A stretch of DNA of 64,000 nt, taken from the NCBI GenBank assembly GCA_030673965.1, contig JAUTCN010000008.1, forward strand, positions 1-64,000. Reading direction: 5' to 3'. Source of the stretch: Fusobacterium sp. JB019. GTDB taxonomy: Bacteria; Fusobacteriota; Fusobacteriia; Fusobacteriales; Fusobacteriaceae. The position numbers were made by a program, and so were the translations under genes. Positions 1 through 64,000 of the stretch are shown here, one piece after another. The notes below the pieces were generated by a model. It searched no databases, was not told the origin of the DNA, and worked only from the letters and a program-made list of their open reading frames with translations. Position 1 is the stretch's first letter; every line of letters begins with the position of its first letter.

Positions 1-1
1 G

Positions 2-145
2 TTAGGTTTTGATGATACAGGAGTAGCTTTAATGCTAACAGTTTTTGCTCTTCAAGATAGTTTTGGTACTGCCTGTAATGTAACAGGAGATGGAGCTTTA
101 ACAATGATATTAAATGGGTTATATGCACATACAATTAAAGAGTAA
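2..145 (+). CDS. C-terminal end of a dicarboxylate/amino acid:cation symporter (partial)
   Basis: Only the last 47 codons are inside the window; the reading frame is open from base 2 to a TAA. The visible tail has the pattern of the last transmembrane helices of the SDF (DAACS, GltP/SstT-like) family: an FDDTGVALML stretch, QDSFGTACNVTGDG, then a short hydrophilic end. The NVTGD motif near the C-terminus is typical of these sodium- or proton-coupled carriers of glutamate, aspartate, C4-dicarboxylates or serine. Substrate cannot be told from this fragment. A strong intrinsic terminator follows directly, so the gene ends its transcription unit. Confidence 0.75.
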   Translation, partial: LGFDDTGVALMLTVFALQDSFGTACNVTGDGALTMILNGLYAHTIKE

Positions 146-163
146 ATAAAAAATTATGAAATA

Positions 164-200
164 AAAATTCCTTCAGGTTAAAAGCTGAAGGAATTTTATT
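164..200 (+). terminator. Intrinsic terminator of the symporter gene
   Basis: A perfect 13-bp inverted repeat (AAAATTCCTTCAG / CTGAAGGAATTTT, 164-176 and 185-197) with an 8-nt loop, ending in T-rich sequence. Confidence 0.85.
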
Positions 201-244
201 ATATTAGTTTCATTAGGTAAAATTATTATGTAATCTATTTTTGG

Positions 245-273
245 TTGTTTTGAAATATATAAAATGGTATACT
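245..273 (+). promoter_or_regulatory. Promoter for the lipoprotein pair
   Basis: TTGTTT at 245-250, 17-bp spacer, TATACT at 268-273 preceded by TGG (extended -10). It lies about 30 nt before the first lipoprotein gene, whose SD is AGGAGG. Confidence 0.55.
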
Positions 274-303
274 AATATAGAAAAATAAAACAGGAGGAAA
301 AAA

Positions 304-681
304 ATGAAAAAACTAATATATCTTTTAATAATTATGTCACTAACTTTAGTAGGATGTTCTAATAATAAGGCACCTCGAAAATCTAATTTAACTTATGGAA
401 TGGTGAAAAGTAATGTGATAAAAGGAAAGACTTCTCAAAGTGAAATTATGCAACTATTTGGAGCTCCTAATTTAGTAACAAAAAATAAAGAAAATAATGA
501 AGTATGGAGCTATAATAAAATGTCAGTAGATCAAAAAAGTGGAAGTAAAGATGCTTGGTTAATATTATTCGGTGCTAATTCTTCAAAGTCATCAGTAACT
601 ACAAGTAGCTTTGATTTTATTGTAATTTTTGATAAATATGATATAGTTAAAGACTACAGTGTTATAGCAAGTAATTATTAA
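304..681 (+). CDS. Small lipoprotein with BamE/SmpA-like repeat
   Basis: A 125-residue secreted lipoprotein. The N-terminus is a type II signal peptide ending in a lipobox LVGC with the lipidated cysteine at residue 18. The segment after it (about residues 36-70) has the pattern 'I-x-G-K-T-x2-E-I-x-x-x-F-G-A-P' followed by an E-x-W-x-Y strand, as in SmpA/OmlA/BamE-type outer-membrane lipoproteins. It probably sits on the inner leaflet of the outer membrane or on the periplasmic membrane surface. The SD is strong (AGGAGG, 9 nt before ATG). It is co-transcribed with the next lipoprotein 15 nt downstream, so the pair may form one envelope complex. The specific role is unknown. Confidence 0.7.
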   Translation: MKKLIYLLIIMSLTLVGCSNNKAPRKSNLTYGMVKSNVIKGKTSQSEIMQLFGAPNLVTKNKENNEVWSYNKMSVDQKSGSKDAWLILFGANSSKSSVTTSSFDFIVIFDKYDIVKDYSVIASNY

Positions 682-696
682 TAAGGAGAAGGGCGA

Positions 697-1173
697 ATGA
701 AAAAAATATTTTTATCAGCTATTTTAGCATTAACATTTTTAATGACAGGTTGTACAGCTGTGGATAAAGTAACTCCTTTAGAAAGAGCTCAGATGAGGAC
801 AGCAACAATGGATTCAGAATATAGAATGACATTTAAAGCTTTAATGACTACTTTAGAAAATGAAGGTTACACAATTGAAAATACAGACATGGATTCAGGA
901 TTAATAAAAGCATCAATAATGAAAAATGCAGTAGGTAAATGGGATACAATATTACTAGGAACTACAGGTATAAATAAAAAATCTTTAAGTTCAACAGTTA
1001 CAAAAATTAATTCAGAATCAACAAGAGTAAGGATAAATATAAGAGAAGAGACAGAAACTCATCAAGGTGCTTATGATTATTCAAATGTAAATGAAATAAA
1101 TGATCCTTTTGTTTATAAAGATTTATTTAATAAATTAAGAGTTGAAATAGCAAGATACAAAGCTATGAGATAG
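697..1173 (+). CDS. Small envelope lipoprotein, function unknown
   Basis: A 158-residue protein with a type II signal peptide (lipobox LMTGC, cysteine 19). The mature part starts with a polar linker and then a segment about residues 42-75 of the kind 'F-x-A-L-x-x-x-L-E-x-x-G-Y-x-I-x-x-x-D-x-x-S-G-L-I-x-A', a small alpha/beta unit seen in several uncharacterised bacterial lipoproteins. It follows the BamE-like lipoprotein with 15 nt spacing and its own SD (AAGGAG), so the two are one operon. No catalytic residues stand out. I cannot name a function. Confidence 0.65.
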   Translation: MKKIFLSAILALTFLMTGCTAVDKVTPLERAQMRTATMDSEYRMTFKALMTTLENEGYTIENTDMDSGLIKASIMKNAVGKWDTILLGTTGINKKSLSSTVTKINSESTRVRINIREETETHQGAYDYSNVNEINDPFVYKDLFNKLRVEIARYKAMR

Positions 1174-1213
1174 AAATTAAATTTAAAGATTCCAAACTAG
1201 AAAGGAGGAAGTG

Positions 1214-1228
1214 ACAAGATTATTTTGT
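1214..1228 (+). promoter_or_regulatory. Inverted repeat between SD and start of the first IclR gene
   Basis: ACAAGAT-T-ATTTTGT, a near-palindrome lying between a strong AAAGGAGG (1201-1208) and the ATG at 1243. A closely related perfect palindrome sits at the same place before the paralogous IclR gene (5212-5228). Candidate autoregulatory operator or leader hairpin; not a known motif to me. Confidence 0.4.
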
Positions 1229-1242
1229 TGCTTAAATTAATT

Positions 1243-1989
1243 ATGATTAAAAGTTTAAGTAAAGCTATAGAAATTTTAGAAATTTTGAAAAAATCTCCAA
1301 AAGGATGTAGCCTTCTTCAAATCTATACAACATTAGGTATTCCTAAGAGTACAGCACATGGTATATTGAAAACATTGATGGGGAAAATGTATGTATTAAA
1401 AGATGAGAGTACTCATTTTTATAGATTAGGCCCAGCATTGATTTCTTTAGGTAAAGTAGCTTCTTTAGAATTAAATATCAAAAATATAGCTTATTTAGTA
1501 TTGGAAAAACTATCTTTAGAATTAGGTGTAGATTCATTTTTAATGATTCCTATTGGTTATAAAGGAACTATAATAGAAAGAGTAGATGGATTACAAAGTG
1601 TTAAAATAGTTGAAAATTATGGGAATGAATTTTATCTTCATTGTGGAGCTATGAGAAAAGCTATTTTAGCTCATAAAGATATATCTTTTATAGAAGATTA
1701 TATTAATAATGTTATTGAAAAAAATGAAAATATAAAAATTTCCTCATCAAAGTTAAAGGGAGATTTAAAAAAAATTAAGTCTGAAGGAGTGGCAATATCA
1801 TATGGTGAATATGCAAAGGGAACTATAGGGATAGGTGCTCCAATATATAATAGTAATGGGGAAGTAATTGCTTCTTTAGGAATTAATTTATTAGAAACTA
1901 AAGATTTAACAGATGAAAAAATAAAAGAATTAAAAGAAATAGTAAGAGAGAAAGCGATAGAAGTTTCAAAGGGAATGGGTTATTTATAA
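1243..1989 (+). CDS. IclR-family transcriptional regulator (copy 1)
   Basis: A 248-residue IclR-type regulator. The N-terminal winged helix-turn-helix (about residues 1-65) includes a LLQIYTTLGIPKSTAHGILKTL stretch and the C-terminal effector domain (about 75-245) includes GFIIERVDGLQS-like and YGEYAKGTIGIGAPI segments of the IclR ligand fold. It is a close paralogue of the regulator 3.3 kb downstream, and the two flank a hydroxyacid dehydrogenase/GltS operon they probably control. An upstream in-frame TTG (1225) exists, but the paralogue cannot start there because of a stop codon, so the shared ATG is preferred. The best SD is about 35 nt upstream of that ATG, which is oddly distant. Effector unknown; a 2-oxo or 2-hydroxy acid is a guess from context. 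Confidence 0.85.
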   Translation: MIKSLSKAIEILEILKKSPKGCSLLQIYTTLGIPKSTAHGILKTLMGKMYVLKDESTHFYRLGPALISLGKVASLELNIKNIAYLVLEKLSLELGVDSFLMIPIGYKGTIIERVDGLQSVKIVENYGNEFYLHCGAMRKAILAHKDISFIEDYINNVIEKNENIKISSSKLKGDLKKIKSEGVAISYGEYAKGTIGIGAPIYNSNGEVIASLGINLLETKDLTDEKIKELKEIVREKAIEVSKGMGYL

Positions 1990-2017
1990 AATTTAATAAA
2001 AAATAATATTAGTAATA

Positions 2018-2058
2018 AAAAAAGTTCTTTAATGTTTAAATATTAAAGAACTTTTTTA
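2018..2058 (+). terminator. Intrinsic terminator of IclR copy 1
   Basis: Stem AAAGTTCTTTAAT / ATTAAAGAACTTT (2021-2033 and 2042-2054) with a TTT run following. It separates the regulator from the downstream promoter. Confidence 0.8.
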
Positions 2059-2174
2059 TTTTTTAAAATAATTTTAATTTGTATAAATATGTTCTAAAAC
2101 CGTAGTAAGTATTGGTATATAAGGAGGATAATTTTTATATAGTTCAAATTTAAAAAAAAATCAATAAAAAAGAA

Positions 2175-2203
2175 TTGACAAAAAACAAAAAAAAAGGTAT
2201 ATA
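2175..2203 (+). promoter_or_regulatory. Near-consensus promoter with poly-A spacer
   Basis: TTGACA (2175-2180), 17-bp spacer, TATATA (2198-2203). Nearly the whole spacer is adenine, including nine in a row (2187-2195). Predicted start near 2210 gives a leader of about 320 nt before the dehydrogenase gene. Confidence 0.75.
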
Positions 2204-2222
2204 TATATTGTAGATATTTTAC

Positions 2223-2246
2223 GAACGCGTTCTACAATGTAGAACG
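2223..2246 (+). promoter_or_regulatory. Triple half-site operator just downstream of the promoter
   Basis: CGTTCTAC-AAT-GTAGAACG (2228-2246) is a perfect 8-bp inverted repeat with a 3-bp centre. It overlaps a second perfect palindrome GAACGCGTTC (2223-2232), so three GAACG/CGTTC half-sites lie in a row. It is markedly more G+C-rich than its surroundings and sits about 13-36 bp after the predicted start site, a good place for repression. One or both flanking IclR proteins are the obvious candidate binders; that is inference. Confidence 0.6.
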
Positions 2247-2418
2247 AGAGAAAAAAGTAACTATTTTAGATAAATTCTTAAAAAAAGGAGGTATGAGATT
2301 TAAGGAATAAATTTCTTGATTTATTTTTAGGAGATTTTAAAAATTAGTGAAATTTTATTAGTTAAAAATAAGATTGAAAGAGAAGAATTATTTATAAGTA
2401 AAAAAATTTAATAAAAAA

Positions 2419-2501
2419 ATCCCAAATCGCAAAAAATGCAAAATGGGATAAGCATGATATAAATCATACCCTAGACAAGTATATTATATCATATCTTATC
2501 C
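2419..2501 (+). promoter_or_regulatory. Structured mRNA leader with two mutually exclusive hairpins
   Basis: Hairpin 1 pairs ATCCCA (2419-2424) with TGGGAT (2444-2449). Hairpin 2 pairs GGATAAG...ATGATATAA (2446-2462) with TTATATCAT..CTTATCC (2484-2501), giving 16 bp around one small internal loop and a 21-nt apical loop. Bases 2446-2449 are needed by both, so only one can form fully. Neither is followed by a U-run, so a termination switch is not obvious; translation or RNA stability control is possible. The rest of 1990-2531 holds a terminator, the promoter and operator above, and an orphan AAGGAGG near 2284-2290 without a convincing ORF. Confidence 0.5.
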
Positions 2502-2531
2502 TTAAAATAAATAAAATTTAGGAGGAAAAAT

Positions 2532-3602
2532 ATGAGAGAAGATGTAATACATTTCGAAGCGTTAGGAGAAGAGGCAATACATATAAAGGAGGAAACAGAA
2601 GCAAAACAAAAATTAGGATTATTACCACAAGATTTTAAATATACAGTAACACCAGAAAATTTACAAACATATTTGGATAAACATAAAGATGTTGAATTAC
2701 CTAATATCATAACAACTAAAACACATTCAAAATTACCAAATGAATATTTAAGAGGATCTAAAAAAAGTATTATTACAAGAAGTGCTGGATATGATCATTT
2801 TGAAAGTTTACAAGAGGTTATTAATTTAACTTCATTAAGAGAATATTGTGTTAATGCAGTAGCTCAAACAGCAATAAAATTTGTATATGCTATGGCAGGA
2901 AGATTAAATGAATATACTAAAAATACACAAACTTTCGAGAGAAATAAAACTGTTTCTTTTATGGAACTAGGGCCTAATAGAACAGCAACAGTATTTGGAG
3001 TTGGAAAAATAGGAAAAAGAGTATATGAATTATTAGAAGGAAATGGATTAAAAGTTCAAGCTGTAGATATAAGAGAAGAAGAATTAAATGAATTATATAA
3101 AGGATCAGTAAAATTTGTAACTAAAGAAGAAGCAATAAAAACAAGTGATATTATTGTAAATGTTATGAATTTAACTAAAAATCCTGAAAGTAAGTTTTAT
3201 AATGTTAATTATTTTTCTGAAGAATATTTATCTCAAGCTAAAAAAGGAGTTATTTTTGCTAACGTAACTAGAGGAGATATAGCTCCAGAATCAGTTTTAC
3301 TTAAATTATATAAAGAAAATATTGTCGGAGGAATAGGATTAGACGTATTTACAGATGAAGGAAAATTTTCAAAATTAATTAAAGGTGAAATATCGCCAGA
3401 TAATGAAGATCATAAAGCGGCTAAAGAAATAGTTGAGAAATCTATAAATCATACAGAAAACTTCTATGTTCAACCTCATCAAGGGTTTAATTCTGATTTA
3501 GCAGCTATAGACAAAGCAAGAGAAGCTGTAAATCATATATGTGATTGGTATAAAAATGACAAAGAAAATTTTAACGAGCAATTGCCTTATTATAAAGGAT
3601 AA
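2532..3602 (+). CDS. NAD-dependent D-2-hydroxyacid dehydrogenase
   Basis: A 356-residue enzyme of the D-isomer 2-hydroxyacid dehydrogenase family, which interconverts 2-oxo acids and D-2-hydroxy acids with NAD(H) in the cytoplasm. The substrate-binding half includes a TRSAGYDHFE segment (the family's GxGxDxID region), the dinucleotide fold has the glycine motif FGVGKIGKRV about residue 157, and the catalytic triad is visible as Arg in NVTRGDI, Glu in DVFTDEG and His in QPHQGFNS. It is slightly longer than the usual 330 residues. It starts an operon with a GltS-type glutamate carrier, and Fusobacteria ferment glutamate through 2-hydroxyglutarate, so D-2-hydroxyglutarate dehydrogenase is a reasonable guess; D-lactate or an aryl-lactate dehydrogenase cannot be excluded. 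Strong SD AGGAGG. Confidence 0.85.
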   Translation: MREDVIHFEALGEEAIHIKEETEAKQKLGLLPQDFKYTVTPENLQTYLDKHKDVELPNIITTKTHSKLPNEYLRGSKKSIITRSAGYDHFESLQEVINLTSLREYCVNAVAQTAIKFVYAMAGRLNEYTKNTQTFERNKTVSFMELGPNRTATVFGVGKIGKRVYELLEGNGLKVQAVDIREEELNELYKGSVKFVTKEEAIKTSDIIVNVMNLTKNPESKFYNVNYFSEEYLSQAKKGVIFANVTRGDIAPESVLLKLYKENIVGGIGLDVFTDEGKFSKLIKGEISPDNEDHKAAKEIVEKSINHTENFYVQPHQGFNSDLAAIDKAREAVNHICDWYKNDKENFNEQLPYYKG

Positions 3603-3666
3603 AGTTTAAGTTTGTTTTAATTGCTAATTTTATTAATTTTATCAATAAAAATCACAAGGAGGAAAC

Positions 3667-5112
3667 ATGGAAGCGTTAACGGGTAAGGCAATATGGATGG
3701 TATTACAAGATGTAGCTTGGATGGGGATACTTTTATTAATAGGACAAATGCTTAGAGCTAAGGTTAAAATTTTTCAAAAATTATTAATTCCTTCAGCTTT
3801 AATAGGTGGATTTTTAGCACTAGCTTTAGGGCCTAGAGGATATGGATTAATTCCACTTTCTAATTCTTTTGGAACTTATGCAAGTGTTTTAATAGTTGTT
3901 ATTTTTGCAGCAACACCAATAGGAGATAAACCTACTAAAGAACAAACTTCTGGTCCAGTAATAGGAGGAATGTTTTTTAATGTAACAGGAGTGGCAGTCT
4001 TACAATATGCTGCAGGTATGTTTTTAACAGTATATTTATTAAAACATATCTATCCAAATTTACCAGAACAATTTGGTCTAACTATGGCTACAGGATTTTA
4101 TGGAGGTCACGGGACAGCAGTTGCAGTAGGAAATGCCTTAGAAGAAATGGGAATAGCTAATATGACAGACCTATCTTTAACATGTGCTACTTTAGGTATT
4201 GTAGGAGGAATTATATTAGGAATATGTTTAATAAACTGGGGAACAAGAAAAGGATATACTCATTATGTAAAAAATCCTCAAGATTTACCAGTAGAATTAA
4301 GAACAGGATTAATCCCACCAGAAAAGCAAAAATCAGCAGGGAAAATAACAATTTCTTCTATATGTGTTGATCCTTTAACTTTCCACTTAGGACTTGTTTT
4401 ATTAGCATCTATAGCAGGGAAATATTTTAGTGGATGGTTTAAAGGCTTCAGTGGAAATCATTTAGGCTTTGCAATAGCTATACCAGCATTTTGTTCATCT
4501 TTATTAGCAGCATTTTTATTAAATAAAATATTAAATAAAACTAATGGTCATAAATATGTAGATAGACATACAATTGGTAGAATTCAAGGGACAGCAACAG
4601 ATTTCTTAATGGTTTCAGGAATAGGGTCATTAAATTTAGGAGTAGCAATGCAATATGCAGGTCCTTTATTAATAATATGTGGAGTTGGATTCTTAATCAC
4701 ATTATTATGGTTTATAATAATTGGAGGAAAGACTTCAAGAAAAGATTGGTTTGAAAGAAACATGATGTCTTGGGGTCATGCAACAGGAGTTACAGCAACA
4801 GGAATATTATTATTACGTGTAGTTGATCCAGAATTAAAATCTAGAGGAATAGAAGATGCAGGAATAGCAGATATTTTTAATCGTCCTATTATAATAGCTT
4901 TACAGGTTGTACCACCAATAGTGATGAATTTGATGCCAAGAACAGGTGGGCATATAGTAACTTGGTCTATTTTTGGAGTAGTAGGAATTATGTGGTTAGT
5001 AGCTTGGAAATTAAAATGGTGGATTCCAAGTCAAAAATTAAAGAAATATAGAGATACTTCTGAATCAGCGCCTCAATATGGAAATGATTTTGTAGGTCAA
5101 GAAGCAGTTTAA
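3667..5112 (+). CDS. gltS: GltS-family sodium/glutamate symporter
   Basis: A 481-residue polytopic membrane protein of the GltS (ESS) family, which imports glutamate with sodium. About ten hydrophobic segments are visible in two halves. Family hallmarks are the N-terminal VLLIGQxLR-like and LIPSALIGGFLAL segments, and the conserved glycine-rich GFYGGHGTAVAVG of the first half with a matching SWGHATGVTATG in the second half (inverted-repeat substrate loops). It is longer than E. coli GltS (about 400 residues), mainly through a longer central loop and a 30-residue hydrophilic tail. It lies 64 nt after the hydroxyacid dehydrogenase with an AAGGAGG SD, so uptake of glutamate (or a related acid) and 2-oxo-acid reduction are probably co-regulated. 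Confidence 0.82.
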   Translation: MEALTGKAIWMVLQDVAWMGILLLIGQMLRAKVKIFQKLLIPSALIGGFLALALGPRGYGLIPLSNSFGTYASVLIVVIFAATPIGDKPTKEQTSGPVIGGMFFNVTGVAVLQYAAGMFLTVYLLKHIYPNLPEQFGLTMATGFYGGHGTAVAVGNALEEMGIANMTDLSLTCATLGIVGGIILGICLINWGTRKGYTHYVKNPQDLPVELRTGLIPPEKQKSAGKITISSICVDPLTFHLGLVLLASIAGKYFSGWFKGFSGNHLGFAIAIPAFCSSLLAAFLLNKILNKTNGHKYVDRHTIGRIQGTATDFLMVSGIGSLNLGVAMQYAGPLLIICGVGFLITLLWFIIIGGKTSRKDWFERNMMSWGHATGVTATGILLLRVVDPELKSRGIEDAGIADIFNRPIIIALQVVPPIVMNLMPRTGGHIVTWSIFGVVGIMWLVAWKLKWWIPSQKLKKYRDTSESAPQYGNDFVGQEAV

Positions 5113-5211
5113 AAATTGAGATTATTTTCTTTCTCAAAATAGACTTTGGTCAAGCAAGAACTTCTTTACAAGCATTTGCAGAAAACTTCTAAAAAATTAA
5201 AAGGAGGAGAA

Positions 5212-5228
5212 AACAAAATTATTTTGTT
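5212..5228 (+). promoter_or_regulatory. Perfect palindrome between SD and start of the second IclR gene
   Basis: AACAAAAT-T-ATTTTGTT, 8-bp arms around one base, between AAGGAGG (5201-5207) and the ATG at 5241. It corresponds in position and sequence to the element at 1214-1228. Candidate shared autoregulatory site. Confidence 0.45.
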
Positions 5229-5240
5229 ATATAATTAAAT

Positions 5241-5987
5241 ATGATTAAAAGTTTAAAAAAAGCTATTGAAATTTTAGAAATCTTAAAAAAATCCCCAAGA
5301 GGATGTAGCCTTTTTCAAATATATACAACACTAGGTATTCCTAAAAGCACAGCTCATGGAATTTTAAAAACATTACTTATAAAAATGTATGTATTAAAAG
5401 ATGAGAACACTCATTTTTATAAATTGGGACCAGCATTAGTTTCCTTAGGGAAAGTTGCTTCTTTAGAATTAAATATTAAAAATATAGCTTATTCAGTATT
5501 GAAAAATTTATCTTTAGAACTAGGTTTTGATTCGTTTTTAATGATTCCAATTGGTTATAAAGGAACCATTATAGAAAGAGTAGATGGATTACAAAGTGTT
5601 AAAATAATTGAAAATTTTGGAAATGAATTTTATCTTCATTGCGGAGCTATGAGGAAAGCGATATTAGCCCATAAAGAAACCCCCTTTATAGAAGAATATA
5701 TAGAAAATATTATTGAAGAAAATAATAATATTAAAGTTTTATCCTCAAAGTTAAGAGAAGATTTGAAAAAAATTAAAGATGAAGGAGCAGCAGTATCTTA
5801 TGGTGAATATGCAAAAGGTACAGTAGGAATAGGAGCTCCAATATATAATAATCATGGAAAGGTAATTGCCTCCTTAGGAGTTAATTTATTAGAAAATAAG
5901 GAACTAACAAGTGAAAGAATAGAAAAATTAAAAGAAATTATAAAAGAAAAAGCAGAAGAAGTATCCAAAGGAATGGGAAAAAAATAA
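5241..5987 (+). CDS. IclR-family transcriptional regulator (copy 2)
   Basis: A 248-residue paralogue of the regulator at 1243, colinear over its whole length and differing mostly by conservative changes. It has the same N-terminal winged HTH (PKSTAHGILKTL) and the same C-terminal ligand-binding domain. The start is fixed: the codon three triplets upstream in this frame is TAA, so the ATG used here is the only sensible one even though the nearest SD is 33 nt away. It follows the glutamate carrier after 128 nt. Two near-identical repressors around one operon suggest a duplication with either split effector specificity or heterotetramer formation. It ends in its own terminator. Confidence 0.85.
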   Translation: MIKSLKKAIEILEILKKSPRGCSLFQIYTTLGIPKSTAHGILKTLLIKMYVLKDENTHFYKLGPALVSLGKVASLELNIKNIAYSVLKNLSLELGFDSFLMIPIGYKGTIIERVDGLQSVKIIENFGNEFYLHCGAMRKAILAHKETPFIEEYIENIIEENNNIKVLSSKLREDLKKIKDEGAAVSYGEYAKGTVGIGAPIYNNHGKVIASLGVNLLENKELTSERIEKLKEIIKEKAEEVSKGMGKK

Positions 5988-6021
5988 AAAAAATGGAACT
6001 ATAATTAGTTCCATTTTTTTA
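5988..6021 (+). terminator. Intrinsic terminator of IclR copy 2
   Basis: AAAAAATGGAACT / AGTTCCATTTTTT with a 6-nt loop, immediately after the stop codon and ending in a long T run. Confidence 0.88.
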
Positions 6022-6080
6022 TTTAAATGTTTGAAAATATTTAAAATGAGAGTATAATTTAATGAAAGGAAGTGATTAAT

Positions 6081-6530
6081 TTGAATAAAAAAACTAGAGC
6101 AAAAATATCCATAGGAGTTATAATAGCAGCCTTATTTTTAACTGCTTCAATTTTAAAAGTTAGTGATGGAAATGATATCGTTAAGTTAAAAAACTATAAA
6201 TCAGCAAGTAAATATATAGAAAAGGGATGGATTCCAAATGATATTTCAAAAAATATAGAAGATATATTTTTAGTTTATAATTTAGATGAGAATATAGTTA
6301 ATATAAATTTTAATCTTCCTAAGGAAGAAATAAAAAATATTTTAGAGAGAACAAAAACTATAAATTTAGAAAAATTGAAAAAAGAAACAAAAGCTTTGAA
6401 TGTGAAATTTATTTCTCTTGAAACAAAATTAAAGAAAAATAAAGATAGAGCATTGATAAATGAGGATTCAAACTATGTTTATGTTATTTATCCCACAGGG
6501 GAAATATATATGCTTAGCAAAATAAATTAA
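6081..6530 (+). CDS. Hypothetical membrane-anchored protein
   Basis: A 149-residue protein with an N-terminal positively charged start and one hydrophobic helix (about residues 9-26), then a charged extracytoplasmic or cytoplasmic domain of mixed alpha/beta composition ending in a YVYVIYPTGEIYML strand pair. I do not recognise the family. The start is TTG at 6081: the extended SD AAAGGAAGTGAT ends 4 nt before it, whereas the GTG nine bases upstream is inside the SD itself. It is monocistronic between terminators or weak promoters. Confidence 0.5.
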   Translation: MNKKTRAKISIGVIIAALFLTASILKVSDGNDIVKLKNYKSASKYIEKGWIPNDISKNIEDIFLVYNLDENIVNINFNLPKEEIKNILERTKTINLEKLKKETKALNVKFISLETKLKKNKDRALINEDSNYVYVIYPTGEIYMLSKIN

Positions 6531-6600
6531 AAAAAGCTTGCAAAATTAATAAAATAGAGTTATTATATTTGAAATTAAAACAAAGGGGGAATTTTTTATA

Positions 6601-6765
6601 ATGTTAAGAACATACATGTTAAGCCTAATAAATCTCTTACTGCTTCTTATAATGATAATAAGAACAGAATTTTTATATGGCAAAAATATGTTAGAAAAAC
6701 TTGTAAAAAATTTCAATGATAATTACTATAATAAAATTTCATCTCTAAAATTTTCACTCAAATAG
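6601..6765 (+). CDS. Possible 54-aa hydrophobic small protein
   Basis: An ATG ORF of 54 codons preceded by AAAGGGGGA about 12 nt upstream and by a plausible promoter (TTGCAA near 6539 and a TATTAT box near 6561). The product has a very hydrophobic stretch (about residues 7-21, mostly Leu and Ile) followed by a basic, polar tail. That profile fits small membrane peptides such as type I toxins or membrane-complex subunits, but no family is recognised. The rest of 6531-6871 holds its terminator and nothing else I can see. Confidence 0.4.
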   Translation: MLRTYMLSLINLLLLLIMIIRTEFLYGKNMLEKLVKNFNDNYYNKISSLKFSLK

Positions 6766-6810
6766 AAATTTAGATTTTAAATAAAACAGTAAGATAAATA
6801 AGTTGAAGTT

Positions 6811-6841
6811 AACCAGTCTAGCATATAGGCTGGTTTTTTAT
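6811..6841 (+). terminator. Intrinsic terminator after the small ORF
   Basis: AACCAGTCT / AGGCTGGTT (9 bp with one G-U in RNA, 7-nt loop) followed by TTTTTAT. Confidence 0.8.
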
Positions 6842-6871
6842 ATAATTGATATTTAAAAAAGGGGGCATAAA

Positions 6872-7954
6872 ATGATAGAAAATATTTTTACATCAAATTA
6901 CACTGTAGGTGAAATGGCATATAATGAAATACCAAAAATTTGTAATGTTTACGGAAAAAAAGTTGTAATGATTGGAGGAAAGACAGCTTTAGAAAAGGCA
7001 GGTCATATAATAAAAGATTCAATAAAAAATAGTGATATGGAAATTATAGATACTTTATGGTATGGGGGACAGGCCTCTTTTGAAAATGCTAAAATGTTAT
7101 CAGAGAATGAAGCTGTAAAAAAAGCAGATATGATATTTTCAGTTGGGGGAGGAAAAGCTTTAGATACTTGTAAAATATTAACAGGGAAAATAAATAAACC
7201 TGTATTTACATTTCCAACTATTGCAGGAACATGCGCAGCTATGACATCTGTTTGTGCAGTTTATCATCCGGATGGAGTTTTTAGAGATGTATATTTTAGA
7301 CATGCACCAGCAGAACATACTTTTATAAACACAAAAATTATTGCAGAAGCTCCAATTAAATATATTTGGGCTGGTATAGGTGATACTTTAGCTAAGGGCT
7401 ATGAGCCTGAATTTTCATCTAGGGGAGAGAAACTAGATTTTTCAAATACTATGGGGGTTACTTTATCTAGTTTATGTAAAGAACCAATATTTAAAAATGG
7501 AACAAAGGCTATAAAAGATTGTGAAATAAAGGTATCTTCTAGTGAAGTAAAAGAAGTAGTTCTTTCTATAATAGCGGCAACAGGAACAGTTTCAAATGCT
7601 TTAGAAATGAAATATAATAGTTGCGCTGCTCATTCATTATGTTATGGATTTACAATTTTTCCTAAAGTAGAAGAGCATCATTTACATGGAGAATTAGTTT
7701 CTTATGGAGTTCTTGTTCAGACTATGATGGATAACAACTTAGAAGAACTAAAAAAATTAATAGAATTTTATAAAAGTATAAAATTACCAATTTCTTATAA
7801 AGAATTTGGAGTAACAGAAAATGAAATAGAAAAAGTTATAGAAAAAGCTTGTTCCACTGGTGATATAGAACAAGCATGTATGAAAATAGATAAAGAAGTT
7901 TATAGAAACGCTATTAATAAACTAGAAGATTTTATTCAAAATATTGTAAAATAA
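6872..7954 (+). CDS. HcxA/GldA-like metal-dependent dehydrogenase (hydroxycarboxylate dehydrogenase)
   Basis: A 360-residue member of the iron-containing alcohol dehydrogenase superfamily (glycerol-dehydrogenase branch). It shows the NAD-binding SVGGGKALDT motif (about residue 90), the PTIAGTCAAMTS segment, and the metal ligands Asp in AGIGDTLAKGYE and His in CAAHSLCYGF and HHLHGE. From memory of the E. coli sequence these segments, and the total length, resemble YbdH/HcxA, which reduces 2-oxo acids such as 2-oxobutyrate and 2-oxoglutarate, better than glycerol dehydrogenase. With the nearby D-2-hydroxyacid dehydrogenase this suggests a local 2-oxo/2-hydroxy acid theme. SD is AAGGGGG. It is followed by an acetyltransferase gene after 44 nt. 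Confidence 0.75.
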   Translation: MIENIFTSNYTVGEMAYNEIPKICNVYGKKVVMIGGKTALEKAGHIIKDSIKNSDMEIIDTLWYGGQASFENAKMLSENEAVKKADMIFSVGGGKALDTCKILTGKINKPVFTFPTIAGTCAAMTSVCAVYHPDGVFRDVYFRHAPAEHTFINTKIIAEAPIKYIWAGIGDTLAKGYEPEFSSRGEKLDFSNTMGVTLSSLCKEPIFKNGTKAIKDCEIKVSSSEVKEVVLSIIAATGTVSNALEMKYNSCAAHSLCYGFTIFPKVEEHHLHGELVSYGVLVQTMMDNNLEELKKLIEFYKSIKLPISYKEFGVTENEIEKVIEKACSTGDIEQACMKIDKEVYRNAINKLEDFIQNIVK

Positions 7955-7998
7955 AAAAATATAGGATAAAATGTTATAAAAAGGTTACGGGAGAAATT

Positions 7999-8634
7999 AT
8001 GAATTTTGAAAAAGTAAATATTGAAAATTGGGCAAGGAAAGAATATTATGAAACTTATATGAATGTTATTCCTTGTACTTATTCTATGAGCGTAAAATTA
8101 GATATAACAAATTTAAGAAATTATATAAAAGAAAATAAATTAAAGTTTTTTCCAGTAATTTTATTTGCTATTTCTAAAATATTGAATGATCATAAAGAAT
8201 TTAAAATGGGATTTAATGATAAAAAAGAATTGGGATACTTTAGTTGTATTAATCCAAGTTATACTATATTTCATGAGGATACACAAACATTTTCAAGTAT
8301 TTGGTCTGAATATAATGAGGATATAAATGAATTTTATAAGAATGTTATGGAAGATTTAGAAAAATATAAAGATATTCATAAAATGGTGGCTAAAGATCCT
8401 GTAAATAATTCTTTTAATTTTTCAAGTCTACCTTGGGTTAATTTTGAAAGTTTTAGTTTGAATTTACAAAAAGGTTATGAGTTTTTAGCTCCAATAATAA
8501 CAGTGGGAAAATTCTATAAAGAAAATGATAAAATTAGTTTACCACTTTCTTTTCAGATTCATCATTCAGTAAGTGATGGTTTTCATGCAGCTAGATTTGT
8601 CAATGAATTACAAGAATTTATTAATAAACTTTAG
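7999..8634 (+). CDS. Chloramphenicol acetyltransferase family protein
   Basis: A 211-residue protein of the class A chloramphenicol O-acetyltransferase family (207-219 residues is usual). The catalytic HHxxxDG motif is HHSVSDGFH at residues 188-196, followed by AARFVNELQ as in true CATs, and the LPWVNFESFSLN segment lies where the active-site serine region is found. The N-terminal FEKVNIENWARKEYYETY start is also typical. It would transfer acetyl from acetyl-CoA to the drug's 3-hydroxyl; the usual Cys of HHAVCDG is Ser here. Many chromosomal homologues are of unknown real substrate, so resistance should not be assumed. The next gene is convergent with only 4 nt between stop codons. Confidence 0.8.
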   Translation: MNFEKVNIENWARKEYYETYMNVIPCTYSMSVKLDITNLRNYIKENKLKFFPVILFAISKILNDHKEFKMGFNDKKELGYFSCINPSYTIFHEDTQTFSSIWSEYNEDINEFYKNVMEDLEKYKDIHKMVAKDPVNNSFNFSSLPWVNFESFSLNLQKGYEFLAPIITVGKFYKENDKISLPLSFQIHHSVSDGFHAARFVNELQEFINKL

Positions 8635-8638
8635 TTAA

Positions 8639-9076
8639 TTATTTATAGCTTTCAATTAGAGAAGTTAGAGATGTTTTGAAATTTAAATTATCTTTTTCTT
8701 CTCTTTTTTTAGGCCCCTTAGTACGTTTGCCATTATTTCTCATTTTTTGTGACATATGTCTTGAAAAAAGAAGAGAATCGATATTAAACTTATTATAAAT
8801 AAGTCCATTTTGATTAATACAACGGGCTTTTTTTGCTAGGATCATGGAAGCTAATCCAAAATCTTGAGTAACGACAATATCATTTTCTTTAGTATCTCTA
8901 AGAAGGGCAAAATCAACAGCGTCATCTCCAGGATTAATATAAATAGTTTTAGCATTTTTCTTTTCTAAAACATGGTTTTTATCACAGTATAAAATTGTTT
9001 CTATTTTGTAATGTATGGCTAATTCTATTGTTAAATCAACAACAGGACAAGCATCAGCATCTATTAAAATTTTCAT
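8639..9076 (-). CDS. UPF0178 (YaiI/YqxD) family protein
   Basis: A 145-residue protein of the UPF0178/DUF188 family, a PIN/NYN-like nuclease fold of unknown substrate. Diagnostic segments are the N-terminal ILIDADACPV, GDDAVDFALL in the middle, and DIVVTQDFGLASM with acidic residues positioned as in metal-dependent nucleases, followed by the basic RHMSQKMR and GPKKR region near the C-terminus. It is monocistronic, convergent with the acetyltransferase and divergent from the HD-domain gene. Role in RNA metabolism is suggested by fold only. Confidence 0.82.
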   Translation of the reverse strand: MKILIDADACPVVDLTIELAIHYKIETILYCDKNHVLEKKNAKTIYINPGDDAVDFALLRDTKENDIVVTQDFGLASMILAKKARCINQNGLIYNKFNIDSLLFSRHMSQKMRNNGKRTKGPKKREEKDNLNFKTSLTSLIESYK

Positions 9077-9160
9077 ATTTATCTTCCTTTTTATAATATT
9101 TTGTAGACAATATTATATCATTTTTAGAAGAATAAAAAAATATTATTTTTCATATATAAA

Positions 9161-9169
9161 TGTTATAAT
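9161..9169 (+). promoter_or_regulatory. Extended -10 promoter for the HD-domain gene
   Basis: TGTTATAAT (TATAAT at 9164-9169), about 30 nt before the ATG at 9200, whose SD is AGAGG. Confidence 0.5.
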
Positions 9170-9199
9170 TAGTTTAATAATTTTAAAAGAGGTATGTAA

Positions 9200-9760
9200 A
9201 TGAGAAAAGGAACATGTATAAATACTTATAGCGGAGTAGAATTTTATCCACTTAGTCCAAAGGAAGATGAAATAAAAATAGAAGATATAGCTCACGCTCT
9301 ATCTTTAGTTTGTAGAGGGAATGGTCATGTTAAATATTTTTTTAGTGTTGCCCAGCATTCTATAAATTGTTATTTAGAAGCTAAAGCTAGAGGCTATTCT
9401 AGAGAAATTCAACTAGGATGTTTACTTCATGATGCTTCAGAAGCTTATTTATCAGACATAACAAGACCTGTAAAAAAAGAGTTATCAGAATATTTAGCTA
9501 TTGAAAAAAATCTTCAAGGGGAAATTTATAAAAAATTTAATGTTAATATTGGTAAAGAAGAAGTTTTTAGTAAAATAAAACTTATAGATGATGAAATTTT
9601 AAAATATGAAATGTTAAATCTTTTAAATGTAGACTTAGGACAAGCTAATCTAAAGGGAAGTATAAGTTTAGAATACAAGGATATTTTAAAAGTAAAGGAA
9701 GACTTTTTAGATTATTTTAATCTTTTTAGTGATTTAAGTAAGAATGGAAAAAATGACTAA
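9200..9760 (+). CDS. HD-domain phosphohydrolase (YfbR-like)
   Basis: A 186-residue HD-superfamily metal-dependent hydrolase. The metal-binding residues are visible as the His of VAQHS (about residue 54), the HD pair in LLHDASEAYLSDITRP (about residue 77) and a late Asp. The spacing and the 'DASEAY..D..RP.K' string are those of YfbR-like 5'-nucleotidases and the related phage-type HD hydrolases. It probably dephosphorylates a deoxynucleoside monophosphate, but the substrate is inference. It precedes the Fic module by about 60 nt without an evident terminator. Confidence 0.75.
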   Translation: MRKGTCINTYSGVEFYPLSPKEDEIKIEDIAHALSLVCRGNGHVKYFFSVAQHSINCYLEAKARGYSREIQLGCLLHDASEAYLSDITRPVKKELSEYLAIEKNLQGEIYKKFNVNIGKEEVFSKIKLIDDEILKYEMLNLLNVDLGQANLKGSISLEYKDILKVKEDFLDYFNLFSDLSKNGKND

Positions 9761-9818
9761 AATATGGTAAAATAGTAGTGTAAATATTTGAAAATAAAGA
9801 TATTTCTAAGGAGAGTTT

Positions 9819-9989
9819 ATGAAAAATGATGTTCTAGAAAAGAGATTACAAAATATTATAAAAAGTTTTGAAATTGAAGATTTTAAAATGTCACAGGAGC
9901 ATATATCTATTTTAAAAGGTGTAGCTTATGGTAAACTTAACTCAAATTTATTGATAATCGAAAGGAAGAAAAGACTTTTGAAAGGATAG
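9819..9989 (+). CDS. Candidate Fic antitoxin (VbhA/FicA-type small helical protein)
   Basis: A 56-residue ORF with SD AAGGAG, ending 6 nt before the Fic gene. It has no Met-rich or membrane character and is predicted to be helical. SFEIED at residues 16-21 fits the class I Fic inhibition motif S/T-x-x-x-E-G/N except for Asp in the last place, and the following EHISILKGVAYGKLNS aligns in spacing with the second half of VbhA (a Val-x-x-GE-L core). In this class the Glu reaches into the Fic active site and blocks productive ATP binding. Size, position and motif together make antitoxin the best call; no biochemical proof can come from sequence. Confidence 0.65.
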   Translation: MKNDVLEKRLQNIIKSFEIEDFKMSQEHISILKGVAYGKLNSNLLIIERKKRLLKG

Positions 9990-9995
9990 GTTAAT

Positions 9996-10610
9996 ATGGA
10001 TATTAGTGATGTAAAGGATTATACAATAACTGATGATAAATACACATATCCTAGGTCAAACGTACTTAGAAACAAATTTAATATTAGAAATTATGAACTT
10101 CTTGCAGAACAAGAAGTTTTTTTCACATCTTTAAGGTTGATGGAATTAACTTTAAAACCTCTAAAGGGTAAGTTAGATTTTAATTATTTGAAAAAAATTC
10201 ATAAATATATATTCCAAGATTGTTATGATTTTGCTGGAGAAATTAGAAAAGTAGATATTCAAAAGGGATCTAGTAAATTTTGTATAACTAGATATATTCA
10301 GATTCAAGGGGAAGAAATATTTGAAAAATTGAAAAATGAAAATTATTTAAAAGACTATAAATATGATGAGTTTTGTGAAAAGCTAGCATATTTTATGGGG
10401 GATCTAATATCTTTACATCCTTTTAGAGAAGGAAACGGTAGAGCAAATAGAGAATTTTTTAGAATCTTATCATTGAAAGCAGGATATGATTTAGATTATT
10501 CTAATTTTCAGAAAAAAGAAATATTAGAGGCAGATATAGCATGTTTTAATTTGAATATGAAACCAATGCTAAAATTAATGAAAAGTGGATTAGTAAAACA
10601 AATAAAATAG
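9996..10610 (+). CDS. fic: Fic-domain AMP-transferase (toxin)
   Basis: A 204-residue Fic protein. The canonical active site HPFREGNGRANR begins at His141, with all of H-x-F-x-D/E-G-N-G-R-x-x-R present, so nucleotidyl transfer (usually AMP to a hydroxyl on a target protein) should be intact. The N-terminal half includes FAGEIRKVDIQKG, the flap region that docks the target, and the length matches stand-alone class I toxins such as VbhT's Fic core. No Glu-containing inhibitory helix is seen inside the protein itself, in keeping with a separate antitoxin encoded just upstream. Targets could include gyrase and topoisomerase IV as for FicT toxins; this is not deducible here. Confidence 0.88.
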   Translation: MDISDVKDYTITDDKYTYPRSNVLRNKFNIRNYELLAEQEVFFTSLRLMELTLKPLKGKLDFNYLKKIHKYIFQDCYDFAGEIRKVDIQKGSSKFCITRYIQIQGEEIFEKLKNENYLKDYKYDEFCEKLAYFMGDLISLHPFREGNGRANREFFRILSLKAGYDLDYSNFQKKEILEADIACFNLNMKPMLKLMKSGLVKQIK

Positions 10611-10628
10611 TACAAAGGAGAGTTTATT

Positions 10629-10820
10629 ATGGATGGTATGTCATATTTTATATTAGGGGTAACAATTGCAGTTATATTTTTTATCATTAATATGTTGTTT
10701 ACAAGATGGTTTTTAGGAATAAGTAAAATTATTAGTAGACTTGAAAAATCATTAGATGAAGAAAAAGAAATAAATAAAAATTTAAAGAAAATCATAGAAA
10801 AAATGGAAGAAAGCAAATAA
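10629..10820 (+). CDS. Small membrane protein with C-terminal coiled coil
   Basis: A 63-residue protein: one transmembrane helix (about residues 5-27, ILGVTIAVIFFIINMLFT) and then a highly charged helix rich in Glu and Lys that should form a coiled coil. It has a good SD (AAAGGAG) 19 nt after the fic stop and ends at a terminator, so it is probably in the fic operon. I do not recognise the family. Confidence 0.5.
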   Translation: MDGMSYFILGVTIAVIFFIINMLFTRWFLGISKIISRLEKSLDEEKEINKNLKKIIEKMEESK

Positions 10821-10831
10821 TATCTAGAAAG

Positions 10832-10870
10832 TAGGTGTTGATGTAAAATATCAGCACCTTAATTTATTTT
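10832..10870 (+). terminator. Likely intrinsic terminator of the fic operon
   Basis: AGGTGTTGAT / ATCAGCACCT (one G-U) with a 7-nt loop, followed by TAATTTATTTT, a weak but T-rich tail. Confidence 0.65.
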
Positions 10871-10892
10871 ATTAATACAGGAGATGATTAAT

Positions 10893-11417
10893 ATGTTAAA
10901 TGTAGATTTAGAAATAATTTGTGGAGATATTACTGAAATAAAATGTGACGTTATAGTAAATGCTGCCAATAATTCACTTCTTGGAGGTGGGGGAGTTGAT
11001 GGTGCTATTCATAGAGCTGCAGGTCCCAAGTTATTAGAAGAATGTAAAACTTTAAATGGTTGTGAAACAGGAGGGGCAAAAATAACTAAAGGATATGATT
11101 TACCTTCTAAATTTATAATTCATACTGTTGGACCAGTTTGGCATGGTGGAAATAATAAGGAAGCTGAAAAATTGGAAAGCTGTTATAAGGAAAGTCTTAG
11201 ATTAGCAGAAAAAAATAATTGTAAAACAATTGCTTTTCCATCTATAAGTACAGGTGTTTATTCATATCCCCTAGAAGAAGCTTCAAAAATAGCAATAAAA
11301 ACTATAATCAACTATATAAAAGAAGAAAATAAAAATATAAAAAAAATAATTATAGTGTGTTTTGATGAAATAACTTATAATTATTATGTGAATTCTAAAA
11401 ATGAAATTGATATATAA
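10893..11417 (+). CDS. Macro-domain protein (O-acetyl-ADP-ribose deacetylase-like)
   Basis: A 174-residue stand-alone macro domain of the YmdB/MacroD type. Diagnostic strings are GDIT near the start, [25 protein letters not shown] (adenine and ribose binding, catalytic Asn/Asp-containing loop), HTVGPVW, and [10 protein letters not shown] for the distal phosphate loop. Such enzymes release acetate from O-acetyl-ADP-ribose or remove ADP-ribose from acidic residues. An ATG nine bases upstream directly abuts the SD, so the second ATG, 9 nt after CAGGAG, is chosen. It follows the Fic module and precedes a sensor kinase by 28 nt; no clear functional link to either. Confidence 0.85.
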
Positions 11418-11445
11418 TTTTTAAAATTATATGAAAGGAAAAAAT

Positions 11446-13425
11446 ATGAGAAAATTTTTAATTTTTTTCTATATGCTTATAAATATTATTAGTGTATACG
11501 GGGAAAAAATATATACAGTAGGCTTTGATCCCTATGCTCCTCCCTTTCAATATATTGAAAATGGTGTGGTTAAAGGATTTAATGTTGAGCTTTTAAATAA
11601 AATTGGAAAATCTAATAATTTAAAGTTTAATTATGTTCCTATAAATAATGGAGAGGGTATAGAAAAATTAAAAACTAAAGAAGTGGATATTTTAATGGGG
11701 ATAAGGTTTCATAAGGCTGAAGAAAGAATATTAAACTTTTCAGAAAGTTTAATTCAGACAAAGGCTTGTATGGTAGCTCCTAAAAACAAGGTAGATGTTA
11801 TAAAAAATAATTTATCCTATATGCATTTTTTAGTTGCAGTGGAAAAGGACTCAATTGAATATAATTATTTGAATAGTATTAAAAGGATAAATTTCAATAC
11901 TTCCTTTGATCAAGAAACTGTTTATGATACTTTGAAATCAGGAAGAGCAGATTTTCTAGTTGGAATTAAAGAAGTAATGGCTTATTTATTATCCCAAGAT
12001 AAGATATCAGAGGACTACGTTTTTTTAGATAGTTATGATATTCCAGTTGGATATTATCTTGGAGCCTTACATGGAAATGAAGTTCTTATGGGAAATATTG
12101 ATAGAGAATTAAAAGAATTAAAGTTTAATGGAACTTATAAAAAATTATATAATAAATGGTTTGCAAATACAGATTTAGTAAAACAGATGAAGTTAATGAG
12201 GAATTTCAAAATATTAACCCTTGCAGCTATGATACTTGCAGGAATATTATTCTTATCCTTTATTTGGAACTTACAACTTAAAAAAAATGTATCTATGAAA
12301 ACAGTGGAATTAAAGGATTCTAATACTAGACTAGAAGATAAAATTGTAGAGATAAAAAATAATAACGAATTAAACTCTTTAATGTGTGAAAGTAGTCCTA
12401 GAAGTATTGCTATTTTTGATAGAGAGGGTAAAGTTAAGTTTATGAATAAGAATGCAACTTTACTTGGAGAAGTAAAGGGGGAGTTCTTAGGAAAAAATGC
12501 TTTTGAGTTACCAATTATAAAAGATATGATTGGAGGAGGACTTTTTGAACAAACAATTCATGAAAATAAAGCTCATATAACTCATGAAATAGAGGTTACA
12601 AAGGATGAAAAAACAAAATATTATAGATATACAATGTATCCATTACTTGATTATTTGAAAAAAAATTACGGAGCTTTTTTAACAATAGAAGATGTTACAG
12701 AGGAAAAATTTCTAAAGGAAAGAGCAATTGAACGGGAAAAAAATGCAGCAATAAGTAATATGGTTTCAGGAATAGCTCATGAAATTAGAAATCCATTAAC
12801 ATCTATTAAAACATATATTGAATTATTACCTTTGAAAAAAGATAATGAAAAATTTCAAAATAGGTTAGTAACAATAGTTCCAGCAGAAGTGGAAAGAGTT
12901 AGTAAATTAATAGAATCTTTAATTGATTATTCAAAACCTAAAAATAACCATAAATCAAAAACAGAAGTTCATGCATTGATAGAATCTTCCATAGGATTAT
13001 TAGAACCTATTGCTAATAAAAAAGGAATAGAAATTTTAGAATTTGTGGATAAAACAATAGTCTTAAATATAGATACATCTCAAATAAAGCAAGTTTTAAT
13101 AAATGTTTTATTGAATTCAATTCAAGCTATTGAAGAAAAGATAGAAAAATTAAAAGCAAAGGAAAAATTTTATGTAAAGGTGAGTTTATATGAAAATAAT
13201 TCTAAGATAGTTTTAGAAATTGAAGATAATGGAATTGGAATGACAAAGGAAGAAATAGAAAATATATTTGAGATTTTTTATACAACTAAAATAAAAGGAA
13301 CTGGCCTTGGATTACCTACTTCAAAACAGTTAGTTGAGGTAAATGGAGGGAAATTAGTTGTTGAAAGTGAAAAAAATAAATATACAAAAATAAAAATGAT
13401 ATTTGGTGGTGAAGTTCATGAATAA
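11446..13425 (+). CDS. Membrane sensor histidine kinase with periplasmic solute-binding domain
   Basis: A 659-residue NtrB-type kinase. Order: signal peptide (1-19), a family 3 solute-binding domain (about 22-245, YTVGFDPYAPPFQY at its start), one transmembrane helix (about 255-275), a PAS domain (about 305-430), a HisKA domain with phospho-acceptor His445 in AHEIRNP, and a HATPase_c domain (IEDNGIGM, GTGLGLP). It probably senses an amino acid or small acid outside the membrane and phosphorylates the NtrC regulator whose gene overlaps its 3' end. An upstream ATG (11431) overlaps the SD AAAGGA, so the second ATG is chosen. The binding domain may recognise the same ligand as the transport genes downstream. 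Confidence 0.85.
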   Translation: MRKFLIFFYMLINIISVYGEKIYTVGFDPYAPPFQYIENGVVKGFNVELLNKIGKSNNLKFNYVPINNGEGIEKLKTKEVDILMGIRFHKAEERILNFSESLIQTKACMVAPKNKVDVIKNNLSYMHFLVAVEKDSIEYNYLNSIKRINFNTSFDQETVYDTLKSGRADFLVGIKEVMAYLLSQDKISEDYVFLDSYDIPVGYYLGALHGNEVLMGNIDRELKELKFNGTYKKLYNKWFANTDLVKQMKLMRNFKILTLAAMILAGILFLSFIWNLQLKKNVSMKTVELKDSNTRLEDKIVEIKNNNELNSLMCESSPRSIAIFDREGKVKFMNKNATLLGEVKGEFLGKNAFELPIIKDMIGGGLFEQTIHENKAHITHEIEVTKDEKTKYYRYTMYPLLDYLKKNYGAFLTIEDVTEEKFLKERAIEREKNAAISNMVSGIAHEIRNPLTSIKTYIELLPLKKDNEKFQNRLVTIVPAEVERVSKLIESLIDYSKPKNNHKSKTEVHALIESSIGLLEPIANKKGIEILEFVDKTIVLNIDTSQIKQVLINVLLNSIQAIEEKIEKLKAKEKFYVKVSLYENNSKIVLEIEDNGIGMTKEEIENIFEIFYTTKIKGTGLGLPTSKQLVEVNGGKLVVESEKNKYTKIKMIFGGEVHE

Positions 13426-14773
13426 GAAAGTTATAATAATAGATGATGAAATATCTATTTGCGATTCTTTAGAGTTTGCTCTAGAAGATAAATACAATGT
13501 TATGTTTACAACAAATCCCTATGAAGGATTAGAAAAAATAAAGGAAAATAACATAAATGTTGTTTTGTTAGATTTAAAGATAGGAGATGTCAACGGGTTA
13601 GATATATTAGAAAAAATAAAGGAATATGATAAAAATATATCTGTAATAATGATGACAGCTTATGGATCCATAGTATCTTCAGTGGATGCTATAAAAAAGG
13701 GAGCTTTTACTTATTTAACAAAGCCTTTAAATTTAGAGGAACTATATATAAGTATTGAGCAAGCCTTAGAAATACAAAACTTAAATAGAAAAGTTGAATA
13801 TTTAAGTAAAGAACTTGAAGATAAACATAGCTATCAAGGGATAATTGGGAAAAGTGAAACTATGAAAAATATTTTTTCCCTTGTTGAAAAATTAAAGGAT
13901 GTAGATCTTGGGGTAATGATAACAGGAGAAAGTGGAACAGGTAAAGAATTAGTTGCAAGAGCTATTCATTATTCTGGAAAAAGAAAAAATGAAAACTTTG
14001 TAGAGATAAATTGTGCAGCTATACCAGAAAGCCTTTTGGAAGAAGAGTTTTTTGGACATAAAAAGGGAACATTTACAAATGCTATTTCAGATAAAGTTGG
14101 GAAATTTGAATTTGCAGATAATGGGACAATATTTTTAGATGAGATAGGGGATATGAGTCTTGGTTTACAGGGAAAGCTTCTAAGAGTTTTACAAGAACAA
14201 AAATTTAATCCTATAGGTTCAAATGAAGCAATAGAAATTAATGTTAGAGTTCTTGCAGCAACAAATAAAGATTTAAAAGAATTAATTGAAGAGGGAAAAT
14301 TTAGAGAAGATTTATATTTTAGATTAAATGTTGTGGAAATAGATTTACCTCCTTTAAGAGAGAAAAAAACTGATTTACCATTATTATTTGATCATTTTAT
14401 AAAAAAATGTAATAAACAAATGAATAGGGAAATAAAGGGAATATCTAAGGAAGCTGAAAAAGTATTGCTTAATTATGATTATCCTGGAAATGTGAGAGAG
14501 CTTTTAAATATAATGGAGCACAGTGTATTATTATCTCAAGGGGATATGATAGATATAAATTCTTTGCCTAAAAGATTGAAGGATGCAAAAGTAAATAATA
14601 ATAAACCATGTGAAGAATTACAAGGTTTAAATAATTTAAGCTTAAAAGAAATAGAAAAAATAATAATAAAAAAACGTTTAGAAAAATATAATGGAAAGAA
14701 AAAAAATACAGCAGAAAGTTTAGGAATAAGTGATAAAGGATTAAGAAATAAGATTGCTGAGTACGATTTGTAA
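13418..14773 (+). CDS. Sigma54-dependent response regulator (NtrC family)
   Basis: A 451-residue NtrC-type activator. Domains: receiver (1-120, phospho-acceptor Asp52), AAA+ sigma54-interaction domain (about 140-375; Walker A GESGTGKE, Walker B FLDEIGD) and a Fis-type HTH at the end (GISDKGLRNKI). The loop that contacts sigma54, canonically GAFTGA, reads GTFTNA at 217-222, two substitutions. It overlaps the sensor kinase by 8 nt, so the two are translationally coupled. An upstream GTG would extend it by five residues; the ATG preceding NKKVIIIDDE matches the receiver fold. A near-perfect -24/-12 promoter lies 136 bp after its stop, so the adjacent transport operon is the likely target. Confidence 0.9.
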   Translation: MNKKVIIIDDEISICDSLEFALEDKYNVMFTTNPYEGLEKIKENNINVVLLDLKIGDVNGLDILEKIKEYDKNISVIMMTAYGSIVSSVDAIKKGAFTYLTKPLNLEELYISIEQALEIQNLNRKVEYLSKELEDKHSYQGIIGKSETMKNIFSLVEKLKDVDLGVMITGESGTGKELVARAIHYSGKRKNENFVEINCAAIPESLLEEEFFGHKKGTFTNAISDKVGKFEFADNGTIFLDEIGDMSLGLQGKLLRVLQEQKFNPIGSNEAIEINVRVLAATNKDLKELIEEGKFREDLYFRLNVVEIDLPPLREKKTDLPLLFDHFIKKCNKQMNREIKGISKEAEKVLLNYDYPGNVRELLNIMEHSVLLSQGDMIDINSLPKRLKDAKVNNNKPCEELQGLNNLSLKEIEKIIIKKRLEKYNGKKKNTAESLGISDKGLRNKIAEYDL

Positions 14774-14791
14774 ATAGTGGGAGAAAAAACG

Positions 14792-14888
14792 GTAATTTTT
14801 ACAAAAAAATATTTGTAATTTTTACCGATTTTTATATATGGAGATTTTTTAAAAAATAACAGATGTCAAAAGGTGTTAAAAAATAACA
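14792..14888 (+). promoter_or_regulatory. Candidate enhancer (UAS) sites for the NtrC-type regulator
   Basis: Two identical GTAATTTTTAC dyads at 14792-14802 and 14815-14825, 23 bp apart (about two turns). Closer to the promoter, AAAAAATAACAGAT is repeated at 14851-14864 and 14878-14891, the second forming TGTTA-AAAAA-TAACA (14874-14888). All lie roughly 45-145 bp upstream of the -24/-12 start, where enhancer sites of this class occur. Which set is bound is unknown. Confidence 0.5.
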
Positions 14889-14908
14889 GATTAAAATTTT
14901 TTATATTT

Positions 14909-14923
14909 TGGCACGGAAATTGC
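14909..14923 (+). promoter_or_regulatory. Sigma54 (-24/-12) promoter
   Basis: TGGCAC-N5-TTGC, with GG at 14910-14911 and GC at 14922-14923, 10 bp between them. This matches the RpoN consensus and predicts a start near 14935, about 20 nt before the TAXI lipoprotein gene. Confidence 0.9.
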
Positions 14924-14954
14924 TTTATAATTATATCGACAACAGGGGGACATA

Positions 14955-15917
14955 ATGAATAGAAAAAGTATAATTAGTTTAATTATAGTCACTATTAGTC
15001 TTATTTTTATTACAGGTTGTAAAGAAACTCAAAAAGACCTAGTTGATAAAAATAAAAAAAAAGAAGTTAATAATTTTTTAACTATAGCAACAGGACCAAC
15101 AAGTGGATTATATTATCCAATTGGAACATCCTTTGCAAAGGCTTTAAAGAAAGTAGGATACAGAACATCTGTTCAATCAACAGGTGGTTCAGTTGAAAAT
15201 ATAAACTTAATACTTACTGAGGCTGCTGATTTAGCAATAGCCATGTCAGATTCAGTTGATCAATCAAAGGAAACAAATGAGCTAAGAGCATTAACAGGAT
15301 TATATCCAAACTATGTTCAGTTAGTTACAATAAAGAAAAACAAAATAAGAAAATTTGAAGATTTAAAAGGAAAAAGAGTAGGGATAGGAGCTTTTAATTC
15401 TGGTGTTGAATTAAATGCAAGAATGATGTATGAGGCTCACGGGATGACTTACGAAGATAGTGTTGTTCAATATTTAAATTATGGTGACGCTGTTGAAAAA
15501 ATGAAAAATGGATTAGTAGATGCAATATTTGTAACAAGTGGTATTCCTAATGAAACTATTATGGAGTTAAAAACAGATGCAGATATAGTTTTAGTGCCTA
15601 TTACAGGTAAGGGTATGAGAAATTTAAGAAAAAAATATCCGTTTTTTGTTGAAGATGTTATTCCAAAAGAAATTTATGGAACAGATAGAGATATAAAAAC
15701 AGTATCAGTTAGAAACATAATGCTAGTAAGAAAAGATTTACCAGAGGATGTTGTGTATGAAATAACAAAGGGAATATTTGATAATATTAAAAGCATAAAA
15801 GCTTCCCATGTAACATCTAAACAGAATATTTCTTTAGAAAATTCTCAAGTAGGTGTGAAGATTCCATTTCATCCAGGAGCAATAAAATATTATAAAGAAC
15901 AAGGGGTGGTAAAATAA
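14955..15917 (+). CDS. TAXI-family solute-binding lipoprotein
   Basis: A 320-residue lipoprotein (lipobox FITGC, Cys22). The mature part begins with LTIATGPTSGLYYPIG, the signature of TAXI (TRAP-associated extracytoplasmic immunogenic) binding proteins, followed by STGGSVENINLI and DLAIAMSDSVDQ, which form the two-lobed ligand cleft; a few bacterial members bind glutamate-like ligands. TAXI proteins normally serve a fused TRAP permease, but none is present; an AspT-family permease follows instead after 88 nt. The gene is the first after a sigma54 promoter and so should be controlled by the adjacent two-component system. It could either feed that permease or act as a signalling co-receptor. 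Confidence 0.85.
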   Translation: MNRKSIISLIIVTISLIFITGCKETQKDLVDKNKKKEVNNFLTIATGPTSGLYYPIGTSFAKALKKVGYRTSVQSTGGSVENINLILTEAADLAIAMSDSVDQSKETNELRALTGLYPNYVQLVTIKKNKIRKFEDLKGKRVGIGAFNSGVELNARMMYEAHGMTYEDSVVQYLNYGDAVEKMKNGLVDAIFVTSGIPNETIMELKTDADIVLVPITGKGMRNLRKKYPFFVEDVIPKEIYGTDRDIKTVSVRNIMLVRKDLPEDVVYEITKGIFDNIKSIKASHVTSKQNISLENSQVGVKIPFHPGAIKYYKEQGVVK

Positions 15918-16005
15918 TATAAACTTAACCCTTTGGAAATTTATTAGTAAATAATATGTACTTATATAAAGTATTATTTTAAATAAAATTGAGGAGGGGC
16001 AAATT

Positions 16006-17421
16006 ATGGAATTTAATTTGACGGCGTTTATATTTAATCCTTTTGTACTAATATTTTTAGTTATGACATTAGGAAACTTATTTGGAAGAATAAAGTTTGG
16101 AAGATTCAACTTTGGAATCACAGGAACTTTATTTGTAGGACTTTTAGTAGGATATTTTTTAACTAAGTATGGTGTAACTTTTGCAGAAACAAGTAAATAT
16201 TACATGAGAGCTCAAAGTGTAATTAGAGGAAAAGTTATTGGAAGACCAATATTATTCTTCTCACTACTAATATTTATCATAGCAACTGGACTTTTAGCAG
16301 CAAAGGATATGAAATATGCTATTAAGAAGTTTGGAAGACAATTTGTTATGTTAGCTATATTAGTACCATTTATTGGAGCAGCTTCTTCTTACGGATTATC
16401 TAAATTATTCGCAGGAGTTAGTCCATATCAAATTACAGGAACTTATACAGGAGCTTTAACAAGTTCAGCAGGACTTGCAGCAGCAATTGAATCTTCAGAA
16501 TTAGAATCAAAAAGATTAACAGTTGAATTTCCTAATTTAAAAGAAGAATCAAGAACAAAAATATTAACAATTATAAATAAAGCAAATGAAAGAGATGCAA
16601 AGTTACAACATCAAGAAGCACCAGAAGTATTAACAGTAGAAAATACAAAAACAATTAGTGAAAAAGATGCAGAAACATTTATATTAGAAGCTAAAGCAGG
16701 AGTTGGAGTAGGACATTCAATTGGATATCCATTTGGAGTATTATTCTTAATCTTAGGTGTTAACTTTATACCAAAACTTTTCGGATTCAGTCCAGAAGAA
16801 GAAAAGAAAAAATATTTTGCTCAAAAGAAAAAAGATTTAGAAGAAGCAGGAATAGAAGATAAAGTAGTAGAAGAAGTTAAAATGGACTTTGTTGCATTCT
16901 CACTTGCAGGATTCTTAGGATATTTCTTAGGAAGTATTAAATTCCATATTGGACCTTTAGGAACTTTAGGACTTGGAAGTATAGGTGGATCAATCATAGT
17001 ATCTCTAATCTTAGGATCTATTGGAAAAATTGGACCGATCAACTTCCGTATGAACTCTGATATTTTAGGAAAAATGAGAACTTATTTCCTAGCAATATTC
17101 TTAGCAGGAACTGGAATCAACTATGGTTACCGTGTTGTTCAAGCAATATCTGGTGACGGAGTTTCAATAGTTGTAGTTTCAATATTAGTAGCAATCATTT
17201 CAATATTAATTGCTTTCTTAGTAGGGCATTATATATTCCATATAAACTGGATGTTATTATCAGGAGCAATCACTGGTGGAATGACATCAGCTCCAGGACT
17301 TGGAGCAGCTATCGATGCAGTTGGTTGTGATGAACCAGCAATAGCATACGGAGCAACTCAGCCGTTGGCAACACTGTTTATGGTAATATTCTCGATCATA
17401 ATCCATAAACTTCCTATATAA
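16006..17421 (+). CDS. AspT/YidE-family permease
   Basis: A 471-residue polytopic membrane protein with about ten hydrophobic segments in two halves. The signature of the aspartate:alanine exchanger family (PF06826) is visible in both: GALTSSAGLAAAIES in the first half and GAITGGMTSAPGLGAAID followed by EPAIAYGATQPLA in the second. Family members such as YidE and YbjL are about 550 residues and carry two cytoplasmic RCK_C (TrkA-C) domains; here the central loop is only about 100 residues and shows no RCK_C pattern. The substrate is probably an amino or dicarboxylic acid. It is the last gene of the sigma54 operon and ends at a strong terminator. SD GAGGAGGGG. Confidence 0.78.
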   Translation: MEFNLTAFIFNPFVLIFLVMTLGNLFGRIKFGRFNFGITGTLFVGLLVGYFLTKYGVTFAETSKYYMRAQSVIRGKVIGRPILFFSLLIFIIATGLLAAKDMKYAIKKFGRQFVMLAILVPFIGAASSYGLSKLFAGVSPYQITGTYTGALTSSAGLAAAIESSELESKRLTVEFPNLKEESRTKILTIINKANERDAKLQHQEAPEVLTVENTKTISEKDAETFILEAKAGVGVGHSIGYPFGVLFLILGVNFIPKLFGFSPEEEKKKYFAQKKKDLEEAGIEDKVVEEVKMDFVAFSLAGFLGYFLGSIKFHIGPLGTLGLGSIGGSIIVSLILGSIGKIGPINFRMNSDILGKMRTYFLAIFLAGTGINYGYRVVQAISGDGVSIVVVSILVAIISILIAFLVGHYIFHINWMLLSGAITGGMTSAPGLGAAIDAVGCDEPAIAYGATQPLATLFMVIFSIIIHKLPI

Positions 17422-17431
17422 ACTGTATTAT

Positions 17432-17468
17432 AAAAAAGACACAGCTATTTAATAGCTGTGTCTTTTTT
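17432..17468. terminator. Bidirectional intrinsic terminator
   Basis: AAAAAAGACACAGCTATT / AATAGCTGTGTCTTTTTT, an 18-bp stem flanked by A and T runs, between the convergent permease and OmpA-like genes. Confidence 0.92.
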
Positions 17469-17473
17469 ATTTA

Positions 17474-18133
17474 TTAATTTTCTTCGTTGATTACTTCAAT
17501 AGTAACTCTTCTATTTGCCTGTCTTCCTATTCTTGTAGAATTAGATGCAATTGGGAAATCAGAACCCATACCAACAGCAGTTAGTCTTTCAGCGGAAACT
17601 CCTTGCTTAATTAAATAGTTTCTAACAGAATAAGATCTTTGTTCAGATAAAGTTAAGTTATGTTTATAAGAACCTATATTATCAGTATATCCTGTAATTT
17701 TAACTTTTGCATGAGGATAATTATTAAGAACAGTTGCAATTGAATTTAATTGTCTTGAAGCTTCTGCTTTAACTCTTGCCTCATTTGTTTTAAAAGTTAA
17801 TCCTCCAGGAAGTGTTAATAGTATAGATCTACCAGTATCAACTACTTGAACTCCTGTACTATTAAGAACATTTCTAAATTCACGTTCTTGTTTTTGTTTT
17901 ATAGAACCTTGAACTCCTCCAATAACAGCTCCAGCAACAGCTCCTACAACTGTACTTTCAGAATCTTCTCCTAAAAGTTGTCCAGCAATAGCTCCAGTAA
18001 GAGCCCCTTTTACAACTCCATTAGATGTATATGATTTTGAACCTTCAGGTCTTACAAAATTTTCAGTAGTGGCACATCCAGTTAATAATGAACTTCCTAT
18101 TATTGTTATAATTATTAATTTTTTAGCTTTCAT
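17474..18133 (-). CDS. OmpA-family lipoprotein with glycine-zipper
   Basis: A 219-residue envelope lipoprotein (lipobox LLTGC, Cys20). After the anchor comes a glycine-zipper segment (about 40-78, GALTGAIAGQLLG and GAVAGAVIGGVQG) and then an OmpA-C peptidoglycan-binding domain (about 95-215) with the characteristic ITGYTDNIGS, NLTLSEQRSYSVRNYL and RQANRRVTIEV strings. This is the YiaD/Pal-like architecture that ties the outer membrane to peptidoglycan. The SD AGGAGG lies inside a DNA palindrome immediately upstream. The gene is monocistronic, convergent with the AspT permease. Confidence 0.88.
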   Translation of the reverse strand: MKAKKLIIITIIGSSLLTGCATTENFVRPEGSKSYTSNGVVKGALTGAIAGQLLGEDSESTVVGAVAGAVIGGVQGSIKQKQEREFRNVLNSTGVQVVDTGRSILLTLPGGLTFKTNEARVKAEASRQLNSIATVLNNYPHAKVKITGYTDNIGSYKHNLTLSEQRSYSVRNYLIKQGVSAERLTAVGMGSDFPIASNSTRIGRQANRRVTIEVINEEN

Positions 18134-18141
18134 ATAAAAAA

Positions 18142-18163
18142 CCTCCTATAATTTTATAGGAGG
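18142..18163 (-). promoter_or_regulatory. Palindrome overlapping the SD and start site of the OmpA-like gene
   Basis: CCTCCTATAA-AA-TTATAGGAGG read on the minus strand: 10-bp arms and a 2-bp centre, with the SD in the downstream arm. A TATAAT box lies directly upstream (18164-18169), so the predicted start falls near the centre. It could be an operator, or a hairpin hiding the SD if transcription begins further upstream. Confidence 0.45.
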
Positions 18164-18218
18164 ATTATATCATAATAATATTAATAAAAAGTTTAGTAAT
18201 TCTTAATATTTTCTTAAT

Positions 18219-20564
18219 TTATTTTATATGTTTTACTATTAAATCTTTTAAAAGTAAAGGATCAATAGGTTTAGGCATATAATCATTCATACCAGCTTCA
18301 AAGCATTTTCTTCTGTCTTCAGTAAAAGTATTTGCACTTAAAGCTAAAATAGGTAGAGTATTGTTTTCATGTAAACTATTTCTAATTTTTTTAGTGCATT
18401 CTATGCCATTCATAAGAGGCATTCTAATATCCATAATAACAAGGGAATAATAATTTTTAGAACTATTTATAAATTTTTCATATCCTTCTTTTCCATTAAC
18501 AGCTTCTTCAACAATAATATTATATTTTTCAAGATTTTTTCTAGCTACTAATCTATTTATTTCATTATCTTCCACAAGAAGTATTTTTTTATTTTTTAAT
18601 TTTAAATTGTTATCTTCTTTTGTTGAATCATTTAGACTGTTATTATTTTTAATATCAATATTTGTTTTAAATGAAATTTCAATAATAAAGGTAGTTCCTT
18701 TTCCAAGTTCACTTTGAACTTTTATATCACTGCCTCTTAAATTTAAAATTCCTTTAACAATTGGAAGACCTAGTCCAGTACCCTTTGTATTTCCTATATT
18801 TTCTCCTCTATGAAAAGGTTTAAATATATTAAGTTGATCTTCTTTAGAAATACCAATTCCATTATCTTTTACTTTAATTTCAAAGGAAGCGAGCCCTTCT
18901 TTCTTTTTTGTATAAATTTCATTAATATATACATCTATTCTTCCATTATTAGGTGTATATTTAATTGCATTTTCAATTAGAGCATTTGAAACTTTTATAA
19001 TACTAGAAGTATCTCCAATTAATAATTTGCTTTTTATATTAAAATGACTATAAATTTTTTGATTTTTTGTATCAGCTATAGGTATAAAGTCTTTTAAAAT
19101 AGAAGTGGCTAAAGAATCAAGATTAAATTCTTTTAACTGAAATTTAATTTTTCCACTATTAACTTTATTCATATCTAAAACTTCATTAATTATTTTTAAT
19201 AAATTTTTTGACGAGGTTTTAATAATATTTAGATTTTCTTTTACTTGCTCATTATTAACTCCAATAGCATTGTAAGTTAGATCAGTCATTCCAATAATAG
19301 CATTCATAGGAGTCTTTATGTCATGACTCATGCTAGCAAGAAAAGTTGTTTTTGTTTTATTTGCATTTTCAGCTAAGGCTAGAGCTTCTTTAAGAGCTTT
19401 ATTTTTTCTATCATTTTCATTATAAACATCAGTTATGTCTCTTCTTATAATATAGAATATACCATGCTTAAGATTAACATTTGAAATTTTTATTTCTTTA
19501 GTTCTAAGCTCATTTTTATTATTATATATTTTATAATATCTTTTAAATGATCCAAGTATTTTAATTTCTTTAAAGATACTTTTTAATGTTATTTTTTCTT
19601 TTTTCCTTAAATTTTCAGCAGCTTTTATATCAATAGAAATTAATTTTTCAAATTGCTTAAGAGTAAGGGTAAATTTTTTTTGAAAATTATTATTTTTTGT
19701 GGAACTATTAAAATAAACAAGATATTCATTTCTTTTATAATCTGCTCGTACTAAATAATCAAATTCATTTTGCACTACAAAATTTATAATATTATCAGTT
19801 TTCTTTTTATTATGAATATCCTTCATTGTTCCAATAATTTCTTTTACATTTGTTAATGGGTTTATAAATACATGATAACTCATTTTAATCCATTTATAGT
19901 CATGAATATTATCAAAATAAATTCTAATATCACAAGAAGTTTCTGTTTTGCCTAAAAAGAGATTATTATATAAATTTTCATAGGTTTGAATGTCGTCAGG
20001 ATGAATAATTTTTTCATCAATAATACATCTAGGAACATTTTCTATTTCTTTTTTATAATTTAACATATTTTCTCTATAACCCATGAAATTTCTGTAGTCA
20101 TAAACCTTTTTTTTATCAATATCATATCTCCAAATAGCAATGCCTAATTTTTTTAAAAGATCTTTATTATAAAGTTCTAAATTTGAAAAATGAGAAGCGA
20201 AAAAAGAGTTATCTTTATATGTTACATATATTTTTAAAGAGTTATCTTCTAAAAAAGTTATATTAGCTTCAGCTTGGAAATTATAATATTGCTTAGTGTT
20301 GTAATTATAGTATCTAGCTGAAAATTTTTCATTTTTATTTTTTGTTATATTTTTAAGTAAGTCTTCAATTATTATTTTATCTTCAGGATGTAAAAAAGGA
20401 GTATAAGTATTATTGTATTCATTAATTTTATTTCTATCTATTTCAAATAAATTTTCAAATTCTTTATTTCCCCAAATAAGATTTAATTTATTATTCTTAT
20501 AACTAAAAATAGATATTCCTATAGCAACATTGTCTATAACTTGTCGCTCAATTTCCTTTAACAT
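18219..20564 (-). CDS. Cytoplasmic PAS hybrid histidine kinase
   Basis: A 781-residue hybrid kinase with no transmembrane segment or signal peptide. Order: PAS-like sensory domains (about 1-130, 140-250 and a divergent one to about 370), HisKA with His414 in SMSHDIKTPMNA, HATPase_c (VKDNGIGIS, GTGLGLPI) and a C-terminal receiver with Asp712 in IMDIRMP. No DNA-binding or cyclase output is attached, so the phosphate must pass to a separate Hpt or regulator. PAS order and lack of membrane segments suggest an internal redox, light or metabolite cue. It is monocistronic with its own promoter. Confidence 0.88.
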   Translation of the reverse strand: MLKEIERQVIDNVAIGISIFSYKNNKLNLIWGNKEFENLFEIDRNKINEYNNTYTPFLHPEDKIIIEDLLKNITKNKNEKFSARYYNYNTKQYYNFQAEANITFLEDNSLKIYVTYKDNSFFASHFSNLELYNKDLLKKLGIAIWRYDIDKKKVYDYRNFMGYRENMLNYKKEIENVPRCIIDEKIIHPDDIQTYENLYNNLFLGKTETSCDIRIYFDNIHDYKWIKMSYHVFINPLTNVKEIIGTMKDIHNKKKTDNIINFVVQNEFDYLVRADYKRNEYLVYFNSSTKNNNFQKKFTLTLKQFEKLISIDIKAAENLRKKEKITLKSIFKEIKILGSFKRYYKIYNNKNELRTKEIKISNVNLKHGIFYIIRRDITDVYNENDRKNKALKEALALAENANKTKTTFLASMSHDIKTPMNAIIGMTDLTYNAIGVNNEQVKENLNIIKTSSKNLLKIINEVLDMNKVNSGKIKFQLKEFNLDSLATSILKDFIPIADTKNQKIYSHFNIKSKLLIGDTSSIIKVSNALIENAIKYTPNNGRIDVYINEIYTKKKEGLASFEIKVKDNGIGISKEDQLNIFKPFHRGENIGNTKGTGLGLPIVKGILNLRGSDIKVQSELGKGTTFIIEISFKTNIDIKNNNSLNDSTKEDNNLKLKNKKILLVEDNEINRLVARKNLEKYNIIVEEAVNGKEGYEKFINSSKNYYSLVIMDIRMPLMNGIECTKKIRNSLHENNTLPILALSANTFTEDRRKCFEAGMNDYMPKPIDPLLLKDLIVKHIK

Positions 20565-20604
20565 AGATGTTTCTCCTTTTAACTAAATTTTAGACTGACA
20601 CACC

Positions 20605-20633
20605 ATTATATTCCTTTTGTAAAAATATTGCAA
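20605..20633 (-). promoter_or_regulatory. Promoter of the cytoplasmic hybrid kinase
   Basis: On the minus strand TTGCAA (20633-20628), 17-bp spacer, TATAAT (20610-20605), about 40 nt before the ATG, with SD AAGGAG. Confidence 0.75.
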
Positions 20634-20766
20634 GATAAAAGATAACACTTGAAAATAAAACACTTGTAATCTATCAAAGCTCAAAAAACTTAATAAAAAT
20701 ATCTTAAATGTGATAGAATAAAAATGAAAAAATTAAGTGAAATTTAACAAATGTGATAGTAGATTA

Positions 20767-21015
20767 TTACAAAAATAAGGGATCTTGTAATTAGCTAAAT
20801 AAGAAACTAATTACAAGGTCCCTTTGTGTTTATATAGGTGAAAAAAGAGGTTCTAGAAGGTGTCTAACAAGCTCACTAAACCTATTTGTAAGTTGTTTAT
20901 TTTTAAAGAATTAAAATCAAAAAAACAGAAAAATGTCAAAAAAACATGATTTTTTACTAGAATATGCACAAAAGTATTTATATATTAGTACAAAATAAGG
21001 TTTTAGGTGCTAAAA
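20767..21015 (+). repeat. Repeat A: approximately 250-bp element upstream of the restriction-like operon
   Basis: This noncoding block aligns along its whole length with 33685-33936 (roughly three quarters identical by eye). Its best-conserved part is a 16-bp hairpin, 20779-20794 with 20807-20822, whose single mismatch is a G-U in RNA. After it come the shared strings CCCTTTGTGTTTATATAGG, TCTAGAAGG and CTATTTGTAAGTT. No ORF, transposase or target-site duplication is visible. The rest of 20565-21198 has a repeated AAATGTGATAG (20706 and 20749), a terminator and a promoter. Confidence 0.75.
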
Positions 21016-21068
21016 AGAGGGTGTTTGGAAGGGGATAATTGAAAACAATAAAGGAGTATTTAATAATG

Positions 21069-21104
21069 AAAGAGTTAATGCTGTAGAAAGTGTTAACTCT
21101 TTTT
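21069..21104 (+). terminator. Intrinsic terminator between repeat A and the defence operon
   Basis: AAAGAGTTAA / TTAACTCTTT with a 14-nt loop and TTTTT tail, in noncoding sequence. It suggests that a short RNA covering repeat A ends here, or that it acts as an attenuator. Confidence 0.65.
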
Positions 21105-21151
21105 AAATATTAAAGAATATTTAAAATAAATAGAATTCGTATCTTAAAATG

Positions 21152-21160
21152 TGGTAAAAT
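21152..21160 (+). promoter_or_regulatory. Extended -10 promoter of the restriction-like operon
   Basis: TGGTAAAAT (box at 21155-21160), about 40 nt before the first ATG; no good -35. Confidence 0.45.
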
Positions 21161-21198
21161 TAAAATGACTTTTTAAAAACAAACTATGGGGGAAATTT

Positions 21199-24100
21199 AT
21201 GGAAGTTTTAGATAATAAAAGTGAAAGAGTTTATGATAAATTAAAAGAAAATTTACAAACAGGTAGCAAACTATCAATTATTTCGGCATATTTTACAATA
21301 TATGCATATGAAAATTTAAAAAAAGAATTAAATAAAATAGATAAATTAAGACTTTTATTTTCTGAGCCAACATTTATAAAAGAAAAAAAAGATATAAATA
21401 GAGAGTTTAAACTTAGTGGTAGTTATGAAAGAGGAATAGCTGGAGACAGGTATGAGATGAAACTGAAAGGTGAACTTAAGCAGTCAGAAATAGCAAAAGA
21501 ATGTGCTGAATGGATAAGAAAAAAAGTTGAAATTAGAGCAAGGGATGAAGAGTATCAATTGCCTCAAAAAATGTTTTTAGTAGAGAATAAAAAGGAAGAG
21601 GATATTACTATTTTTGGAAGCTCTGATTTTACAGCAAGTGGATTAGGGATAGTTCCATCTAAAAAAGAGGAATTTAATACATATATCAAAGAAAATAATT
21701 TAACTAAACAATTCATTAATAAATTTGAAGCTTATTGGGAAGATAAAGAAAAAGTAAAAGATGTAAAAAAAACAGTTTTAGAAAATTTAGAGCAAGTATA
21801 TAAAGAAAATACTCCAGAATTTATATATTATATAACTTTATATAATATATTTAAGGACTATTTACAAGGATTAACAGAAGAAGAAATAGTTCAAACTAAA
21901 ACAGGTTTTATGGATAGTATTGTATGGAATAAATTATATAATTTTCAAAGAGATGGAGTTCTTGGGATTATAGATAAACTAGAAAAATATAATGGATGTA
22001 TTTTAGCTGATAGTGTTGGATTAGGGAAAACTTTTGAAGCTCTAGCTGTAATTAAATATTACGAATTAAAAAATAAAAGAGTTTTAGTTTTATGTCCTAA
22101 AAAATTAAGAGATAACTGGCTAACTTATAAAGGAAATAGAATAGATAATATATTAGAAAAAGATAGATTAAACTACGATGTTTTAAATCATACAGATTTG
22201 TCTAGATATCATGGTAAAAGTGGTGAAATTGATTTAGCTAAAATTTACTGGGAAAATTATGATTTGATTGTAATTGATGAATCTCATAATTTTAGAAATA
22301 ATAATAATCCAAGTAAAGAAGGAAAAGAGACAAGATACTCTAGACTTTTAGAAAAGATAATTAAAGCAGGAATAAAAACAAAAGTCCTTATGCTTTCAGC
22401 TACTCCTGTGAATAATAAAATGAATGATTTAAAAAATCAAATAGCTTTTGCAACAGAAGGAAATGACGGAGCACTATCTAATTATGGAATAAAAAGTATA
22501 GAACAAACTCTAAGAAAGGCTCAAATGGCTTTTAATAGTTGGAATGAACAAATAGAAGAAGAAAAAACTTTAGAATCTTTACTTGAAAAATTAAATATGG
22601 ATTATTTTAAGTTACTAGATATGGTCACTATAGCTAGATCTAGAAGACATATTCAAAAATATTATGATACTTCTAGTATAGGTGAATTTCCAGAAAGATT
22701 AAAGCCTAAAAATATAAAAGCTAAAATAGATACAGAAGATAATTTTATGGAATTAAAAGATTTGAATAAAAAAATAAGAATGCTAAATATGGCTATGTAT
22801 TCTCCGATAAAATATGTTTTGCCTCATAAAATAAATTATTATAATAAACTTTATGATACTAAAATGAAAAATTCTACTTTTAGACAAATAGATAGAGAAG
22901 AAAGTTTGGTTAATTTAATGAGAGTAAATATATTAAAAAGATTGGAAAGTTCAATTCATTCTTTTGGGCTTACTGTTGGGAAATTATTAACTCATATTGA
23001 TATTATTTTACAGAAATTAGATATGGCTGATAATATAGAAGAATTTGATTTTGAAGGCTTAGATTTAGAAGATCCAAGACTTCAAGATTATACAGTGGGA
23101 AGTAAAAAAGTAAAAGTTTTAATTAATGATATTGATAAATTGAAGTGGAAAAGTGATTTAGAATATGACAAAAAAATATTAGAGAAAATTATAAAAGAAA
23201 CATATAAAATAAATGTTTCTCGTGATGAAAAATTAAGAAAATTAAAAGAAATTATAAGAGAAAAAATTAATAATCCAATTAATGGAGAAAATAAAAAAGT
23301 TTTAGTTTTTACAGCTTACGCAGATACAGCTAAATATTTGTATGAAAATATTTATAAAGCTTTGGAGAAAGAAGGGATATATTCAGCTATTGTAACTGGT
23401 AGTGATAAACCTAGAACAAACTTAAAATTAAAATTTAAAGAATTTAATAATATATTAACTAATTTTTCTCCTAGATCAAAGGGAAGACGAGAAGAGGGGA
23501 AAGAAATAGATTTGTTAATAGCAACAGATTGTATATCTGAAGGTCAGAATTTACAAGATTGTGACTATTTAATTAATTATGATATTCATTGGAATCCTGT
23601 AAGAATTATTCAGAGATTTGGAAGAATAGATAGAATAGGTTCTCAAAATAAAATAATTCAGTTATGTAATTTTTGGCCAAATATGGAGCTAGATGAATAT
23701 ATTAATCTAGAATCAAGAGTTACAGGTAGGATGGTAATGCTTGATATGTCTGCAACAGGTGAAGATAATGTTATAGATGAAAATGAAAATTCTATGAATG
23801 ATTTAGAATACAGAAAAAGACAATTAAAACAATTACAAGATCAAGTAATAGATTTAGAGGATATAAATGGAAATATATCTATTACAGATCTAAATTTTAA
23901 TGATTTTAAAATGGATTTAGTTAATTTTCAGAAGAATAATAATCAAGATATGGTGAATATACCTACAGGAATGTATGCTATAGCTAAGCAAAATATATCT
24001 GAAGCTGAAAAAGGAGTTATATTTTGTCTAAAACAAATAAATAAAGATATAAAACCTAGTGAAAATAATCCATTGAATCCATTCTTTTTAGTATACATTA

Positions 24101-24405
24101 AAGATAATGGAGATATATTATATAACTTTATTCAAAGCAAAAAAATATTAGATTTATATAAGAAATTATGTAGTGGTAAAAATGAACTTTATAAAGAATT
24201 AATAAGTAATTTTAACTTAGAAACAGATAACGCTGATGATATGACAAAATTTACAAAATTCTTAGAAGCTACAGTTGAAAATATAATAGGAAAAGAAGAA
24301 GAAAAAGGGTTAGAAAGTTTGTTTTCTTTTGGATTAAGTAACATTCAAGGAGAAAATAAAAATTTAGATGATTTTGAGTTAATATCATTTTTAGTTATTA
24401 AGTAG
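21199..24405 (+). CDS. SNF2-type helicase with N-terminal PLD-like domain
   Basis: A 1068-residue ATP-dependent DNA translocase. Residues 1-180 form a phospholipase-D-like domain ending in IFGSSDFTASGLG, but where active members have HxK the sequence reads PQK (LPQKMFLV), so the nuclease His seems missing. The helicase core follows: Walker A ADSVGLGKT (Lys277), DESH (from Asp360), SATPVNN, and the C-terminal lobe with TDCISEGQNLQ and QRFGRIDRIGSQ. Its relatives (HepA-like, PLD-fused) occur in DISARM-type and other defence loci. It is the first gene of a six-gene run spaced by 3-23 nt, so it probably supplies DNA translocation for the restriction complex. Confidence 0.85.
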   Translation: MEVLDNKSERVYDKLKENLQTGSKLSIISAYFTIYAYENLKKELNKIDKLRLLFSEPTFIKEKKDINREFKLSGSYERGIAGDRYEMKLKGELKQSEIAKECAEWIRKKVEIRARDEEYQLPQKMFLVENKKEEDITIFGSSDFTASGLGIVPSKKEEFNTYIKENNLTKQFINKFEAYWEDKEKVKDVKKTVLENLEQVYKENTPEFIYYITLYNIFKDYLQGLTEEEIVQTKTGFMDSIVWNKLYNFQRDGVLGIIDKLEKYNGCILADSVGLGKTFEALAVIKYYELKNKRVLVLCPKKLRDNWLTYKGNRIDNILEKDRLNYDVLNHTDLSRYHGKSGEIDLAKIYWENYDLIVIDESHNFRNNNNPSKEGKETRYSRLLEKIIKAGIKTKVLMLSATPVNNKMNDLKNQIAFATEGNDGALSNYGIKSIEQTLRKAQMAFNSWNEQIEEEKTLESLLEKLNMDYFKLLDMVTIARSRRHIQKYYDTSSIGEFPERLKPKNIKAKIDTEDNFMELKDLNKKIRMLNMAMYSPIKYVLPHKINYYNKLYDTKMKNSTFRQIDREESLVNLMRVNILKRLESSIHSFGLTVGKLLTHIDIILQKLDMADNIEEFDFEGLDLEDPRLQDYTVGSKKVKVLINDIDKLKWKSDLEYDKKILEKIIKETYKINVSRDEKLRKLKEIIREKINNPINGENKKVLVFTAYADTAKYLYENIYKALEKEGIYSAIVTGSDKPRTNLKLKFKEFNNILTNFSPRSKGRREEGKEIDLLIATDCISEGQNLQDCDYLINYDIHWNPVRIIQRFGRIDRIGSQNKIIQLCNFWPNMELDEYINLESRVTGRMVMLDMSATGEDNVIDENENSMNDLEYRKRQLKQLQDQVIDLEDINGNISITDLNFNDFKMDLVNFQKNNNQDMVNIPTGMYAIAKQNISEAEKGVIFCLKQINKDIKPSENNPLNPFFLVYIKDNGDILYNFIQSKKILDLYKKLCSGKNELYKELISNFNLETDNADDMTKFTKFLEATVENIIGKEEEKGLESLFSFGLSNIQGENKNLDDFELISFLVIK

Positions 24406-24416
24406 GGGGAATACTT

Positions 24417-25127
24417 ATGGATTATTTTGGATTTTCAAAAGAATTTAAAATGGATAAATTTTTGCCAAAAGAACTGATATATAAGCAGATAGATGCAAAG
24501 GAAGTAACTAAAAAATTATTTGTTGATAATATTGAGAAGATAAAAATAAGAAGTTCTATAAAAGAAGAGGGAAGTAATATTAAAACTTATAGAGATTTGG
24601 AATCAAAAGAAGTTTATGAAGAAATACTTTTCTTAAAAATTGAGCTTAAAAAGAAGGGGAAAGAAGAAAAAATAGTAGATATTTTTCATAAGATATTTCC
24701 AAGACAAACAGTATTAGAACTTAAATATGATAATTTAACTTATCTTTCCTGTGCAAATAAAAAAATAGGAAAAAATTTGCAAACAATAGAAAAAATTTAT
24801 AATACAGGTTGGTTTAAGGAAGAAAAGGAAAAGGAATTTATAGAAAGCTTAAATTATAGAAATTATGATTTAACTAATTTAAAAACTTTTTATGAAAGTA
24901 TTTTAGAGAGAATAAAATTATATATTGAAATAAAAGCGAGTAAAGAAAAAATAAATATTAAAAATGCTATAGGAGATAAATTATTTTTAGAAAAATTAGA
25001 AAAAATTAATGAAAAAATAGACATATTAAAAAATCAAAGAAAAAAAGAAACTCAAATAAAACAAGTGGCAGAAATACAAGAAAAATTATTAGAGTTAATT
25101 TTAGAAAGAAGAAATTTAGTTAAATAA
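24417..25127 (+). CDS. DUF4391-like protein
   Basis: A 236-residue cytoplasmic protein. The pattern KFLPKELIYKQIDAKEV near the start, an I-K-I-R-S-S-I block, and KIFPRQTVLELKYDNLTYLSCANKK in the middle match my memory of DUF4391 (PF14335), a family that nearly always neighbours helicase and methyltransferase genes in restriction islands. The C-terminal 60 residues are a charged helix that may form a coiled coil. It sits 11 nt after the helicase. A structural or specificity role in the complex is likely, but no function has been shown to my knowledge. Confidence 0.65.
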   Translation: MDYFGFSKEFKMDKFLPKELIYKQIDAKEVTKKLFVDNIEKIKIRSSIKEEGSNIKTYRDLESKEVYEEILFLKIELKKKGKEEKIVDIFHKIFPRQTVLELKYDNLTYLSCANKKIGKNLQTIEKIYNTGWFKEEKEKEFIESLNYRNYDLTNLKTFYESILERIKLYIEIKASKEKINIKNAIGDKLFLEKLEKINEKIDILKNQRKKETQIKQVAEIQEKLLELILERRNLVK

Positions 25128-25150
25128 TAATCTATAAGGGGATGAGAGTA

Positions 25151-27304
25151 ATGGAAACATTGGATGTTCGTTTGAAAGATTGCTATGGTATTAATTTGTT
25201 AGAATATGATTTTAAATTTAAAGATAAAAATATGTATATGATTTATGCTCCTAATGGAACGATGAAGACATCTTTTGCAAAAACCTTTAAAGATATAATG
25301 AATGGGCAAATGCCAAAGGAACAAATTAAGGGTAGTGATGGAGAATATAGCTTAATAACTGATGAAGGGGAATTAGATGCTGAAAAAATATTTGTTATTA
25401 ATTCATATGAAGAAACTTATCAATGTAAAAATTTATCAAAATTGTTATTAAAAAATGAAATAAAGGAAGAATATGATCGCTTAGTAAAAGAGATAGAAAC
25501 AGCTAAGGATGTATTTTTAAAAAAAGTTTTAGAAACATTTGGAGGTAAAAAAAATAGTTTAGAGTCTGAATTTAATAAATTTTATGAAAAGAAATTATCT
25601 GTAAAAAATATTATAGATATAGAACGAGAAGATATAAAAATCATACAAAATTTAAATTATAAATATTTAGAAATATTTAATGATAAGGCGATAGCTTTAA
25701 TGAAAAAGAGAACTTTTCAAGAGAATATAGAAAAATATATAGACTTATATGATGAATTGCTTGAAAATTCTAAGTTATTTAAAAAAGGTGGTATAAATCA
25801 TAATAATTTTGATGAAATTATTAAATCAATAGAAAAGAATAGATTTTTTTCTATTGATAATAAATTAATTTTGGCTAATGGGAAAGAAGTTTCAAATGAT
25901 ACAGAATTTAAAGAAGCATTAGAAGAAGAGAAAAATAATATTTTAGCAGATAAAAATCTTTTGAAAATATTTCAAAGTATAGATAGATTACTAAAAAATC
26001 AAGAAACAAAGAAATTAAGAGAAATTTTAGAAGAAAAACCAGAATTAATTTTAGAGTTAGAAAATTTAGAATTATTTCAAAGAAAAATTTGGAAAAGTTA
26101 TTTTTTGCTAGGAGAAGAAGAATATAAGAAATTAAAAGAAAAATATGAAGAAAATTATGGAAAAATAACAAATATTTTAGAGAAAGCAAAGGCAGAGAAA
26201 ACTTTATGGGAAGAAACAATAGAAAAGTTTAATCAAAGATTTCAGTTGCCATTTGAAGTACAAATTGAAAACAAAGAAAATGTTTTAGTTGGAATAGAAG
26301 AACCAAGAATAAATTTTATATATTCAGGAAAGAAACTTTCGGGTCAGGAATTAAAGAATGATATATTGAGTACAGGAGAAAAAAGAGCATTTTATTTGCT
26401 AGAGATAACATATGAAATAGAAAATCTAAAAAAAGAAAATAAAGAAAAACTGTTAATATTAGATGATATTGCAGATTCTTTTGATTATAAAAATAAATAT
26501 GCCATTATAGAGTATTTAAATGATTTATTAAAAGAAGAGAATTTTAAAATAATTATATTAACTCATAATTTTGATTTTTATAGAACTATAGCATCTAGAT
26601 TAGAGTTGCAAAAGAATTCTTTGATAGCTTTAAAATCTAATGGGGAAATTAAACTTGAAAAAGGGCAATATTTTAAAAGTGTATTTACTTATTGGAAACC
26701 CAAAATTTTATCTAATGAAAAACTTCTAGTTGCAACAATTCCATTTGTTAGAAACTTAATAGAATATTCTATTGGAGCAAAAGATGAAACAGGAGATTGG
26801 GATAAAAATTATATATTTTTAACTAATTTATTACATTATAAATTTGAAGATACAGAAAGTATAAAAGTGGAAGATTTGAAAAATTGTTATATAACTTCAT
26901 GGTTTCATAATGGTGAAAAAATTAAGAATGATGGTAGAAAAGTTATTGATGTGCTTTTTAATGAATCAGAAAAATTAATTAAAAATACCCAGGAGAGCAT
27001 TAACTTAGAAGATAAAATACTTTTATCTATGGCGTGTAGATTAAGGTGCGAAAAAAATATGTTTAAAGATATTTTAGAAAAAGATAGTAGTTATAAATCA
27101 AAAGATAAAAATCAAACTAGAGATTTAACAGATAAATATAAAGAATTAAAATTAAATAAAGATAATTTAAATTTAATAGAAGAAGTTAATTTAATGACTG
27201 CAGAAAATATACATTTAAATTCATTTATGTATGAACCATTAATTGATATATCTAGCAATCATTTGAAAAATTTATATGAAAATTTAAAAAATAATTGGAG
27301 GTAA
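25151..27304 (+). CDS. RecF/SMC-like AAA ATPase
   Basis: A 717-residue ABC-type ATPase. The P-loop near residue 36 is APNGTMKTSF, a variant with Met where SMC/RecF proteins have Gly, but with the Lys-Thr retained. A long charged helical middle (about 90-380) is followed by STGEKRAFYLLEI (signature motif), LLILDDIADSFDYKN (Walker B, D-loop) and IILTHNFDF (switch His). Such ATPases in defence islands often sense phage DNA or gate a nuclease. ATG 25151 is chosen over ATG 25142 because the latter abuts the SD AAGGGG. No nuclease domain (TOPRIM, HNH) is apparent in the last 200 residues. Confidence 0.72.
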   Translation: METLDVRLKDCYGINLLEYDFKFKDKNMYMIYAPNGTMKTSFAKTFKDIMNGQMPKEQIKGSDGEYSLITDEGELDAEKIFVINSYEETYQCKNLSKLLLKNEIKEEYDRLVKEIETAKDVFLKKVLETFGGKKNSLESEFNKFYEKKLSVKNIIDIEREDIKIIQNLNYKYLEIFNDKAIALMKKRTFQENIEKYIDLYDELLENSKLFKKGGINHNNFDEIIKSIEKNRFFSIDNKLILANGKEVSNDTEFKEALEEEKNNILADKNLLKIFQSIDRLLKNQETKKLREILEEKPELILELENLELFQRKIWKSYFLLGEEEYKKLKEKYEENYGKITNILEKAKAEKTLWEETIEKFNQRFQLPFEVQIENKENVLVGIEEPRINFIYSGKKLSGQELKNDILSTGEKRAFYLLEITYEIENLKKENKEKLLILDDIADSFDYKNKYAIIEYLNDLLKEENFKIIILTHNFDFYRTIASRLELQKNSLIALKSNGEIKLEKGQYFKSVFTYWKPKILSNEKLLVATIPFVRNLIEYSIGAKDETGDWDKNYIFLTNLLHYKFEDTESIKVEDLKNCYITSWFHNGEKIKNDGRKVIDVLFNESEKLIKNTQESINLEDKILLSMACRLRCEKNMFKDILEKDSSYKSKDKNQTRDLTDKYKELKLNKDNLNLIEEVNLMTAENIHLNSFMYEPLIDISSNHLKNLYENLKNNWR

Positions 27305-27307
27305 AAA

Positions 27308-27637
27308 ATGGTAAGTAATTATATGAAAACTGTTTATAGAATTTTGAAAATAATAGATCTTTCAAGGGATAAAGAAGATTTTAATTTTGATAAAGAATTT
27401 GATTTAGAAAAATTAGAGATTGATGAAAAAAGATTTGAAGATATATTAGAAACACTAAATGAAAATGGTTATATTAAAGGAATAAAAATTTCAAGAAGTA
27501 TTAATGGAGCTTCAACTATAAGTATTTCAAGTCCAAGATTAACATTAGATGGAATGGAATATTTGGAAGAGAATACAGTAATGAAAAATGTATATAAAGC
27601 ATTAAAAGAAGCAAAAGAATGGATTCCAGGACTATAA
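27308..27637 (+). CDS. YjcQ-like small winged-helix protein
   Basis: A 109-residue protein resembling the YjcQ family (PF09639): an N-terminal helix (YRILKIIDLS), a wing-like LNENGYIKGIKISR, then LTLDGMEYLEENTVMKNVYKALKEAKEWIPG at the end. The fold is a winged helix, so DNA binding is plausible. It is only 3 nt after the ATPase and 18 nt before the methyltransferase, with SD GGAGG, and so is part of the same operon. Similar small genes occur beside restriction-modification and phage genes; it may regulate the operon or be a subunit. Confidence 0.6.
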   Translation: MVSNYMKTVYRILKIIDLSRDKEDFNFDKEFDLEKLEIDEKRFEDILETLNENGYIKGIKISRSINGASTISISSPRLTLDGMEYLEENTVMKNVYKALKEAKEWIPGL

Positions 27638-27655
27638 ATTTTAAAGGAGTAAATA

Positions 27656-29617
27656 ATGAAGGTTGAGAAAATGAATGGAGAAACGCTAGATATAACAAAA
27701 AATAATATAGAAAAATTAAAGGAAATTTTTCCAGATATATTTACTGAAGGAAAAATAGATTTTGAAGCGTTGAAAGAAAATCTGGGAGAAGAGATTGAAA
27801 CAGAAAATGAAAAATATTATTTTAGTTGGAATGGAAAAGAGCAAGCTAAAAAAATAGCAAGAGATCCAAGTAAAGGAACTTTAAGACCAGCTAAAGAAGA
27901 TTCTAAAGACTGGGATAATACAGAAAATTTATATATAGAAGGGGATAATTTAGAAGTTTTAAAATTATTGCAAAAATCATATTATGAACAAGTAAAAATG
28001 ATATATATAGATCCTCCTTATAATACAGGGAAAGATTTTGTTTATAAAGATAATTTTAAAGATAATCTAGAAAATTACTTAAAAGTAACAGGGCAAGTAG
28101 ATGAAGATGGTGATAAACAATCTACTAATAAAGAAACAGAGGGAAGATATCATTCAAATTGGCTTAATATGATGTATCCAAGATTAAAGTTAGCAAGAAA
28201 TCTTTTAAGGGAAGATGGAGTAATATTTATTTCAATAGATGATAATGAAGTGCATAATTTAAGAAAAATATGTGATGAAATATTTGACGAAATAAATTTT
28301 ATTGCAAAATTTATTCACAAGAATAATTCTAATAAAAACCAAGCTAATCTGGTGAGTATTTCCTGTGAATACTTTCTATGCTATGCAAAAAATAAAGATG
28401 AATTAAAAAATGTATGTTGGAGAATGGAAAAAAAGGGAGCCAAGGATATAGTTAGAATTTATGAGAAATTGAAAAAAGAAGGACTTAGTTTAGATGATAT
28501 TCTTGATGAAATCAAAGAGTTATATAAAAGACCAAAATATGCTCATTTGAGTAGATGGAATAAAATAGATGAACAAGGTGTATTTATGGATGATAATCTT
28601 TCAAGGGAAGGTGGGGCAAAAGATTACACTATTATTAATTCTGAAACAAAAAAACCTTGTCCTATTCCACCAAGAGGTTGGGCTAAATCTAAAGATGAAT
28701 TGGATAAACTTGTAGAAAAAAAATTAATATATTTTGGAGACCCTAAAACGCCACCAAGGATAAAATCTTATTTAACTGGTGAAGATATATCTGTTCCGGA
28801 TAGTTTTTGGTATATAGATAATTCAACTGATACAAGATGGCAAAAACAAAAATTTGGTTTTTTAATTTTTGAAAATCCAAAGGCTGTTGAATTGATAAGG
28901 TTAATTGGTGAAATGCTTTCTGACAAGAGGTCAATTATTTTAGATTTCTTCTCTGGTTCAGCAACAACAGCACATGCAGTAATGAAACTTAATGCTGAAG
29001 ATGGAGGAAAGAGAAAATATATAATGGTGCAATTACAAGAAGAAACAGGTGAAAAGTCAGAAGCTTTTAAAAATGGATATAAAAATATATGTGAAATAGG
29101 AAAAGAAAGAATAAGAAGAGCAGGAGAACAAGTAAAAGAAGAGGTAGAAACAGAAAATCAACAATTAAAGTTAGGAGAAGAGCCTAAAAAAGTTCCAGAT
29201 ATAGGATTTAAAGTATTTAAATTAGAAACATCAAATATTAAAGAATGGGATAGTGAAACAGAAGATTTAGAAACATCATTACTTGATTTTATGGATAATT
29301 TAAAATCAGATAGAACTTCTTTAGATATAGTTTATGAAGTGCTTTTAAAATATGGATTACCACTAGATTCTAAAATAAAAGACAAGGGTAAATTTTACTC
29401 AGTAGCAGGAGGAACACTTCGTATAAATTTAGATAAAGTTATAGATGATGATACTATAAAAGCTATCTGTGATGACTATAGAAAAACTTTAGAAATAGAT
29501 GAAGATCATAAAACTACAGTTGTTTTAAGAGAAACTTCTTTTAGAGATTCAGTTGAAAAAACAAATAAAAAACATGAATTAGAACAAGCGGGAATAAAAG
29601 AAATAATTATAATATAA
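27656..29617 (+). CDS. mod: Type III restriction-modification DNA methyltransferase (Mod)
   Basis: A 653-residue beta-class N6-adenine methyltransferase. Motif IV YIDPPYNTG comes first (Asp119), and motif I DFFSGSATTAHAV at residues 430-442 comes after it, the order typical of type III Mod subunits. The region between, about 200-400, is where the target recognition domain lies; the C-terminal 200 residues would contact Res. No simple-sequence repeat that could make it phase-variable was seen. It precedes Res by 15 nt. Mod should methylate one strand of an asymmetric 5-6-bp site; the sequence specificity is not predictable by eye. Confidence 0.9.
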   Translation: MKVEKMNGETLDITKNNIEKLKEIFPDIFTEGKIDFEALKENLGEEIETENEKYYFSWNGKEQAKKIARDPSKGTLRPAKEDSKDWDNTENLYIEGDNLEVLKLLQKSYYEQVKMIYIDPPYNTGKDFVYKDNFKDNLENYLKVTGQVDEDGDKQSTNKETEGRYHSNWLNMMYPRLKLARNLLREDGVIFISIDDNEVHNLRKICDEIFDEINFIAKFIHKNNSNKNQANLVSISCEYFLCYAKNKDELKNVCWRMEKKGAKDIVRIYEKLKKEGLSLDDILDEIKELYKRPKYAHLSRWNKIDEQGVFMDDNLSREGGAKDYTIINSETKKPCPIPPRGWAKSKDELDKLVEKKLIYFGDPKTPPRIKSYLTGEDISVPDSFWYIDNSTDTRWQKQKFGFLIFENPKAVELIRLIGEMLSDKRSIILDFFSGSATTAHAVMKLNAEDGGKRKYIMVQLQEETGEKSEAFKNGYKNICEIGKERIRRAGEQVKEEVETENQQLKLGEEPKKVPDIGFKVFKLETSNIKEWDSETEDLETSLLDFMDNLKSDRTSLDIVYEVLLKYGLPLDSKIKDKGKFYSVAGGTLRINLDKVIDDDTIKAICDDYRKTLEIDEDHKTTVVLRETSFRDSVEKTNKKHELEQAGIKEIIII

Positions 29618-29632
29618 AAGGAGGTGATAATT

Positions 29633-32600
29633 TTGAAAATAAAATTTGAAAATAATTTAAAATATCAAGAGGAAGCAATAAAGTCTATAACTGATATTTT
29701 TAAAGGACAAGAAACTTGTAATACAATGTTTAGTATTATGAAAAAACAAGGAGTGCAGTACACTAATGGAATTGAAGCTTTTAGTAATGGTATTGGAAAT
29801 AAAATATCTTTGCTTCCAGAAGAAATTTTAGAAAATTTAAATAATATCCAAGAAAGAAATGGACTTTCAAAAACTAAAAAAATATCACCTTCTGACTATA
29901 ATTTTACAGTTGAAATGGAAACAGGAACAGGGAAAACTTATGTTTATTTAAGAACTATCCTAGAATTAAATAAGTTATATGGATTTTTAAAATTTATAAT
30001 TGTAGTTCCTTCAATAGCTATAAAAGAAGGAGTATTTAAAACGTTAGAAATAACAAGAGAACATTTTTCAGAACTTTACAATAATGTTACTTATGACTAT
30101 TTCACTTATGATTCTAAAAGGGTTTCAAATATTATTAATTTTGCTCAAAGTAATAATATTCAAATAATGATAATAAATAGAGATTCATTCAATAAAGAAA
30201 GTAATATATTAAATAAGTCAAGTGATAGTTCAGAAGCTATTGGTTATGAAAGACCTATGGAATTTATTAAAGAAACTAATCCAATAGTAATAGTGGATGA
30301 GCCTCAAAATATGGAAAGTGAAAAATCTAAAATGGCTCTTAGTAATCTAAATCCAATATGCACTTTAAGATATTCAGCAACACATAAAAAGAAATATAAT
30401 TATGTATATAAATTGAATTCTATTGATGCTTATGAGAAGCAATTAGTAAAACAAATAGAGGTTGCTACTGTAGGAATAACAGAAACTAATAATACAGATT
30501 ATATAAAGTTATTAAGTGTAAATTTAAATAAAAAAACTGGAATGATCAGTGCTAAGCTAGAAATGGATGTTAAATCTGGTAAAAAAGTTTCAAGAAAAGA
30601 AGTGAAAGTAATAAAAGGAGAAGATCTATCACAAAAAGCTAAAAGAAGCATATATGATGGTTATGAAGTTATAGATATTTCTGTTAAATCTGGTGATGAA
30701 TGGATAGATTTAGGAAAAGTAAAATTAAAGTTAGATCAAGTTAATGGTGGTTTAGAACCAGATATAATAAAAAGACTTCAAATAAGAAGAACAGTCCAAG
30801 AACATTTAGACAAACAATTAAGACTAAAATCTCAAGGGATAAAAGTTTTATCTTTATTTTTTGTAGATAAAGTTGCAAATTATAGAATTTATGATGAAGA
30901 AGGAAATCCTCATAAGGGTAAGTATGCTAAAATATTTGAAGAAGAATATAGAAAATTATTAGAAACAGGAAAATACAATGATATTTTAGATGGGGCTTTT
31001 TCAATAAAAGAAAGAGCTGAAATAGTTCACGATGGTTATTTCTCAAAAGATAAAAAAAGAAATAAAAAAACAGGAAAAGATTATTATGAGGAAAAAGATA
31101 CCAAAGGAAACACTGCTTCAGATAATGAAACATTTAATAAAATAATGAAAGAAAAAGAAAAATTATTAAGTTTTAAAGAACCACTTTCTTTTATATTTTC
31201 ACATTCAGCTTTAAAAGAGGGTTGGGATAATCCAAATGTATTTCAAATTTGTACTTTAGTTGAAACAAAATCAGAAATGAGTAAAAGACAAAAGATAGGG
31301 AGAGGTCTTAGAATAGCTGTAAATCAAAATGGTGAAAGAGTAAAAGGATTTGAAGTTAATACATTAACAGTTATGGCTAATGAATCTTATGAAGAATTTG
31401 CAGATGGGTTACAAAATGAAATAGGAAAAGAAGAGAATGTTAGTTTTGGAATAATAGAGGAATTTATATTTTCTAATATTGTTATAGAAATAAAGAATGG
31501 AAAAGAAGTTTATTTGGGACATGAAAAATCTAAAGAGCTATATAATCATTTAATAGCTAATGATTATATAAATGAAAAGGGAGTTCCTGAAGATAAGTTA
31601 AAAACAGCTTTAAAAACAGATACATTTGAAGTTCCAAAAGAATTTGAAAGTTTTAAAGAAACAATAGCAAAGAAAATAAAATCTTCAGTAGGTAAATTAA
31701 CAATAAAAGATGCTGATAAAAAAGTGAAAGTTAAAATAAATAAGGAAGTTTTCTTAAGTGAAGAGTTCAAAGAATTATGGGATAAGGTTAAATATAGAAC
31801 TACTTATTTTGTTGATTTTGATGAAGAAAAATTGATAAAAAAATGTGTTGAGGGCTTAGATGAAGAAATTTATATATCAAAAGTTAAAGAAACTTATTCT
31901 AAAGTAAAACTAAAACTTGAAAAATCAGGAGTAAATTTAGGACAAATTTCAGGGGTAGAAGAAGAGTTGAAACATATAGACTATAATTATAGATTACCAG
32001 ATATTCTTTCATATTTGCAAAATGAGACTAATTTAACAAGAAAAGCAATCGTTAAGATTTTAACAACAAGTAAAACTTTAAATGCCTTTAAAAAGAATCC
32101 TCAACTTTATTTAGAACAAGCAACAGATATTATAAAAAGAATAATGAAAAGTTTTGTTGTAGATGGAATAAAATATGAAAAACTAGGAGAAAGTGAATAT
32201 TATTGCCAAGAATTATTTGAAGATAAAGAATTAATTGGATATTTGAAAACGCAAGCTAATGAAAACGGAAATTTAATAGAAAGTAAAAAATCTCCTTATA
32301 ATTATGTGGTTTATGATTCTAGTACAATAGAAAATCCTTTTGTAGTGGATATGGAAAAATCAGAGAATGTTAAGTTTTATGCAAAGCTTCCCTCTTGGTT
32401 TAAGATAGATACTCCTTTAGGTTCTTATAATCCAGATTGGGTAGTACTTTTAAATGAAGATTTATCAGAAAAATTATATTTTGTAATAGAGACAAAGGGA
32501 ACTAATTATATATCAGAATTAAGAATAGATGAACAGAATAAAATTAAATGTGCGAGAAAACATTTTGAAGCTTTAGGTACAGGAGTAGAATATAAGGCTC

Positions 32601-32638
32601 CAATAAAAAGTTTAGGAAGTTTTTTTGATAAAATTTAA
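29633..32638 (+). CDS. res: Type III restriction enzyme (Res)
   Basis: A 1001-residue superfamily 2 helicase-nuclease. Walker A METGTGKTY (Lys101), DEPQ box (from Asp222), SAT motif (LRYSATHKK), and helicase motif VI KRQKIGRGLRIA are all visible. The C-terminal endonuclease domain has NPDWVV followed by FVIETKG, the PD-(D/E)xK core, so cutting should be intact. With Mod it makes the type III complex that cuts unmodified DNA. The start is TTG at 29633, 8 nt after GGAGG within an AAAGGAGGTGAT SD; a GTG nine bases upstream lies inside that SD. Confidence 0.9.
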   Translation: MKIKFENNLKYQEEAIKSITDIFKGQETCNTMFSIMKKQGVQYTNGIEAFSNGIGNKISLLPEEILENLNNIQERNGLSKTKKISPSDYNFTVEMETGTGKTYVYLRTILELNKLYGFLKFIIVVPSIAIKEGVFKTLEITREHFSELYNNVTYDYFTYDSKRVSNIINFAQSNNIQIMIINRDSFNKESNILNKSSDSSEAIGYERPMEFIKETNPIVIVDEPQNMESEKSKMALSNLNPICTLRYSATHKKKYNYVYKLNSIDAYEKQLVKQIEVATVGITETNNTDYIKLLSVNLNKKTGMISAKLEMDVKSGKKVSRKEVKVIKGEDLSQKAKRSIYDGYEVIDISVKSGDEWIDLGKVKLKLDQVNGGLEPDIIKRLQIRRTVQEHLDKQLRLKSQGIKVLSLFFVDKVANYRIYDEEGNPHKGKYAKIFEEEYRKLLETGKYNDILDGAFSIKERAEIVHDGYFSKDKKRNKKTGKDYYEEKDTKGNTASDNETFNKIMKEKEKLLSFKEPLSFIFSHSALKEGWDNPNVFQICTLVETKSEMSKRQKIGRGLRIAVNQNGERVKGFEVNTLTVMANESYEEFADGLQNEIGKEENVSFGIIEEFIFSNIVIEIKNGKEVYLGHEKSKELYNHLIANDYINEKGVPEDKLKTALKTDTFEVPKEFESFKETIAKKIKSSVGKLTIKDADKKVKVKINKEVFLSEEFKELWDKVKYRTTYFVDFDEEKLIKKCVEGLDEEIYISKVKETYSKVKLKLEKSGVNLGQISGVEEELKHIDYNYRLPDILSYLQNETNLTRKAIVKILTTSKTLNAFKKNPQLYLEQATDIIKRIMKSFVVDGIKYEKLGESEYYCQELFEDKELIGYLKTQANENGNLIESKKSPYNYVVYDSSTIENPFVVDMEKSENVKFYAKLPSWFKIDTPLGSYNPDWVVLLNEDLSEKLYFVIETKGTNYISELRIDEQNKIKCARKHFEALGTGVEYKAPIKSLGSFFDKI

Positions 32639-32645
32639 ATAATAG

Positions 32646-32677
32646 ATTCCGTTAATTGTTTAAATGATTAACGGAAT
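32646..32677 (+). terminator. Probable terminator of the restriction-like operon
   Basis: ATTCCGTTAAT / ATTAACGGAAT, 11-bp perfect stem, 10-nt loop, but only a mixed A/T tail (TATATAATTT). Confidence 0.6.
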
Positions 32678-32699
32678 TATATAATTTAAAATTAAAGAA

Positions 32700-32745
32700 G
32701 GGCATATAATCATGCGAACATGAATATATCCCCTCCGGTTTCGGT
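32700..32745 (+). ncRNA. Compact two-hairpin RNA-like element, possible riboswitch or sRNA
   Basis: GGG-c-ATATA-a-TCATG [CGAA] CATGA-a-TATAT-CCC folds into a 13-bp hairpin with an A-A mismatch, one bulged C and a CGAA tetraloop (32700-32732). CCG-GTTT-CGG follows directly. This G+C-rich island stands out in the A+T-rich gap between Res and the GIY-YIG gene, 70-115 nt upstream of the latter's start. I could not assign it to a known RNA family by eye. Confidence 0.45.
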
Positions 32746-32816
32746 AATTAATTTTATCAAAATAGATATGTTTTGTAAATATAAATTTTAATTAATATGA
32801 TAAAAGGGAGTGAAAT

Positions 32817-33647
32817 ATGGCTTATGGGAAAACTATAAAGATATTTTTAATGGATGGGGAATCTAGTGGAAAAGCTTCTTGTGAATTATCAAATTGGATG
32901 GGAAGAGTCTTTAGGATACCTAGAAATTTAGTGAATAAATCAAATATAAAAGAAATAGCTTTAACAGGAGTCTACTTTTTAATAGGTTATGATGAAGAAA
33001 CTAATAAGAAAAGTGTATATATAGGAGAAGCTGAAAATATAGAAGAAAGATTGAAACAGCATCTTAAAGAAAAAGATTTTTGGACAGAATGTTTATTTGT
33101 TATAAGCGATAGAAATAATTTGAATAAAGCTCATATAAAATATTTAGAAAATTCTTTTTATAATTTAGCAATAAAGTCAAATCAATATAAAGTTATAAAT
33201 AAAAATGAACCGTCAAAATCATCAATATCTGATGCTGAAGAAGCTGAAATGGTTGAATTTATAGATAATACAAAAATTTTAATTAATACTTTAGGTTATA
33301 AAGCTTTTGAACCTTTAGTTTCTGAAGAAAAATTAGAAAAAGAAACTGAAGAAATTTTGTATTTAAATTATAAAAATATAAAAGCTAAGGCATTAATGAC
33401 TAGTGAAGGATTTGTTTTATTAAAAGGAAGCCAAATTATAGAAGAAGTGAAAGACTATATTCCAAATGGATATAAAGCTCTTAGAATAAAATATAAAGAT
33501 AAAATTAAAAATTTAGAAACTATAGAAGATCTACTTTTTAATAGTCCTAGTGCAGCAGCAGTTTTTGTAACTGGTAAAAATCAAAATGGACCTAAAATGT
33601 GGAAAAATAAAGATGGGAAAACATTGAAAGAATTGGAAGAAAATTAA
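32817..33647 (+). CDS. GIY-YIG nuclease-family protein with DUF4357-like tail
   Basis: A 276-residue protein. Residues about 50-150 are a GIY-YIG domain: GVYFLIGYDE, VYIGEAENIEERLKQH, and a later Glu in YLENSFYNLA, the expected order of the Tyr, Gly-Arg and Glu active-site elements. The last 60 residues (LLFNSPSAAAVFVTGKNQNGPKMWKN) match my recollection of DUF4357, which is often fused to this nuclease in restriction islands. It stands alone after the Res terminator and RNA-like element, with SD GGGAG. A role in DNA cleavage or repair linked to the restriction operon is inference. Confidence 0.78.
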   Translation: MAYGKTIKIFLMDGESSGKASCELSNWMGRVFRIPRNLVNKSNIKEIALTGVYFLIGYDEETNKKSVYIGEAENIEERLKQHLKEKDFWTECLFVISDRNNLNKAHIKYLENSFYNLAIKSNQYKVINKNEPSKSSISDAEEAEMVEFIDNTKILINTLGYKAFEPLVSEEKLEKETEEILYLNYKNIKAKALMTSEGFVLLKGSQIIEEVKDYIPNGYKALRIKYKDKIKNLETIEDLLFNSPSAAAVFVTGKNQNGPKMWKNKDGKTLKELEEN

Positions 33648-33684
33648 GAAGAGATAGTTGCTTAAGGGTTGTAATTACATATCG

Positions 33685-33936
33685 TTACAAAATAAGAAGG
33701 GCCTTGTGATTGGCTAAATAAGAAGCTGATTACAAGGTCCCTTTGTGTTTATATAGGCGAAAAAAGATGCTCTAGAAGGCACTTAATAAGCCTACCAACC
33801 CTATTTGTAAGTTCTTTATTTTTAAAAGTTTAAAATCAAAAAAATCTAAAAATAGTGAAAAAAGCATAAATGTTTACCGTAATATGTACAAAAATACTTA
33901 TAAACTAGTATAAATCAAGTTTTTTAGAGGTTAAAA
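33685..33936 (+). repeat. Repeat B: second copy of the 250-bp element, upstream of tetR-zorABCD
   Basis: Direct-orientation counterpart of 20767-21015. The hairpin is conserved (left arm from 33699, right arm 33725-33741), with three positions that differ from perfect pairing all becoming G-U and one base missing, as expected if pairing is kept in RNA. Shared strings include TACAAGGTCCCTTTGTGTTT and ATTTGTAAGTT. The two copies bracket the first defence cassette and each lies just upstream of a defence transcription unit. Fills the gap 33648-34017 apart from the promoter below. Confidence 0.75.
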
Positions 33937-33947
33937 TTAAGAAAATA

Positions 33948-33956
33948 TGCTATAAT
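33948..33956 (+). promoter_or_regulatory. Extended -10 promoter of tetR
   Basis: TGCTATAAT (TATAAT at 33951-33956) 12 nt after repeat B; about 60 nt before the ATG. Confidence 0.6.
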
Positions 33957-34017
33957 AACTTAAAAAATATAAAAGGCAATATAGAAGCTGAAAAATAACT
34001 TATATACAGGAGATTTT

Positions 34018-34653
34018 ATGAAAAGAGAATTAAGAAAAAAGGAAATTATGGCAGCAGCTAGAAAGATAATAATTGAAAGAGGTTATAAAAAGACTAGCGT
34101 TCAAGAAATAACAAATGAAGTAGGGATAGCTAAAGGAAGTTTTTATACTTATTTTAAATCAAAAAGTGAATTAGTTGTAGCTTTAATATTAGATAGAATA
34201 TCAAATATTAAAGAAAAAAATCAGTTGATTTTAAAAGATGAAATTTCTTTAACCAATGCCTTTGAAAAGTATGCTTATAATGTTACTAGAGTACCCATAG
34301 AAGATCCTGAATTTTTTATTATAATGATGAAATTGTTTGAGTGTAGAGAAGACTTAGAAAAAGGAGTTAGAGAAGAATTATTTTCTATGCGTTTGAGAAG
34401 AGGAAATTTTATAAGATTAATTTTAAATAAATATAAAGAACAAATAGATATAACAAAAGAAGAAGAAATTGAAAGATATGTGGGAATGATAAGCGGTTTA
34501 GTAGATACTTATTATGAAAATGTTGTTGTCCCATTAGTTAGTAAAAGTGAGATTATAAGTGTGGAAGAAACAAAAAAATTAGTAAAAAAAATAGATATAG
34601 ATTATGAAGTTAGCTTTATGAAAAAATGTATATTAAAATTAATACTAAAATAA
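34018..34653 (+). CDS. TetR-family transcriptional regulator
   Basis: A 211-residue TetR-type repressor. The N-terminal HTH (about 10-55) reads IMAAARKIIIERGYKKTSVQEITNEVGIAKGSFYTYFKSKSEL, a textbook TetR signature; the rest is an all-helical ligand domain without recognisable specificity. SD CAGGAG. It lies between repeat B and zorA, same strand, separated from zorA by a terminator and a promoter. It may control the Zorya operon, or may simply be a neighbour; no obvious palindromic operator is seen in the 106-nt gap to zorA. Confidence 0.85.
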   Translation: MKRELRKKEIMAAARKIIIERGYKKTSVQEITNEVGIAKGSFYTYFKSKSELVVALILDRISNIKEKNQLILKDEISLTNAFEKYAYNVTRVPIEDPEFFIIMMKLFECREDLEKGVREELFSMRLRRGNFIRLILNKYKEQIDITKEEEIERYVGMISGLVDTYYENVVVPLVSKSEIISVEETKKLVKKIDIDYEVSFMKKCILKLILK

Positions 34654-34670
34654 ATAGCAGTAATTAATAG

Positions 34671-34701
34671 AAAAGCCTTGTTAAATCAAGGCTTTTTTTT
34701 G
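34671..34701 (+). terminator. Intrinsic terminator of tetR
   Basis: AAAAGCCTTG / CAAGGCTTTT with a 6-nt loop and eight T residues. Confidence 0.9.
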
Positions 34702-34728
34702 ATATATATTGAAAATATTTATAAATAA

Positions 34729-34759
34729 TTGATAAATTAATATAAAAATATGGTAGAAT
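34729..34759 (+). promoter_or_regulatory. Promoter of the Zorya operon
   Basis: TGGTAGAAT (box 34754-34759) as an extended -10, with TTGATA at 34729-34734 at a long 19-bp spacing. About 48 nt before zorA. Confidence 0.5.
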
Positions 34760-34807
34760 AAAATGGATTTTTTTAAATATATTAAATTAAATACATAGGG
34801 GTGAAAA

Positions 34808-36901
34808 ATGAGGAAAAAAAGGAATATAAGTTTTTGGATGAGTATAGTCGTTTTAGGTGCTTTGTTTATAGCTGGATGTTTTATTTCATATAAAGGCTAT
34901 GAAACTTTAAGAACTCCAGAAAAAGTTTCAATATTAAATTTAACAAAGAATAATAGTCAATCTTTTTCTGGAGAACTATTATTAGATAATCAGAAAAAAT
35001 ATGTTCAGGAATTACTAAAAGACGAATTATTAAAAAAAGAAATAAAAGATAATAATGTTATTTATATTAAAAATAAAAATTTTTCAGATAATGAATATTT
35101 TTTAATGTTAATGTCATTATTATTTATTTTAACTCTTTTGATAAGAGTTGTAAGAGACAAGAAAAAATTATCAGATTTAAAGAAAATAAAAGAGATATTT
35201 CAAGATGGAGATAATAATTTTGAAAATATAAATGAAAATATAAAAAATATAAGTATAGAATCTAATCTAGTAAGCCGTTGGAAAGAATATATAGAAACTT
35301 TATATTTAAAAGAGAATAAAAGATATCAGACAATAGATGCAGAAGAAATATTTAATTTTGATATCTTATATAAAGAACAAATAAGATCAAGATTCTTTCT
35401 ATATATTCCACAAGCATTAGTTGGAATAGGAATGTTAGGAACATTTTATGGATTAACTAAGGGGTTGTCTCATTTAAATTTAAGTAATATTCAAGGAATT
35501 CAAGGAAGTGTTGGAGAGCTTTTAAGTGGTGTTAAAACAGCTTTTTATACAAGTTTATTTGGTTTATCTTTTTCTTTAGTATTAACTTTTTTTTATCATA
35601 TTTATTTTGGAGAAATAGAAAAATCTATATTTAATTTAAAAAATATAATTAATGAAAAATTTCCTAAAAGAGTAAAAGATAAAGTTTACGATGAAATTAT
35701 GGAAAAATTAAGCTCTATAAGTGAAACAAATAAAGAAACAAGTGGATTACTAGGAAACCAAATTGAAAAAATAGGAGTTTCAATGACAGAAACTTTAGGT
35801 AAATTTTCAAATAATATAGGAAGTGATTTTAAAGAAACATTAACATCAGCTTTTGATAATGTATTTAGTGAAAATTTTATAAATGGAATGCAGGAGTCTT
35901 TAAATCAAACTTTAGAAATATTTAAAACTAATTCTGATAAAATGTTAGAATTTAAAGATCAAATGAATATAGCTGTTATGGAATTAAAAGAGTTAAAAGA
36001 TTCTTATGTTGAAGCTATAAAAGATAGCAAAGAAACTAAAGTAGAGTTTAAAAGTATGTTAGATCAATCAAATGAAACAACTAAAGAATTATTGGAAAAT
36101 ATAAATATAAATTATAAAGAAAATAATGAAAAAATAGTATCTCAATATGAAGCTATACATTTAAATTTAGTATCTGCATGTGAAAAAATACAAAATATTT
36201 CAGCTGATTATGGGGTTTTTGAAGAAAAAACTAAAAATATAGCAAAAGAAATGACTGATATTCAGGATAATAATTTAGAAATTTTAAATAAAAATGAAAT
36301 ATTTGTTGATGAAATAAAAGAAGTTTTAGAAGAAGTTAGAAGTAATAAAGAAGCTGACATAGAACTTAAAAATTTATGGACATCTTACTGTGAATCTTTT
36401 AAAGAAGTAAATAGTAATTTAGATAAAAATTCAAAATTATATAAAGAAAATTTAGAACAAACATCTTTAGAATTTAGAGAGATAATAAAAAATATATCAG
36501 AACAATATCAAACAGTTATAAAGGATCAAACAGTTGATTATACAAATGAAATAAGAAGAGGTTTATCAGAACTATTTAAAGATTATGATTCTAACTTAGC
36601 TTTAGTTGTAGATAAATTTAATGGAGTATTGCAAGTATTCCAAGATAAAATGCAGTATTTTTCTGAGAATTTAGCAGAGACTAAAAATACAATTGGTAAA
36701 ACATCAGAAACTTTTGAAAGTTATGACTCAAATTTATCAACTATAGTAGATAAATTTAATATTACTTTAAATAATTTTGAAAATAAAATGCAAAAATTTA
36801 CAAATAGTTTATTAGATACAAAAGAAGTATTAGTTAAAGAATTCCAAGAAGAAAAGAGATTATTAAATGAAAAAGTAGAAGAAATAAAAAAATCCAATTA
36901 A
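34808..36901 (+). CDS. zorA: Zorya protein ZorA (MotA/ExbB-like motor subunit)
   Basis: A 697-residue inner-membrane protein. Four hydrophobic segments are visible: about 10-30, 97-115, a PQALVGIGMLGTFYGLTKGL helix near 200-225, which is the MotA/TolQ/ExbB signature, and 245-268. From about 290 to the end the sequence is an uninterrupted series of charged heptad-like helices, matching the long cytoplasmic tail that marks ZorA of type I systems. With ZorB it forms a proton-driven rotary motor that senses phage invasion and signals to cytoplasmic effectors. It is the first gene of the complete zorABCD set. SD AGGGGTG. Confidence 0.92.
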   Translation: MRKKRNISFWMSIVVLGALFIAGCFISYKGYETLRTPEKVSILNLTKNNSQSFSGELLLDNQKKYVQELLKDELLKKEIKDNNVIYIKNKNFSDNEYFLMLMSLLFILTLLIRVVRDKKKLSDLKKIKEIFQDGDNNFENINENIKNISIESNLVSRWKEYIETLYLKENKRYQTIDAEEIFNFDILYKEQIRSRFFLYIPQALVGIGMLGTFYGLTKGLSHLNLSNIQGIQGSVGELLSGVKTAFYTSLFGLSFSLVLTFFYHIYFGEIEKSIFNLKNIINEKFPKRVKDKVYDEIMEKLSSISETNKETSGLLGNQIEKIGVSMTETLGKFSNNIGSDFKETLTSAFDNVFSENFINGMQESLNQTLEIFKTNSDKMLEFKDQMNIAVMELKELKDSYVEAIKDSKETKVEFKSMLDQSNETTKELLENININYKENNEKIVSQYEAIHLNLVSACEKIQNISADYGVFEEKTKNIAKEMTDIQDNNLEILNKNEIFVDEIKEVLEEVRSNKEADIELKNLWTSYCESFKEVNSNLDKNSKLYKENLEQTSLEFREIIKNISEQYQTVIKDQTVDYTNEIRRGLSELFKDYDSNLALVVDKFNGVLQVFQDKMQYFSENLAETKNTIGKTSETFESYDSNLSTIVDKFNITLNNFENKMQKFTNSLLDTKEVLVKEFQEEKRLLNEKVEEIKKSN

Positions 36902-36918
36902 ATTTAGAGGTGTTATAG

Positions 36919-37653
36919 ATGCGTAGAAGAATTAGAAAATCCTCAGGAGAAAATTCAAATTATTGGATGTCTATAGGGGATTTAATGGCAGGAGCTTTAA
37001 TAATATTTATTTTATTATTTGTTTTGCAAATATTAGATATAAATAAAAAAATAGAAGATGGAGAAAGAGCAAAAAAACAAATAAAAAATTTGCAAAATAA
37101 AATAAAAGTTTTTGAAAGAACTACAGGTGTAAAAGAAGAGATAATAGCTAAATTAATGAAAAAATTTAAAGAAGAAAACTTACATGTGGATATTGATAGC
37201 AAAACAGGTAATATTAAATTAGATGATAGTATTTTATTTAATTTTAATAGTGCAGAGTTAAAACCAGAAGGAAAAGAATTTTTAAAAGAATTTATTCCAA
37301 AATATGTTTCAGTATTATTATCAGATGAATTTAAAAAGAGTGTAACTCAAATTATTATAGAAGGACATACTGATAATAAAGGAATGTATCTTTATAATTT
37401 AGATTTGTCACAAAGAAGAGCTTTTGCAGTAGTTCAATTTATATATAGTGGTAAGATTCCTTATTTTAAAGGAAAAGAAGAGTTAAAAAAAGTTATAACT
37501 GCTAATGGAAGAGGAAAGATGAAATTAATTTATAAACCTAATAGTAGAATCGTAGATAGAAAAAAAAGTAGAAGAGTAGAATTTCAGTTTAGATTAAATA
37601 ATGAAGAATCTATAAAAATGATAAAAGATTTATTGAAAAGTGAAGTGAGCTAA
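36919..37653 (+). CDS. zorB: Zorya protein ZorB (MotB-like, OmpA domain)
   Basis: A 244-residue single-span protein. The transmembrane helix (about 15-40) contains the ion-binding Asp21 in SIGDLMAGAL, the position required for proton flow in MotB-type stators. A short coiled coil follows, then an OmpA-C peptidoglycan-binding domain (about 90-235) with FNFNSAELKPEG, IEGHTDNKG, LDLSQRRAFAV and KSRRVEFQF. It anchors the ZorA motor to the cell wall. The stop codon shares one base with the zorC start, indicating translational coupling. Confidence 0.93.
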   Translation: MRRRIRKSSGENSNYWMSIGDLMAGALIIFILLFVLQILDINKKIEDGERAKKQIKNLQNKIKVFERTTGVKEEIIAKLMKKFKEENLHVDIDSKTGNIKLDDSILFNFNSAELKPEGKEFLKEFIPKYVSVLLSDEFKKSVTQIIIEGHTDNKGMYLYNLDLSQRRAFAVVQFIYSGKIPYFKGKEELKKVITANGRGKMKLIYKPNSRIVDRKKSRRVEFQFRLNNEESIKMIKDLLKSEVS

Positions 37654-38906
37654 TGAGAAGGGTAGAGATTAGGTGGAATAAATATAAATGTAAAGAATTA
37701 AAAAAAATAGCTAGAAAAATCGATGTACAGTGGAAAAGCTTAGCTTATAAAGCAACTTCTGTTGATTTACTGATGATAATAAAAACTATTTATAAAAAAG
37801 AAAGAATAAATAAAACTTCTTTGTTTTCTATTTTATATAATTTACCAAATACAAAGGAAATATTTGAAGAGGAATATAAACAGGAATTTAAATTATTTTT
37901 AGATAAGGTTGCAGGACTTTTAAGATTAGATGAAAATATTGTTTTGGATTCTCAAATTATAGAATCATTATATAATAATATAATCAACTTTTTTACTAAT
38001 GAAGAAATTATAGAAAGAATATTTAAAATTTCAGATTTATCATATATTCATGAGGAACAATCTAATTTACCAAAAGTTAATATATTTATGCAAGTTAAAA
38101 ATTCTAATAAAAGTATTGTAGATTTTTTTGAAGAAAAATTTTATAAAATTATTAAATCAGAAAATTTAGATATAAATGATTTTGAAATAGATTATTATAT
38201 TTCACGAACTACTAGTGCTTTTAATTTTATATTTAGAAAATTTTTATTAAAAAGATTATGTAACATGTCTTTTGAAAATGATTTTTTAAACAATAAAAAA
38301 ATATTTGATTTATTTAAAGAAACTTTGACTAATTTAGTTGAAAAAAAAGAAATATATAAAATGATATTATATTTCTATAAAAATATATCTATTGATAAGT
38401 ATCCAAATATTTGGTTTATGGATATGTATGAAAAATTAGGAGAAATAGATAAGGATGATAGAGATTATACAGGGCATTGGGAAGATTTTAGCGATGAAGA
38501 AAAAGAGACATTTAAAAAATGGATGTTAGGAGAAAAATTAGAAAAATTCTTTACAAGAGAAGTAAATGAACCTGAAAGAACAGAGTTTTGGAGAAGATAT
38601 ATTGATTATTTAGATAAAATAGATTTTTTTGGAGAATTAGGTCAAGCTATTGTAATGGAATTTAAAAATCATACAATTATTGAATTTGGGAAAAAAGGAA
38701 ATGCGAGCTATGTTTATTCTAAAAATGATTTAAGTTTAAAAGAAATAAGGAATAAACAAAGATTTAGAACTCTTAGTATGTGGACACTTAAGAATTCAGA
38801 TAATCCAATAAAACTAAAAGCAACTAATATAAAATATGGATGGAATCATTCAGGAGATTGGCAAGAAAACTTCAAATATAAATTAAGTCAGTTAGGTTAT
38901 AAATAG
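37653..38906 (+). CDS. zorC: Zorya protein ZorC (EH-signature protein)
   Basis: A 417-residue cytoplasmic protein found in type I Zorya. The N-terminal part is helical and poorly conserved; the EH-signature domain (PF15611) lies about 285-417, recognised by an EFWRRYIDYLDK helix, IVMEFKNHTIIEFGKKGNASYVY, and the closing NHSGDWQENFKYKLSQLGY. Current models have ZorC bind DNA and help load or regulate ZorD. It overlaps zorB by one base and zorD follows 8 nt later with a strong AGGAGG. All expected parts seem intact. Confidence 0.9.
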   Translation: MRRVEIRWNKYKCKELKKIARKIDVQWKSLAYKATSVDLLMIIKTIYKKERINKTSLFSILYNLPNTKEIFEEEYKQEFKLFLDKVAGLLRLDENIVLDSQIIESLYNNIINFFTNEEIIERIFKISDLSYIHEEQSNLPKVNIFMQVKNSNKSIVDFFEEKFYKIIKSENLDINDFEIDYYISRTTSAFNFIFRKFLLKRLCNMSFENDFLNNKKIFDLFKETLTNLVEKKEIYKMILYFYKNISIDKYPNIWFMDMYEKLGEIDKDDRDYTGHWEDFSDEEKETFKKWMLGEKLEKFFTREVNEPERTEFWRRYIDYLDKIDFFGELGQAIVMEFKNHTIIEFGKKGNASYVYSKNDLSLKEIRNKQRFRTLSMWTLKNSDNPIKLKATNIKYGWNHSGDWQENFKYKLSQLGYK

Positions 38907-38914
38907 GAGGAAGT

Positions 38915-41900
38915 ATGGGAGTATTAAATTTATTGAAAAATGTTTTTAATATATCAAAGGAAGAAAAATTAACTTTTAAAAAACATTTTGAAAAGGAAAT
39001 TATAGAATTAGAAATATTTCAAGATAATAAAAAAAGAGATGTTAAAGTTTTTAAGAGTAAAGCTTATGAATATTTATTAAAAACAGAAATATTTATAAAT
39101 TTAGAAGATGATAGTGAACTTAAACTTCCTTATGAAAATATATATCTTTTAGAAAAAGAAGCTATAGAGTATTTAGAGTTGCCTAAATTTTTTAATGGAA
39201 TATTGAAAATAGAAAATGAAGTTAATTTTTTTAATTCTAATGGTGTAAAATTTAATTATAAGTTTTATGATGGAGAAAATGAATATAGGTATTATAGAAA
39301 AAATATAATTTTAAGAAATGTTGATGATAAAAAATTTTTTTTAATGGAAAATGATTATAAATTAATTGATGAAATTAATAGTTATAATAATGATAATATT
39401 AGAAATAAAGATCAAGGAGAACAGTTCGAGATTGTTAATAAAATAAATAAATTAAAAAAAGAAAGAGATATTTTATTAAATAAAGATATTTTAAATAAAA
39501 AAAACATAGAATCGATAAATAAAATTGAAATTGATTTTAAAGAACTTGAAAATCAAGATAATCTAGAAATTGTACCGGTTTTAAAAGGGATAGAAGGAAA
39601 TGAAGTTAGTGAAAAAATAGATAAAGAATTTAAAGAACAATTTAGAAATATTAAGATGCCTAAGAAAGTTTATACTGTAGAAGTTGAAGGAAAAAAATAT
39701 GAAATTGTTTTAAATAAAAAAATAAAAGCAGCTTTAGATGTTATAAAGTCAGAATCTAATAAAATTAGTAAAAGTGATTTTTTAAAAAAAACTAGTCCGA
39801 TTTTTCAGAATGAAAATATGGATATAGAAGAATTAGAATATAACTATGGACCAAGAGTAAAAGGTTTAGGTTTTTTAAATTATAGGGCTACAGCTCCTCT
39901 AAATAATTCTGATATTGAGTGGTTTAATGAAGAACTTCCTTATATAGATACTACAGATGGAGAACAGATAAGGCTTTCCCCAAAAGATCTAGATTATTTA
40001 GATGAAAAACTAAAAGAAAGTGAAAAAAATCAAGATGATGTAGTTTTAGAATTTGATACTGAAGATGGACAAAGATCAATTATTATGTCTAGTGACAATA
40101 TAAAAAATGAAATAAAAAAGATAAATGATTCTATAAAGGAAGTTATTGATTATAGTAAATTAAATGATATAAAAAATTTACAAAAATTAATGAAAGATAA
40201 TAAAGAAGATTATGTTGAATATAAAGGAAATTATGTAAAACAATTTGATGATGATGAATGGTTTAATGAAATAATTGAAAAATTATCAAAGAAAGAAGAT
40301 GAAAAAAAAGAGAAAGAAAAAGAAAAAGTTTTATTATTAAAGGATAATCTTGAAAGTATTGAATATATTGAAAAAACTGAAGAAAAAATATTGGAAAATG
40401 AATATGAGGCACCTAAAAATTTAAAAGAAAATATAGAGCTATTACCATATCAAAAAGAGGGAGTAGCAGTATTACAAGAATTATATAAAAAAAATAAAAT
40501 AAATGGAATTTTACTTTCAGATGATATGGGCCTTGGGAAAACTTTACAAATTTTAACTTTTATGGGATGGTTAAAAGAGAAAAATCAATTGGGAAATTCT
40601 TTAATTGTAGTTCCTAAATCTTTAATTTTAAATTGGTCTAATAAAACATCTATTGAAGCTAGGCAAGGAGAAATAGAAAAATTTTTCTTAGAGGATACAT
40701 TTTCAGTTAATATAATTTCTGGAAAATTATATTATAATGATATTGAAAAAATAAAAAATTCAGATATAAATATAATTTCTTATGAAACTTTAAGAATAAA
40801 TCAAGTAGAATTAGGTAAAATTAAATGGGAAGTTATGGTATGTGATGAGGCTCAGAAGATAAAAAATCCAAGAACTCTTACGACAACAGCTATAAAATCT
40901 CAAAATGCTAATTTTAAAATTGCGTGTAGTGCTACTCCAATAGAAAATACCGTTTTAGATTTATGGTGTTTAGTTGATTTTTCAAAACCAGGGTTACTAG
41001 GTTCTTTAAAAGATTTTAAGAAGAAATATTTAATAGATAGTAAAAAAAATACAGATGAAGAAGAATTAAAAAAAATAAACGATGATTTAAAGTTAAAACT
41101 GGGATCTAATTTTTTAAGAAGAATGAAAAGCATATTAAATACTCAAAAAAAATCTTTTCCAAAGAAAATAATTAAATATATTAATGTAGATTATTCAAAA
41201 AGGCAATCGGAATTAATGATTAAATTTAATGATTTAAGATTAAATTCTCCTTATGTACTTCCTTTAATTCAAGGGATGATTATGTTATGTAGTCATCCAA
41301 GATTATGTGATAAAGATGAAAAATTGGATTCTCCAAATGAAATATTAATGGAAGAAAGTTCAAAATTAGAAATTGTTAAAGATATTTTAGAAAAGATTAA
41401 ATTAAAAAATGAAAAAGTTATAATTTTTACAAAATATAAAAAGATGCAAAAAATATTATCTTTACTTATTAACGATTGGTTTGGTAAATATCCAAGCATT
41501 ATAAATGGAGAAAGCGAGACTAATAGAAGAAAAGAATTATTAGATGATTTTACTAATAGCCAAGGTTTTAATATTATGATATTATCTCCAGAAGCAGCAG
41601 GAGTTGGTCTAAACATAGTTGCTGCAAATCACGTTATTCATTATACAAGACACTGGAATCCTGCTAAAGAGGAGCAAGCAACAGATAGAACTTATAGATT
41701 AGGACAAAAGAAAGATGTGTATGTATACTATCCTATGATAGCTGAAGAAATAAAAAAAAGGGAATTAGAATTTTTAAATGAAGATGAATGGATAGAGTCT
41801 GATAATTTTAATTTTAATAAAAATAGTTCACCTGAAGAAAAATTAAATAAAATTATTTTAAAGAAAAAAAGACTATTAAGAGATTTTTTCTTAGCTGCCA

Positions 41901-42409
41901 GAATAGATATGGAAGAAAATGATTTTGCAGACTTTAAAGAAGAAAAAGTAAAAGATAGACTATCTTTAGATGCAATCGATATGATGAGCTGGGAATTATT
42001 TGAAAGTTTTGCATTAATTATTTTAGAAAAATATTATAAAGAAGCAAAAAGTGGATATTTAACAAGAATATCAAAAGATTTTGGAGTGGATGGTCTTATT
42101 TTAGGGGAAAAGAAAATAGCCATTCAAGCAAAACAAACTAGTAATAAAATAGGTGATTTTGCATTAGAGGAAGTTATAAAAGGAAAGAGAGTATATGAAA
42201 AAGAACTAAATATTTCTTTAGATAAAGTAGTTGTAATTACTAATGGAGAAGCAACTTCAACTTTAAAAAATGAAAAAAGTCAAAATATTGAAATTTTTGA
42301 TAGAAGAAAGCTGGCTAAATTACTTAATGAATATCCTATAACAAATGAAGAAATTATAAAAAAAAGTGTAGAAAGATATACAATTTCAGATCTTAAAAAT
42401 TTAATTTAA
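38915..42409 (+). CDS. zorD: Zorya protein ZorD (SNF2 helicase with Mrr-like nuclease)
   Basis: A 1164-residue effector. After an approximately 500-residue N-terminal region with charged helices comes an SNF2 ATPase: DDMGLGKTLQ (Lys542), DEAQ (from Asp644), SATPIEN, AAGVGLN and ATDRTYRLGQKKDVYVY. The C-terminal 170 residues form an Mrr-type nuclease: DFGVDGLI (Asp1059) followed by IAIQAKQ (Gln1071, Lys1073), the D-QxK catalytic core. In type I Zorya, ZorD degrades phage DNA when the ZorAB motor signals. It is the last zor gene; the next ORF starts 22 nt later without a terminator. Confidence 0.92.
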   Translation: MGVLNLLKNVFNISKEEKLTFKKHFEKEIIELEIFQDNKKRDVKVFKSKAYEYLLKTEIFINLEDDSELKLPYENIYLLEKEAIEYLELPKFFNGILKIENEVNFFNSNGVKFNYKFYDGENEYRYYRKNIILRNVDDKKFFLMENDYKLIDEINSYNNDNIRNKDQGEQFEIVNKINKLKKERDILLNKDILNKKNIESINKIEIDFKELENQDNLEIVPVLKGIEGNEVSEKIDKEFKEQFRNIKMPKKVYTVEVEGKKYEIVLNKKIKAALDVIKSESNKISKSDFLKKTSPIFQNENMDIEELEYNYGPRVKGLGFLNYRATAPLNNSDIEWFNEELPYIDTTDGEQIRLSPKDLDYLDEKLKESEKNQDDVVLEFDTEDGQRSIIMSSDNIKNEIKKINDSIKEVIDYSKLNDIKNLQKLMKDNKEDYVEYKGNYVKQFDDDEWFNEIIEKLSKKEDEKKEKEKEKVLLLKDNLESIEYIEKTEEKILENEYEAPKNLKENIELLPYQKEGVAVLQELYKKNKINGILLSDDMGLGKTLQILTFMGWLKEKNQLGNSLIVVPKSLILNWSNKTSIEARQGEIEKFFLEDTFSVNIISGKLYYNDIEKIKNSDINIISYETLRINQVELGKIKWEVMVCDEAQKIKNPRTLTTTAIKSQNANFKIACSATPIENTVLDLWCLVDFSKPGLLGSLKDFKKKYLIDSKKNTDEEELKKINDDLKLKLGSNFLRRMKSILNTQKKSFPKKIIKYINVDYSKRQSELMIKFNDLRLNSPYVLPLIQGMIMLCSHPRLCDKDEKLDSPNEILMEESSKLEIVKDILEKIKLKNEKVIIFTKYKKMQKILSLLINDWFGKYPSIINGESETNRRKELLDDFTNSQGFNIMILSPEAAGVGLNIVAANHVIHYTRHWNPAKEEQATDRTYRLGQKKDVYVYYPMIAEEIKKRELEFLNEDEWIESDNFNFNKNSSPEEKLNKIILKKKRLLRDFFLAARIDMEENDFADFKEEKVKDRLSLDAIDMMSWELFESFALIILEKYYKEAKSGYLTRISKDFGVDGLILGEKKIAIQAKQTSNKIGDFALEEVIKGKRVYEKELNISLDKVVVITNGEATSTLKNEKSQNIEIFDRRKLAKLLNEYPITNEEIIKKSVERYTISDLKNLI

Positions 42410-42431
42410 ATTATACCAAGGAGGAGAAAGT

Positions 42432-42911
42432 ATGAAAGCATTGTTTATATATTATTCATATGAAGGAACTACTGATAAAATAGCAAAAGCTATGGGGGAA
42501 GAAGTTGATGGTGATTTAATAAGATTAGAAGTTAAAGATGAGAAAATTTATAAAAATAAGCTTTTAAAATATGCTTGGGGAAGTATAGAAATTCTTAATA
42601 AAAAAAATATAAAAATACAAGATATAGATATTAATTTCAAAAGCTATGATATTATATTTATAGGTACACCAGTTTGGGCAGGAACTTATGCTCCAGCTAT
42701 AAGAACATTGTTTGAAAAATATGATTTTTCAAATTTAAATGTTGCATATTTCTATACAGATTTAGGGGGAGAAGGACATATTGATAAAAGTTTTAAAAAA
42801 GCTTTAAAAAATTCTAAGATAAAAGGAAGTTTACATTTAGGAAAAGCTAGTAAAGATATGGAAACTTCTTTGACAAAAGCTGTATCTTGGATAAAGGAAA
42901 TTAAATATTAA
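42432..42911 (+). CDS. Flavodoxin-family protein
   Basis: A 159-residue flavodoxin-like fold protein: phosphate-binding loop YSYEGTTDKIAK (about 8-19), IGTPVWAGTYAPAIR in the middle (FMN isoalloxazine loop), and a C-terminal helix. Likely an FMN-dependent electron carrier or quinone/disulfide reductase. It has SD AAGGAGGAG and starts only 22 nt after zorD with no terminator visible, so it may be read through from the Zorya promoter even though it looks like host sequence flanking the island. Confidence 0.8.
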   Translation: MKALFIYYSYEGTTDKIAKAMGEEVDGDLIRLEVKDEKIYKNKLLKYAWGSIEILNKKNIKIQDIDINFKSYDIIFIGTPVWAGTYAPAIRTLFEKYDFSNLNVAYFYTDLGGEGHIDKSFKKALKNSKIKGSLHLGKASKDMETSLTKAVSWIKEIKY

Positions 42912-42928
42912 TTAAAAAATAGAAAAAG

Positions 42929-42937
42929 TGGTATAAT
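42929..42937 (+). promoter_or_regulatory. Extended -10 promoter of the NADPH:FMN reductase-like gene
   Basis: TGGTATAAT (TATAAT 42932-42937), about 58 nt before the ATG. Confidence 0.6.
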
Positions 42938-42994
42938 TTATATTAAGGATATATTTATACAATTAGATATCTTAAGTTTTAAAAGGAGGAAGTT

Positions 42995-43543
42995 ATGTCA
43001 AAAGTAATATTATTAAGTGGAAGTCCAAATCCAAAAGGAAATACTATGCAAGTTTTAGATGAATGTGCAAAAGTTATAGAAAATAATGGAGTAGAAGCTG
43101 AAGTTATATCTATTGCAGGAATGAGAATTAAAGATTCTATGGATGTAGATGGTGGATATAACGATGGATTTGAAGAAATTATAGAAAAAATAAAGAAAGC
43201 AGAAGGATTAATATTAGCTTCACCTGTATATTGGGGGACTGCTAGAGCAGAAATGATGACAGCTATTCAAAGAATAGCAATGGCATCTTTAAAGGATAAT
43301 AAATTTTTATCAAGAAAAGTTGGAGGACCAATAGCTATAGCTCGTCGTGGAGGACATACTTCAACTTTACAAGAAATGTTGATGTTCTATCTATATAATG
43401 ATATGATAGTTCCTGGATCAACATATTGGAATATTGTTTTTGGAAGAACTCCTGGAGAAGCATTGAAAGATGAAGAGGGAATGGGTACAGTAAAACGTTT
43501 TTCTGAAAATGTAGCATTTTTAGTAAAAAAATTATATGATTAA
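42995..43543 (+). CDS. NAD(P)H-dependent FMN reductase/flavodoxin-like protein
   Basis: A 182-residue flavoprotein of the FMN reductase (iron-sulfur flavoprotein-like) family. It opens with VILLSGSPNPKGNT, the FMN-phosphate loop S-P-x3-GNT, and has LILASPVYWGTARAEMMTAIQR, the isoalloxazine-contacting loop. The cluster-binding cysteines of iron-sulfur flavoproteins are absent near the N-terminal loop, so a plain NAD(P)H:FMN or quinone reductase is more likely. SD AAGGAGG. It is followed by ywbE after 18 nt. Confidence 0.8.
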   Translation: MSKVILLSGSPNPKGNTMQVLDECAKVIENNGVEAEVISIAGMRIKDSMDVDGGYNDGFEEIIEKIKKAEGLILASPVYWGTARAEMMTAIQRIAMASLKDNKFLSRKVGGPIAIARRGGHTSTLQEMLMFYLYNDMIVPGSTYWNIVFGRTPGEALKDEEGMGTVKRFSENVAFLVKKLYD

Positions 43544-43561
43544 TAAAAAATAGGGGGAAAA

Positions 43562-43756
43562 GTGAGCGGGAAAATAAGAGCAAATATAAAGCCAGGATTA
43601 AGAGTAAAGGTTGTTAAAAAAGAAGATCAAAGAACAGGAAAATTAACAGAGGGTATAGTAAAAGATTTGCTAACTAAATCTCCAAAGCATCCCCACGGAA
43701 TAAAAGTTAGACTTGAAGATGGAGTAGTAGGAAGAGTTCAAGAGATAATTGGGTAG
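43562..43756 (+). CDS. ywbE: YwbE-family protein
   Basis: A 64-residue protein matching YwbE (DUF2196): IKPGLRVKVVKKEDQRTGKLTEGIVKDLLT, then KSPKHPHGIKVRLEDGVVGRVQEI. This small KOW-like beta protein is widespread; its role is unknown. Start is GTG, 5 nt after AGGGGGA. It is in a short operon with the FMN reductase-like gene. Confidence 0.88.
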   Translation: MSGKIRANIKPGLRVKVVKKEDQRTGKLTEGIVKDLLTKSPKHPHGIKVRLEDGVVGRVQEIIG

Positions 43757-43897
43757 ATTTATGCTATTTATTTGGCTAAGAGTAAACCATTTTTGTAATT
43801 ATCAAAAACTTAAATTGATTTATTTTTGATAAGGGTCTATAATTCATACAAAATAAAGATTTATTTTAATTTTTTACAGATTTTAAGGAGGCATAAT

Positions 43898-44131
43898 ATG
43901 GGAATTAAATTTGATTTTGTAGAAAAATTAGGGAATATTGGACAAGGCTCTAAAGGTTGGAAAAAGGAAGTAAATCTTATTTCTTGGAATTCAAGAAAAG
44001 CTAAATTAGATATAAGAGATTGGGATGAAACTCATGAAAAAATGGGGAAAGGTCTTACATTAAGCAAAGAAGAAGCTAAAAATTTAAGAGATTTTCTTAA
44101 TGCAATTGATTTAGATAGTTTAGACTTTTAA
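43898..44131 (+). CDS. YdbC/PC4-like single-stranded nucleic-acid-binding protein
   Basis: A 77-residue protein of the PC4/YdbC family: EVNLISWNSRKAKLDIRDWDETHEKMGKGLTLSKEEAKNLRDFL. These small dimers bind single-stranded DNA or RNA. The frame is open for 24 codons upstream, but a strong SD (AAGGAGG, 7 nt spacing) marks this ATG. It ends at a strong terminator. Confidence 0.85.
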   Translation: MGIKFDFVEKLGNIGQGSKGWKKEVNLISWNSRKAKLDIRDWDETHEKMGKGLTLSKEEAKNLRDFLNAIDLDSLDF

Positions 44132-44159
44132 AAAAATGTTTATAAACACCAGTTTTAGG

Positions 44160-44284
44160 TATAGAAAAAGCCCCTGCTTTTATTAGAAAAGCAGGGGCTT
44201 TTAATAAGGGTATATATATTTTATCTATGACGCCTAGCCATAAATCTTTCAGACATAATTTTGGGTTAATTTTTGAGCCCATCT
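44160..44284 (-). ncRNA. Candidate minus-strand small RNA
   Basis: An extended -10 box TGGTATACT on the minus strand (44299-44291) predicts a start near 44284. Reading left, a GGGCTC/ACCC mini-stem, a GCTAGGC-containing segment and then the strong GC-rich terminator (44166-44204) follow, giving a transcript of about 125 nt. A 67-codon ORF crosses this region but runs through the terminator into the PC4-like gene and is not convincing. Otherwise 44205-44428 is A+T-rich with no gene. Confidence 0.4.
44166..44204. terminator. Bidirectional intrinsic terminator
   Basis: AAAAGCCCCTGCTTTT / AAAAGCAGGGGCTTTT, a 16-bp perfect stem with 5-nt loop. It ends the YdbC gene on the plus strand and could also end a minus-strand RNA. 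Confidence 0.92.
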
Positions 44285-44428
44285 TTATTAAGTATACCAC
44301 ATAAAATTAAAAAATTCTTAAAAAAAATAGAATTTTTCTAAGAATTTTAAAATATATATTTCTTCTTTTGTATTAAGAATGGTTTTTTCTAAAACTATAT
44401 AAAAAAAACAAATACATCAAATTAAAAA

Positions 44429-45097
44429 TTATTTATCTTTTTTAAAAGTAAGGTACCAATCAAGAGAATTATACTCATCAGATTTAGCTTTTTCAGCTAT
44501 AGCATCTGCTTCTTTTTTACTTTCAGGTAAATGAATAATAACGTCATCTCCAGGAGTCCAATTACAAGGAGTGGCTATATTTTGTTCATCTACTTTTTGT
44601 AAAGACATTAAAGTTCTTTTTATTTCCTCAAAATTTCTTCCTGTTGAAGCAGGATAGAAAAGAATAGTTCTAACTATAGCATTTGGATCAATTATAAATA
44701 CTGCTCTTACTGTTTGAGTATTTGCTGCACTAGGATGTAACATTCCATACAACTTAGAAACTTTCATGCTAATATCTGCAATTACAGGGAAATTAACCTT
44801 TTGTCCCTTGTAATCTCCATATTCCATGTTTTCAATACTTCTAAGCCAAGCTATATGACTTGAAAGTGAATCTATTGAAAGCCCAATAAGCTCAGTATTT
44901 ATTTCTTTAAATTCTTTTTCCATAATAGCAAATCTCATAAATTCTGTTGTACAAACAGGTGTAAAGTCTGCTGGATGTGAAAAAAGGATTACCCATTTGC
45001 CTGAAAAATCATCAGGGAAATTGATTTTACCATTTGTTGTCATAGCTCTAAATGATGGAGCTTTTTCTCCTATTAAAGGAATTCTTATATCGTCCAT
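44429..45097 (-). CDS. Peroxiredoxin, Prx6 (1-Cys) type
   Basis: A 222-residue thiol peroxidase that reduces hydrogen peroxide and organic peroxides. The active site is PADFTPVCTTE with peroxidatic Cys49; the length and the extended C-terminal domain (CNWTPGDDVII and DWYLTFKK) are those of the Prx6 group. A second Cys lies in ATPCNW but is not at the usual resolving position, though it could serve in archaeal-type 2-Cys chemistry. SD AGGAGG. Monocistronic, divergent from the amidohydrolase gene. Confidence 0.9.
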   Translation of the reverse strand: MDDIRIPLIGEKAPSFRAMTTNGKINFPDDFSGKWVILFSHPADFTPVCTTEFMRFAIMEKEFKEINTELIGLSIDSLSSHIAWLRSIENMEYGDYKGQKVNFPVIADISMKVSKLYGMLHPSAANTQTVRAVFIIDPNAIVRTILFYPASTGRNFEEIKRTLMSLQKVDEQNIATPCNWTPGDDVIIHLPESKKEADAIAEKAKSDEYNSLDWYLTFKKDK

Positions 45098-45196
45098 ATG
45101 TTCCTCCTAAATTTTGCTTAAATTAAGTTGTAACTATAAATATTAGACGATAAAAAAATTAATTTGTTTAAAAAATTTCAATATAAATGAAAGCAG

Positions 45197-45225
45197 TTGA
45201 CAAAAAGCTTTAAAGATACTATACA
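45197..45225 (+). promoter_or_regulatory. Promoter of the M20 amidohydrolase gene
   Basis: TTGACA (45197-45202), 17-bp spacer, TATACA (45220-45225), about 50 nt before the ATG. Confidence 0.75.
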
Positions 45226-45276
45226 TAAAGTAGATAATAATTGTAAAATATGAAAGGAGAATAAAGGAGGGTGGAA

Positions 45277-46437
45277 ATGATAAAACATAAGGCAAAAGAA
45301 TATAAAGATTATGTAATTTCTTTGAGAAGAGAAATACATATGAATCCAGAACTAGCATGGGAAGAAAAGGAAACATCCAAACTTATAGAAAGAGAACTAA
45401 AGAAGATGAATATTCCTTATGAAAAAATGGCAAAATATGGAATAGTGGGAGAAATTATTGGAAAAAGTGAAGGGAAATGTATTCTTTTAAGAGCTGATAT
45501 GGATGGAATTCCAGTTGAAGAAAGAACGGGAGTGGATTATAAATCTAAAAATAGAGGGGTTATGCATGCTTGCGGTCACGATGGGCATACAGCTCAATTA
45601 TTAGGAGCTTTAAAAATTTTAAATGAAATGAAAGACAAAATAAAAGGAAAAATTAGATTTGCGTTTCAACCAGCAGAAGAAGTAGGACAAGGGTCTATAA
45701 AAATGATTCAAGAGGGAGTATTAAAAGGTGTAGATTCAGCTTTTACAATTCATTTATGGGGAGATCTTCCAGTTGGAAAAGTTTCAATAGAACCTGGTCC
45801 AAGAATGGCTTCAGCAGATAATTTTGAAATAAGAATTATAGGAAAGGGAGGACATGGTTCCATGCCTCATCAATGTATAGATCCTATAATTGTAGGCTCT
45901 ACAATTGTAACAACTATTCAATCTATAACTAGTAGAGAAGTCAATCCAAATGAATCTGTAGTAATAACTGTGGGAAGTTTTAATGCAGGAAATACTCATA
46001 ATGTAATTTCAAATGAAGCAAATTTAAAAGGTACTTCAAGATGTTTTAATAATGAATTAAGAAAAGAAGTTCCTGAAAAAATAGAAAGAATAGTTAGAAA
46101 TGTTTGTGATGCATATAGAGCAAGATATATTATGAATTATGATTTTTATCCAGCTCCAGTAATAAATGATGAAAAATGTTCAAAAATAGCTAGAAATTCA
46201 GTTATAAAATTATTAGGAAAAGAAGGAATTGAAAGATTAGAAAAAGTAACAACTGCAGAGGATTTTTCAGGATATTTAAGAAAAGTTCCTGGAATGCTTG
46301 CTTTTGTAGGAGTTAAGAATCCAGAAAAATCTTGTATCTATCCTCACCATCATCCTAAATTTAATTTAGACGAAGATGCTCTTGAGATAGGAACTGCTTT
46401 ATATGCTCAATATGCAATAGATTATTTAAATAATTAA
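45277..46437 (+). CDS. M20-family amidohydrolase
   Basis: A 386-residue zinc-dependent peptidase/amidohydrolase of the M20D group (hippurate hydrolase, N-acyl-amino-acid deacylase, IAA-amino-acid hydrolase). Metal-site strings are RADMDGIPVEE, MHACGHDGHTA and AEEVGQGS; the closing HHHPKFNLDEDAL is also characteristic. The dimerisation insert (about 180-290) has GKGGHGSMPHQCIDP. It hydrolyses N-acylated amino acids or small peptides; the exact substrate is unknown. ATG 45277 is chosen, 6 nt after AAAGGAGG; a GTG two codons upstream overlaps the SD. Confidence 0.88.
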   Translation: MIKHKAKEYKDYVISLRREIHMNPELAWEEKETSKLIERELKKMNIPYEKMAKYGIVGEIIGKSEGKCILLRADMDGIPVEERTGVDYKSKNRGVMHACGHDGHTAQLLGALKILNEMKDKIKGKIRFAFQPAEEVGQGSIKMIQEGVLKGVDSAFTIHLWGDLPVGKVSIEPGPRMASADNFEIRIIGKGGHGSMPHQCIDPIIVGSTIVTTIQSITSREVNPNESVVITVGSFNAGNTHNVISNEANLKGTSRCFNNELRKEVPEKIERIVRNVCDAYRARYIMNYDFYPAPVINDEKCSKIARNSVIKLLGKEGIERLEKVTTAEDFSGYLRKVPGMLAFVGVKNPEKSCIYPHHHPKFNLDEDALEIGTALYAQYAIDYLNN

Positions 46438-46450
46438 AAATCAGTAAATT

Positions 46451-46486
46451 AAAGTACCTATAATTATTTTATAGGTACTTTTTTAT
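46451..46486 (+). terminator. Intrinsic terminator of the amidohydrolase gene
   Basis: AAAGTACCTATAA / TTATAGGTACTTT with a short T/A loop and a TTTTT tail. Confidence 0.9.
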
Positions 46487-46515
46487 TGACAAATTATAAG
46501 GAAAAAGGTTATGAT
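46486..46515 (+). promoter_or_regulatory. Promoter of the EamA transporter gene
   Basis: TTGACA (46486-46491), 18-bp spacer, TATGAT (46510-46515), immediately after the terminator. Confidence 0.65.
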
Positions 46516-46546
46516 ATCTTCTAACACTTAAGGAAGAGGAGAGTTT

Positions 46547-47434
46547 ATGAAAACTAAGAAGATAGCAGGAAATATAGCAGGATTTACAACAGTATTTTTT
46601 TGGGGAATAACTTATATTTCAACAAAAGTTTTATTAGAAGTTTTTAATCCAGTGGAAATATTGTTTACAAGATTTTTAATGGGGCTGATATTTTTAGTTC
46701 TTTTATATCCAAAACCTTTAAAAATAAAAGATAAAAAACAAGAAATATATTTTGCTTTAGCAGGAATTACAGGAGTAACCTTATTTTATTTATTAGAAAA
46801 TATAGCTTTAACTTATACCATGGCTTCAAATGTTGGAGTAATAAGTGCGCTAGCTCCATTTTTTACAGGAATAATAGGTTATATTTTTATGAAAAACAAA
46901 GAAAAATTAACTAAGAATTTTTTCATAGGTTTTGTATTAGCTTTGATAGGGGTGGGACTTATAAGTTTTAATGGAGCCACAACTTTTAAGGTTAATCCTG
47001 TTGGAGATTTATTAGCAGTATCTTCTGTTATTATTTGGGGAATATATGGAAATTTAACAAGAAAATTAGGAAGCTATGGATATAATACAATTCAAGTAAC
47101 AAGAAGAACTTTTATTTATGGAATTATATTTATGCTACCAGCTTTGAAGTTTTTTGATTTTAATGTGCAAATTAGTGATTTATTACAATATAAATATTTA
47201 TTTAATATGGTGTTTTTAGGATTAGGAGCTTCAGCAATTTGTTTTGTAACTTGGAATTATACAGTTAAAGTGTTAGGGGCAGTTAAAGCTAGTTTATTTA
47301 TATACTTAATCCCAATTATTACAGTAATTACTTCTTTTATATTTTTAAATGAAAGATTAACATGGATGTCATTTTTTGGAATTATATTTGCTATATTAGG
47401 ACTAATGATTTCTAACAAAAAAGAAAAGCTTTAA
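46547..47434 (+). CDS. EamA-family (DMT) metabolite exporter
   Basis: A 295-residue membrane protein with ten hydrophobic segments in two EamA halves. The first half begins AGFTTVFFWGITYISTKVLLEVFNPVEILFTRF, the usual EamA opening, and the second begins GDLLAVSSVIIWGIYGNLTRKL. The end FLNERLTWMSFFGIIFAILGLMISNKK also fits. Family members export amino acids, nucleosides or other metabolites; the substrate is not predictable. SD AGGAGAG. Likely monocistronic. Confidence 0.85.
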   Translation: MKTKKIAGNIAGFTTVFFWGITYISTKVLLEVFNPVEILFTRFLMGLIFLVLLYPKPLKIKDKKQEIYFALAGITGVTLFYLLENIALTYTMASNVGVISALAPFFTGIIGYIFMKNKEKLTKNFFIGFVLALIGVGLISFNGATTFKVNPVGDLLAVSSVIIWGIYGNLTRKLGSYGYNTIQVTRRTFIYGIIFMLPALKFFDFNVQISDLLQYKYLFNMVFLGLGASAICFVTWNYTVKVLGAVKASLFIYLIPIITVITSFIFLNERLTWMSFFGIIFAILGLMISNKKEKL

Positions 47435-47491
47435 AAATAAAGGAATAAAGGTTATAATTAAGGTGTATCACTTTTATAAAGGAGAAAAGTT

Positions 47492-50212
47492 ATGGGACTA
47501 AATATTAGAAATAGAAAATTATTTTATAGTTTTGTTACTATCCTTTTTTTGATGTTTTTTAAAATAAATCATGCTCAGGAAATAAATATAGGCTATTTAG
47601 ATTTTAATAATTTTGTAGTTTATGATGAAGATGGTTTTAGGTCAGGTTATGTAGGAGAACTTTTTAATAATTTAGAAAAATCATCAAAAACACATTACAA
47701 TTTAACCTATGGAACATGGAGAGAATTAGAAAAAAAACTAGATAATAAAGAATTAGATATTATTTTAGCAGGAAGGAAAGACAAGAAAAGATTAGAAAAA
47801 TATGAATACTCTAATTTAGATATAGGAGTATCCAAGGGTATAATATATAGCTTACCAGATTCAGATTATTTCTATGATGATTTTTCAAAATATGAAAATA
47901 AGACTATAGGATACTATTGTCCTTCTTTAGTTGCTGATTTTAGAGAATATTTAAAAGAAAAGAAAATTAACTGTAAAGAAAAACAGTATTTTAGTAAAAA
48001 TGAATTAAGAAAAGCTTTAGATAATAAAGAAGTAGACTTAATAATTATAGAATATATGAGATATGATAATGAATTAAAAAAAGTGGGAGAGTTTTCAACA
48101 AGACCTTTATTTGCAATTTCTTTAAAGGATTCAAGTGCTATGGAAAATTTCAATAAAGATTATGAGAAATTATTTATGAAAAAATATAATATCAGATCAT
48201 ATCTTTATGAAAAATATTATAAATCAAATGTTAAAAATAAATTTGTATTAACAAGAAAAGAATATGAATATTTAAATAAACTAGATAAGATAACAGTTGC
48301 AGTAAGAGATATGAAGCCTTTAAATTGGAAAGATAAAATAACAGGGAAGCCTACAGGGGTTTATATAAATGCTTTAAGAGAAATAGGAAATATGCTTAAA
48401 ATTGATATTGAATTCATATTGATAAATAAAGATATGGATAAAAATGAAATACTTGAAAAATATGATTATTTTTTAGATTCTATTAAAGAATTATCTAAAG
48501 ATAAGGAAGATTTTTTTACTGAAGATAGTATTTTTAAAATTAATTATGTTTATATAAAGGATAGAAATAATAATATTGATTTTGTAAAAAATCTTAATGT
48601 AGGAATGTTAAATAGTAATAAAGAAATTAGTAAAGCGATAAAGAAAAAAAATAAAAATTATAAAATTTTTTATTTTGAAGATGCTAAAAATATGGCAGAT
48701 GCAGTTGTAAGTGGTTCTATAGATAAAGCTTTAATTAATGAAATGAAAATTCCTTATTTATTTAAAGATTTAAAATATAAAGATCTAACGACTATTTATT
48801 TAGAAGATATTTATGGGAATTTAAAATTAGTTAGTAAAAATAATAATCATTTACTACAAAGTTCTATAAATAAAGTTATAAATTATTTAGGACAAGATAA
48901 AATATATAGGGTTGCTTTATCTAATTTAGATGTAAATGATAATAGTTCAGTTATAAGTAACTTCTTTGAAATTTATGGATTAAAAGTAGGAATAATTATT
49001 TTAATAATAGTTTTATGGTTATTAATTTTATATATTTTACAAAGAAATAGAATCTATAAAAAATTAAGTGAAGCTAAACAAGAGGCAGAATATGCAAATA
49101 AAGCTAAATCTAATTTTCTAGCTAGTATGTCCCATGATATGAAGACTCCAATAAGTTCAATAATGGGAATGTCAGATTTTGGATTAGAAGAATGTAAGGG
49201 AAAGGAATGTAAATCTTATTTTAAACAAATAAAAGAAAGTTCTCGTTATTTATTAACATTATTAAATGATATTTTAGATTTACAAAATATTGAAAATGAT
49301 AAAATTAATTTAGAATTAAAAAATGTTAATTTGAAAAAAATAATAGAAGATGTTGGAAAAGTTGCAGAATATAAGATTAAAGAGAAGGAAATAGAATTTC
49401 AAATTAAAAACTATAATGAAAATCATTTTATAAAAGTAGATGAAAAAAGATTAAAACAGATTATAATAAATGTTTTGAGTAATGCCATAAAGTATACACA
49501 TTTTCAAGGAACAATTAGATGGAGAAATTCATTAGAAATTAAAAAGAACGGGAATTATATTTATACTTGTATTATTGAAGATAATGGAATTGGAATAAGT
49601 GAAGAATTCCAAAAAAATATGATGTATAAATCATTTACTCAAGAATATAATAAATTACTTAATAATAAAGGCGGAACAGGATTAGGTTTATCCATAACTA
49701 AAAAAATATTAGATAATATAAATGGGACTATTGAATGTATTTCAGAAATAAATAAAGGAACAAAATTTATAATAACTATTCCTTTTGAAAGGGCAAACAA
49801 AAGTGAAGCTTTAAAGTTAAAGGAAGAAAGTGAAAAGATAGAAACTAGTTTAAAAAATAAAAAGATATTAATTTGTGAAGATATTGAAATTAATAGATTA
49901 ATACTTACAAAAATTTTAAATAGTTTAGGAATAATAGTAGAAGAAGCTGAAGACGGGAAAATAGCAGTTGAAAAGGCAAAAAAAAATAAATATGATGGGA
50001 TACTTATGGATATTAGAATGCCTGTTATGGATGGATTAGAAGCAGCTAGAAAAATAAGAGAATTTAATACAGAAATTCCGATTATAGCTATTTCAGCCAA
50101 TGTTTCTGAAGAGGATATAATTAAGTCTTTAGATTCAGGAATGGATGGTCATCTAGGTAAACCTATTGAAAAAAATAAATTAAAAAATATTTTAAAAAAA
50201 TATTTAAAATAA
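47492..50212 (+). CDS. BvgS/EvgS-like hybrid histidine kinase with two periplasmic binding domains
   Basis: A 906-residue membrane hybrid kinase. Order: signal peptide (1-28), two tandem family 3 solute-binding domains (about 30-245, then about 260-490), one transmembrane helix (about 498-518), HisKA with His548 in SMSHDMKTPISS, HATPase_c (IEDNGIGIS, GGTGLGLSI) and a receiver with Asp840 in LMDIRMP. This is the EvgS/BvgS venus-flytrap architecture without the PAS domain or C-terminal Hpt. It senses a small solute and hands phosphate to an unknown Hpt or regulator. SD AAGGAG. No response-regulator gene is adjacent. Confidence 0.88.
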   Translation: MGLNIRNRKLFYSFVTILFLMFFKINHAQEINIGYLDFNNFVVYDEDGFRSGYVGELFNNLEKSSKTHYNLTYGTWRELEKKLDNKELDIILAGRKDKKRLEKYEYSNLDIGVSKGIIYSLPDSDYFYDDFSKYENKTIGYYCPSLVADFREYLKEKKINCKEKQYFSKNELRKALDNKEVDLIIIEYMRYDNELKKVGEFSTRPLFAISLKDSSAMENFNKDYEKLFMKKYNIRSYLYEKYYKSNVKNKFVLTRKEYEYLNKLDKITVAVRDMKPLNWKDKITGKPTGVYINALREIGNMLKIDIEFILINKDMDKNEILEKYDYFLDSIKELSKDKEDFFTEDSIFKINYVYIKDRNNNIDFVKNLNVGMLNSNKEISKAIKKKNKNYKIFYFEDAKNMADAVVSGSIDKALINEMKIPYLFKDLKYKDLTTIYLEDIYGNLKLVSKNNNHLLQSSINKVINYLGQDKIYRVALSNLDVNDNSSVISNFFEIYGLKVGIIILIIVLWLLILYILQRNRIYKKLSEAKQEAEYANKAKSNFLASMSHDMKTPISSIMGMSDFGLEECKGKECKSYFKQIKESSRYLLTLLNDILDLQNIENDKINLELKNVNLKKIIEDVGKVAEYKIKEKEIEFQIKNYNENHFIKVDEKRLKQIIINVLSNAIKYTHFQGTIRWRNSLEIKKNGNYIYTCIIEDNGIGISEEFQKNMMYKSFTQEYNKLLNNKGGTGLGLSITKKILDNINGTIECISEINKGTKFIITIPFERANKSEALKLKEESEKIETSLKNKKILICEDIEINRLILTKILNSLGIIVEEAEDGKIAVEKAKKNKYDGILMDIRMPVMDGLEAARKIREFNTEIPIIAISANVSEEDIIKSLDSGMDGHLGKPIEKNKLKNILKKYLK

Positions 50213-50296
50213 AAAAATATAATAAAATTCTCTTTTAATTTACACTGTTCTGTATTATAATATGGGGTAGAAAATAGAGGTATAGGAGGAAAATAA

Positions 50297-50527
50297 ATGG
50301 AAAGTTTATTAACAGTGCTATTATTTATTTTTGCACTAGCATTGATAATTTTAGTTATTATTCAGCCTGATAGAAGTCATGGAATGTCAGGAAGTATGGG
50401 AATGGGAGGATCTAATACAGTTTTTGGAGTATCTAAAGATGGTGGTCCTTTAGCAAAAGCTACAAAAGTTGTAGCAGTATTATTTATAATTACAGCACTT
50501 TTATTGTATCTATACTCATCAAGATAA
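50297..50527 (+). CDS. secG: SecG, protein translocase subunit
   Basis: A 76-residue protein with two transmembrane helices (about 3-23 and 54-73) separated by a glycine/serine/methionine-rich loop (HGMSGSMGMGGSNTVFG), the SecG hallmark. It assists SecYE in protein export. SD AGGAGG. It is monocistronic, ending at a terminator. Confidence 0.93.
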   Translation: MESLLTVLLFIFALALIILVIIQPDRSHGMSGSMGMGGSNTVFGVSKDGGPLAKATKVVAVLFIITALLLYLYSSR

Positions 50528-50536
50528 AAACAATTG

Positions 50537-50565
50537 AAGACGTGTTATGTAGCACGTCTTTTTAA
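50537..50565 (+). terminator. Intrinsic terminator of secG
   Basis: AAGACGTG / CACGTCTT with an 8-nt loop and TTT tail, further extended by flanking CAATT / AATTG. Confidence 0.85.
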
Positions 50566-50600
50566 TTGATATTTATTTTAAGGTGGTGATGAAAATTAAA

Positions 50601-51830
50601 ATGCAAAACTTATTTCAGAATAATTATGAAAATGTAAAACCACTTTCAATGAAATTAAGACCTAAAGTTTTGGAAGAATTTATAGGACAAAAAAATTTAA
50701 TTGGAGAAAATAAAATCCTTACTAATATTATAAAAAGTGGGAATATTAGTAATATGATATTATTTGGACCACCAGGTTGTGGTAAGAGTTCTTTAGGTGA
50801 AATAATTTCAAATGAAATAAATTGTAATATAGAAAATATTAATGCAACTACAGCTAGTCTAAATGATATTAGAGAAATAGTAGTTAAGGCCAAAAAAGAA
50901 ATAGAACTATATAATAAAAGGACAGTTTTATTTTTAGACGAGATACATAGATTTAATAAAATGCAGCAAGATGCATTGCTTTCATATACTGAAACAGGTG
51001 TGCTGATTTTAATTGGAGCAACTACAGAAAATCCATACCATAATATTAATAACGCTCTTCTTTCAAGATGTTTAGTTTTTGAATTTAAAGCTCTTAACAG
51101 AAATGAAATAAAAGAAGTTTTAGTAAGAGGAGAAAAATATTTAAATAAAGAACTTCCTAGTAAAATAGAAGAAATCATATTAGATATTTCAAATGGAGAT
51201 AGTAGAATAGCTTTAAATTATTTAGAACTTTACGTAAATAATTCTAATAATGAAAATAGTGAAAATATAGAGGAAATATTTGCTAAAAGAAAGGCTTCTT
51301 TTCATAAGGAAGAAGATAAATATAATATAATTTCTGCAATGATAAAAAGTATAAGAGGAAGTGATCCAGATGCAGCTCTTTACTGGATGGGTAGACTTTT
51401 ATATGGTGGAGAAGATCCAAGGTACATAGCTAGAAGGTTAGTTATTTCAGCTAGTGAAGATATAGGGATGGCTAATCCAGAAGCTTTATTAATGGCAAAT
51501 GCAGCCTATGCAAGTTCTGAAAAAATAGGAATGCCTGAGGTAAGAATAATTCTTGCTCACGTAGTTGTATATTTAGCAATTTCAAGTAAAAGCAATTCAT
51601 GCTATAATGGAATAAATTCTGTTTTAGAAAATATTAAGGCAGGGGATATGCAAGAAGTTCCTATAAATATAAAGGATAAAAATATTGGATATAAATATCC
51701 TCATGATTATGAAGGAAATTTTGTACATCAAAAATATATGAATAAACACAAGGAATATTATAAACCAGGAAACAATAAGTATGAGAATCAAATTAGAGAA
51801 AAACTAGATAGATTATGGAAAAAAAGATAA
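50601..51830 (+). CDS. rarA: RarA/MgsA replication-associated AAA+ ATPase
   Basis: A 409-residue clamp-loader-like ATPase acting at stalled replication forks. It opens MQNLFQNNYENVKPLSMKLRP, the usual RarA start, followed by LEEFIGQKNL, Walker A FGPPGCGKSS, Walker B FLDEIHRFNKMQQD and sensor 1 GATTENP; the C-terminal half includes the tetramerisation region with GSDPDAALYWMGRLL and EDIGMANPEAL. The frame is open 18 nt further, with an ATG at 50589 inside the extended SD AAGGTGGTGAT; ATG 50601 fits homologues better. It heads an operon with hisS (14 nt) and aspS. Confidence 0.92.
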   Translation: MQNLFQNNYENVKPLSMKLRPKVLEEFIGQKNLIGENKILTNIIKSGNISNMILFGPPGCGKSSLGEIISNEINCNIENINATTASLNDIREIVVKAKKEIELYNKRTVLFLDEIHRFNKMQQDALLSYTETGVLILIGATTENPYHNINNALLSRCLVFEFKALNRNEIKEVLVRGEKYLNKELPSKIEEIILDISNGDSRIALNYLELYVNNSNNENSENIEEIFAKRKASFHKEEDKYNIISAMIKSIRGSDPDAALYWMGRLLYGGEDPRYIARRLVISASEDIGMANPEALLMANAAYASSEKIGMPEVRIILAHVVVYLAISSKSNSCYNGINSVLENIKAGDMQEVPINIKDKNIGYKYPHDYEGNFVHQKYMNKHKEYYKPGNNKYENQIREKLDRLWKKR

Positions 51831-51844
51831 TTTAGGAGGAAAAT

Positions 51845-53086
51845 ATGAAATTAATAAAAGCAGTTAGAGGAACAAAGGATATTTTTGGAGAAACAGGTGC
51901 GAAATATGCTTATATTCATAGAATAGTTGAAGAATTATTTAATTCTTATGGTTATTCATTAATAAAAACTCCTATATTTGAAGAAACAGATCTTTTCAAA
52001 AGAGGTATAGGAGAGGCAACTGACGTTGTTGAAAAAGAAATGTACACATTCAAAGATAGAGGAGACAGAAGCCTTACTTTAAGACCAGAAGGAACAGCTT
52101 CAGTTGTAAGAGCATATTTAGAAAATAAAATTTATGCTAAAGAAGATTTATCTAAATTTTATTACATGGGGTCAATGTTCAGATATGAAAGACCTCAAGC
52201 AGGAAGACAAAGAGAATTTAATCAAGTTGGAGTTGAAGTTTTAGGAGAAGCTTCTCCTATTTTAGATGCAGAAGTAATTTCAATGGGTTATCATTTACTT
52301 GAAAAATTAGGGATTACAGATTTAGAAGTAAATATAAATTCAATTGGAGGAAATGAATCTCGTACTAAATATAGACAAGCTTTAATTGATTATTTATTAC
52401 CAGCTAAGGAAGAATTATGTGAGGATTGTAAAAGAAGACTTGAAACAAATCCTTTAAGAGTTTTAGATTGTAAAAATGAAACTTGTAAAAAATATACAGA
52501 AAATGCACCTAGCATAATAGATTCTTTATCAATAGAAGAAAAAGAACATTATGAAACAGTAAAAAAATATTTAACTATGTATAATGTTCCATTTGTTGAA
52601 AATCCGAAATTAGTAAGAGGATTAGATTACTATTCTAGTACAGTATTTGAAATAGTAACTAATAAATTAGGATCTCAAGGAACAGTTCTAGGTGGTGGAA
52701 GATATGATAATCTTTTAACACAATTAGGTAATAAAGATATACCAGCATTTGGTTTTGCAGCTGGAGTAGAAAGAATGATGATGCTTCTTGGTGATATGAA
52801 ACAAAAAGAAACTGATGCTTATGTTATTTGGTTAGGAGAGGAATCTCAAGAATATGCTATGAAAACAGCTGATGCTTTAAGAAAATCAGGAGTTAAATTA
52901 GCCATTGACTTTAATAAAAAAGGTATGAAAAGTCATATGAAAAAAGCTGAGAAATTAGATGTAAATTATGTTATCATAATAGGTGAAGATGAAATTAAAA
53001 ATCAAACTCTTGTAGTTAAGAATTTTAATGATAGAACACAAGAAGAATTAACATTAGAACAAACAATAGAGAAGTTAAAAAAATAA
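51845..53086 (+). CDS. hisS: Histidyl-tRNA synthetase
   Basis: A 413-residue class II aminoacyl-tRNA synthetase that charges tRNA-His. Motif 1 region IKTPIFEETDLFKRGIGEATDVVEKEMYTF, motif 2 FRYERPQAGRQREFNQVG, the histidine-specific LVRGLDYYSSTVFE and motif 3 GGGRYDNL with FGFAAGVER are all present. The C-terminal anticodon-binding domain occupies about 330-413. Length is normal. It lies between rarA and aspS in one operon, a hisS-aspS order common in many bacteria. Confidence 0.97.
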   Translation: MKLIKAVRGTKDIFGETGAKYAYIHRIVEELFNSYGYSLIKTPIFEETDLFKRGIGEATDVVEKEMYTFKDRGDRSLTLRPEGTASVVRAYLENKIYAKEDLSKFYYMGSMFRYERPQAGRQREFNQVGVEVLGEASPILDAEVISMGYHLLEKLGITDLEVNINSIGGNESRTKYRQALIDYLLPAKEELCEDCKRRLETNPLRVLDCKNETCKKYTENAPSIIDSLSIEEKEHYETVKKYLTMYNVPFVENPKLVRGLDYYSSTVFEIVTNKLGSQGTVLGGGRYDNLLTQLGNKDIPAFGFAAGVERMMMLLGDMKQKETDAYVIWLGEESQEYAMKTADALRKSGVKLAIDFNKKGMKSHMKKAEKLDVNYVIIIGEDEIKNQTLVVKNFNDRTQEELTLEQTIEKLKK

Positions 53087-53122
53087 AAATAAAGATAAAT
53101 CTAAAGGAGAGGAGAATAGGAT

Positions 53123-54907
53123 ATGATATACAGAAGTCATAATCTAGGAGAACTTAGACAGGAAGATATAGGTAAGAAAGTTATATTATCTGGATGGGTT
53201 TCTACAAAAAGGGACTTAGGAGGATTAACTTTTATAGACTTAAGAGATAGAGAGGGGATTACTCAAGTAGTATTTGATATAGATGTTGCTTCAAAGGAAG
53301 TTGTTGAAACAGCTCAAAAATTAAAAACAGAATCAGTAATTAAAGTAGAAGGTGAAGTTAGAGAAAGATATAGTAAAAATATGAATATTCCTACAGGGGA
53401 AATTGAAGTTTTTGCTACAGAAATTACAGTTTTAAACAACTGCGAAACTCTACCTTTCCAAATGACAGATGAAGGATTAAATGAAAATATCAGATTAAAA
53501 TATAGATATTTAGATTTAAGAAGACCTGAAATGATAAATAATTTAAAAATGAGACATAAAATGATTATGGCCATTAGAAATTATATGGATTCAAAGGGAT
53601 TCATGGATGTTGATACACCAGTATTAACTAAATCAACTCCAGAAGGAGCTAGAGATTTTTTAGTTCCTTGTAGAATTAATCCAGGAGATTTTTATGCATT
53701 ACCTCAATCTCCACAAATATTTAAACAATTATTAATGATAGCTGGAGTAGAAAAATATTTCCAAATAGCTAAATGTTTTAGAGATGAAGATTTAAGAGCA
53801 GATAGACAACCTGAATTTACTCAACTTGATATAGAAATGTCTTTTGTTGAGTTAAAAGATGTTATTGAAGAAATAGAAGGACTTGCTAAAACAGTATTTT
53901 CTGCTGTAACAGGGGAAAAAGCAGATTATGATTTCCCTAGATTAGAGTGGATAGATGCAATGGAAAGATTTGGATCTGACAAACCTGATACAAGATTTGG
54001 TGTTGAATTAAAAGATATCTCTGAAATTTCAAGAAATTGTGGATTTAAAGCATTTAAATCAACTGTTGAAAATGGAGGAATGGTTAAAGCAGTAGTAGCT
54101 CCAGGAGTTGCAGAAAAATTCTCTAGAAAAATTTTAGGGGAATATGAAGATTATGCAAAAACTTATTTTAATGCTAAAGGAATGGCTTGGATAAAACTTA
54201 CTGAAGAGGGAGTTAAATCTCCAATTGCTAAATTCTTTAGTGAAGAAGAAATGAATGCAATAATAGAAAAAACAGAAGCTAAAGTTGGAGATGTAATAAT
54301 GATAATTGCTGATAAAGCAAAAGTAGTTTACGCAGCTTTAGGTGCATTAAGATTAAAAATAGGAAAAGAATTAAATTTATATAATAAAGATGACTTTAAC
54401 TTCTTATGGGTTGTTAACTTCCCAATGTTTGAATATGATGAAGATGAAGGAAGATATAAAGCTGAACACCATCCCTTTACTTCAATAATGGAAGAAGATA
54501 TGGAAAAATTCCTAGCAGGAGATATGAACATAAGAACAAATACTTATGACTTAGTATTAAATGGTAGTGAAATTGGTGGAGGAAGTATAAGAATACATAA
54601 TCCTGAAGTTCAAGCTAAAGTATTTGAAAAATTAGGATTAACTCCAGAAAAAGCTAAAGAAAAATTTGGCTTCTTCATAGATGCCTTTAAATTTGGAGCA
54701 CCACCTCATGGAGGACTTGCTTTTGGAATTGATAGATGGTTAATGGTAATGCTTAAAGAAGAATCTATAAGAGATGTAATACCATTCCCTAAAACAAACA
54801 AAGGACAGTGTTTAATGACAGAAGCACCAAATAAAGTTGATGAAAGTCAATTAGAGGAATTATATGTATCATCTACATACGTTGAAGATGAAACAAGTTC
54901 TAAATAA
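53123..54907 (+). CDS. aspS: Aspartyl-tRNA synthetase
   Basis: A 594-residue class II synthetase of the bacterial type, with an N-terminal OB anticodon-binding domain (1-110, [25 protein letters not shown]), catalytic core (motif 2 [21 protein letters not shown]), the bacterial GAD insertion (about 290-410) and closing motif 3 [10 protein letters not shown]. Length is the usual one for the bacterial enzyme. It follows hisS by 36 nt with SD AAAGGAG. Confidence 0.97.
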
Positions 54908-54912
54908 GTATA

Positions 54913-54941
54913 TTGAATTAAGATAAAATATATGCTATAAT
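54913..54941 (+). promoter_or_regulatory. Promoter of the 6S-like RNA
   Basis: TTGAAT (54913-54918), 17-bp spacer, TGCTATAAT with TATAAT at 54936-54941; start predicted near 54948. Confidence 0.7.
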
Positions 54942-54947
54942 CCTGTT

Positions 54948-55152
54948 AAGAAATAAAGATTCTGGTCTATTCGTTATTCTTTAAGGTTTTGGGCCTATGG
55001 TCGCTCGGGGGTTGGCTCTGTTGCAGATAACTCAGATTAGTCACGACTGCTTAGGTTTTACGGACCCTGTATGTTTGCATTAACTGACTACCACTTAATG
55101 TTTTGGCGACCAAAACCGAGGGGAAGACGGTAGACCGGAATTATTTCTTTAT
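54948..55152 (+). ncRNA. ssrS: Probable 6S RNA
   Basis: A G+C-rich island of about 205 nt with its own promoter and terminator and no ORF. The ends pair in a long closing stem: GAAATAA with TTATTTC, then ATTCTGGTCTA with TAGACCGGAAT (11 bp with one G-U). Inside, an asymmetric bulge is followed by GGTTTTGG / CCAAAACC and a long irregular hairpin. A closing stem, central bulge and terminal loop of this size are the architecture of 6S RNA, which mimics an open promoter and holds RNA polymerase. The position before argS and lack of tmRNA, SRP or RNase P hallmarks support this, but identity rests on shape. Confidence 0.6.
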
Positions 55153-55174
55153 AAGGACTTAGGTCCTTTTTTTG
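55153..55174 (+). terminator. Intrinsic terminator of the 6S-like RNA
   Basis: AAGGAC-TTAG-GTCCTT followed by a run of T residues, directly after the closing stem. Confidence 0.85.
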
Positions 55175-55204
55175 TTGTCAAAATAAATTAAAATGGAGAA
55201 AAAT

Positions 55205-56917
55205 ATGTTAAGAATAGAAAAATACATTGAAGAAATATTTATGCAAACTATAAAGACGCTTTATGGTGAAAAAGAGTTAAGACCTATTGAAATTTCAATA
55301 GCAACTAATGAAAAATTTGGAGATTTTCAAACAAACTTTGCTATGATGAATTCAAAAATTATAGGAGGAAATCCTAGAAAGATTGCTGAAAGCATAGTTG
55401 AAGCAATGGAAGAAAATGAAATAATAGAAAGATTAGAAATTGCAGGGCCTGGTTTTATAAATATATTTTTGAAGGATTCTTATCTAGGAAAATATATATC
55501 TAAAATGACAACTGAAAATTTTGATTTTCAAGAGCTTGATAAAACAGGTGAAGTTTTAATAGAGTATTCATCACCTAATATAGCAAAAAGAATGCACATA
55601 GGTCATTTAAGATCAACAATAATTGGAGATTCAATTAAAAGAATATTTAAGTTTTTAGGTTATACTACAGTTTCAGATAATCATATTGGTGATTGGGGAA
55701 CTCAGTTTGGAAAATTGATTATAGGTTATCATAAATGGTTAGATAGAGCTGCCTATGAAAAAAATCCAATTGAGGAATTAGAAAGAGTTTATGTTAAATT
55801 TTCTCAAGAAAGTGAATCTCAACCTGAATTAGAAGATCAAGCTAGAGCAGAACTTAAAAAACTTCAAGATGGAGATGAAGAAAACTATAAATTATGGCAA
55901 GAATTTATTAAAGTTTCTTTAGATGAATATAATAAACTATATAATAGAATGGATATTTCTTTTGATACTTATTATGGAGAATCTTTCTACCATCCAATAA
56001 TGCCAAAAGTTGTAAAAGAATTAGAAGATAAAGGAATAGCTGTTGAAGATCAAGGAGCAAAGGTTGTATTCTTTGATGAAAAAGAAAACTTATTCCCATG
56101 TATTGTTCAGAAAAAAGATGGAGCTTATTTATATTCAACTTCTGATATAGCAACAGTAAAATATAGAAAAGATAATTATAATTTAAATAGAATGATATAC
56201 TTAACAGATGAAAGACAACAAGATCATTTCAGACAATTCTTTAAAATAACAGAAATGCTTGGATGGGAAGTTGAAAAAGTACATCTTTGGTTTGGAATAA
56301 TGAGATTTGCTGATGGGATTTTCTCTACAAGAAAAGGAAACGTAATAAGATTAGAACAATTATTAGATGAAGCTAAGAAAAAAGCTCTTGAAATAATTAA
56401 AGAAAAAAATCCAGATTTACCTGAAGATGAAAAAGAAAATATAGCTGAAGTTGTTGGTGTAGGATCAATTAAATATGCTGACCTTTCTCAAAATAAACAA
56501 AGTCCAATAATATTTGAATGGGATAAGATTTTAAGCTTTGAAGGAAATACAGCACCTTACTTACAATATTCTTATGCAAGAATTCAGTCTATTTTAAGAA
56601 AAGCTAAAAAATTAGGTAAAGAAGTAAATGAAAATCAAGAAATTTTAATAAAAGATAAAGCAGAAAGAGCTTTATCAACTTTCTTAACTTTATTCCCAAC
56701 TATGGTATTAAAGTCTGGAGAAAATTATAAACCAAACTTAGTTACAGATTATTTATTTGAATTAGCTAAGAAATTTAACACATTCTATAATGCTTGTCCA
56801 ATATTAAATCAAGATGATGATCTTTTAGAATCAAGACTTTTATTAATAGATAGAGTTGCAAAAACTTTAAAAGATGGATTAGATTTATTAGGAATAAAAA
56901 CTGTAGATAGAATGTAA
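55205..56917 (+). CDS. argS: Arginyl-tRNA synthetase
   Basis: A 570-residue class I synthetase. Present are the N-terminal Add-1 domain (1-110), the HIGH motif in NIAKRMHIGHLRST (about residue 130), the KMSKS-like FSTRKGNVI (about 377) and a C-terminal DALR anticodon domain (APYLQYSYARIQSI at its start). Length is normal. An ATG four codons upstream overlaps the weak SD GGAG; the second ATG, 6 nt after GGAG, is chosen. It follows the 6S-like RNA terminator by about 30 nt. Confidence 0.96.
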   Translation: MLRIEKYIEEIFMQTIKTLYGEKELRPIEISIATNEKFGDFQTNFAMMNSKIIGGNPRKIAESIVEAMEENEIIERLEIAGPGFINIFLKDSYLGKYISKMTTENFDFQELDKTGEVLIEYSSPNIAKRMHIGHLRSTIIGDSIKRIFKFLGYTTVSDNHIGDWGTQFGKLIIGYHKWLDRAAYEKNPIEELERVYVKFSQESESQPELEDQARAELKKLQDGDEENYKLWQEFIKVSLDEYNKLYNRMDISFDTYYGESFYHPIMPKVVKELEDKGIAVEDQGAKVVFFDEKENLFPCIVQKKDGAYLYSTSDIATVKYRKDNYNLNRMIYLTDERQQDHFRQFFKITEMLGWEVEKVHLWFGIMRFADGIFSTRKGNVIRLEQLLDEAKKKALEIIKEKNPDLPEDEKENIAEVVGVGSIKYADLSQNKQSPIIFEWDKILSFEGNTAPYLQYSYARIQSILRKAKKLGKEVNENQEILIKDKAERALSTFLTLFPTMVLKSGENYKPNLVTDYLFELAKKFNTFYNACPILNQDDDLLESRLLLIDRVAKTLKDGLDLLGIKTVDRM

Positions 56918-56938
56918 TAGAATATATAGGGGATGCTT

Positions 56939-57748
56939 ATGTATAAAGTAGATTATCATATACATACTGAATTTTCAGGAGATTCAAAAGAAAATATAGA
57001 AAGTATGATAAAAAGAGCTATTGAATTAGGATTGTCTGAAATTGCTATAACTGATCATTTAGAATATGATTTGTTGTATATTGACTGGGATAAATGGACT
57101 ATCAACTTAGATGCTTATAAAGAAACAGTATTAAGTTTACAAAAAAAATATAAAAATAAGATAATTATAAAATTTGGTATTGAACTAGGAGTACAACCTC
57201 AGACAAAGGATTATTTAGAAGCTATTGTTGATAAATATGATTTTGATTTTGTAATAGCTTCTAATCATTCTATAGATAAGATTGATTTGGCTTGTGGAAT
57301 TTTACAAAAAGATAAGACGAGATATGAAGTTCAAAATTTATATTTTGAAACAGTATTAAAAAATATAGAAACTTATGATAAATTTAATGTCTTTGGTCAT
57401 TTAGATTATGTTACTAGATATGGTGGCAGTGAATTTGATGGAATGGATTTAGAAGAACATAGGGATATAATCACAAAAATACTAAAGACTTTAATCTCTA
57501 AGGGGAAAGGTCTTGAAATTAATACTTCAGGATATAGATATGGTGAAGATAGAGTTTACCCAAGAATTGAAATATTAAAAAAATATTTTGAATTAGGGGG
57601 GGAAATTATAACTATAGGATCAGATGCTCATATAAGAGATCATGTTTTTAAAGATATGGATAAGGCCTATGAAATACTTGAAAAGTTAGGAGTAGATTAT
57701 ATAACAACTTTTGATAAAATGAAGCCTGTATTAAAAAAAATAAATTAA
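56939..57748 (+). CDS. PHP-domain histidinol-phosphatase-like protein
   Basis: A 269-residue PHP (polymerase and histidinol phosphatase) superfamily hydrolase. Metal ligands are visible as DYHIHTEFSGD (His-x-His), ITDHLEY, GIELGVQP, ASNHSI, GHLDYV and the closing GSDAHIRDH. This is the arrangement of HisJ/HisK histidinol-phosphate phosphatases, although many relatives act on other phosphates. No other his biosynthesis genes are in the window. A G7 run (57596-57602) lies within the gene but in frame. An ATG two codons upstream abuts the SD AGGGG, so the second is used. Ends at a terminator. Confidence 0.82.
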   Translation: MYKVDYHIHTEFSGDSKENIESMIKRAIELGLSEIAITDHLEYDLLYIDWDKWTINLDAYKETVLSLQKKYKNKIIIKFGIELGVQPQTKDYLEAIVDKYDFDFVIASNHSIDKIDLACGILQKDKTRYEVQNLYFETVLKNIETYDKFNVFGHLDYVTRYGGSEFDGMDLEEHRDIITKILKTLISKGKGLEINTSGYRYGEDRVYPRIEILKKYFELGGEIITIGSDAHIRDHVFKDMDKAYEILEKLGVDYITTFDKMKPVLKKIN

Positions 57749-57753
57749 AAGAG

Positions 57754-57786
57754 AAATTAGTGTTGACAAATCAGCACTAATTTTTA
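57754..57786 (+). terminator. Intrinsic terminator of the PHP gene
   Basis: AAATTAGTGTTGA / TCAGCACTAATTT (13 bp, one G-U), 4-nt loop, TTTTT tail. Confidence 0.9.
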
Positions 57787-57819
57787 TTTTAGGAATATAA
57801 TCTTTGTTTTTTTTTTAAG

Positions 57820-57847
57820 AATAGAATATAATATATTATATTCTATT
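57820..57847 (+). promoter_or_regulatory. Perfect 28-bp palindrome upstream of a hybrid kinase
   Basis: The half AATAGAATATAATA (57820-57833) is followed without spacer by its exact reverse complement to 57847. It lies 40 bp before the kinase ATG. It could be an operator for a dimeric or tetrameric regulator overlapping the promoter (it contains TATAAT on both strands), or a cruciform-forming site. A 10-T run directly precedes it. Confidence 0.5.
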
Positions 57848-57886
57848 TTTATATGAAAGGCTTATTTAATTTTATTAGGAGGTCCT

Positions 57887-60292
57887 ATGTTTTATAAATT
57901 GTTAGATGCAAAAAAAACAGTTAAAGAATTTTTAAGGGATTATTTTGAAAAAAGAAATGCTGAAGAGGCCTTAACTTGGTTTTTTGAAGATTTAAAATAT
58001 ATAGGGAGTAATCCTGATGAAATCTGTGATAACAAGGAATCTTTAATTGAAATTTTTAAAATTGATATTGAATATTTTCCTTTTAATATGGGACTTTATA
58101 TAAAAGAATTAACTGAAACTAAATTAACTGATAACATAAGCTCATTAGAAATTATTATTATTTTATATAGAAATAATGAAAAATTTAAGGTTAATGTTAG
58201 ATATTCTATGGTTTGTAAAAATGATGGAAATGGTTATAGAATTTTATCAGCTCATTGTTCTTTTCCTGATGAATCACAAAAATATATGGAAAAAAAATTA
58301 GATAAAATATCTAAAGAATTAAGATTAAATGAGATTGTTTTAAAAAGCTCATTAGAACAAAGCAATATTTATTTTTGGGAATATGATATAGAAAAAGATA
58401 TTTATATACCAGGATATAAATTACGTGAAAGATTTAATTTTCCTGAAAAAATAGAAAATGGATTTGAAAGTTTAATGAAGTTAAATATAGTTCATCCTGA
58501 TAGTATTGAAAAATTTAAAGAAATGCATGGCAGATTAAGAGCTGGGAAAAAAAGCGTTTCTGAAATTATAAAATTAGTTTATGATGAGGATATTCAATGG
58601 AGAGAAATAAGATATCAATTGATAGAAGATAATATAGATAAAAGAATAAAAGCTATAGGAATATCAAAAGATGTAACTAGAGAGAAATCTTTAGAAAATA
58701 TAATGGAAGGTATTTTATATTCAGAATTTGATTTTATAATTAAAATAAATTCTAAAAATAAAAATTATGAATTTTACACAGATAAAGATTATATAAAAAA
58801 ATTAGAAATTAAAGATGGTAAAGATATTGAAAAAATATTTCAATATTTTTTAACAAAATATGTTAAAGAAGAGGAAAAAAATAGGTTTAAAGAATATTTC
58901 AATTTTGAATATATAGTAAAGAATATAAAAAATAATAGGGATATAATATTTTATTATGAAGGTTATGATAATGATGGAAATATAAGAATAAAAAAAATAA
59001 AGGCCTTTTATTTAAATAAATATAGTAATATTTTTTATGTTGTAAGAACAGATGTAACAGATTTTTATGAAAAGCAAAAAAATAATATAGAAGCTTTAGA
59101 ACTAGCATTAAAATCAGCGGAAGCTTCTAAATTAGCAAAGTCTGAATTTTTGTCAAGAATGAGTCATGAAATTAGAACACCTATGAATGTAATAATAGGA
59201 ATGTCAGAAATAGCTTTAGATGATATAGAAAATGAAAATAAAAAAGAAATAAAATCATATTTAACAAAGATAAAATCCTCTTCTGATTACTTACTTTCTT
59301 TAATTAATAATATACTTAAAATGTCAAAAATAGAAAGTGGTAAATTAATTTTAGATAAGAAAGTAATGAATATGGATGATTTATTTGAAGAAATAAGTTT
59401 AATGTCTTTAACTCAAGCTAAAAATAAAAATATTAGATATAGCTTTTATAAAAGTGAAAATTTAAATAGATATTATATTGGAGATGAAATAAGACTAAAG
59501 CAAGTTTTAATTAATATAATTTCAAATGGAATAAAATTTACAGATCATTTTGGAAAAGTAACTTTAAGTTGTGAAGAATTATACGAAAAAAATGGCTTAG
59601 CAAAATTATTATTTACCATTGAAGATACAGGATGCGGTATAAGCGAAGATTTTATAGAGCATATATTTGAACCATTTTCTCAGGAAGGTTTAGGAACAAC
59701 TTCTAAATATGGGGGAAGTGGCTTAGGATTAGCAATTTCTAAAAATATAGTTGATTTGATGGATGGTAATATTGAAATAGAAAGTGAAAAGAATAAGGGA
59801 ACAAAATTTAAGATTAAAGTAACATTAGAAACAAAGGATATAAATAAAGAAATAGAGAAAACTAAGAATAAATCTTTTATAAAAATTAAAAAAAGAGAAG
59901 AGGAGATATCTTTTAAAGGAGAAAAAATATTAATAGTTGAAGACCATGAATTAAATATAGAAGTAATGAAAAAATTACTTTCTTATAAAGGGCTAACATT
60001 TGAAGTTGCTAGAAATGGTTTAGAAGCTGTTCAAAGATTTCAATTGTTTTCAAGGGAATATGCTGCAATATTAATGGATGTAAGAATGCCTGTTATGGAT
60101 GGATTAAAGGCTAGTGAACTAATAAGGAAATTAGGTAGATATGAAAGCAAAATAATACCTATTATAGCTGTAACAGCAGGAGCCTTTGAGAGTGAAAAAG
60201 AAGAAATTTTAAAATCAGGTATGAACGATGTTTTGACAAAACCAATAAATAAAGATGAATTATATGAAGTACTTTATAAGTACATATATTAA
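57887..60292 (+). CDS. Cytoplasmic hybrid histidine kinase with N-terminal NTF2/SnoaL-like domain
   Basis: An 801-residue soluble hybrid kinase. Residues about 1-130 resemble a SnoaL/NTF2-like cone (VKEFLRDYFEKRNAEEALTWFFEDLKYIG, then three strands), an unusual sensor module. Next are PAS-like domains (about 160-270 with HPDSIEKFKEMHGRL, and a divergent one to about 400), HisKA with His427 in RMSHEIRTPMNV, HATPase_c (IEDTGCGIS, GGSGLGLAI) and a receiver with Asp731 in LMDVRMP. No transmembrane helix or output domain. SD AGGAGG. Likely to be monocistronic; dapF follows 21 nt later without a terminator, so co-transcription is possible. Confidence 0.85.
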   Translation: MFYKLLDAKKTVKEFLRDYFEKRNAEEALTWFFEDLKYIGSNPDEICDNKESLIEIFKIDIEYFPFNMGLYIKELTETKLTDNISSLEIIIILYRNNEKFKVNVRYSMVCKNDGNGYRILSAHCSFPDESQKYMEKKLDKISKELRLNEIVLKSSLEQSNIYFWEYDIEKDIYIPGYKLRERFNFPEKIENGFESLMKLNIVHPDSIEKFKEMHGRLRAGKKSVSEIIKLVYDEDIQWREIRYQLIEDNIDKRIKAIGISKDVTREKSLENIMEGILYSEFDFIIKINSKNKNYEFYTDKDYIKKLEIKDGKDIEKIFQYFLTKYVKEEEKNRFKEYFNFEYIVKNIKNNRDIIFYYEGYDNDGNIRIKKIKAFYLNKYSNIFYVVRTDVTDFYEKQKNNIEALELALKSAEASKLAKSEFLSRMSHEIRTPMNVIIGMSEIALDDIENENKKEIKSYLTKIKSSSDYLLSLINNILKMSKIESGKLILDKKVMNMDDLFEEISLMSLTQAKNKNIRYSFYKSENLNRYYIGDEIRLKQVLINIISNGIKFTDHFGKVTLSCEELYEKNGLAKLLFTIEDTGCGISEDFIEHIFEPFSQEGLGTTSKYGGSGLGLAISKNIVDLMDGNIEIESEKNKGTKFKIKVTLETKDINKEIEKTKNKSFIKIKKREEEISFKGEKILIVEDHELNIEVMKKLLSYKGLTFEVARNGLEAVQRFQLFSREYAAILMDVRMPVMDGLKASELIRKLGRYESKIIPIIAVTAGAFESEKEEILKSGMNDVLTKPINKDELYEVLYKYIY

Positions 60293-60313
60293 AAATAAAA
60301 TTGAGGTGATTAG

Positions 60314-61138
60314 GTGAAATTTACAAAAATGCAAGGGGCAGGAAATGATTTTCTTTTATTTGATGGATTTAAATATAAATTAGAAGAAATAGTGCCTAAA
60401 ATCAAAAAAATGTGTGACAGAAGATTTGGTGTTGGAGGAGACGGGATAATGGTTGCTCTTCCAAGTGAAATTTCAGATATAAAAATGTATTATTATAATA
60501 GCGATGGTTCCCAAGGTGAAATGTGTGGGAATGGTATTAGATGTTTTTCTAAGTTTGTTTATGAAAAGGGCATAATACCTAAGAAAGATAAATTTACAGT
60601 TGAGACTTTAGCAGGAGTTCAAAATGTAAGTTTAGAAACAGAAGATGGAAAAGTAAAAAAAATAGAAGTAGAAATAGTTAATCCTAAGTTTAATCCAGAA
60701 GAAATTCCTGTTTTAGTTGAAGGAGATAATGCTTTTAATAAAGAAATAGAAATAGATGGAAAGAAAATAGAATTTTCAACAATATATTTAGGAGTTCCTC
60801 ATACTGTAATTGTTATGAAAAAAGAAGATGAATTTGACATCAATGATATAGGATCAAAAATAGAAGTACATCCAATGTTTCCTAAAAAAACCAATGTAAA
60901 CTTTATTTATATTGAAAATAATAAGAGATTAAAAATTTATACATGGGAAAGAGGAGCAGGAAGAACTCTTGCATGTGGAACAGGATCTTGTTCTGCTGGT
61001 TTAGTTGCAAATAAACTAGGATTAGTTGATAAAGAGGTTGCAGTTATAACAGAGGGAGGAGATTTAAAAGTAACTATATTAGAAAAAAGTGTACTATTAC
61101 AAGGAGGAGCTGAAATAACTTTTGAGGGGGAATTTTAA
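60314..61138 (+). CDS. dapF: Diaminopimelate epimerase
   Basis: A 274-residue cofactor-free epimerase that converts LL- to meso-diaminopimelate for lysine and peptidoglycan synthesis. The two catalytic cysteines are seen in MCGNGIRC and ACGTGSC; the N-terminus FTKMQGAGNDF and the RFGVGGDG string are also diagnostic. Start is GTG with SD GAGGTGAT. Some Fusobacteria use lanthionine in the cell wall, where this enzyme class may act on that analogue; this cannot be told here. Its stop shares one base with the next start codon, so translation is coupled. Confidence 0.95.
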   Translation: MKFTKMQGAGNDFLLFDGFKYKLEEIVPKIKKMCDRRFGVGGDGIMVALPSEISDIKMYYYNSDGSQGEMCGNGIRCFSKFVYEKGIIPKKDKFTVETLAGVQNVSLETEDGKVKKIEVEIVNPKFNPEEIPVLVEGDNAFNKEIEIDGKKIEFSTIYLGVPHTVIVMKKEDEFDINDIGSKIEVHPMFPKKTNVNFIYIENNKRLKIYTWERGAGRTLACGTGSCSAGLVANKLGLVDKEVAVITEGGDLKVTILEKSVLLQGGAEITFEGEF

Positions 61139-62010
61139 TGAAGTTAGTACACAAATATACCAAGGACGGATTAAATTTATTAGGAGGTCACTGGGAGCCT
61201 TCTAACAAGGAAACTTGTATAGTTTTAATTCATGGTATATATGACAATATAATTGAAAATTGCTTTGCTCAACAAGTAGGAAGAGATTTAGCTGCTGCTG
61301 GTTATGGATTTATATTTTGTCACACAAGAGGGTACGGAGTTATAAATAGTATAATTGTAAAAAATCCAGTTACTGGAAAAAGAGAAAATAAAATAATTGG
61401 ATCAACTTATGAAAAGTTTGCAGAAAGTATTTATGATGTGGAAGCTTGGATAGAAAAAGCAAAAGAATTAGGATATAAGAAAGTTATACTTGCAAGTCAC
61501 AGTATGGGAGGATGTAAAAATTTACATTATATCTCTACCAAAGGAGATGCAGGAATAGAAAAATTCTTATTTATTTCCATACCAGATGCTGTGGGATATT
61601 TTAATAATTATGAAGTAAATAGATTGAAAGAAGCAAAAGATCTTGTGGAAAAAGGAAGAGGGAAAGAACTACTTTCTGAAAAAATAGTAGGTGGAATATT
61701 TCCAATCAGTGCAAGAACTATGTGTGGATTTAGAAGAGGAAGCTCAATAGATAGATTTCCTATAATGGATAATCCAGATGATTTTGGAATTCTTTCAAAA
61801 ATTGAAAAACCAGTTTGTATGATATTAGCAGAACATGATAGTGTTATTGTTAAATCAGCAAAGGAAGATTTAGCTTTAGTAAAAAGTAAAATGAAAAATT
61901 GTTCTAATTTTTATACAGATATTGTAGAGGGAGCAACTCATAGATTTATAAATAAAGAAAAACAATTATCTGTAAAGATATTAGCTTGGCTTAAAAGTTT
62001 TGAAGGGTAG
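61138..62010 (+). CDS. Alpha/beta hydrolase
   Basis: A 290-residue cytoplasmic serine hydrolase fold protein. Seen are the oxyanion region VLIHGIYDN (about 31), the nucleophile elbow ASHSMGG (Ser about 123), an acid in ILAEHDSV and the catalytic His in EGATHRF. It looks like a small esterase or thioesterase of unknown substrate. It overlaps dapF by one base and precedes the DNA glycosylase gene by 8 nt, forming a three-gene operon, but no functional link is apparent. Confidence 0.82.
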   Translation: MKLVHKYTKDGLNLLGGHWEPSNKETCIVLIHGIYDNIIENCFAQQVGRDLAAAGYGFIFCHTRGYGVINSIIVKNPVTGKRENKIIGSTYEKFAESIYDVEAWIEKAKELGYKKVILASHSMGGCKNLHYISTKGDAGIEKFLFISIPDAVGYFNNYEVNRLKEAKDLVEKGRGKELLSEKIVGGIFPISARTMCGFRRGSSIDRFPIMDNPDDFGILSKIEKPVCMILAEHDSVIVKSAKEDLALVKSKMKNCSNFYTDIVEGATHRFINKEKQLSVKILAWLKSFEG

Positions 62011-62018
62011 GAAAATAA

Positions 62019-62672
62019 ATGAAAAATGAATATTTTTATGAAGTATATGATAAATATAAGAAAATAAGACCTAGTATAGAAAAAAGACTTGGAGAATATA
62101 GAGAGATTTGGGAAAAAGGAAGCAATGAAGATATTCATGCAGAATTATGTTTTTGTATATTAACTCCTCAATCAAAGGCTAAGAATGCTTGGAAAGCAAT
62201 AACTAATATGAGGGAAGAAGGAGTATTATTTACAGCTCCTGCAGAAAAGTTAAGTGAATATTTAAATATAGTTAGATTTAAAAATAATAAAGCAAGATAT
62301 TTAGTTGAACTAAGAGAGAAAATGACTGATGAAAATGGAAATATAATAACTAGAGATTTTTTTGATAGTATTCATACAGTTGAAGAAAAAAGAGAATGGA
62401 TAGTTAAAAATATAAAAGGAATGGCATATAAGGAAGCAGGACATTTTTTAAGAAACATAGGTTTTGGTGAAAATTTAGCAATATTAGATAGACATATTCT
62501 TAAAAATATAGTTAAACTTGGAATCATTGAAGAAGTGCCAAGGACTTTAACAAAGAGATTGTATTTAGAAATAGAAGATAAAATGAGAGATTTTTGTAAA
62601 GAAGTAGAAATACCAATGGATCATATAGATCTTTTTTTATGGTATTTAGAAGCTGGGGAGATATTTAAATAA
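62019..62672 (+). CDS. Ogg2-type N-glycosylase/DNA lyase
   Basis: A 217-residue DNA repair enzyme of the helix-hairpin-helix glycosylase superfamily, 8-oxoguanine type (Ogg2). Diagnostic strings are CFCILTPQSKAKNAW, the HhH-Lys element IKGMAYKEAGHFLRNIG (catalytic Lys) and LAILDRHILKNI with the conserved Asp. It excises 8-oxoguanine opposite cytosine and nicks the abasic site. Length is normal for the family. It is the last gene of the dapF operon. Confidence 0.9.
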   Translation: MKNEYFYEVYDKYKKIRPSIEKRLGEYREIWEKGSNEDIHAELCFCILTPQSKAKNAWKAITNMREEGVLFTAPAEKLSEYLNIVRFKNNKARYLVELREKMTDENGNIITRDFFDSIHTVEEKREWIVKNIKGMAYKEAGHFLRNIGFGENLAILDRHILKNIVKLGIIEEVPRTLTKRLYLEIEDKMRDFCKEVEIPMDHIDLFLWYLEAGEIFK

Positions 62673-62680
62673 GCTTTTAT

Positions 62681-62709
62681 TTGAAAAATACTAGCTACCG
62701 TGATATAAT
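62681..62709 (+). promoter_or_regulatory. Promoter of miaB
   Basis: TTGAAA (62681-62686), 17-bp spacer, TGATATAAT with TATAAT at 62704-62709, about 37 nt before the ATG. Confidence 0.8.
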
Positions 62710-62745
62710 TTTTAAGATAAATTACGTATAAATAATGGAGGAAAA

Positions 62746-64000
62746 ATGTCAAGAAATGCAACTGTAATTACTTATGGATGCCAAATGAATGTAAATGAAA
62801 GCGCAAAAATAAGAAAAATAATGGAAGATATAGGTTATAATATAACTGAAAATATAAATGAAAGTGATGTAGTTTTTCTAAACACATGTACAGTTAGAGA
62901 AGGAGCTGCAACACAAATATATGGAAAATTAGGAGAGTTAAAACAAGCTAGAGATGCAAGAGGAACTAAAATAATAATAACTGGATGTTTTGCTCAAGAA
63001 CAAGGAAGAAAATTATTACAAAAATTCCCTTATATTGATATTATAATGGGAAATCAAAATATTACAAAAATACCTGAAGCTATAGAAAAAATAGAAAAAG
63101 CTCAAAAACTTAAAGAAGCAGGTAAATTAAGAGATAAGAAGTTAAAACATGTTGTTTTAACTGGATATGATGATGAATTACCTCCTAGAATAGATGCTGA
63201 TTTTGATAATGATATAACTGCTTCAATGACAATTGGTTATGGATGTAATAATTTCTGTACATATTGTATTGTTCCATATGTTAGAGGAAGAGAAAAATAT
63301 ATTCCAATGGAACAACTAATTAATCAAGCAAAGGAATATGTAAAAAAAGGTTATAAAGAAATAATGTTACTTGCTCAAAATGTAAATTCATATGGGAAAG
63401 GTCTTTCAGAAAATGAAACTTTTGCTAATTTACTTCAAGGCTTAGCAGATATAGAAGGAGATTTTCTTATTAGATTTATTTCTCCTCACCCAAGAGACTT
63501 TACTGATGATGTAATTGATGTAATTGCAAAAAATCCTAAGATTGCAAGAAGTGTTCACGCACCATTACAATCAGGGTCAACTAAGGTTTTAAAGGATATG
63601 AATAGAGGTTACACTAAGGAACAATATCTTGCTTTAGTAAAAAAATTAAAAGATAGAATACCTGATGTTGCAATAACGACAGATATAATTGTTGGATTCC
63701 CTGGAGAAACAGATGAAGAATTTGAAGATACTTTAGATGTAGTTAGACAAGCTAAATATGATACAGCATTTATGTTTATGTATTCCATCAGAACAGGAAC
63801 AAAGGCAGCAGAGATGGAAGGACAAATAGAAGATAAAGTGAAAAAAGAAAGATTACAAAAATTAATTGCTTTACAAACAGAAATTTCAGGAGAAACAAGT
63901 CAAGGATATCAAGGGAAAATTGAAAGAGTTTTAGTTGAGGGACCAAGTAGAAAAAATAAAGAAATGCTTTCTAGTAGAACTTCATCAAATAAAGTAGTTT
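62746..64000 (+). CDS. miaB: tRNA-2-methylthio-N6-dimethylallyladenosine synthase, 5' part
   Basis: At least 418 codons are in the window; the gene runs off the right edge. The N-terminal UPF0004 domain carries its cluster cysteines in YGCQMN (Cys12), NTCTVRE and TGCFAQ; the radical-SAM domain has CNNFCTYC with IVPYVRGRE after it, then SPHPRDF and TDIIVGFPGET. The TRAM domain would begin near the cut. MiaB adds a methylthio group to i6A37 in tRNAs that read U-starting codons. SD GGAGG. Confidence 0.96.
   Translation, partial: MSRNATVITYGCQMNVNESAKIRKIMEDIGYNITENINESDVVFLNTCTVREGAATQIYGKLGELKQARDARGTKIIITGCFAQEQGRKLLQKFPYIDIIMGNQNITKIPEAIEKIEKAQKLKEAGKLRDKKLKHVVLTGYDDELPPRIDADFDNDITASMTIGYGCNNFCTYCIVPYVRGREKYIPMEQLINQAKEYVKKGYKEIMLLAQNVNSYGKGLSENETFANLLQGLADIEGDFLIRFISPHPRDFTDDVIDVIAKNPKIARSVHAPLQSGSTKVLKDMNRGYTKEQYLALVKKLKDRIPDVAITTDIIVGFPGETDEEFEDTLDVVRQAKYDTAFMFMYSIRTGTKAAEMEGQIEDKVKKERLQKLIALQTEISGETSQGYQGKIERVLVEGPSRKNKEMLSSRTSSNKVV

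What the first reader, a model, noticed from the sequence alone, without database searches (positions are those of the whole stretch)
14909..17421. TAXI binding protein paired with an AspT-family permease under sigma54 control
TAXI proteins are expected to work with TRAP permeases (4-TM plus 12-TM). Here the only permease is an AspT/YidE-type protein that also lacks the usual RCK_C domains. Either this is a novel binding-protein-dependent exchanger or the TAXI protein serves the sensor kinase. The gene order kinase, regulator, sigma54 promoter, binding protein, permease argues for one system.
Basis: partly seen in the sequence, partly recalled or inferred. Interest (0 to 1): 0.6.

Follow-up and report, generated by a model that had tools for sequence, protein, structure and literature searches.

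The report
Binding protein with a swapped permease
A bacterial two-component system switches on a TAXI binding protein together with an AspT-type carrier instead of the usual TRAP permease, and comparison with relatives shows that the kinase-regulator-TAXI unit is kept while the permease beside it changes, which suggests that binding proteins can be re-wired to different elevator-type carriers.

Summary
In detail: a sigma54 -24/-12 site (14909-14924), a TAXI lipoprotein (14955-15917) and a short AspT-family permease without RCK_C (16006-17421), behind an SBP_bac_3 sensor kinase and an NtrC-type regulator. The exact TAXI-AspT pair is rare: 2 species of one Fusobacteriaceae genus (98 Fusobacteriota genomes), and none beside 80 short-AspT loci elsewhere. 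It is part of something wider. Of 46 Fusobacteriota TAXI genes examined, 39 adjoin a TRAP permease. The 7 that do not all follow this same kinase-regulator pair, with AspT (2), GltS (2), a convergent GltS (1) or no permease (2) beside them. In Clostridia the nearest TAXIs follow the same pair but keep TRAP. The TAXI tree nests the AspT/GltS forms inside that TRAP-linked clade, so the TRAP permease was apparently replaced. AspT and GltS belong to one elevator fold type; TAXI-GltS is already published. Most likely this is a kinase-controlled, TAXI-assisted AspT carrier for a dicarboxylate. A TAXI that serves only the kinase remains a serious rival: in some genomes TAXI sits against the regulator gene with no permease adjacent, while gltS genes elsewhere carry the same regulatory sites. 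Nothing has been tested at the bench.

The parts
11431..13425 (+). sensor histidine kinase with extracytoplasmic SBP_bac_3 domain, PAS, HisKA, HATPase_c
   Evidence: Pfam; sensor orthologues in 7 places of 98 Fusobacteriota genomes, all followed by regulator and TAXI
13418..14773 (+). NtrC-type sigma54 activator (receiver, Sigma54_activat, HTH_8); start overlaps the kinase stop
   Evidence: Pfam; ORF and frame
14791..14826 (+). two tandem GTAATTTTTAC palindromes, likely upstream activator sites
   Evidence: sequence; identical in L044; weight matrix from other TAXI cassettes reached by 2 of 300 shuffles
14909..14924 (+). sigma54 -24/-12 promoter TGGCACGGAAATTGCT
   Evidence: sequence and genome-wide pattern count; a site at the same place in L044, L045, L046
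14955..15917 (+). TAXI-family binding protein, probable lipoprotein (FITGC, Cys22)
   Evidence: PF16868, TIGR02122; lipobox read from the sequence by eye
16006..17421 (+). short AspT/AAEx-family permease without RCK_C
   Evidence: PF06826 twice; AlphaFold model pLDDT 85.3 aligns to AspT cryo-EM structures, Z 35.1
17430..17470 (+). intrinsic terminator closing the operon

Best explanation
A kinase-controlled, sigma54-dependent, TAXI-assisted carrier in which the ancestral TRAP permease has been replaced by an AspT-type elevator carrier. Shown by sequence: the gene set, the promoter, the conserved kinase-regulator-TAXI unit, and AspT or GltS in place of TRAP inside one TAXI clade. Inferred: the regulator binds the palindromes and activates the sigma54 promoter; the membrane-tethered TAXI captures a scarce ligand and hands it to AspT, which moves it by an elevator motion. 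The ligand is probably a dicarboxylate (succinate, 2-oxoglutarate or aspartate type) rather than L-glutamate held as in VcGluP. A second role of liganded TAXI as input to the kinase is compatible with this.
For: TAXI and AspT share one sigma54 promoter with no terminator between them in the window, and the sigma54 site stands before TAXI in the second species too. TAXI-TRAP ancestry: tree of 59 TAXIs, 20-row clade 100/100, with the AspT/GltS/no-permease forms as 7 rows at 100/98 inside it; clostridial members keep kinase-regulator-TAXI-(small gene)-DctM. Every non-TRAP permease found right after a kinase-linked TAXI operon here is AspT or ESS/GltS-like, including a divergent ESS-like permease in two clostridial TAXI operons. 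AspT and GltS are listed in the same CPA-reentrant fold type (PMC8396727, passages), and the AspT model matches CitS at Z 19.6 over 378 residues. Published TAXI-GltS fusions in Lachnospiraceae show the principle for GltS (PMC12344293). 8 of 12 below-cut-off PF06826 matches in the phylum fall on PF03616 (GltS) genes. Dicarboxylate guess: the short AspT relative in C. difficile lies before CoA-transferase, aldehyde-dehydrogenase-like and further genes that fit the CD2344-CD2338 succinate operon described in print, where CD2344 is a putative succinate transporter (PMC6143707, PMC6232153, passages). The window TAXI has Met and Asn where VcGluP has Gln93 and Glu125.
Against: The pair occurs in 2 species only; AspTs at about 71% identity in other Fusobacteriaceae, including Fusobacterium vincentii, stand alone with no TAXI found and no sigma54 site in the 400 bases upstream, so AspT evidently does not need TAXI. 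By eye, no feature of the AspT sequence distinguishes the TAXI-paired forms. In L052 and L053 TAXI overlaps the regulator gene by 17 bp and has no sigma54 site. AspT-GltS profile similarity is insignificant by hhalign (probability 6%). No complex was modelled and no ligand was tested.
Confidence: 0.45

Rival explanations
1. TAXI serves the kinase: it is the ligand-binding subunit of a three-component sensor (like DctB-DctS-DctA of B. subtilis or HptA-HptS of S. aureus), and AspT or GltS imports the substrate unaided.
For: The kinase-regulator-TAXI unit stays together while the neighbouring permease varies or is absent. In L052 (G031) and L053 (G036) TAXI overlaps the regulator gene by 17 bp, and no sigma54 site was found in L052, L053 or L173 (G033), while gltS genes at other loci of G031, G033, G034 and G036 carry a sigma54 site and the same upstream motif (0, 0, 0 and 1 of 300 shuffles; 3 control sigma54 promoters 44-91 of 300). 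7 of 7 kinase orthologues in the phylum adjoin TAXI and 7 of 7 non-TRAP TAXIs adjoin the kinase. The window kinase's SBP_bac_3 domain lacks the Arg and Asp aligned to the amino-acid clamp of AncQR (that these two residues form the clamp is recalled). Precedents: PMC6978683 and PMC8534201, passages.
Against: Related kinase-regulator pairs stand beside gltS with no binding protein (L324, L325, L329, L376, L378, L380), so the kinase family does not need one. The clamp argument weakened with more data: the Arg is kept in 8 of 41 TAXI-linked kinases, 3 of 3 DctP-linked and 3 of 3 Liv-linked. In the window TAXI lies downstream of the promoter with the permease, not with the kinase. G034 seems to keep the regulator next to gltS without TAXI (genome 86% complete).
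Confidence: 0.33
2. TAXI is a leftover of the lost TRAP system, or helps the C2 TRAP permease in trans; AspT is an independent carrier that merely landed in the operon.
For: The closest TAXIs are TRAP-linked, close AspTs are TAXI-free, and a TAXI-TRAP system exists in the same genome.
Against: TAXI is under purifying selection (dN/dS 0.15); promoter and upstream sites are conserved; the C2 TRAP has its own TAXI of a different clade; G035 has the C2-type system without the window-type TAXI.
Confidence: 0.12
3. The pair is a true exchanger: TAXI delivers an incoming dicarboxylate and AspT exports a decarboxylated or reduced product in exchange.
For: The AAEx family includes the AspT exchanger and succinate/glutamate exporters (PMC9527358, passages).
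Against: No decarboxylase or product pathway was seen beside the operon; counter-transport cannot be read from sequence.
Confidence: 0.1

Closest known systems
TAXI-GltS transporter of Bordetella pertussis (BP0403/BP0402; PMC12344293, abstract and sections 17-18 read)
   Same: TAXI binding protein encoded beside a non-TRAP secondary carrier of the CPA-reentrant fold type; no TRAP genes nearby
   Different: Permease is ESS/GltS, not AspT; BP0403 has extra domains and binds L-glutamate; 'two-component' and 'AspT' have 0 occurrences in the paper. The window's genome also has a TAXI-GltS cassette, on contig C3
TAXI-TRAP systems under SBP_bac_3 kinase/NtrC control in Clostridia (L271, L272, L296, L297 and others, found here)
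   Same: Same kinase and regulator types; a sigma54 site near the TAXI start in 6 of 7 kinase-linked loci scanned; the same upstream motif by eye in L271, L272, L296 and L297; same TAXI clade
   Different: Permease is TRAP (small gene plus DctM), not AspT
C. difficile CD2344 short AspT, putative succinate transporter
   Same: Short AspT; C. difficile homologues 43-44% identical
   Different: Followed by succinate-fermentation genes; no TAXI found beside it
DctB-DctS-DctA tripartite sensor of B. subtilis (PMC6978683, passages)
   Same: Accessory receptor protein, kinase, and a secondary carrier as one sensing unit
   Different: Different protein families as far as recalled; membership not tested here
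AspT of Tetragenococcus halophilus (PDB 8y1x, 9oqy)
   Same: Fold (Z 35.1) and PF06826 twice
   Different: About 21% identity; that chain is 543 residues, this protein 471 with no RCK_C; below the TIGR03802 cut-off

Membership tests
TAXI family of binding proteins | PF16868 / TIGR02122 above curated cut-off | tested here: met
   256.1 vs 27 bits; 312.9 vs 84.35 bits
TAXI family of binding proteins | L-glutamate site of the VcGluP type (Tyr45, Gln93); a subtype feature, not a requirement of the family | tested here: not met
   Tyr kept, Gln93 aligned to Met, Glu125 to Asn
TRAP transporter | DctQ/DctM permease genes with the binding protein | tested here: not met
   AspT follows instead; both strong DctM genes of the genome lie elsewhere beside other binding proteins
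AAEx (AspT) permeases | two PF06826 domains and AspT fold | tested here: met
AAEx (AspT) permeases | TIGR03802 aspartate-alanine antiporter equivalog | tested here: not met
   110.8 vs 546.95 bits
TAXI-GltS transporter class | ESS/GltS permease (PF03616) beside TAXI | tested here: not met
   window permease is PF06826 only; the cassette on contig C3 does meet it
binding-protein-dependent secondary transporter | transport requires or is enhanced by the binding protein | not testable with these tools
   needs uptake assays
three-component sensor (binding protein, kinase, regulator) | binding protein gene adjacent to kinase and regulator genes | tested here: met
   7 of 7 in the phylum
three-component sensor (binding protein, kinase, regulator) | binding protein needed for kinase signalling | not testable with these tools
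   needs reporter assays
sigma54 operon | -24/-12 element and enhancer-binding activator | tested here: met
sigma54 operon | rpoN gene in the genome | not tested
   no search was made for it

The most novel reading that the evidence does not exclude
TAXI proteins are portable ligand-capture subunits that dock on several carrier families of the CPA-reentrant elevator fold (GltS, divergent ESS, and now AspT) and at the same time report to a dedicated SBP_bac_3 kinase. [quoted passage not shown]
Probability: 0.33. Interest if true: 0.75.

Novelty: new variant of a known kind. Interest (0 to 1): 0.53.

Why it matters
The authors of the TAXI-GltS paper wrote that further classes of binding-protein-dependent secondary transporters would test whether an elevator mechanism is what lets a carrier use a binding protein (PMC12344293 discussion). 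TAXI-AspT is such a candidate, in the same fold type, and its TAXI-free relatives at about 71% identity give a natural control. The genus also shows TRAP, GltS and AspT beside related TAXIs under one control logic, so the roles of TAXI in sensing and in transport can be separated by swapping parts.

Tried and rejected
Recurrence outside the genus: genome contigs was scanned with a 14-row short-AspT alignment. 323 relatives were confirmed and the best 80 kept. No TAXI gene was found in them by ORF; the six-frame search gave only one 25-bit hit, in L148, on the other strand about 4 kb away, left as borderline. The other 243 relatives, and long AspTs with RCK_C, were not examined.

Kinase-pocket argument: the first 27 rows suggested that kinases with a linked binding protein lose the ligand Arg while those without keep it. 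The larger set broke this (8 of 41 TAXI-linked keep it), so I dropped it as a decisive point. The labels of linked genes were assigned by hand from the ORF maps; one row labelled '?' (L375) proved TAXI-linked later and is not in the 41.

Profile comparison AspT-GltS by hhalign was insignificant; the case for a shared fold rests on the structure search and PMC8396727. GltS itself was not modelled. The TAXI model was not used further.

Rows dropped: six divergent or truncated TAXIs were left out of the 59-row tree. Two of 48 Fusobacteriota TAXI matches above 70 bits (one in G029, one partial in G028) were not fetched, so context counts are out of 46. ORF filtering hid some TAXIs behind shadow ORFs; they were recovered and all six loci have DctM beside them.

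A first sigma54 scan of clostridial loci used a wrong spacer and was redone.

Literature: no paper joining TAXI with AspT or YidE in the held library, and none on TAXI as kinase partner in the listing; subscription papers are mostly not held.

Full report
What is there. The window holds, in one direction, an SBP_bac_3 sensor kinase (11431-13425), an NtrC-type regulator overlapping it (13418-14773), a pair of GTAATTTTTAC palindromes (14791-14826), a sigma54 site (14909-14924), a TAXI protein with a lipobox (14955-15917), a 471-residue AspT-family permease without RCK_C (16006-17421) and a terminator (17430-17470).

Own genome. Three full-length TAXI genes exist. One adjoins a TRAP DctM gene (C2). 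One, on C3, is preceded by the same kinase-regulator type and followed by a GltS permease. The third is the window's. The strong DctM matches are two; the second lies behind a DctP-like protein and a DctQ-like gene. So no orphan TRAP permease was found for the window TAXI.

Recurrence. In 98 Fusobacteriota genomes, PF06826 was found above cut-off in 21 and PF16868 above cut-off in 26. TAXI beside AspT occurs in two, both of the same genus (window and L044). Of 48 TAXI matches above 70 bits, 46 were examined in context: 39 adjoin DctM and 7 do not. All 7 directly follow the SBP_bac_3 kinase and regulator: AspT downstream in 2, GltS downstream in 2 (L045, L046), GltS convergent in 1 (L053), no permease adjacent in 2 (L052, L173). 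The kinase sensor profile finds exactly those 7 places at 383-398 bits; the next match is 79 bits. Outside, none of the 80 best short-AspT loci from a scan of the species genomes has a clear TAXI within the flanks held. In the short-AspT loci whose neighbours were scanned, CoA-transferase and methylmalonyl-CoA mutase genes or CoA-transferase, aldehyde and alcohol dehydrogenase genes occur, and many of the 80 show the same gene sizes and starts by eye. The C. difficile locus fits the CD2344 succinate operon described in print.

Origin. The TAXIs most like the window's in other genomes come from Clostridia. Where fetched they usually lie in the order kinase, regulator, TAXI, small gene, DctM. 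Of 18 clostridial and related loci scanned, a sigma54 site lies near the called TAXI start in 6 (L271, L272, L273, L296, L297, L299), all kinase-linked; the seventh kinase-linked locus, L282, has one only at -373; the other 11 have none. In a 59-row TAXI tree the clostridial kinase-linked TRAP forms branch first in the 20-row clade together with some TRAP forms without this kinase, a TRAP-linked pair of the window's genus (L051, L169) comes next, and the AspT, GltS and no-permease forms make a 7-row clade at 100/98. The direct reading is loss of the TRAP permease and its replacement by AspT or GltS while kinase, regulator and TAXI stayed.

Regulon. A weight matrix built from twelve half-sites of six TAXI cassettes (not from stand-alone gltS genes) was run on 200 bases upstream of sigma54 sites. 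It marks four stand-alone gltS genes of G031, G033, G034 and G036 (0, 0, 0, 1 of 300 shuffles as good; their sites in L215, L212, L214, L216). It marks the window and L044 more weakly (2 and 4 of 300). It does not mark three other sigma54 promoters of the genus (44, 91, 50 of 300). So where TAXI sits with the kinase genes and no permease, a gltS elsewhere probably belongs to the same control circuit. This favours a link between TAXI and kinase, but does not exclude TAXI serving that GltS in trans.

How it may work. For the carrier reading: TAXI and AspT share a promoter; the non-TRAP partners seen here are all AspT or ESS-like, including a 464-residue ESS-like permease without a meaningful Pfam or NCBIfam match in two clostridial TAXI operons with opine-type dehydrogenases; AspT and GltS are assigned to one fold type; and the AspT model matches AspT structures at Z 35.1 and CitS at Z 19.6. 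For the sensor reading: the constant unit is kinase-regulator-TAXI; in L052 and L053 TAXI overlaps the regulator gene; binding-protein co-sensors are known. Against a strict sensor reading: relatives of this kinase stand beside gltS, Liv and Opp operons, so it looks like a general local activator of transport operons. I put the carrier reading at 0.45 (a double role is allowed) and sensor-only at 0.33.

Ligand. The VcGluP contacts Gln93 and Glu125 align to Met and Asn in the window TAXI and in most relatives of the same clade, so glutamate bound as in VcGluP is unlikely. AAEx relatives handle aspartate, succinate and glutamate, hence the dicarboxylate guess, which is weak.

Novelty. TAXI-GltS is published (PMC12344293). 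A TAXI-AspT pair, and a TAXI module with exchangeable permeases under one kinase, were not found in the searches made. This is a new variant of a known kind, at present confined to one genus for the AspT form.

Noticed in passing
L379:5157-10310 and L382:2143-5975: Two clostridial kinase-regulator-TAXI operons with an octopine-dehydrogenase family gene (and in L379 an ornithine cyclodeaminase family gene) end in a 464-residue ESS-like permease that no Pfam or NCBIfam model matches (hhalign to GltS 98.5%). Possibly an opine uptake system with a further TAXI partner.
   Followed up: partly
L318-L325, L329, L376-L398: The SBP_bac_3 kinase / NtrC regulator pair stands beside very different transport operons in Clostridia: TAXI-TRAP, DctP-type TRAP, Liv ABC, Opp ABC, gltS (twice with three gltS-type genes in a row; in L324 beside urocanase and formiminotransferase genes).
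   Followed up: partly
L212, L214, L215, L216: Stand-alone gltS genes with sigma54 promoters and shared upstream motifs in four species of the window's genus.
   Followed up: partly
L227: In G034 the regulator gene lies convergent and directly next to gltS with no TAXI between, and no TAXI was found in that genome (86% complete): an apparent loss of TAXI.
   Followed up: no
NZ_CP084075.1 (L401): A 2.1 Mb 'plasmid' of Fusobacterium vincentii SB055 with what look like cell-wall and cell-division genes beside the AspT gene looks like a chromosome deposited as a plasmid.
   Followed up: no
L386 and L388: Two kinase-regulator loci carry two TAXI genes each before DctM, with other genes between.
   Followed up: no
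window 10884-11417: A macro-domain protein (PF01661) lies directly upstream of the kinase gene.
   Followed up: no

What the first reader, a model, noticed from the sequence alone, without database searches (positions are those of the whole stretch)
20767..33936. A 250-bp repeat precedes each of two defence cassettes and keeps an RNA-like hairpin
Repeat A (20767-21015) and repeat B (33685-33936) are in the same orientation and bracket the restriction-like operon; B also precedes tetR-zorABCD. Each has a roughly 16-bp hairpin at its start. The copies have diverged, yet almost every position that departs from a perfect pair is a G-U wobble (one in A, three in B, plus one deleted base), which suggests selection on RNA pairing rather than DNA alone. 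No transposase, integrase or tRNA is nearby. It may be a structured RNA controlling defence genes, a non-autonomous mobile element, or a recombination module that stacks cassettes.
Basis: partly seen in the sequence, partly recalled or inferred. Interest (0 to 1): 0.75.

Follow-up and report, generated by a model that had tools for sequence, protein, structure and literature searches.

The report
Short scattered repeat at defence genes
The two 250-base repeats are members of an old family of short non-coding repeats scattered in Fusobacteria; in this genome all six copies sit beside anti-phage or CRISPR genes, but they look like small interspersed DNA repeats rather than a conserved RNA that controls those genes.

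Summary
The repeat pair is real: A (20765-21016) and B (33684-33937) are 81% identical, and each begins with a strong hairpin (z = -7.6 and -8.3).

The pair is only part of the story. A profile of A, B and a third copy finds exactly six copies in this genome, all intergenic. Besides A and B, the other four lie in or beside: the tail of a CRISPR array near Cas13c (C); between a CRISPR array and its I-B cas operon (D); near another CRISPR array (E); and after an Avs1/Lamassu-like operon (F). A sister species has one copy, between restriction genes. A distant homologue has about 60 copies in the MAG UBA2433, mostly beside housekeeping genes.

So this is a dispersed small interspersed repeat family. 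It has no terminal inverted repeats and no ORF. In this genome it is strongly enriched at defence loci (base rate roughly 4-12% of gaps).

The conserved-RNA claim fails. The long hairpin is confined to A and B, pairing across the family shows no covariation beyond shuffles, orientation relative to neighbours is inconsistent, and the likely promoters of both defence operons lie downstream of the repeats.

The A/B hairpins probably act as terminators or insulators. The repeats may also offer homology for cassette turnover, but no crossover was seen.

The parts
20765..21016 (+). Repeat copy A (family member, non-coding), between a divergent histidine kinase gene and the restriction-like operon
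   Evidence: (R2 match 150.7 bits)
20778..20823 (+). Hairpin of copy A: 17-bp stem (20778-20794 / 20807-20823), 12-nt loop
   Evidence: (z -7.6)
33684..33937 (+). Repeat copy B, 37 bp after the stop of the GIY-YIG gene and 81 bp before tetR
   Evidence: (150.0 bits)
33696..33744 (+). Hairpin of copy B, followed by CTTTGTGTTT; matches the intrinsic-terminator pattern for the restriction-like operon
21121..21179 (+). Likely promoter region of the restriction-like operon, downstream of A; 35 bp of it (21145-21179) are kept at 91% in the sister species, which lacks A
33948..33956 (+). Extended -10 (TGCTATAAT) of the likely tetR-zor promoter, downstream of B
   Evidence: sequence; read by eye, not flagged by the consensus scan
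21199..33647 (+). Restriction-like operon bracketed by A and B: PLD/SNF2 helicase, DUF4391, SMC-like (PDC-S46), YjcQ, type III MTase, type III REase, GIY-YIG/DUF4357 (PDC-S14)
34018..42409 (+). tetR and Zorya zorA-zorB-zorC-zorD
18219..20564 (-). Histidine kinase, divergent neighbour on the 5' side of A; conserved in synteny in the sister species

Best explanation
A and B are two copies of a small interspersed non-coding repeat (about 250-330 bp, no ORF, no terminal inverted repeats) that belongs to an old Fusobacteriaceae family. The family has six copies in this genome, one in a sister species, and probably a high-copy distant branch in another genus. It settles in gaps between transcription units. 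In this genome the surviving copies all lie at defence or CRISPR loci, most likely because these loci are horizontally gained, insertion-tolerant and carry the repeats along (inferred). Copies A and B have in addition a 17-20 bp hairpin that most likely works as a transcription terminator or insulator between neighbouring units (B at the end of the restriction-like operon; inferred from position and fold). As same-direction repeats they could support occasional gain or loss of the cassette between them (inferred, not observed).
For: Six copies in G000 and one in sister G002, found with profiles. C is confirmed against 1000 shuffles (score 460 against a null maximum of 321). Contexts: C in the tail of a CRISPR array near Cas13c, with degenerate repeats on both sides; D between an array and cas6b-cas8b-cas7b...cas3b; E beside an array; F after an LmuA/Avs1a-like MBL gene and a 1476-aa gene; G2a beside a type I REase. 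A model built only from the UBA2433 repeats hits C, A and E and B and C, same strand, in register (model start 11-14 nt inside the R2 start). R2 hits UBA2433 in return. That genome has 60 copies; six other genomes of its genus have 3-9. About 22 inspected copies there are all intergenic, mostly at housekeeping genes. Sister G002 lacks A at the syntenic site. Base rate: about 2-5% of 135 sampled genes of G000 match PADLOC strongly. Terminator pattern at B.
Against: No target duplications or terminal inverted repeats were found, and no transposase that would move it, so mobility is inferred. The link to the UBA2433 family is distant (R3 on B 1.4e-5, on C 8e-4; a chance hit in a gene scored 3.6e-4), and R2 finds none of the low-copy g14 elements. 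Six of six copies at defence loci is more than a neutral repeat would give, so a defence-related role is not excluded. The terminator role was not tested.
Confidence: 0.72

Rival explanations
1. The repeat is a recombination or cassette-stacking module: copies at the edges of defence cassettes let RecA (or an unknown recombinase) swap, add or delete cassettes.
For: All six G000 copies and the G002 copy lie at defence/CRISPR loci. A and B are direct repeats around one cassette, with a 29-nt identical run. The sister species shows turnover at the same site: the operon is reduced to a 266-bp GIY-YIG fragment (91% identical) joined to the operon promoter, and an ATPase gene stands in place of Zorya.
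Against: The G002 deletion junction (21179/33114) is not at A or B. Copies are 50-80% identical, which is poor for RecA. C, D, E and F are single copies at one side of a system, in mixed orientation. No recombinase is nearby.
Confidence: 0.2
2. The repeat encodes or forms a structured RNA (leader or sRNA) that controls defence genes.
For: Very stable hairpins in A and B with G-U changes only. G2a also folds well (z -4.4). One short stem (cols 71-79/122-132) pairs in 87% of cells, against 21-43% when slid.
Against: The A/B hairpin is missing in C, D and E. There is no compensatory change in the short stem (0 pairs), no excess covariation in the A/B stem, a consensus energy of -0.9 and no Rfam match. 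Operon promoters lie downstream of A and B. C, D, F and G2a face array tails or gene 3' ends.
Confidence: 0.06
3. The repeat derives from a CRISPR leader or trailer that was copied to other loci.
For: Three of six copies (C, D, E) lie at arrays with the same CRISPR repeat. C and D are 76% identical and share sequence beyond the core.
Against: C and D lie at the trailer end, E beyond the opposite end behind a terminator. C interrupts the array. No CRISPR repeat is left at A, B or F (for the window). Homologues in UBA2433 lie at housekeeping genes.
Confidence: 0.05

Closest known systems
131-bp intergenic repeat of Fusobacterium nucleatum subsp. polymorphum (17 copies; PMC1924603)
   Same: Short non-coding repeat, nearly always intergenic, in Fusobacteriaceae, several to tens of copies, function unknown.
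   Different: Length 131 against 250-330 bp; no defence-locus bias reported. Its sequence is only in a figure, so homology could not be tested.
Pneumococcal small interspersed repeats BOX, RUP and SPRITE (PMC3049150)
   Same: AT-rich intergenic repeats with hairpins; SPRITE resembles terminators, and these repeats are over-represented between convergent genes.
   Different: RUP is thought to be mobilised in trans by IS630-Spn1; no such partner or terminal inverted repeats were found here. The passages read do not tie the pneumococcal families to defence loci.
ERIC-type repeats (about 127 bp, enterobacteria)
   Same: Simple, intergenic, imperfect palindromic repeat.
   Different: Unrelated sequence; here very few copies and far more diverged (comparison from general knowledge).
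MITEs / IS200-IS605-type non-autonomous elements (PATEs)
   Same: Small, non-coding, hairpin-bearing, dispersed.
   Different: No terminal inverted repeats, no hairpin at both ends, no partner transposase seen.

Membership tests
Bacterial small interspersed repeat (general kind) | Several homologous non-coding copies dispersed in one genome | tested here: met
   6 copies in G000, 60 in UBA2433
Bacterial small interspersed repeat (general kind) | Intergenic location, no ORF | tested here: met
   A-F, G2a and 22 copies in other genomes lie between ORFs
MITE | Terminal inverted repeats | tested here: not met
   12 copies, best end-to-end match p 0.06-1.0 against shuffles
MITE | Target-site duplication at an otherwise empty site | tested here: inconclusive
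   Syntenic site of A in G002 lacks A, but window 20689-21144 is replaced by 48 bp, not a clean insertion
MITE | Cognate transposase in the genome | not tested
   No transposase beside the copies read; whole genome not scanned
Cis-regulatory structured RNA | Conserved fold with covariation | tested here: not met
Cis-regulatory structured RNA | Consistent position in the 5' UTR of regulated genes | tested here: not met
   Mixed positions and orientations; promoters 3' of A and B
Cis-regulatory structured RNA | Known Rfam family | tested here: not met
   sub-threshold hits only for copy A
Intrinsic terminator (A/B hairpin) | GC-containing stem followed by a U-rich tract after a gene | tested here: met
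   B: pattern match 33699-33740, 0.2 expected. A: stem present, loop too long for the scan, none flagged
CRISPR leader | Directly upstream of the leader-proximal repeat | tested here: not met
   C and D lie at the degenerate, trailer end
F. nucleatum 131-bp repeat | Sequence homology | not testable with these tools
   Sequence only in a figure

The most novel reading that the evidence does not exclude
The repeat is a dedicated border element of defence cassettes in this Fusobacterium lineage: a site that attracts or recombines anti-phage and CRISPR cassettes and insulates their transcription, so that profile searches with it would reveal new defence systems.
Probability: 0.15. Interest if true: 0.75.

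Novelty: new member of a known kind. Interest (0 to 1): 0.42.

Why it matters
If the defence bias holds in more strains, a simple DNA profile would mark the edges of defence islands in these Fusobacteria and help to find unknown systems. It would also give a testable case for how non-coding repeats travel with, or help shuffle, immune cassettes. If the bias is only because islands tolerate insertions, it is an ordinary repeat family, newly described, with precedent in F. nucleatum.

Tried and rejected
Plain DNA searches with B in the family gave only chance hits in the A-rich part. An exact 25-mer of A/B found nothing in genome or viral contigs, and phage and plasmid collections gave nothing. 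A 20-bp hit in G005 is inside a coding gene (chance). My first alignment of the L005 copy used the wrong strand and scored at chance; the reverse strand is the real match. Upstream regions of Zorya operons in other Fusobacteria carry no copy. Rfam sub-threshold hits (mir-883 and others) fall on the bare hairpin and were dismissed. R3 in G002:C2:37468 is inside a gene. Two genome-search runs failed and still counted. Pattern scans of viral contigs for the C-F and UBA2433 types gave nothing.

Full report
Observation. The two repeats are there. A and B align over about 240 bp at 81% identity in the same orientation, and both start with a hairpin that is far more stable than shuffled sequence (z -7.6 and -8.3). 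They bracket a seven-gene restriction-like operon and B lies before tetR-zorABCD. No tRNA and no Rfam family is present.

More copies. Plain BLAST-type searches found only A and B plus A-rich chance matches. One weak hit beside a CRISPR array turned out, on its other strand, to be a true third copy C: Smith-Waterman 460 against A with a null maximum of 321 in 1000 shuffles, and 332 against B with a null maximum of 276. A sequence profile of A, B and C found three more in the same genome, D, E and F, with E from 9e-20 to 2e-10, and one in sister species G002. A second profile from all seven confirmed exactly six copies in this genome and one in the sister. This is partly by construction, as the profile contains them, but no further copy appears.

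Where they lie. C (G000:C2:33561-33803, minus) interrupts the decayed tail of a CRISPR array, with degenerate repeats on both sides. Cas13c and its own array are next to it. D (C2:189215-189467, minus) lies between an array and a type I-B cas operon. E (C2:353458-353717, plus) lies 250 bp from a third array. F (C2:432003-432255, plus) lies at the 3' end of an LmuA/Avs1a-like MBL gene and a 1476-aa gene whose N-terminus reads like a trypsin-type protease. The sister copy lies between type I restriction and other probable defence genes. So all seven are at defence or CRISPR loci.

Base rate. In a sample of 135 genes from 12 other places of the genome, about 2-5% match PADLOC strongly, including housekeeping relatives. 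A gap next to such a gene is therefore expected in roughly 4-12% of cases. Six of six is about 3e-6 at 12%. Counting A/B as one locus and C/D as one duplicated unit (four independent cases), it is about 2e-4. This estimate is rough: the sample was hand-placed and the arrays were not counted.

A wider family. UBA2433, a MAG of another genus (named), has a dispersed repeat with 60 copies, and six further genomes of its genus have 3-9. A model built only from six UBA2433 copies hits C, A and E as its only other matches in 251 kb, and B and C in the whole genome. All are on the right strand and in one register: model position 1 falls 11-14 nt after the start of the R2 profile in each. The first profile hits UBA2433 in return. 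The link is therefore probable but distant; the low-copy members do not match R2. In that genus the copies are intergenic and mostly at housekeeping genes, though several lie at type IV restriction, HsdM or nucleotidyltransferase genes. The family as a whole is thus not defence-specific.

RNA or DNA. On the seven-sequence alignment the A hairpin pairs in 52.5% of cells, with as many double changes as shuffles, and RNAalifold finds next to nothing. A short stem further in is kept at 87% of cells, against 21-43% when slid, but with no compensatory change. Moreover A and B are probably not in the leaders. The 35 bp before the first gene of the restriction operon, including a promoter-like site, are kept at 91% in the sister species without A, and an extended -10 (TGCTATAAT) of tetR lies after B (read by eye). 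B starts 37 bp after the stop codon of the GIY-YIG gene and matches the terminator pattern. A terminator or insulator is the simplest function for the A/B hairpin; this is inferred.

Mobility and cassette exchange. No terminal inverted repeats were found in 12 copies, and no transposase was seen beside the copies read. C interrupting an array and the absence of A at the same site in the sister species suggest insertion, but the empty site is not clean. The sister locus shows strong cassette turnover: the operon is reduced to its promoter plus a 266-bp, 91% identical piece of the GIY-YIG gene, and an ATPase gene takes the place of Zorya. The junction is not at A or B, so the recombination-module idea remains open.

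Verdict. This is a newly described member of a known kind, small interspersed repeats. The nearest published precedent is a 131-bp intergenic repeat in F. nucleatum (PMC1924603), whose homology could not be tested. What is unusual is the complete association with defence and CRISPR loci in this genome.

Noticed in passing
L054 (G002:C9:50000-60000) 4916-5320 against window 20688-33379: The sister species keeps a scar at the same locus: operon promoter fused to a 266-bp, 91% identical fragment of the GIY-YIG gene, then an AAA ATPase gene directly before the flavodoxin gene. The locus is a defence exchange site.
   Followed up: partly
L093 (G000:C2:24000-42000) 3451-9474: Cas13c (type VI-C) followed by its own array (repeat AGACTAAACTCACTAATGTGAGATTTAAAC) and then a second array with the repeat of the type I-B arrays; each array is preceded by the same CTGTCGACC...GATCGACAG terminator-like sequence.
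   Followed up: partly
L005 1429-1875: Copy C interrupts the distal, decayed end of a CRISPR array (degenerate repeats on both sides, 33-nt spacer kept beyond it).
   Followed up: partly
UBA2433 (G056), e.g. L099 4310-5310: 60 copies of a distant homologue, some in tandem clusters and joined to a second repeat module (TTCGTGTAAATTTGTGTAATTCGTGAC).
   Followed up: partly
L141, L148, L156, L157: In four of about 22 inspected contexts in other genomes the repeat lies near PLD/helicase type IV restriction genes (PADLOC mREase_IV for L141, L148, L157; L156 by sequence similarity), often with a mutT gene.
   Followed up: partly
window 1235-1534 and 5233-5532: A 300-bp direct repeat (86%) inside two paralogous genes 4 kb apart.
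   Followed up: no
L046/L054, histidine kinase: The histidine kinase next to A is interrupted by a TGA stop in the sister species.
   Followed up: no
window 37653-38906: The zorC gene of this Zorya is short (417 aa) and matches ZorC models only in parts.
   Followed up: no
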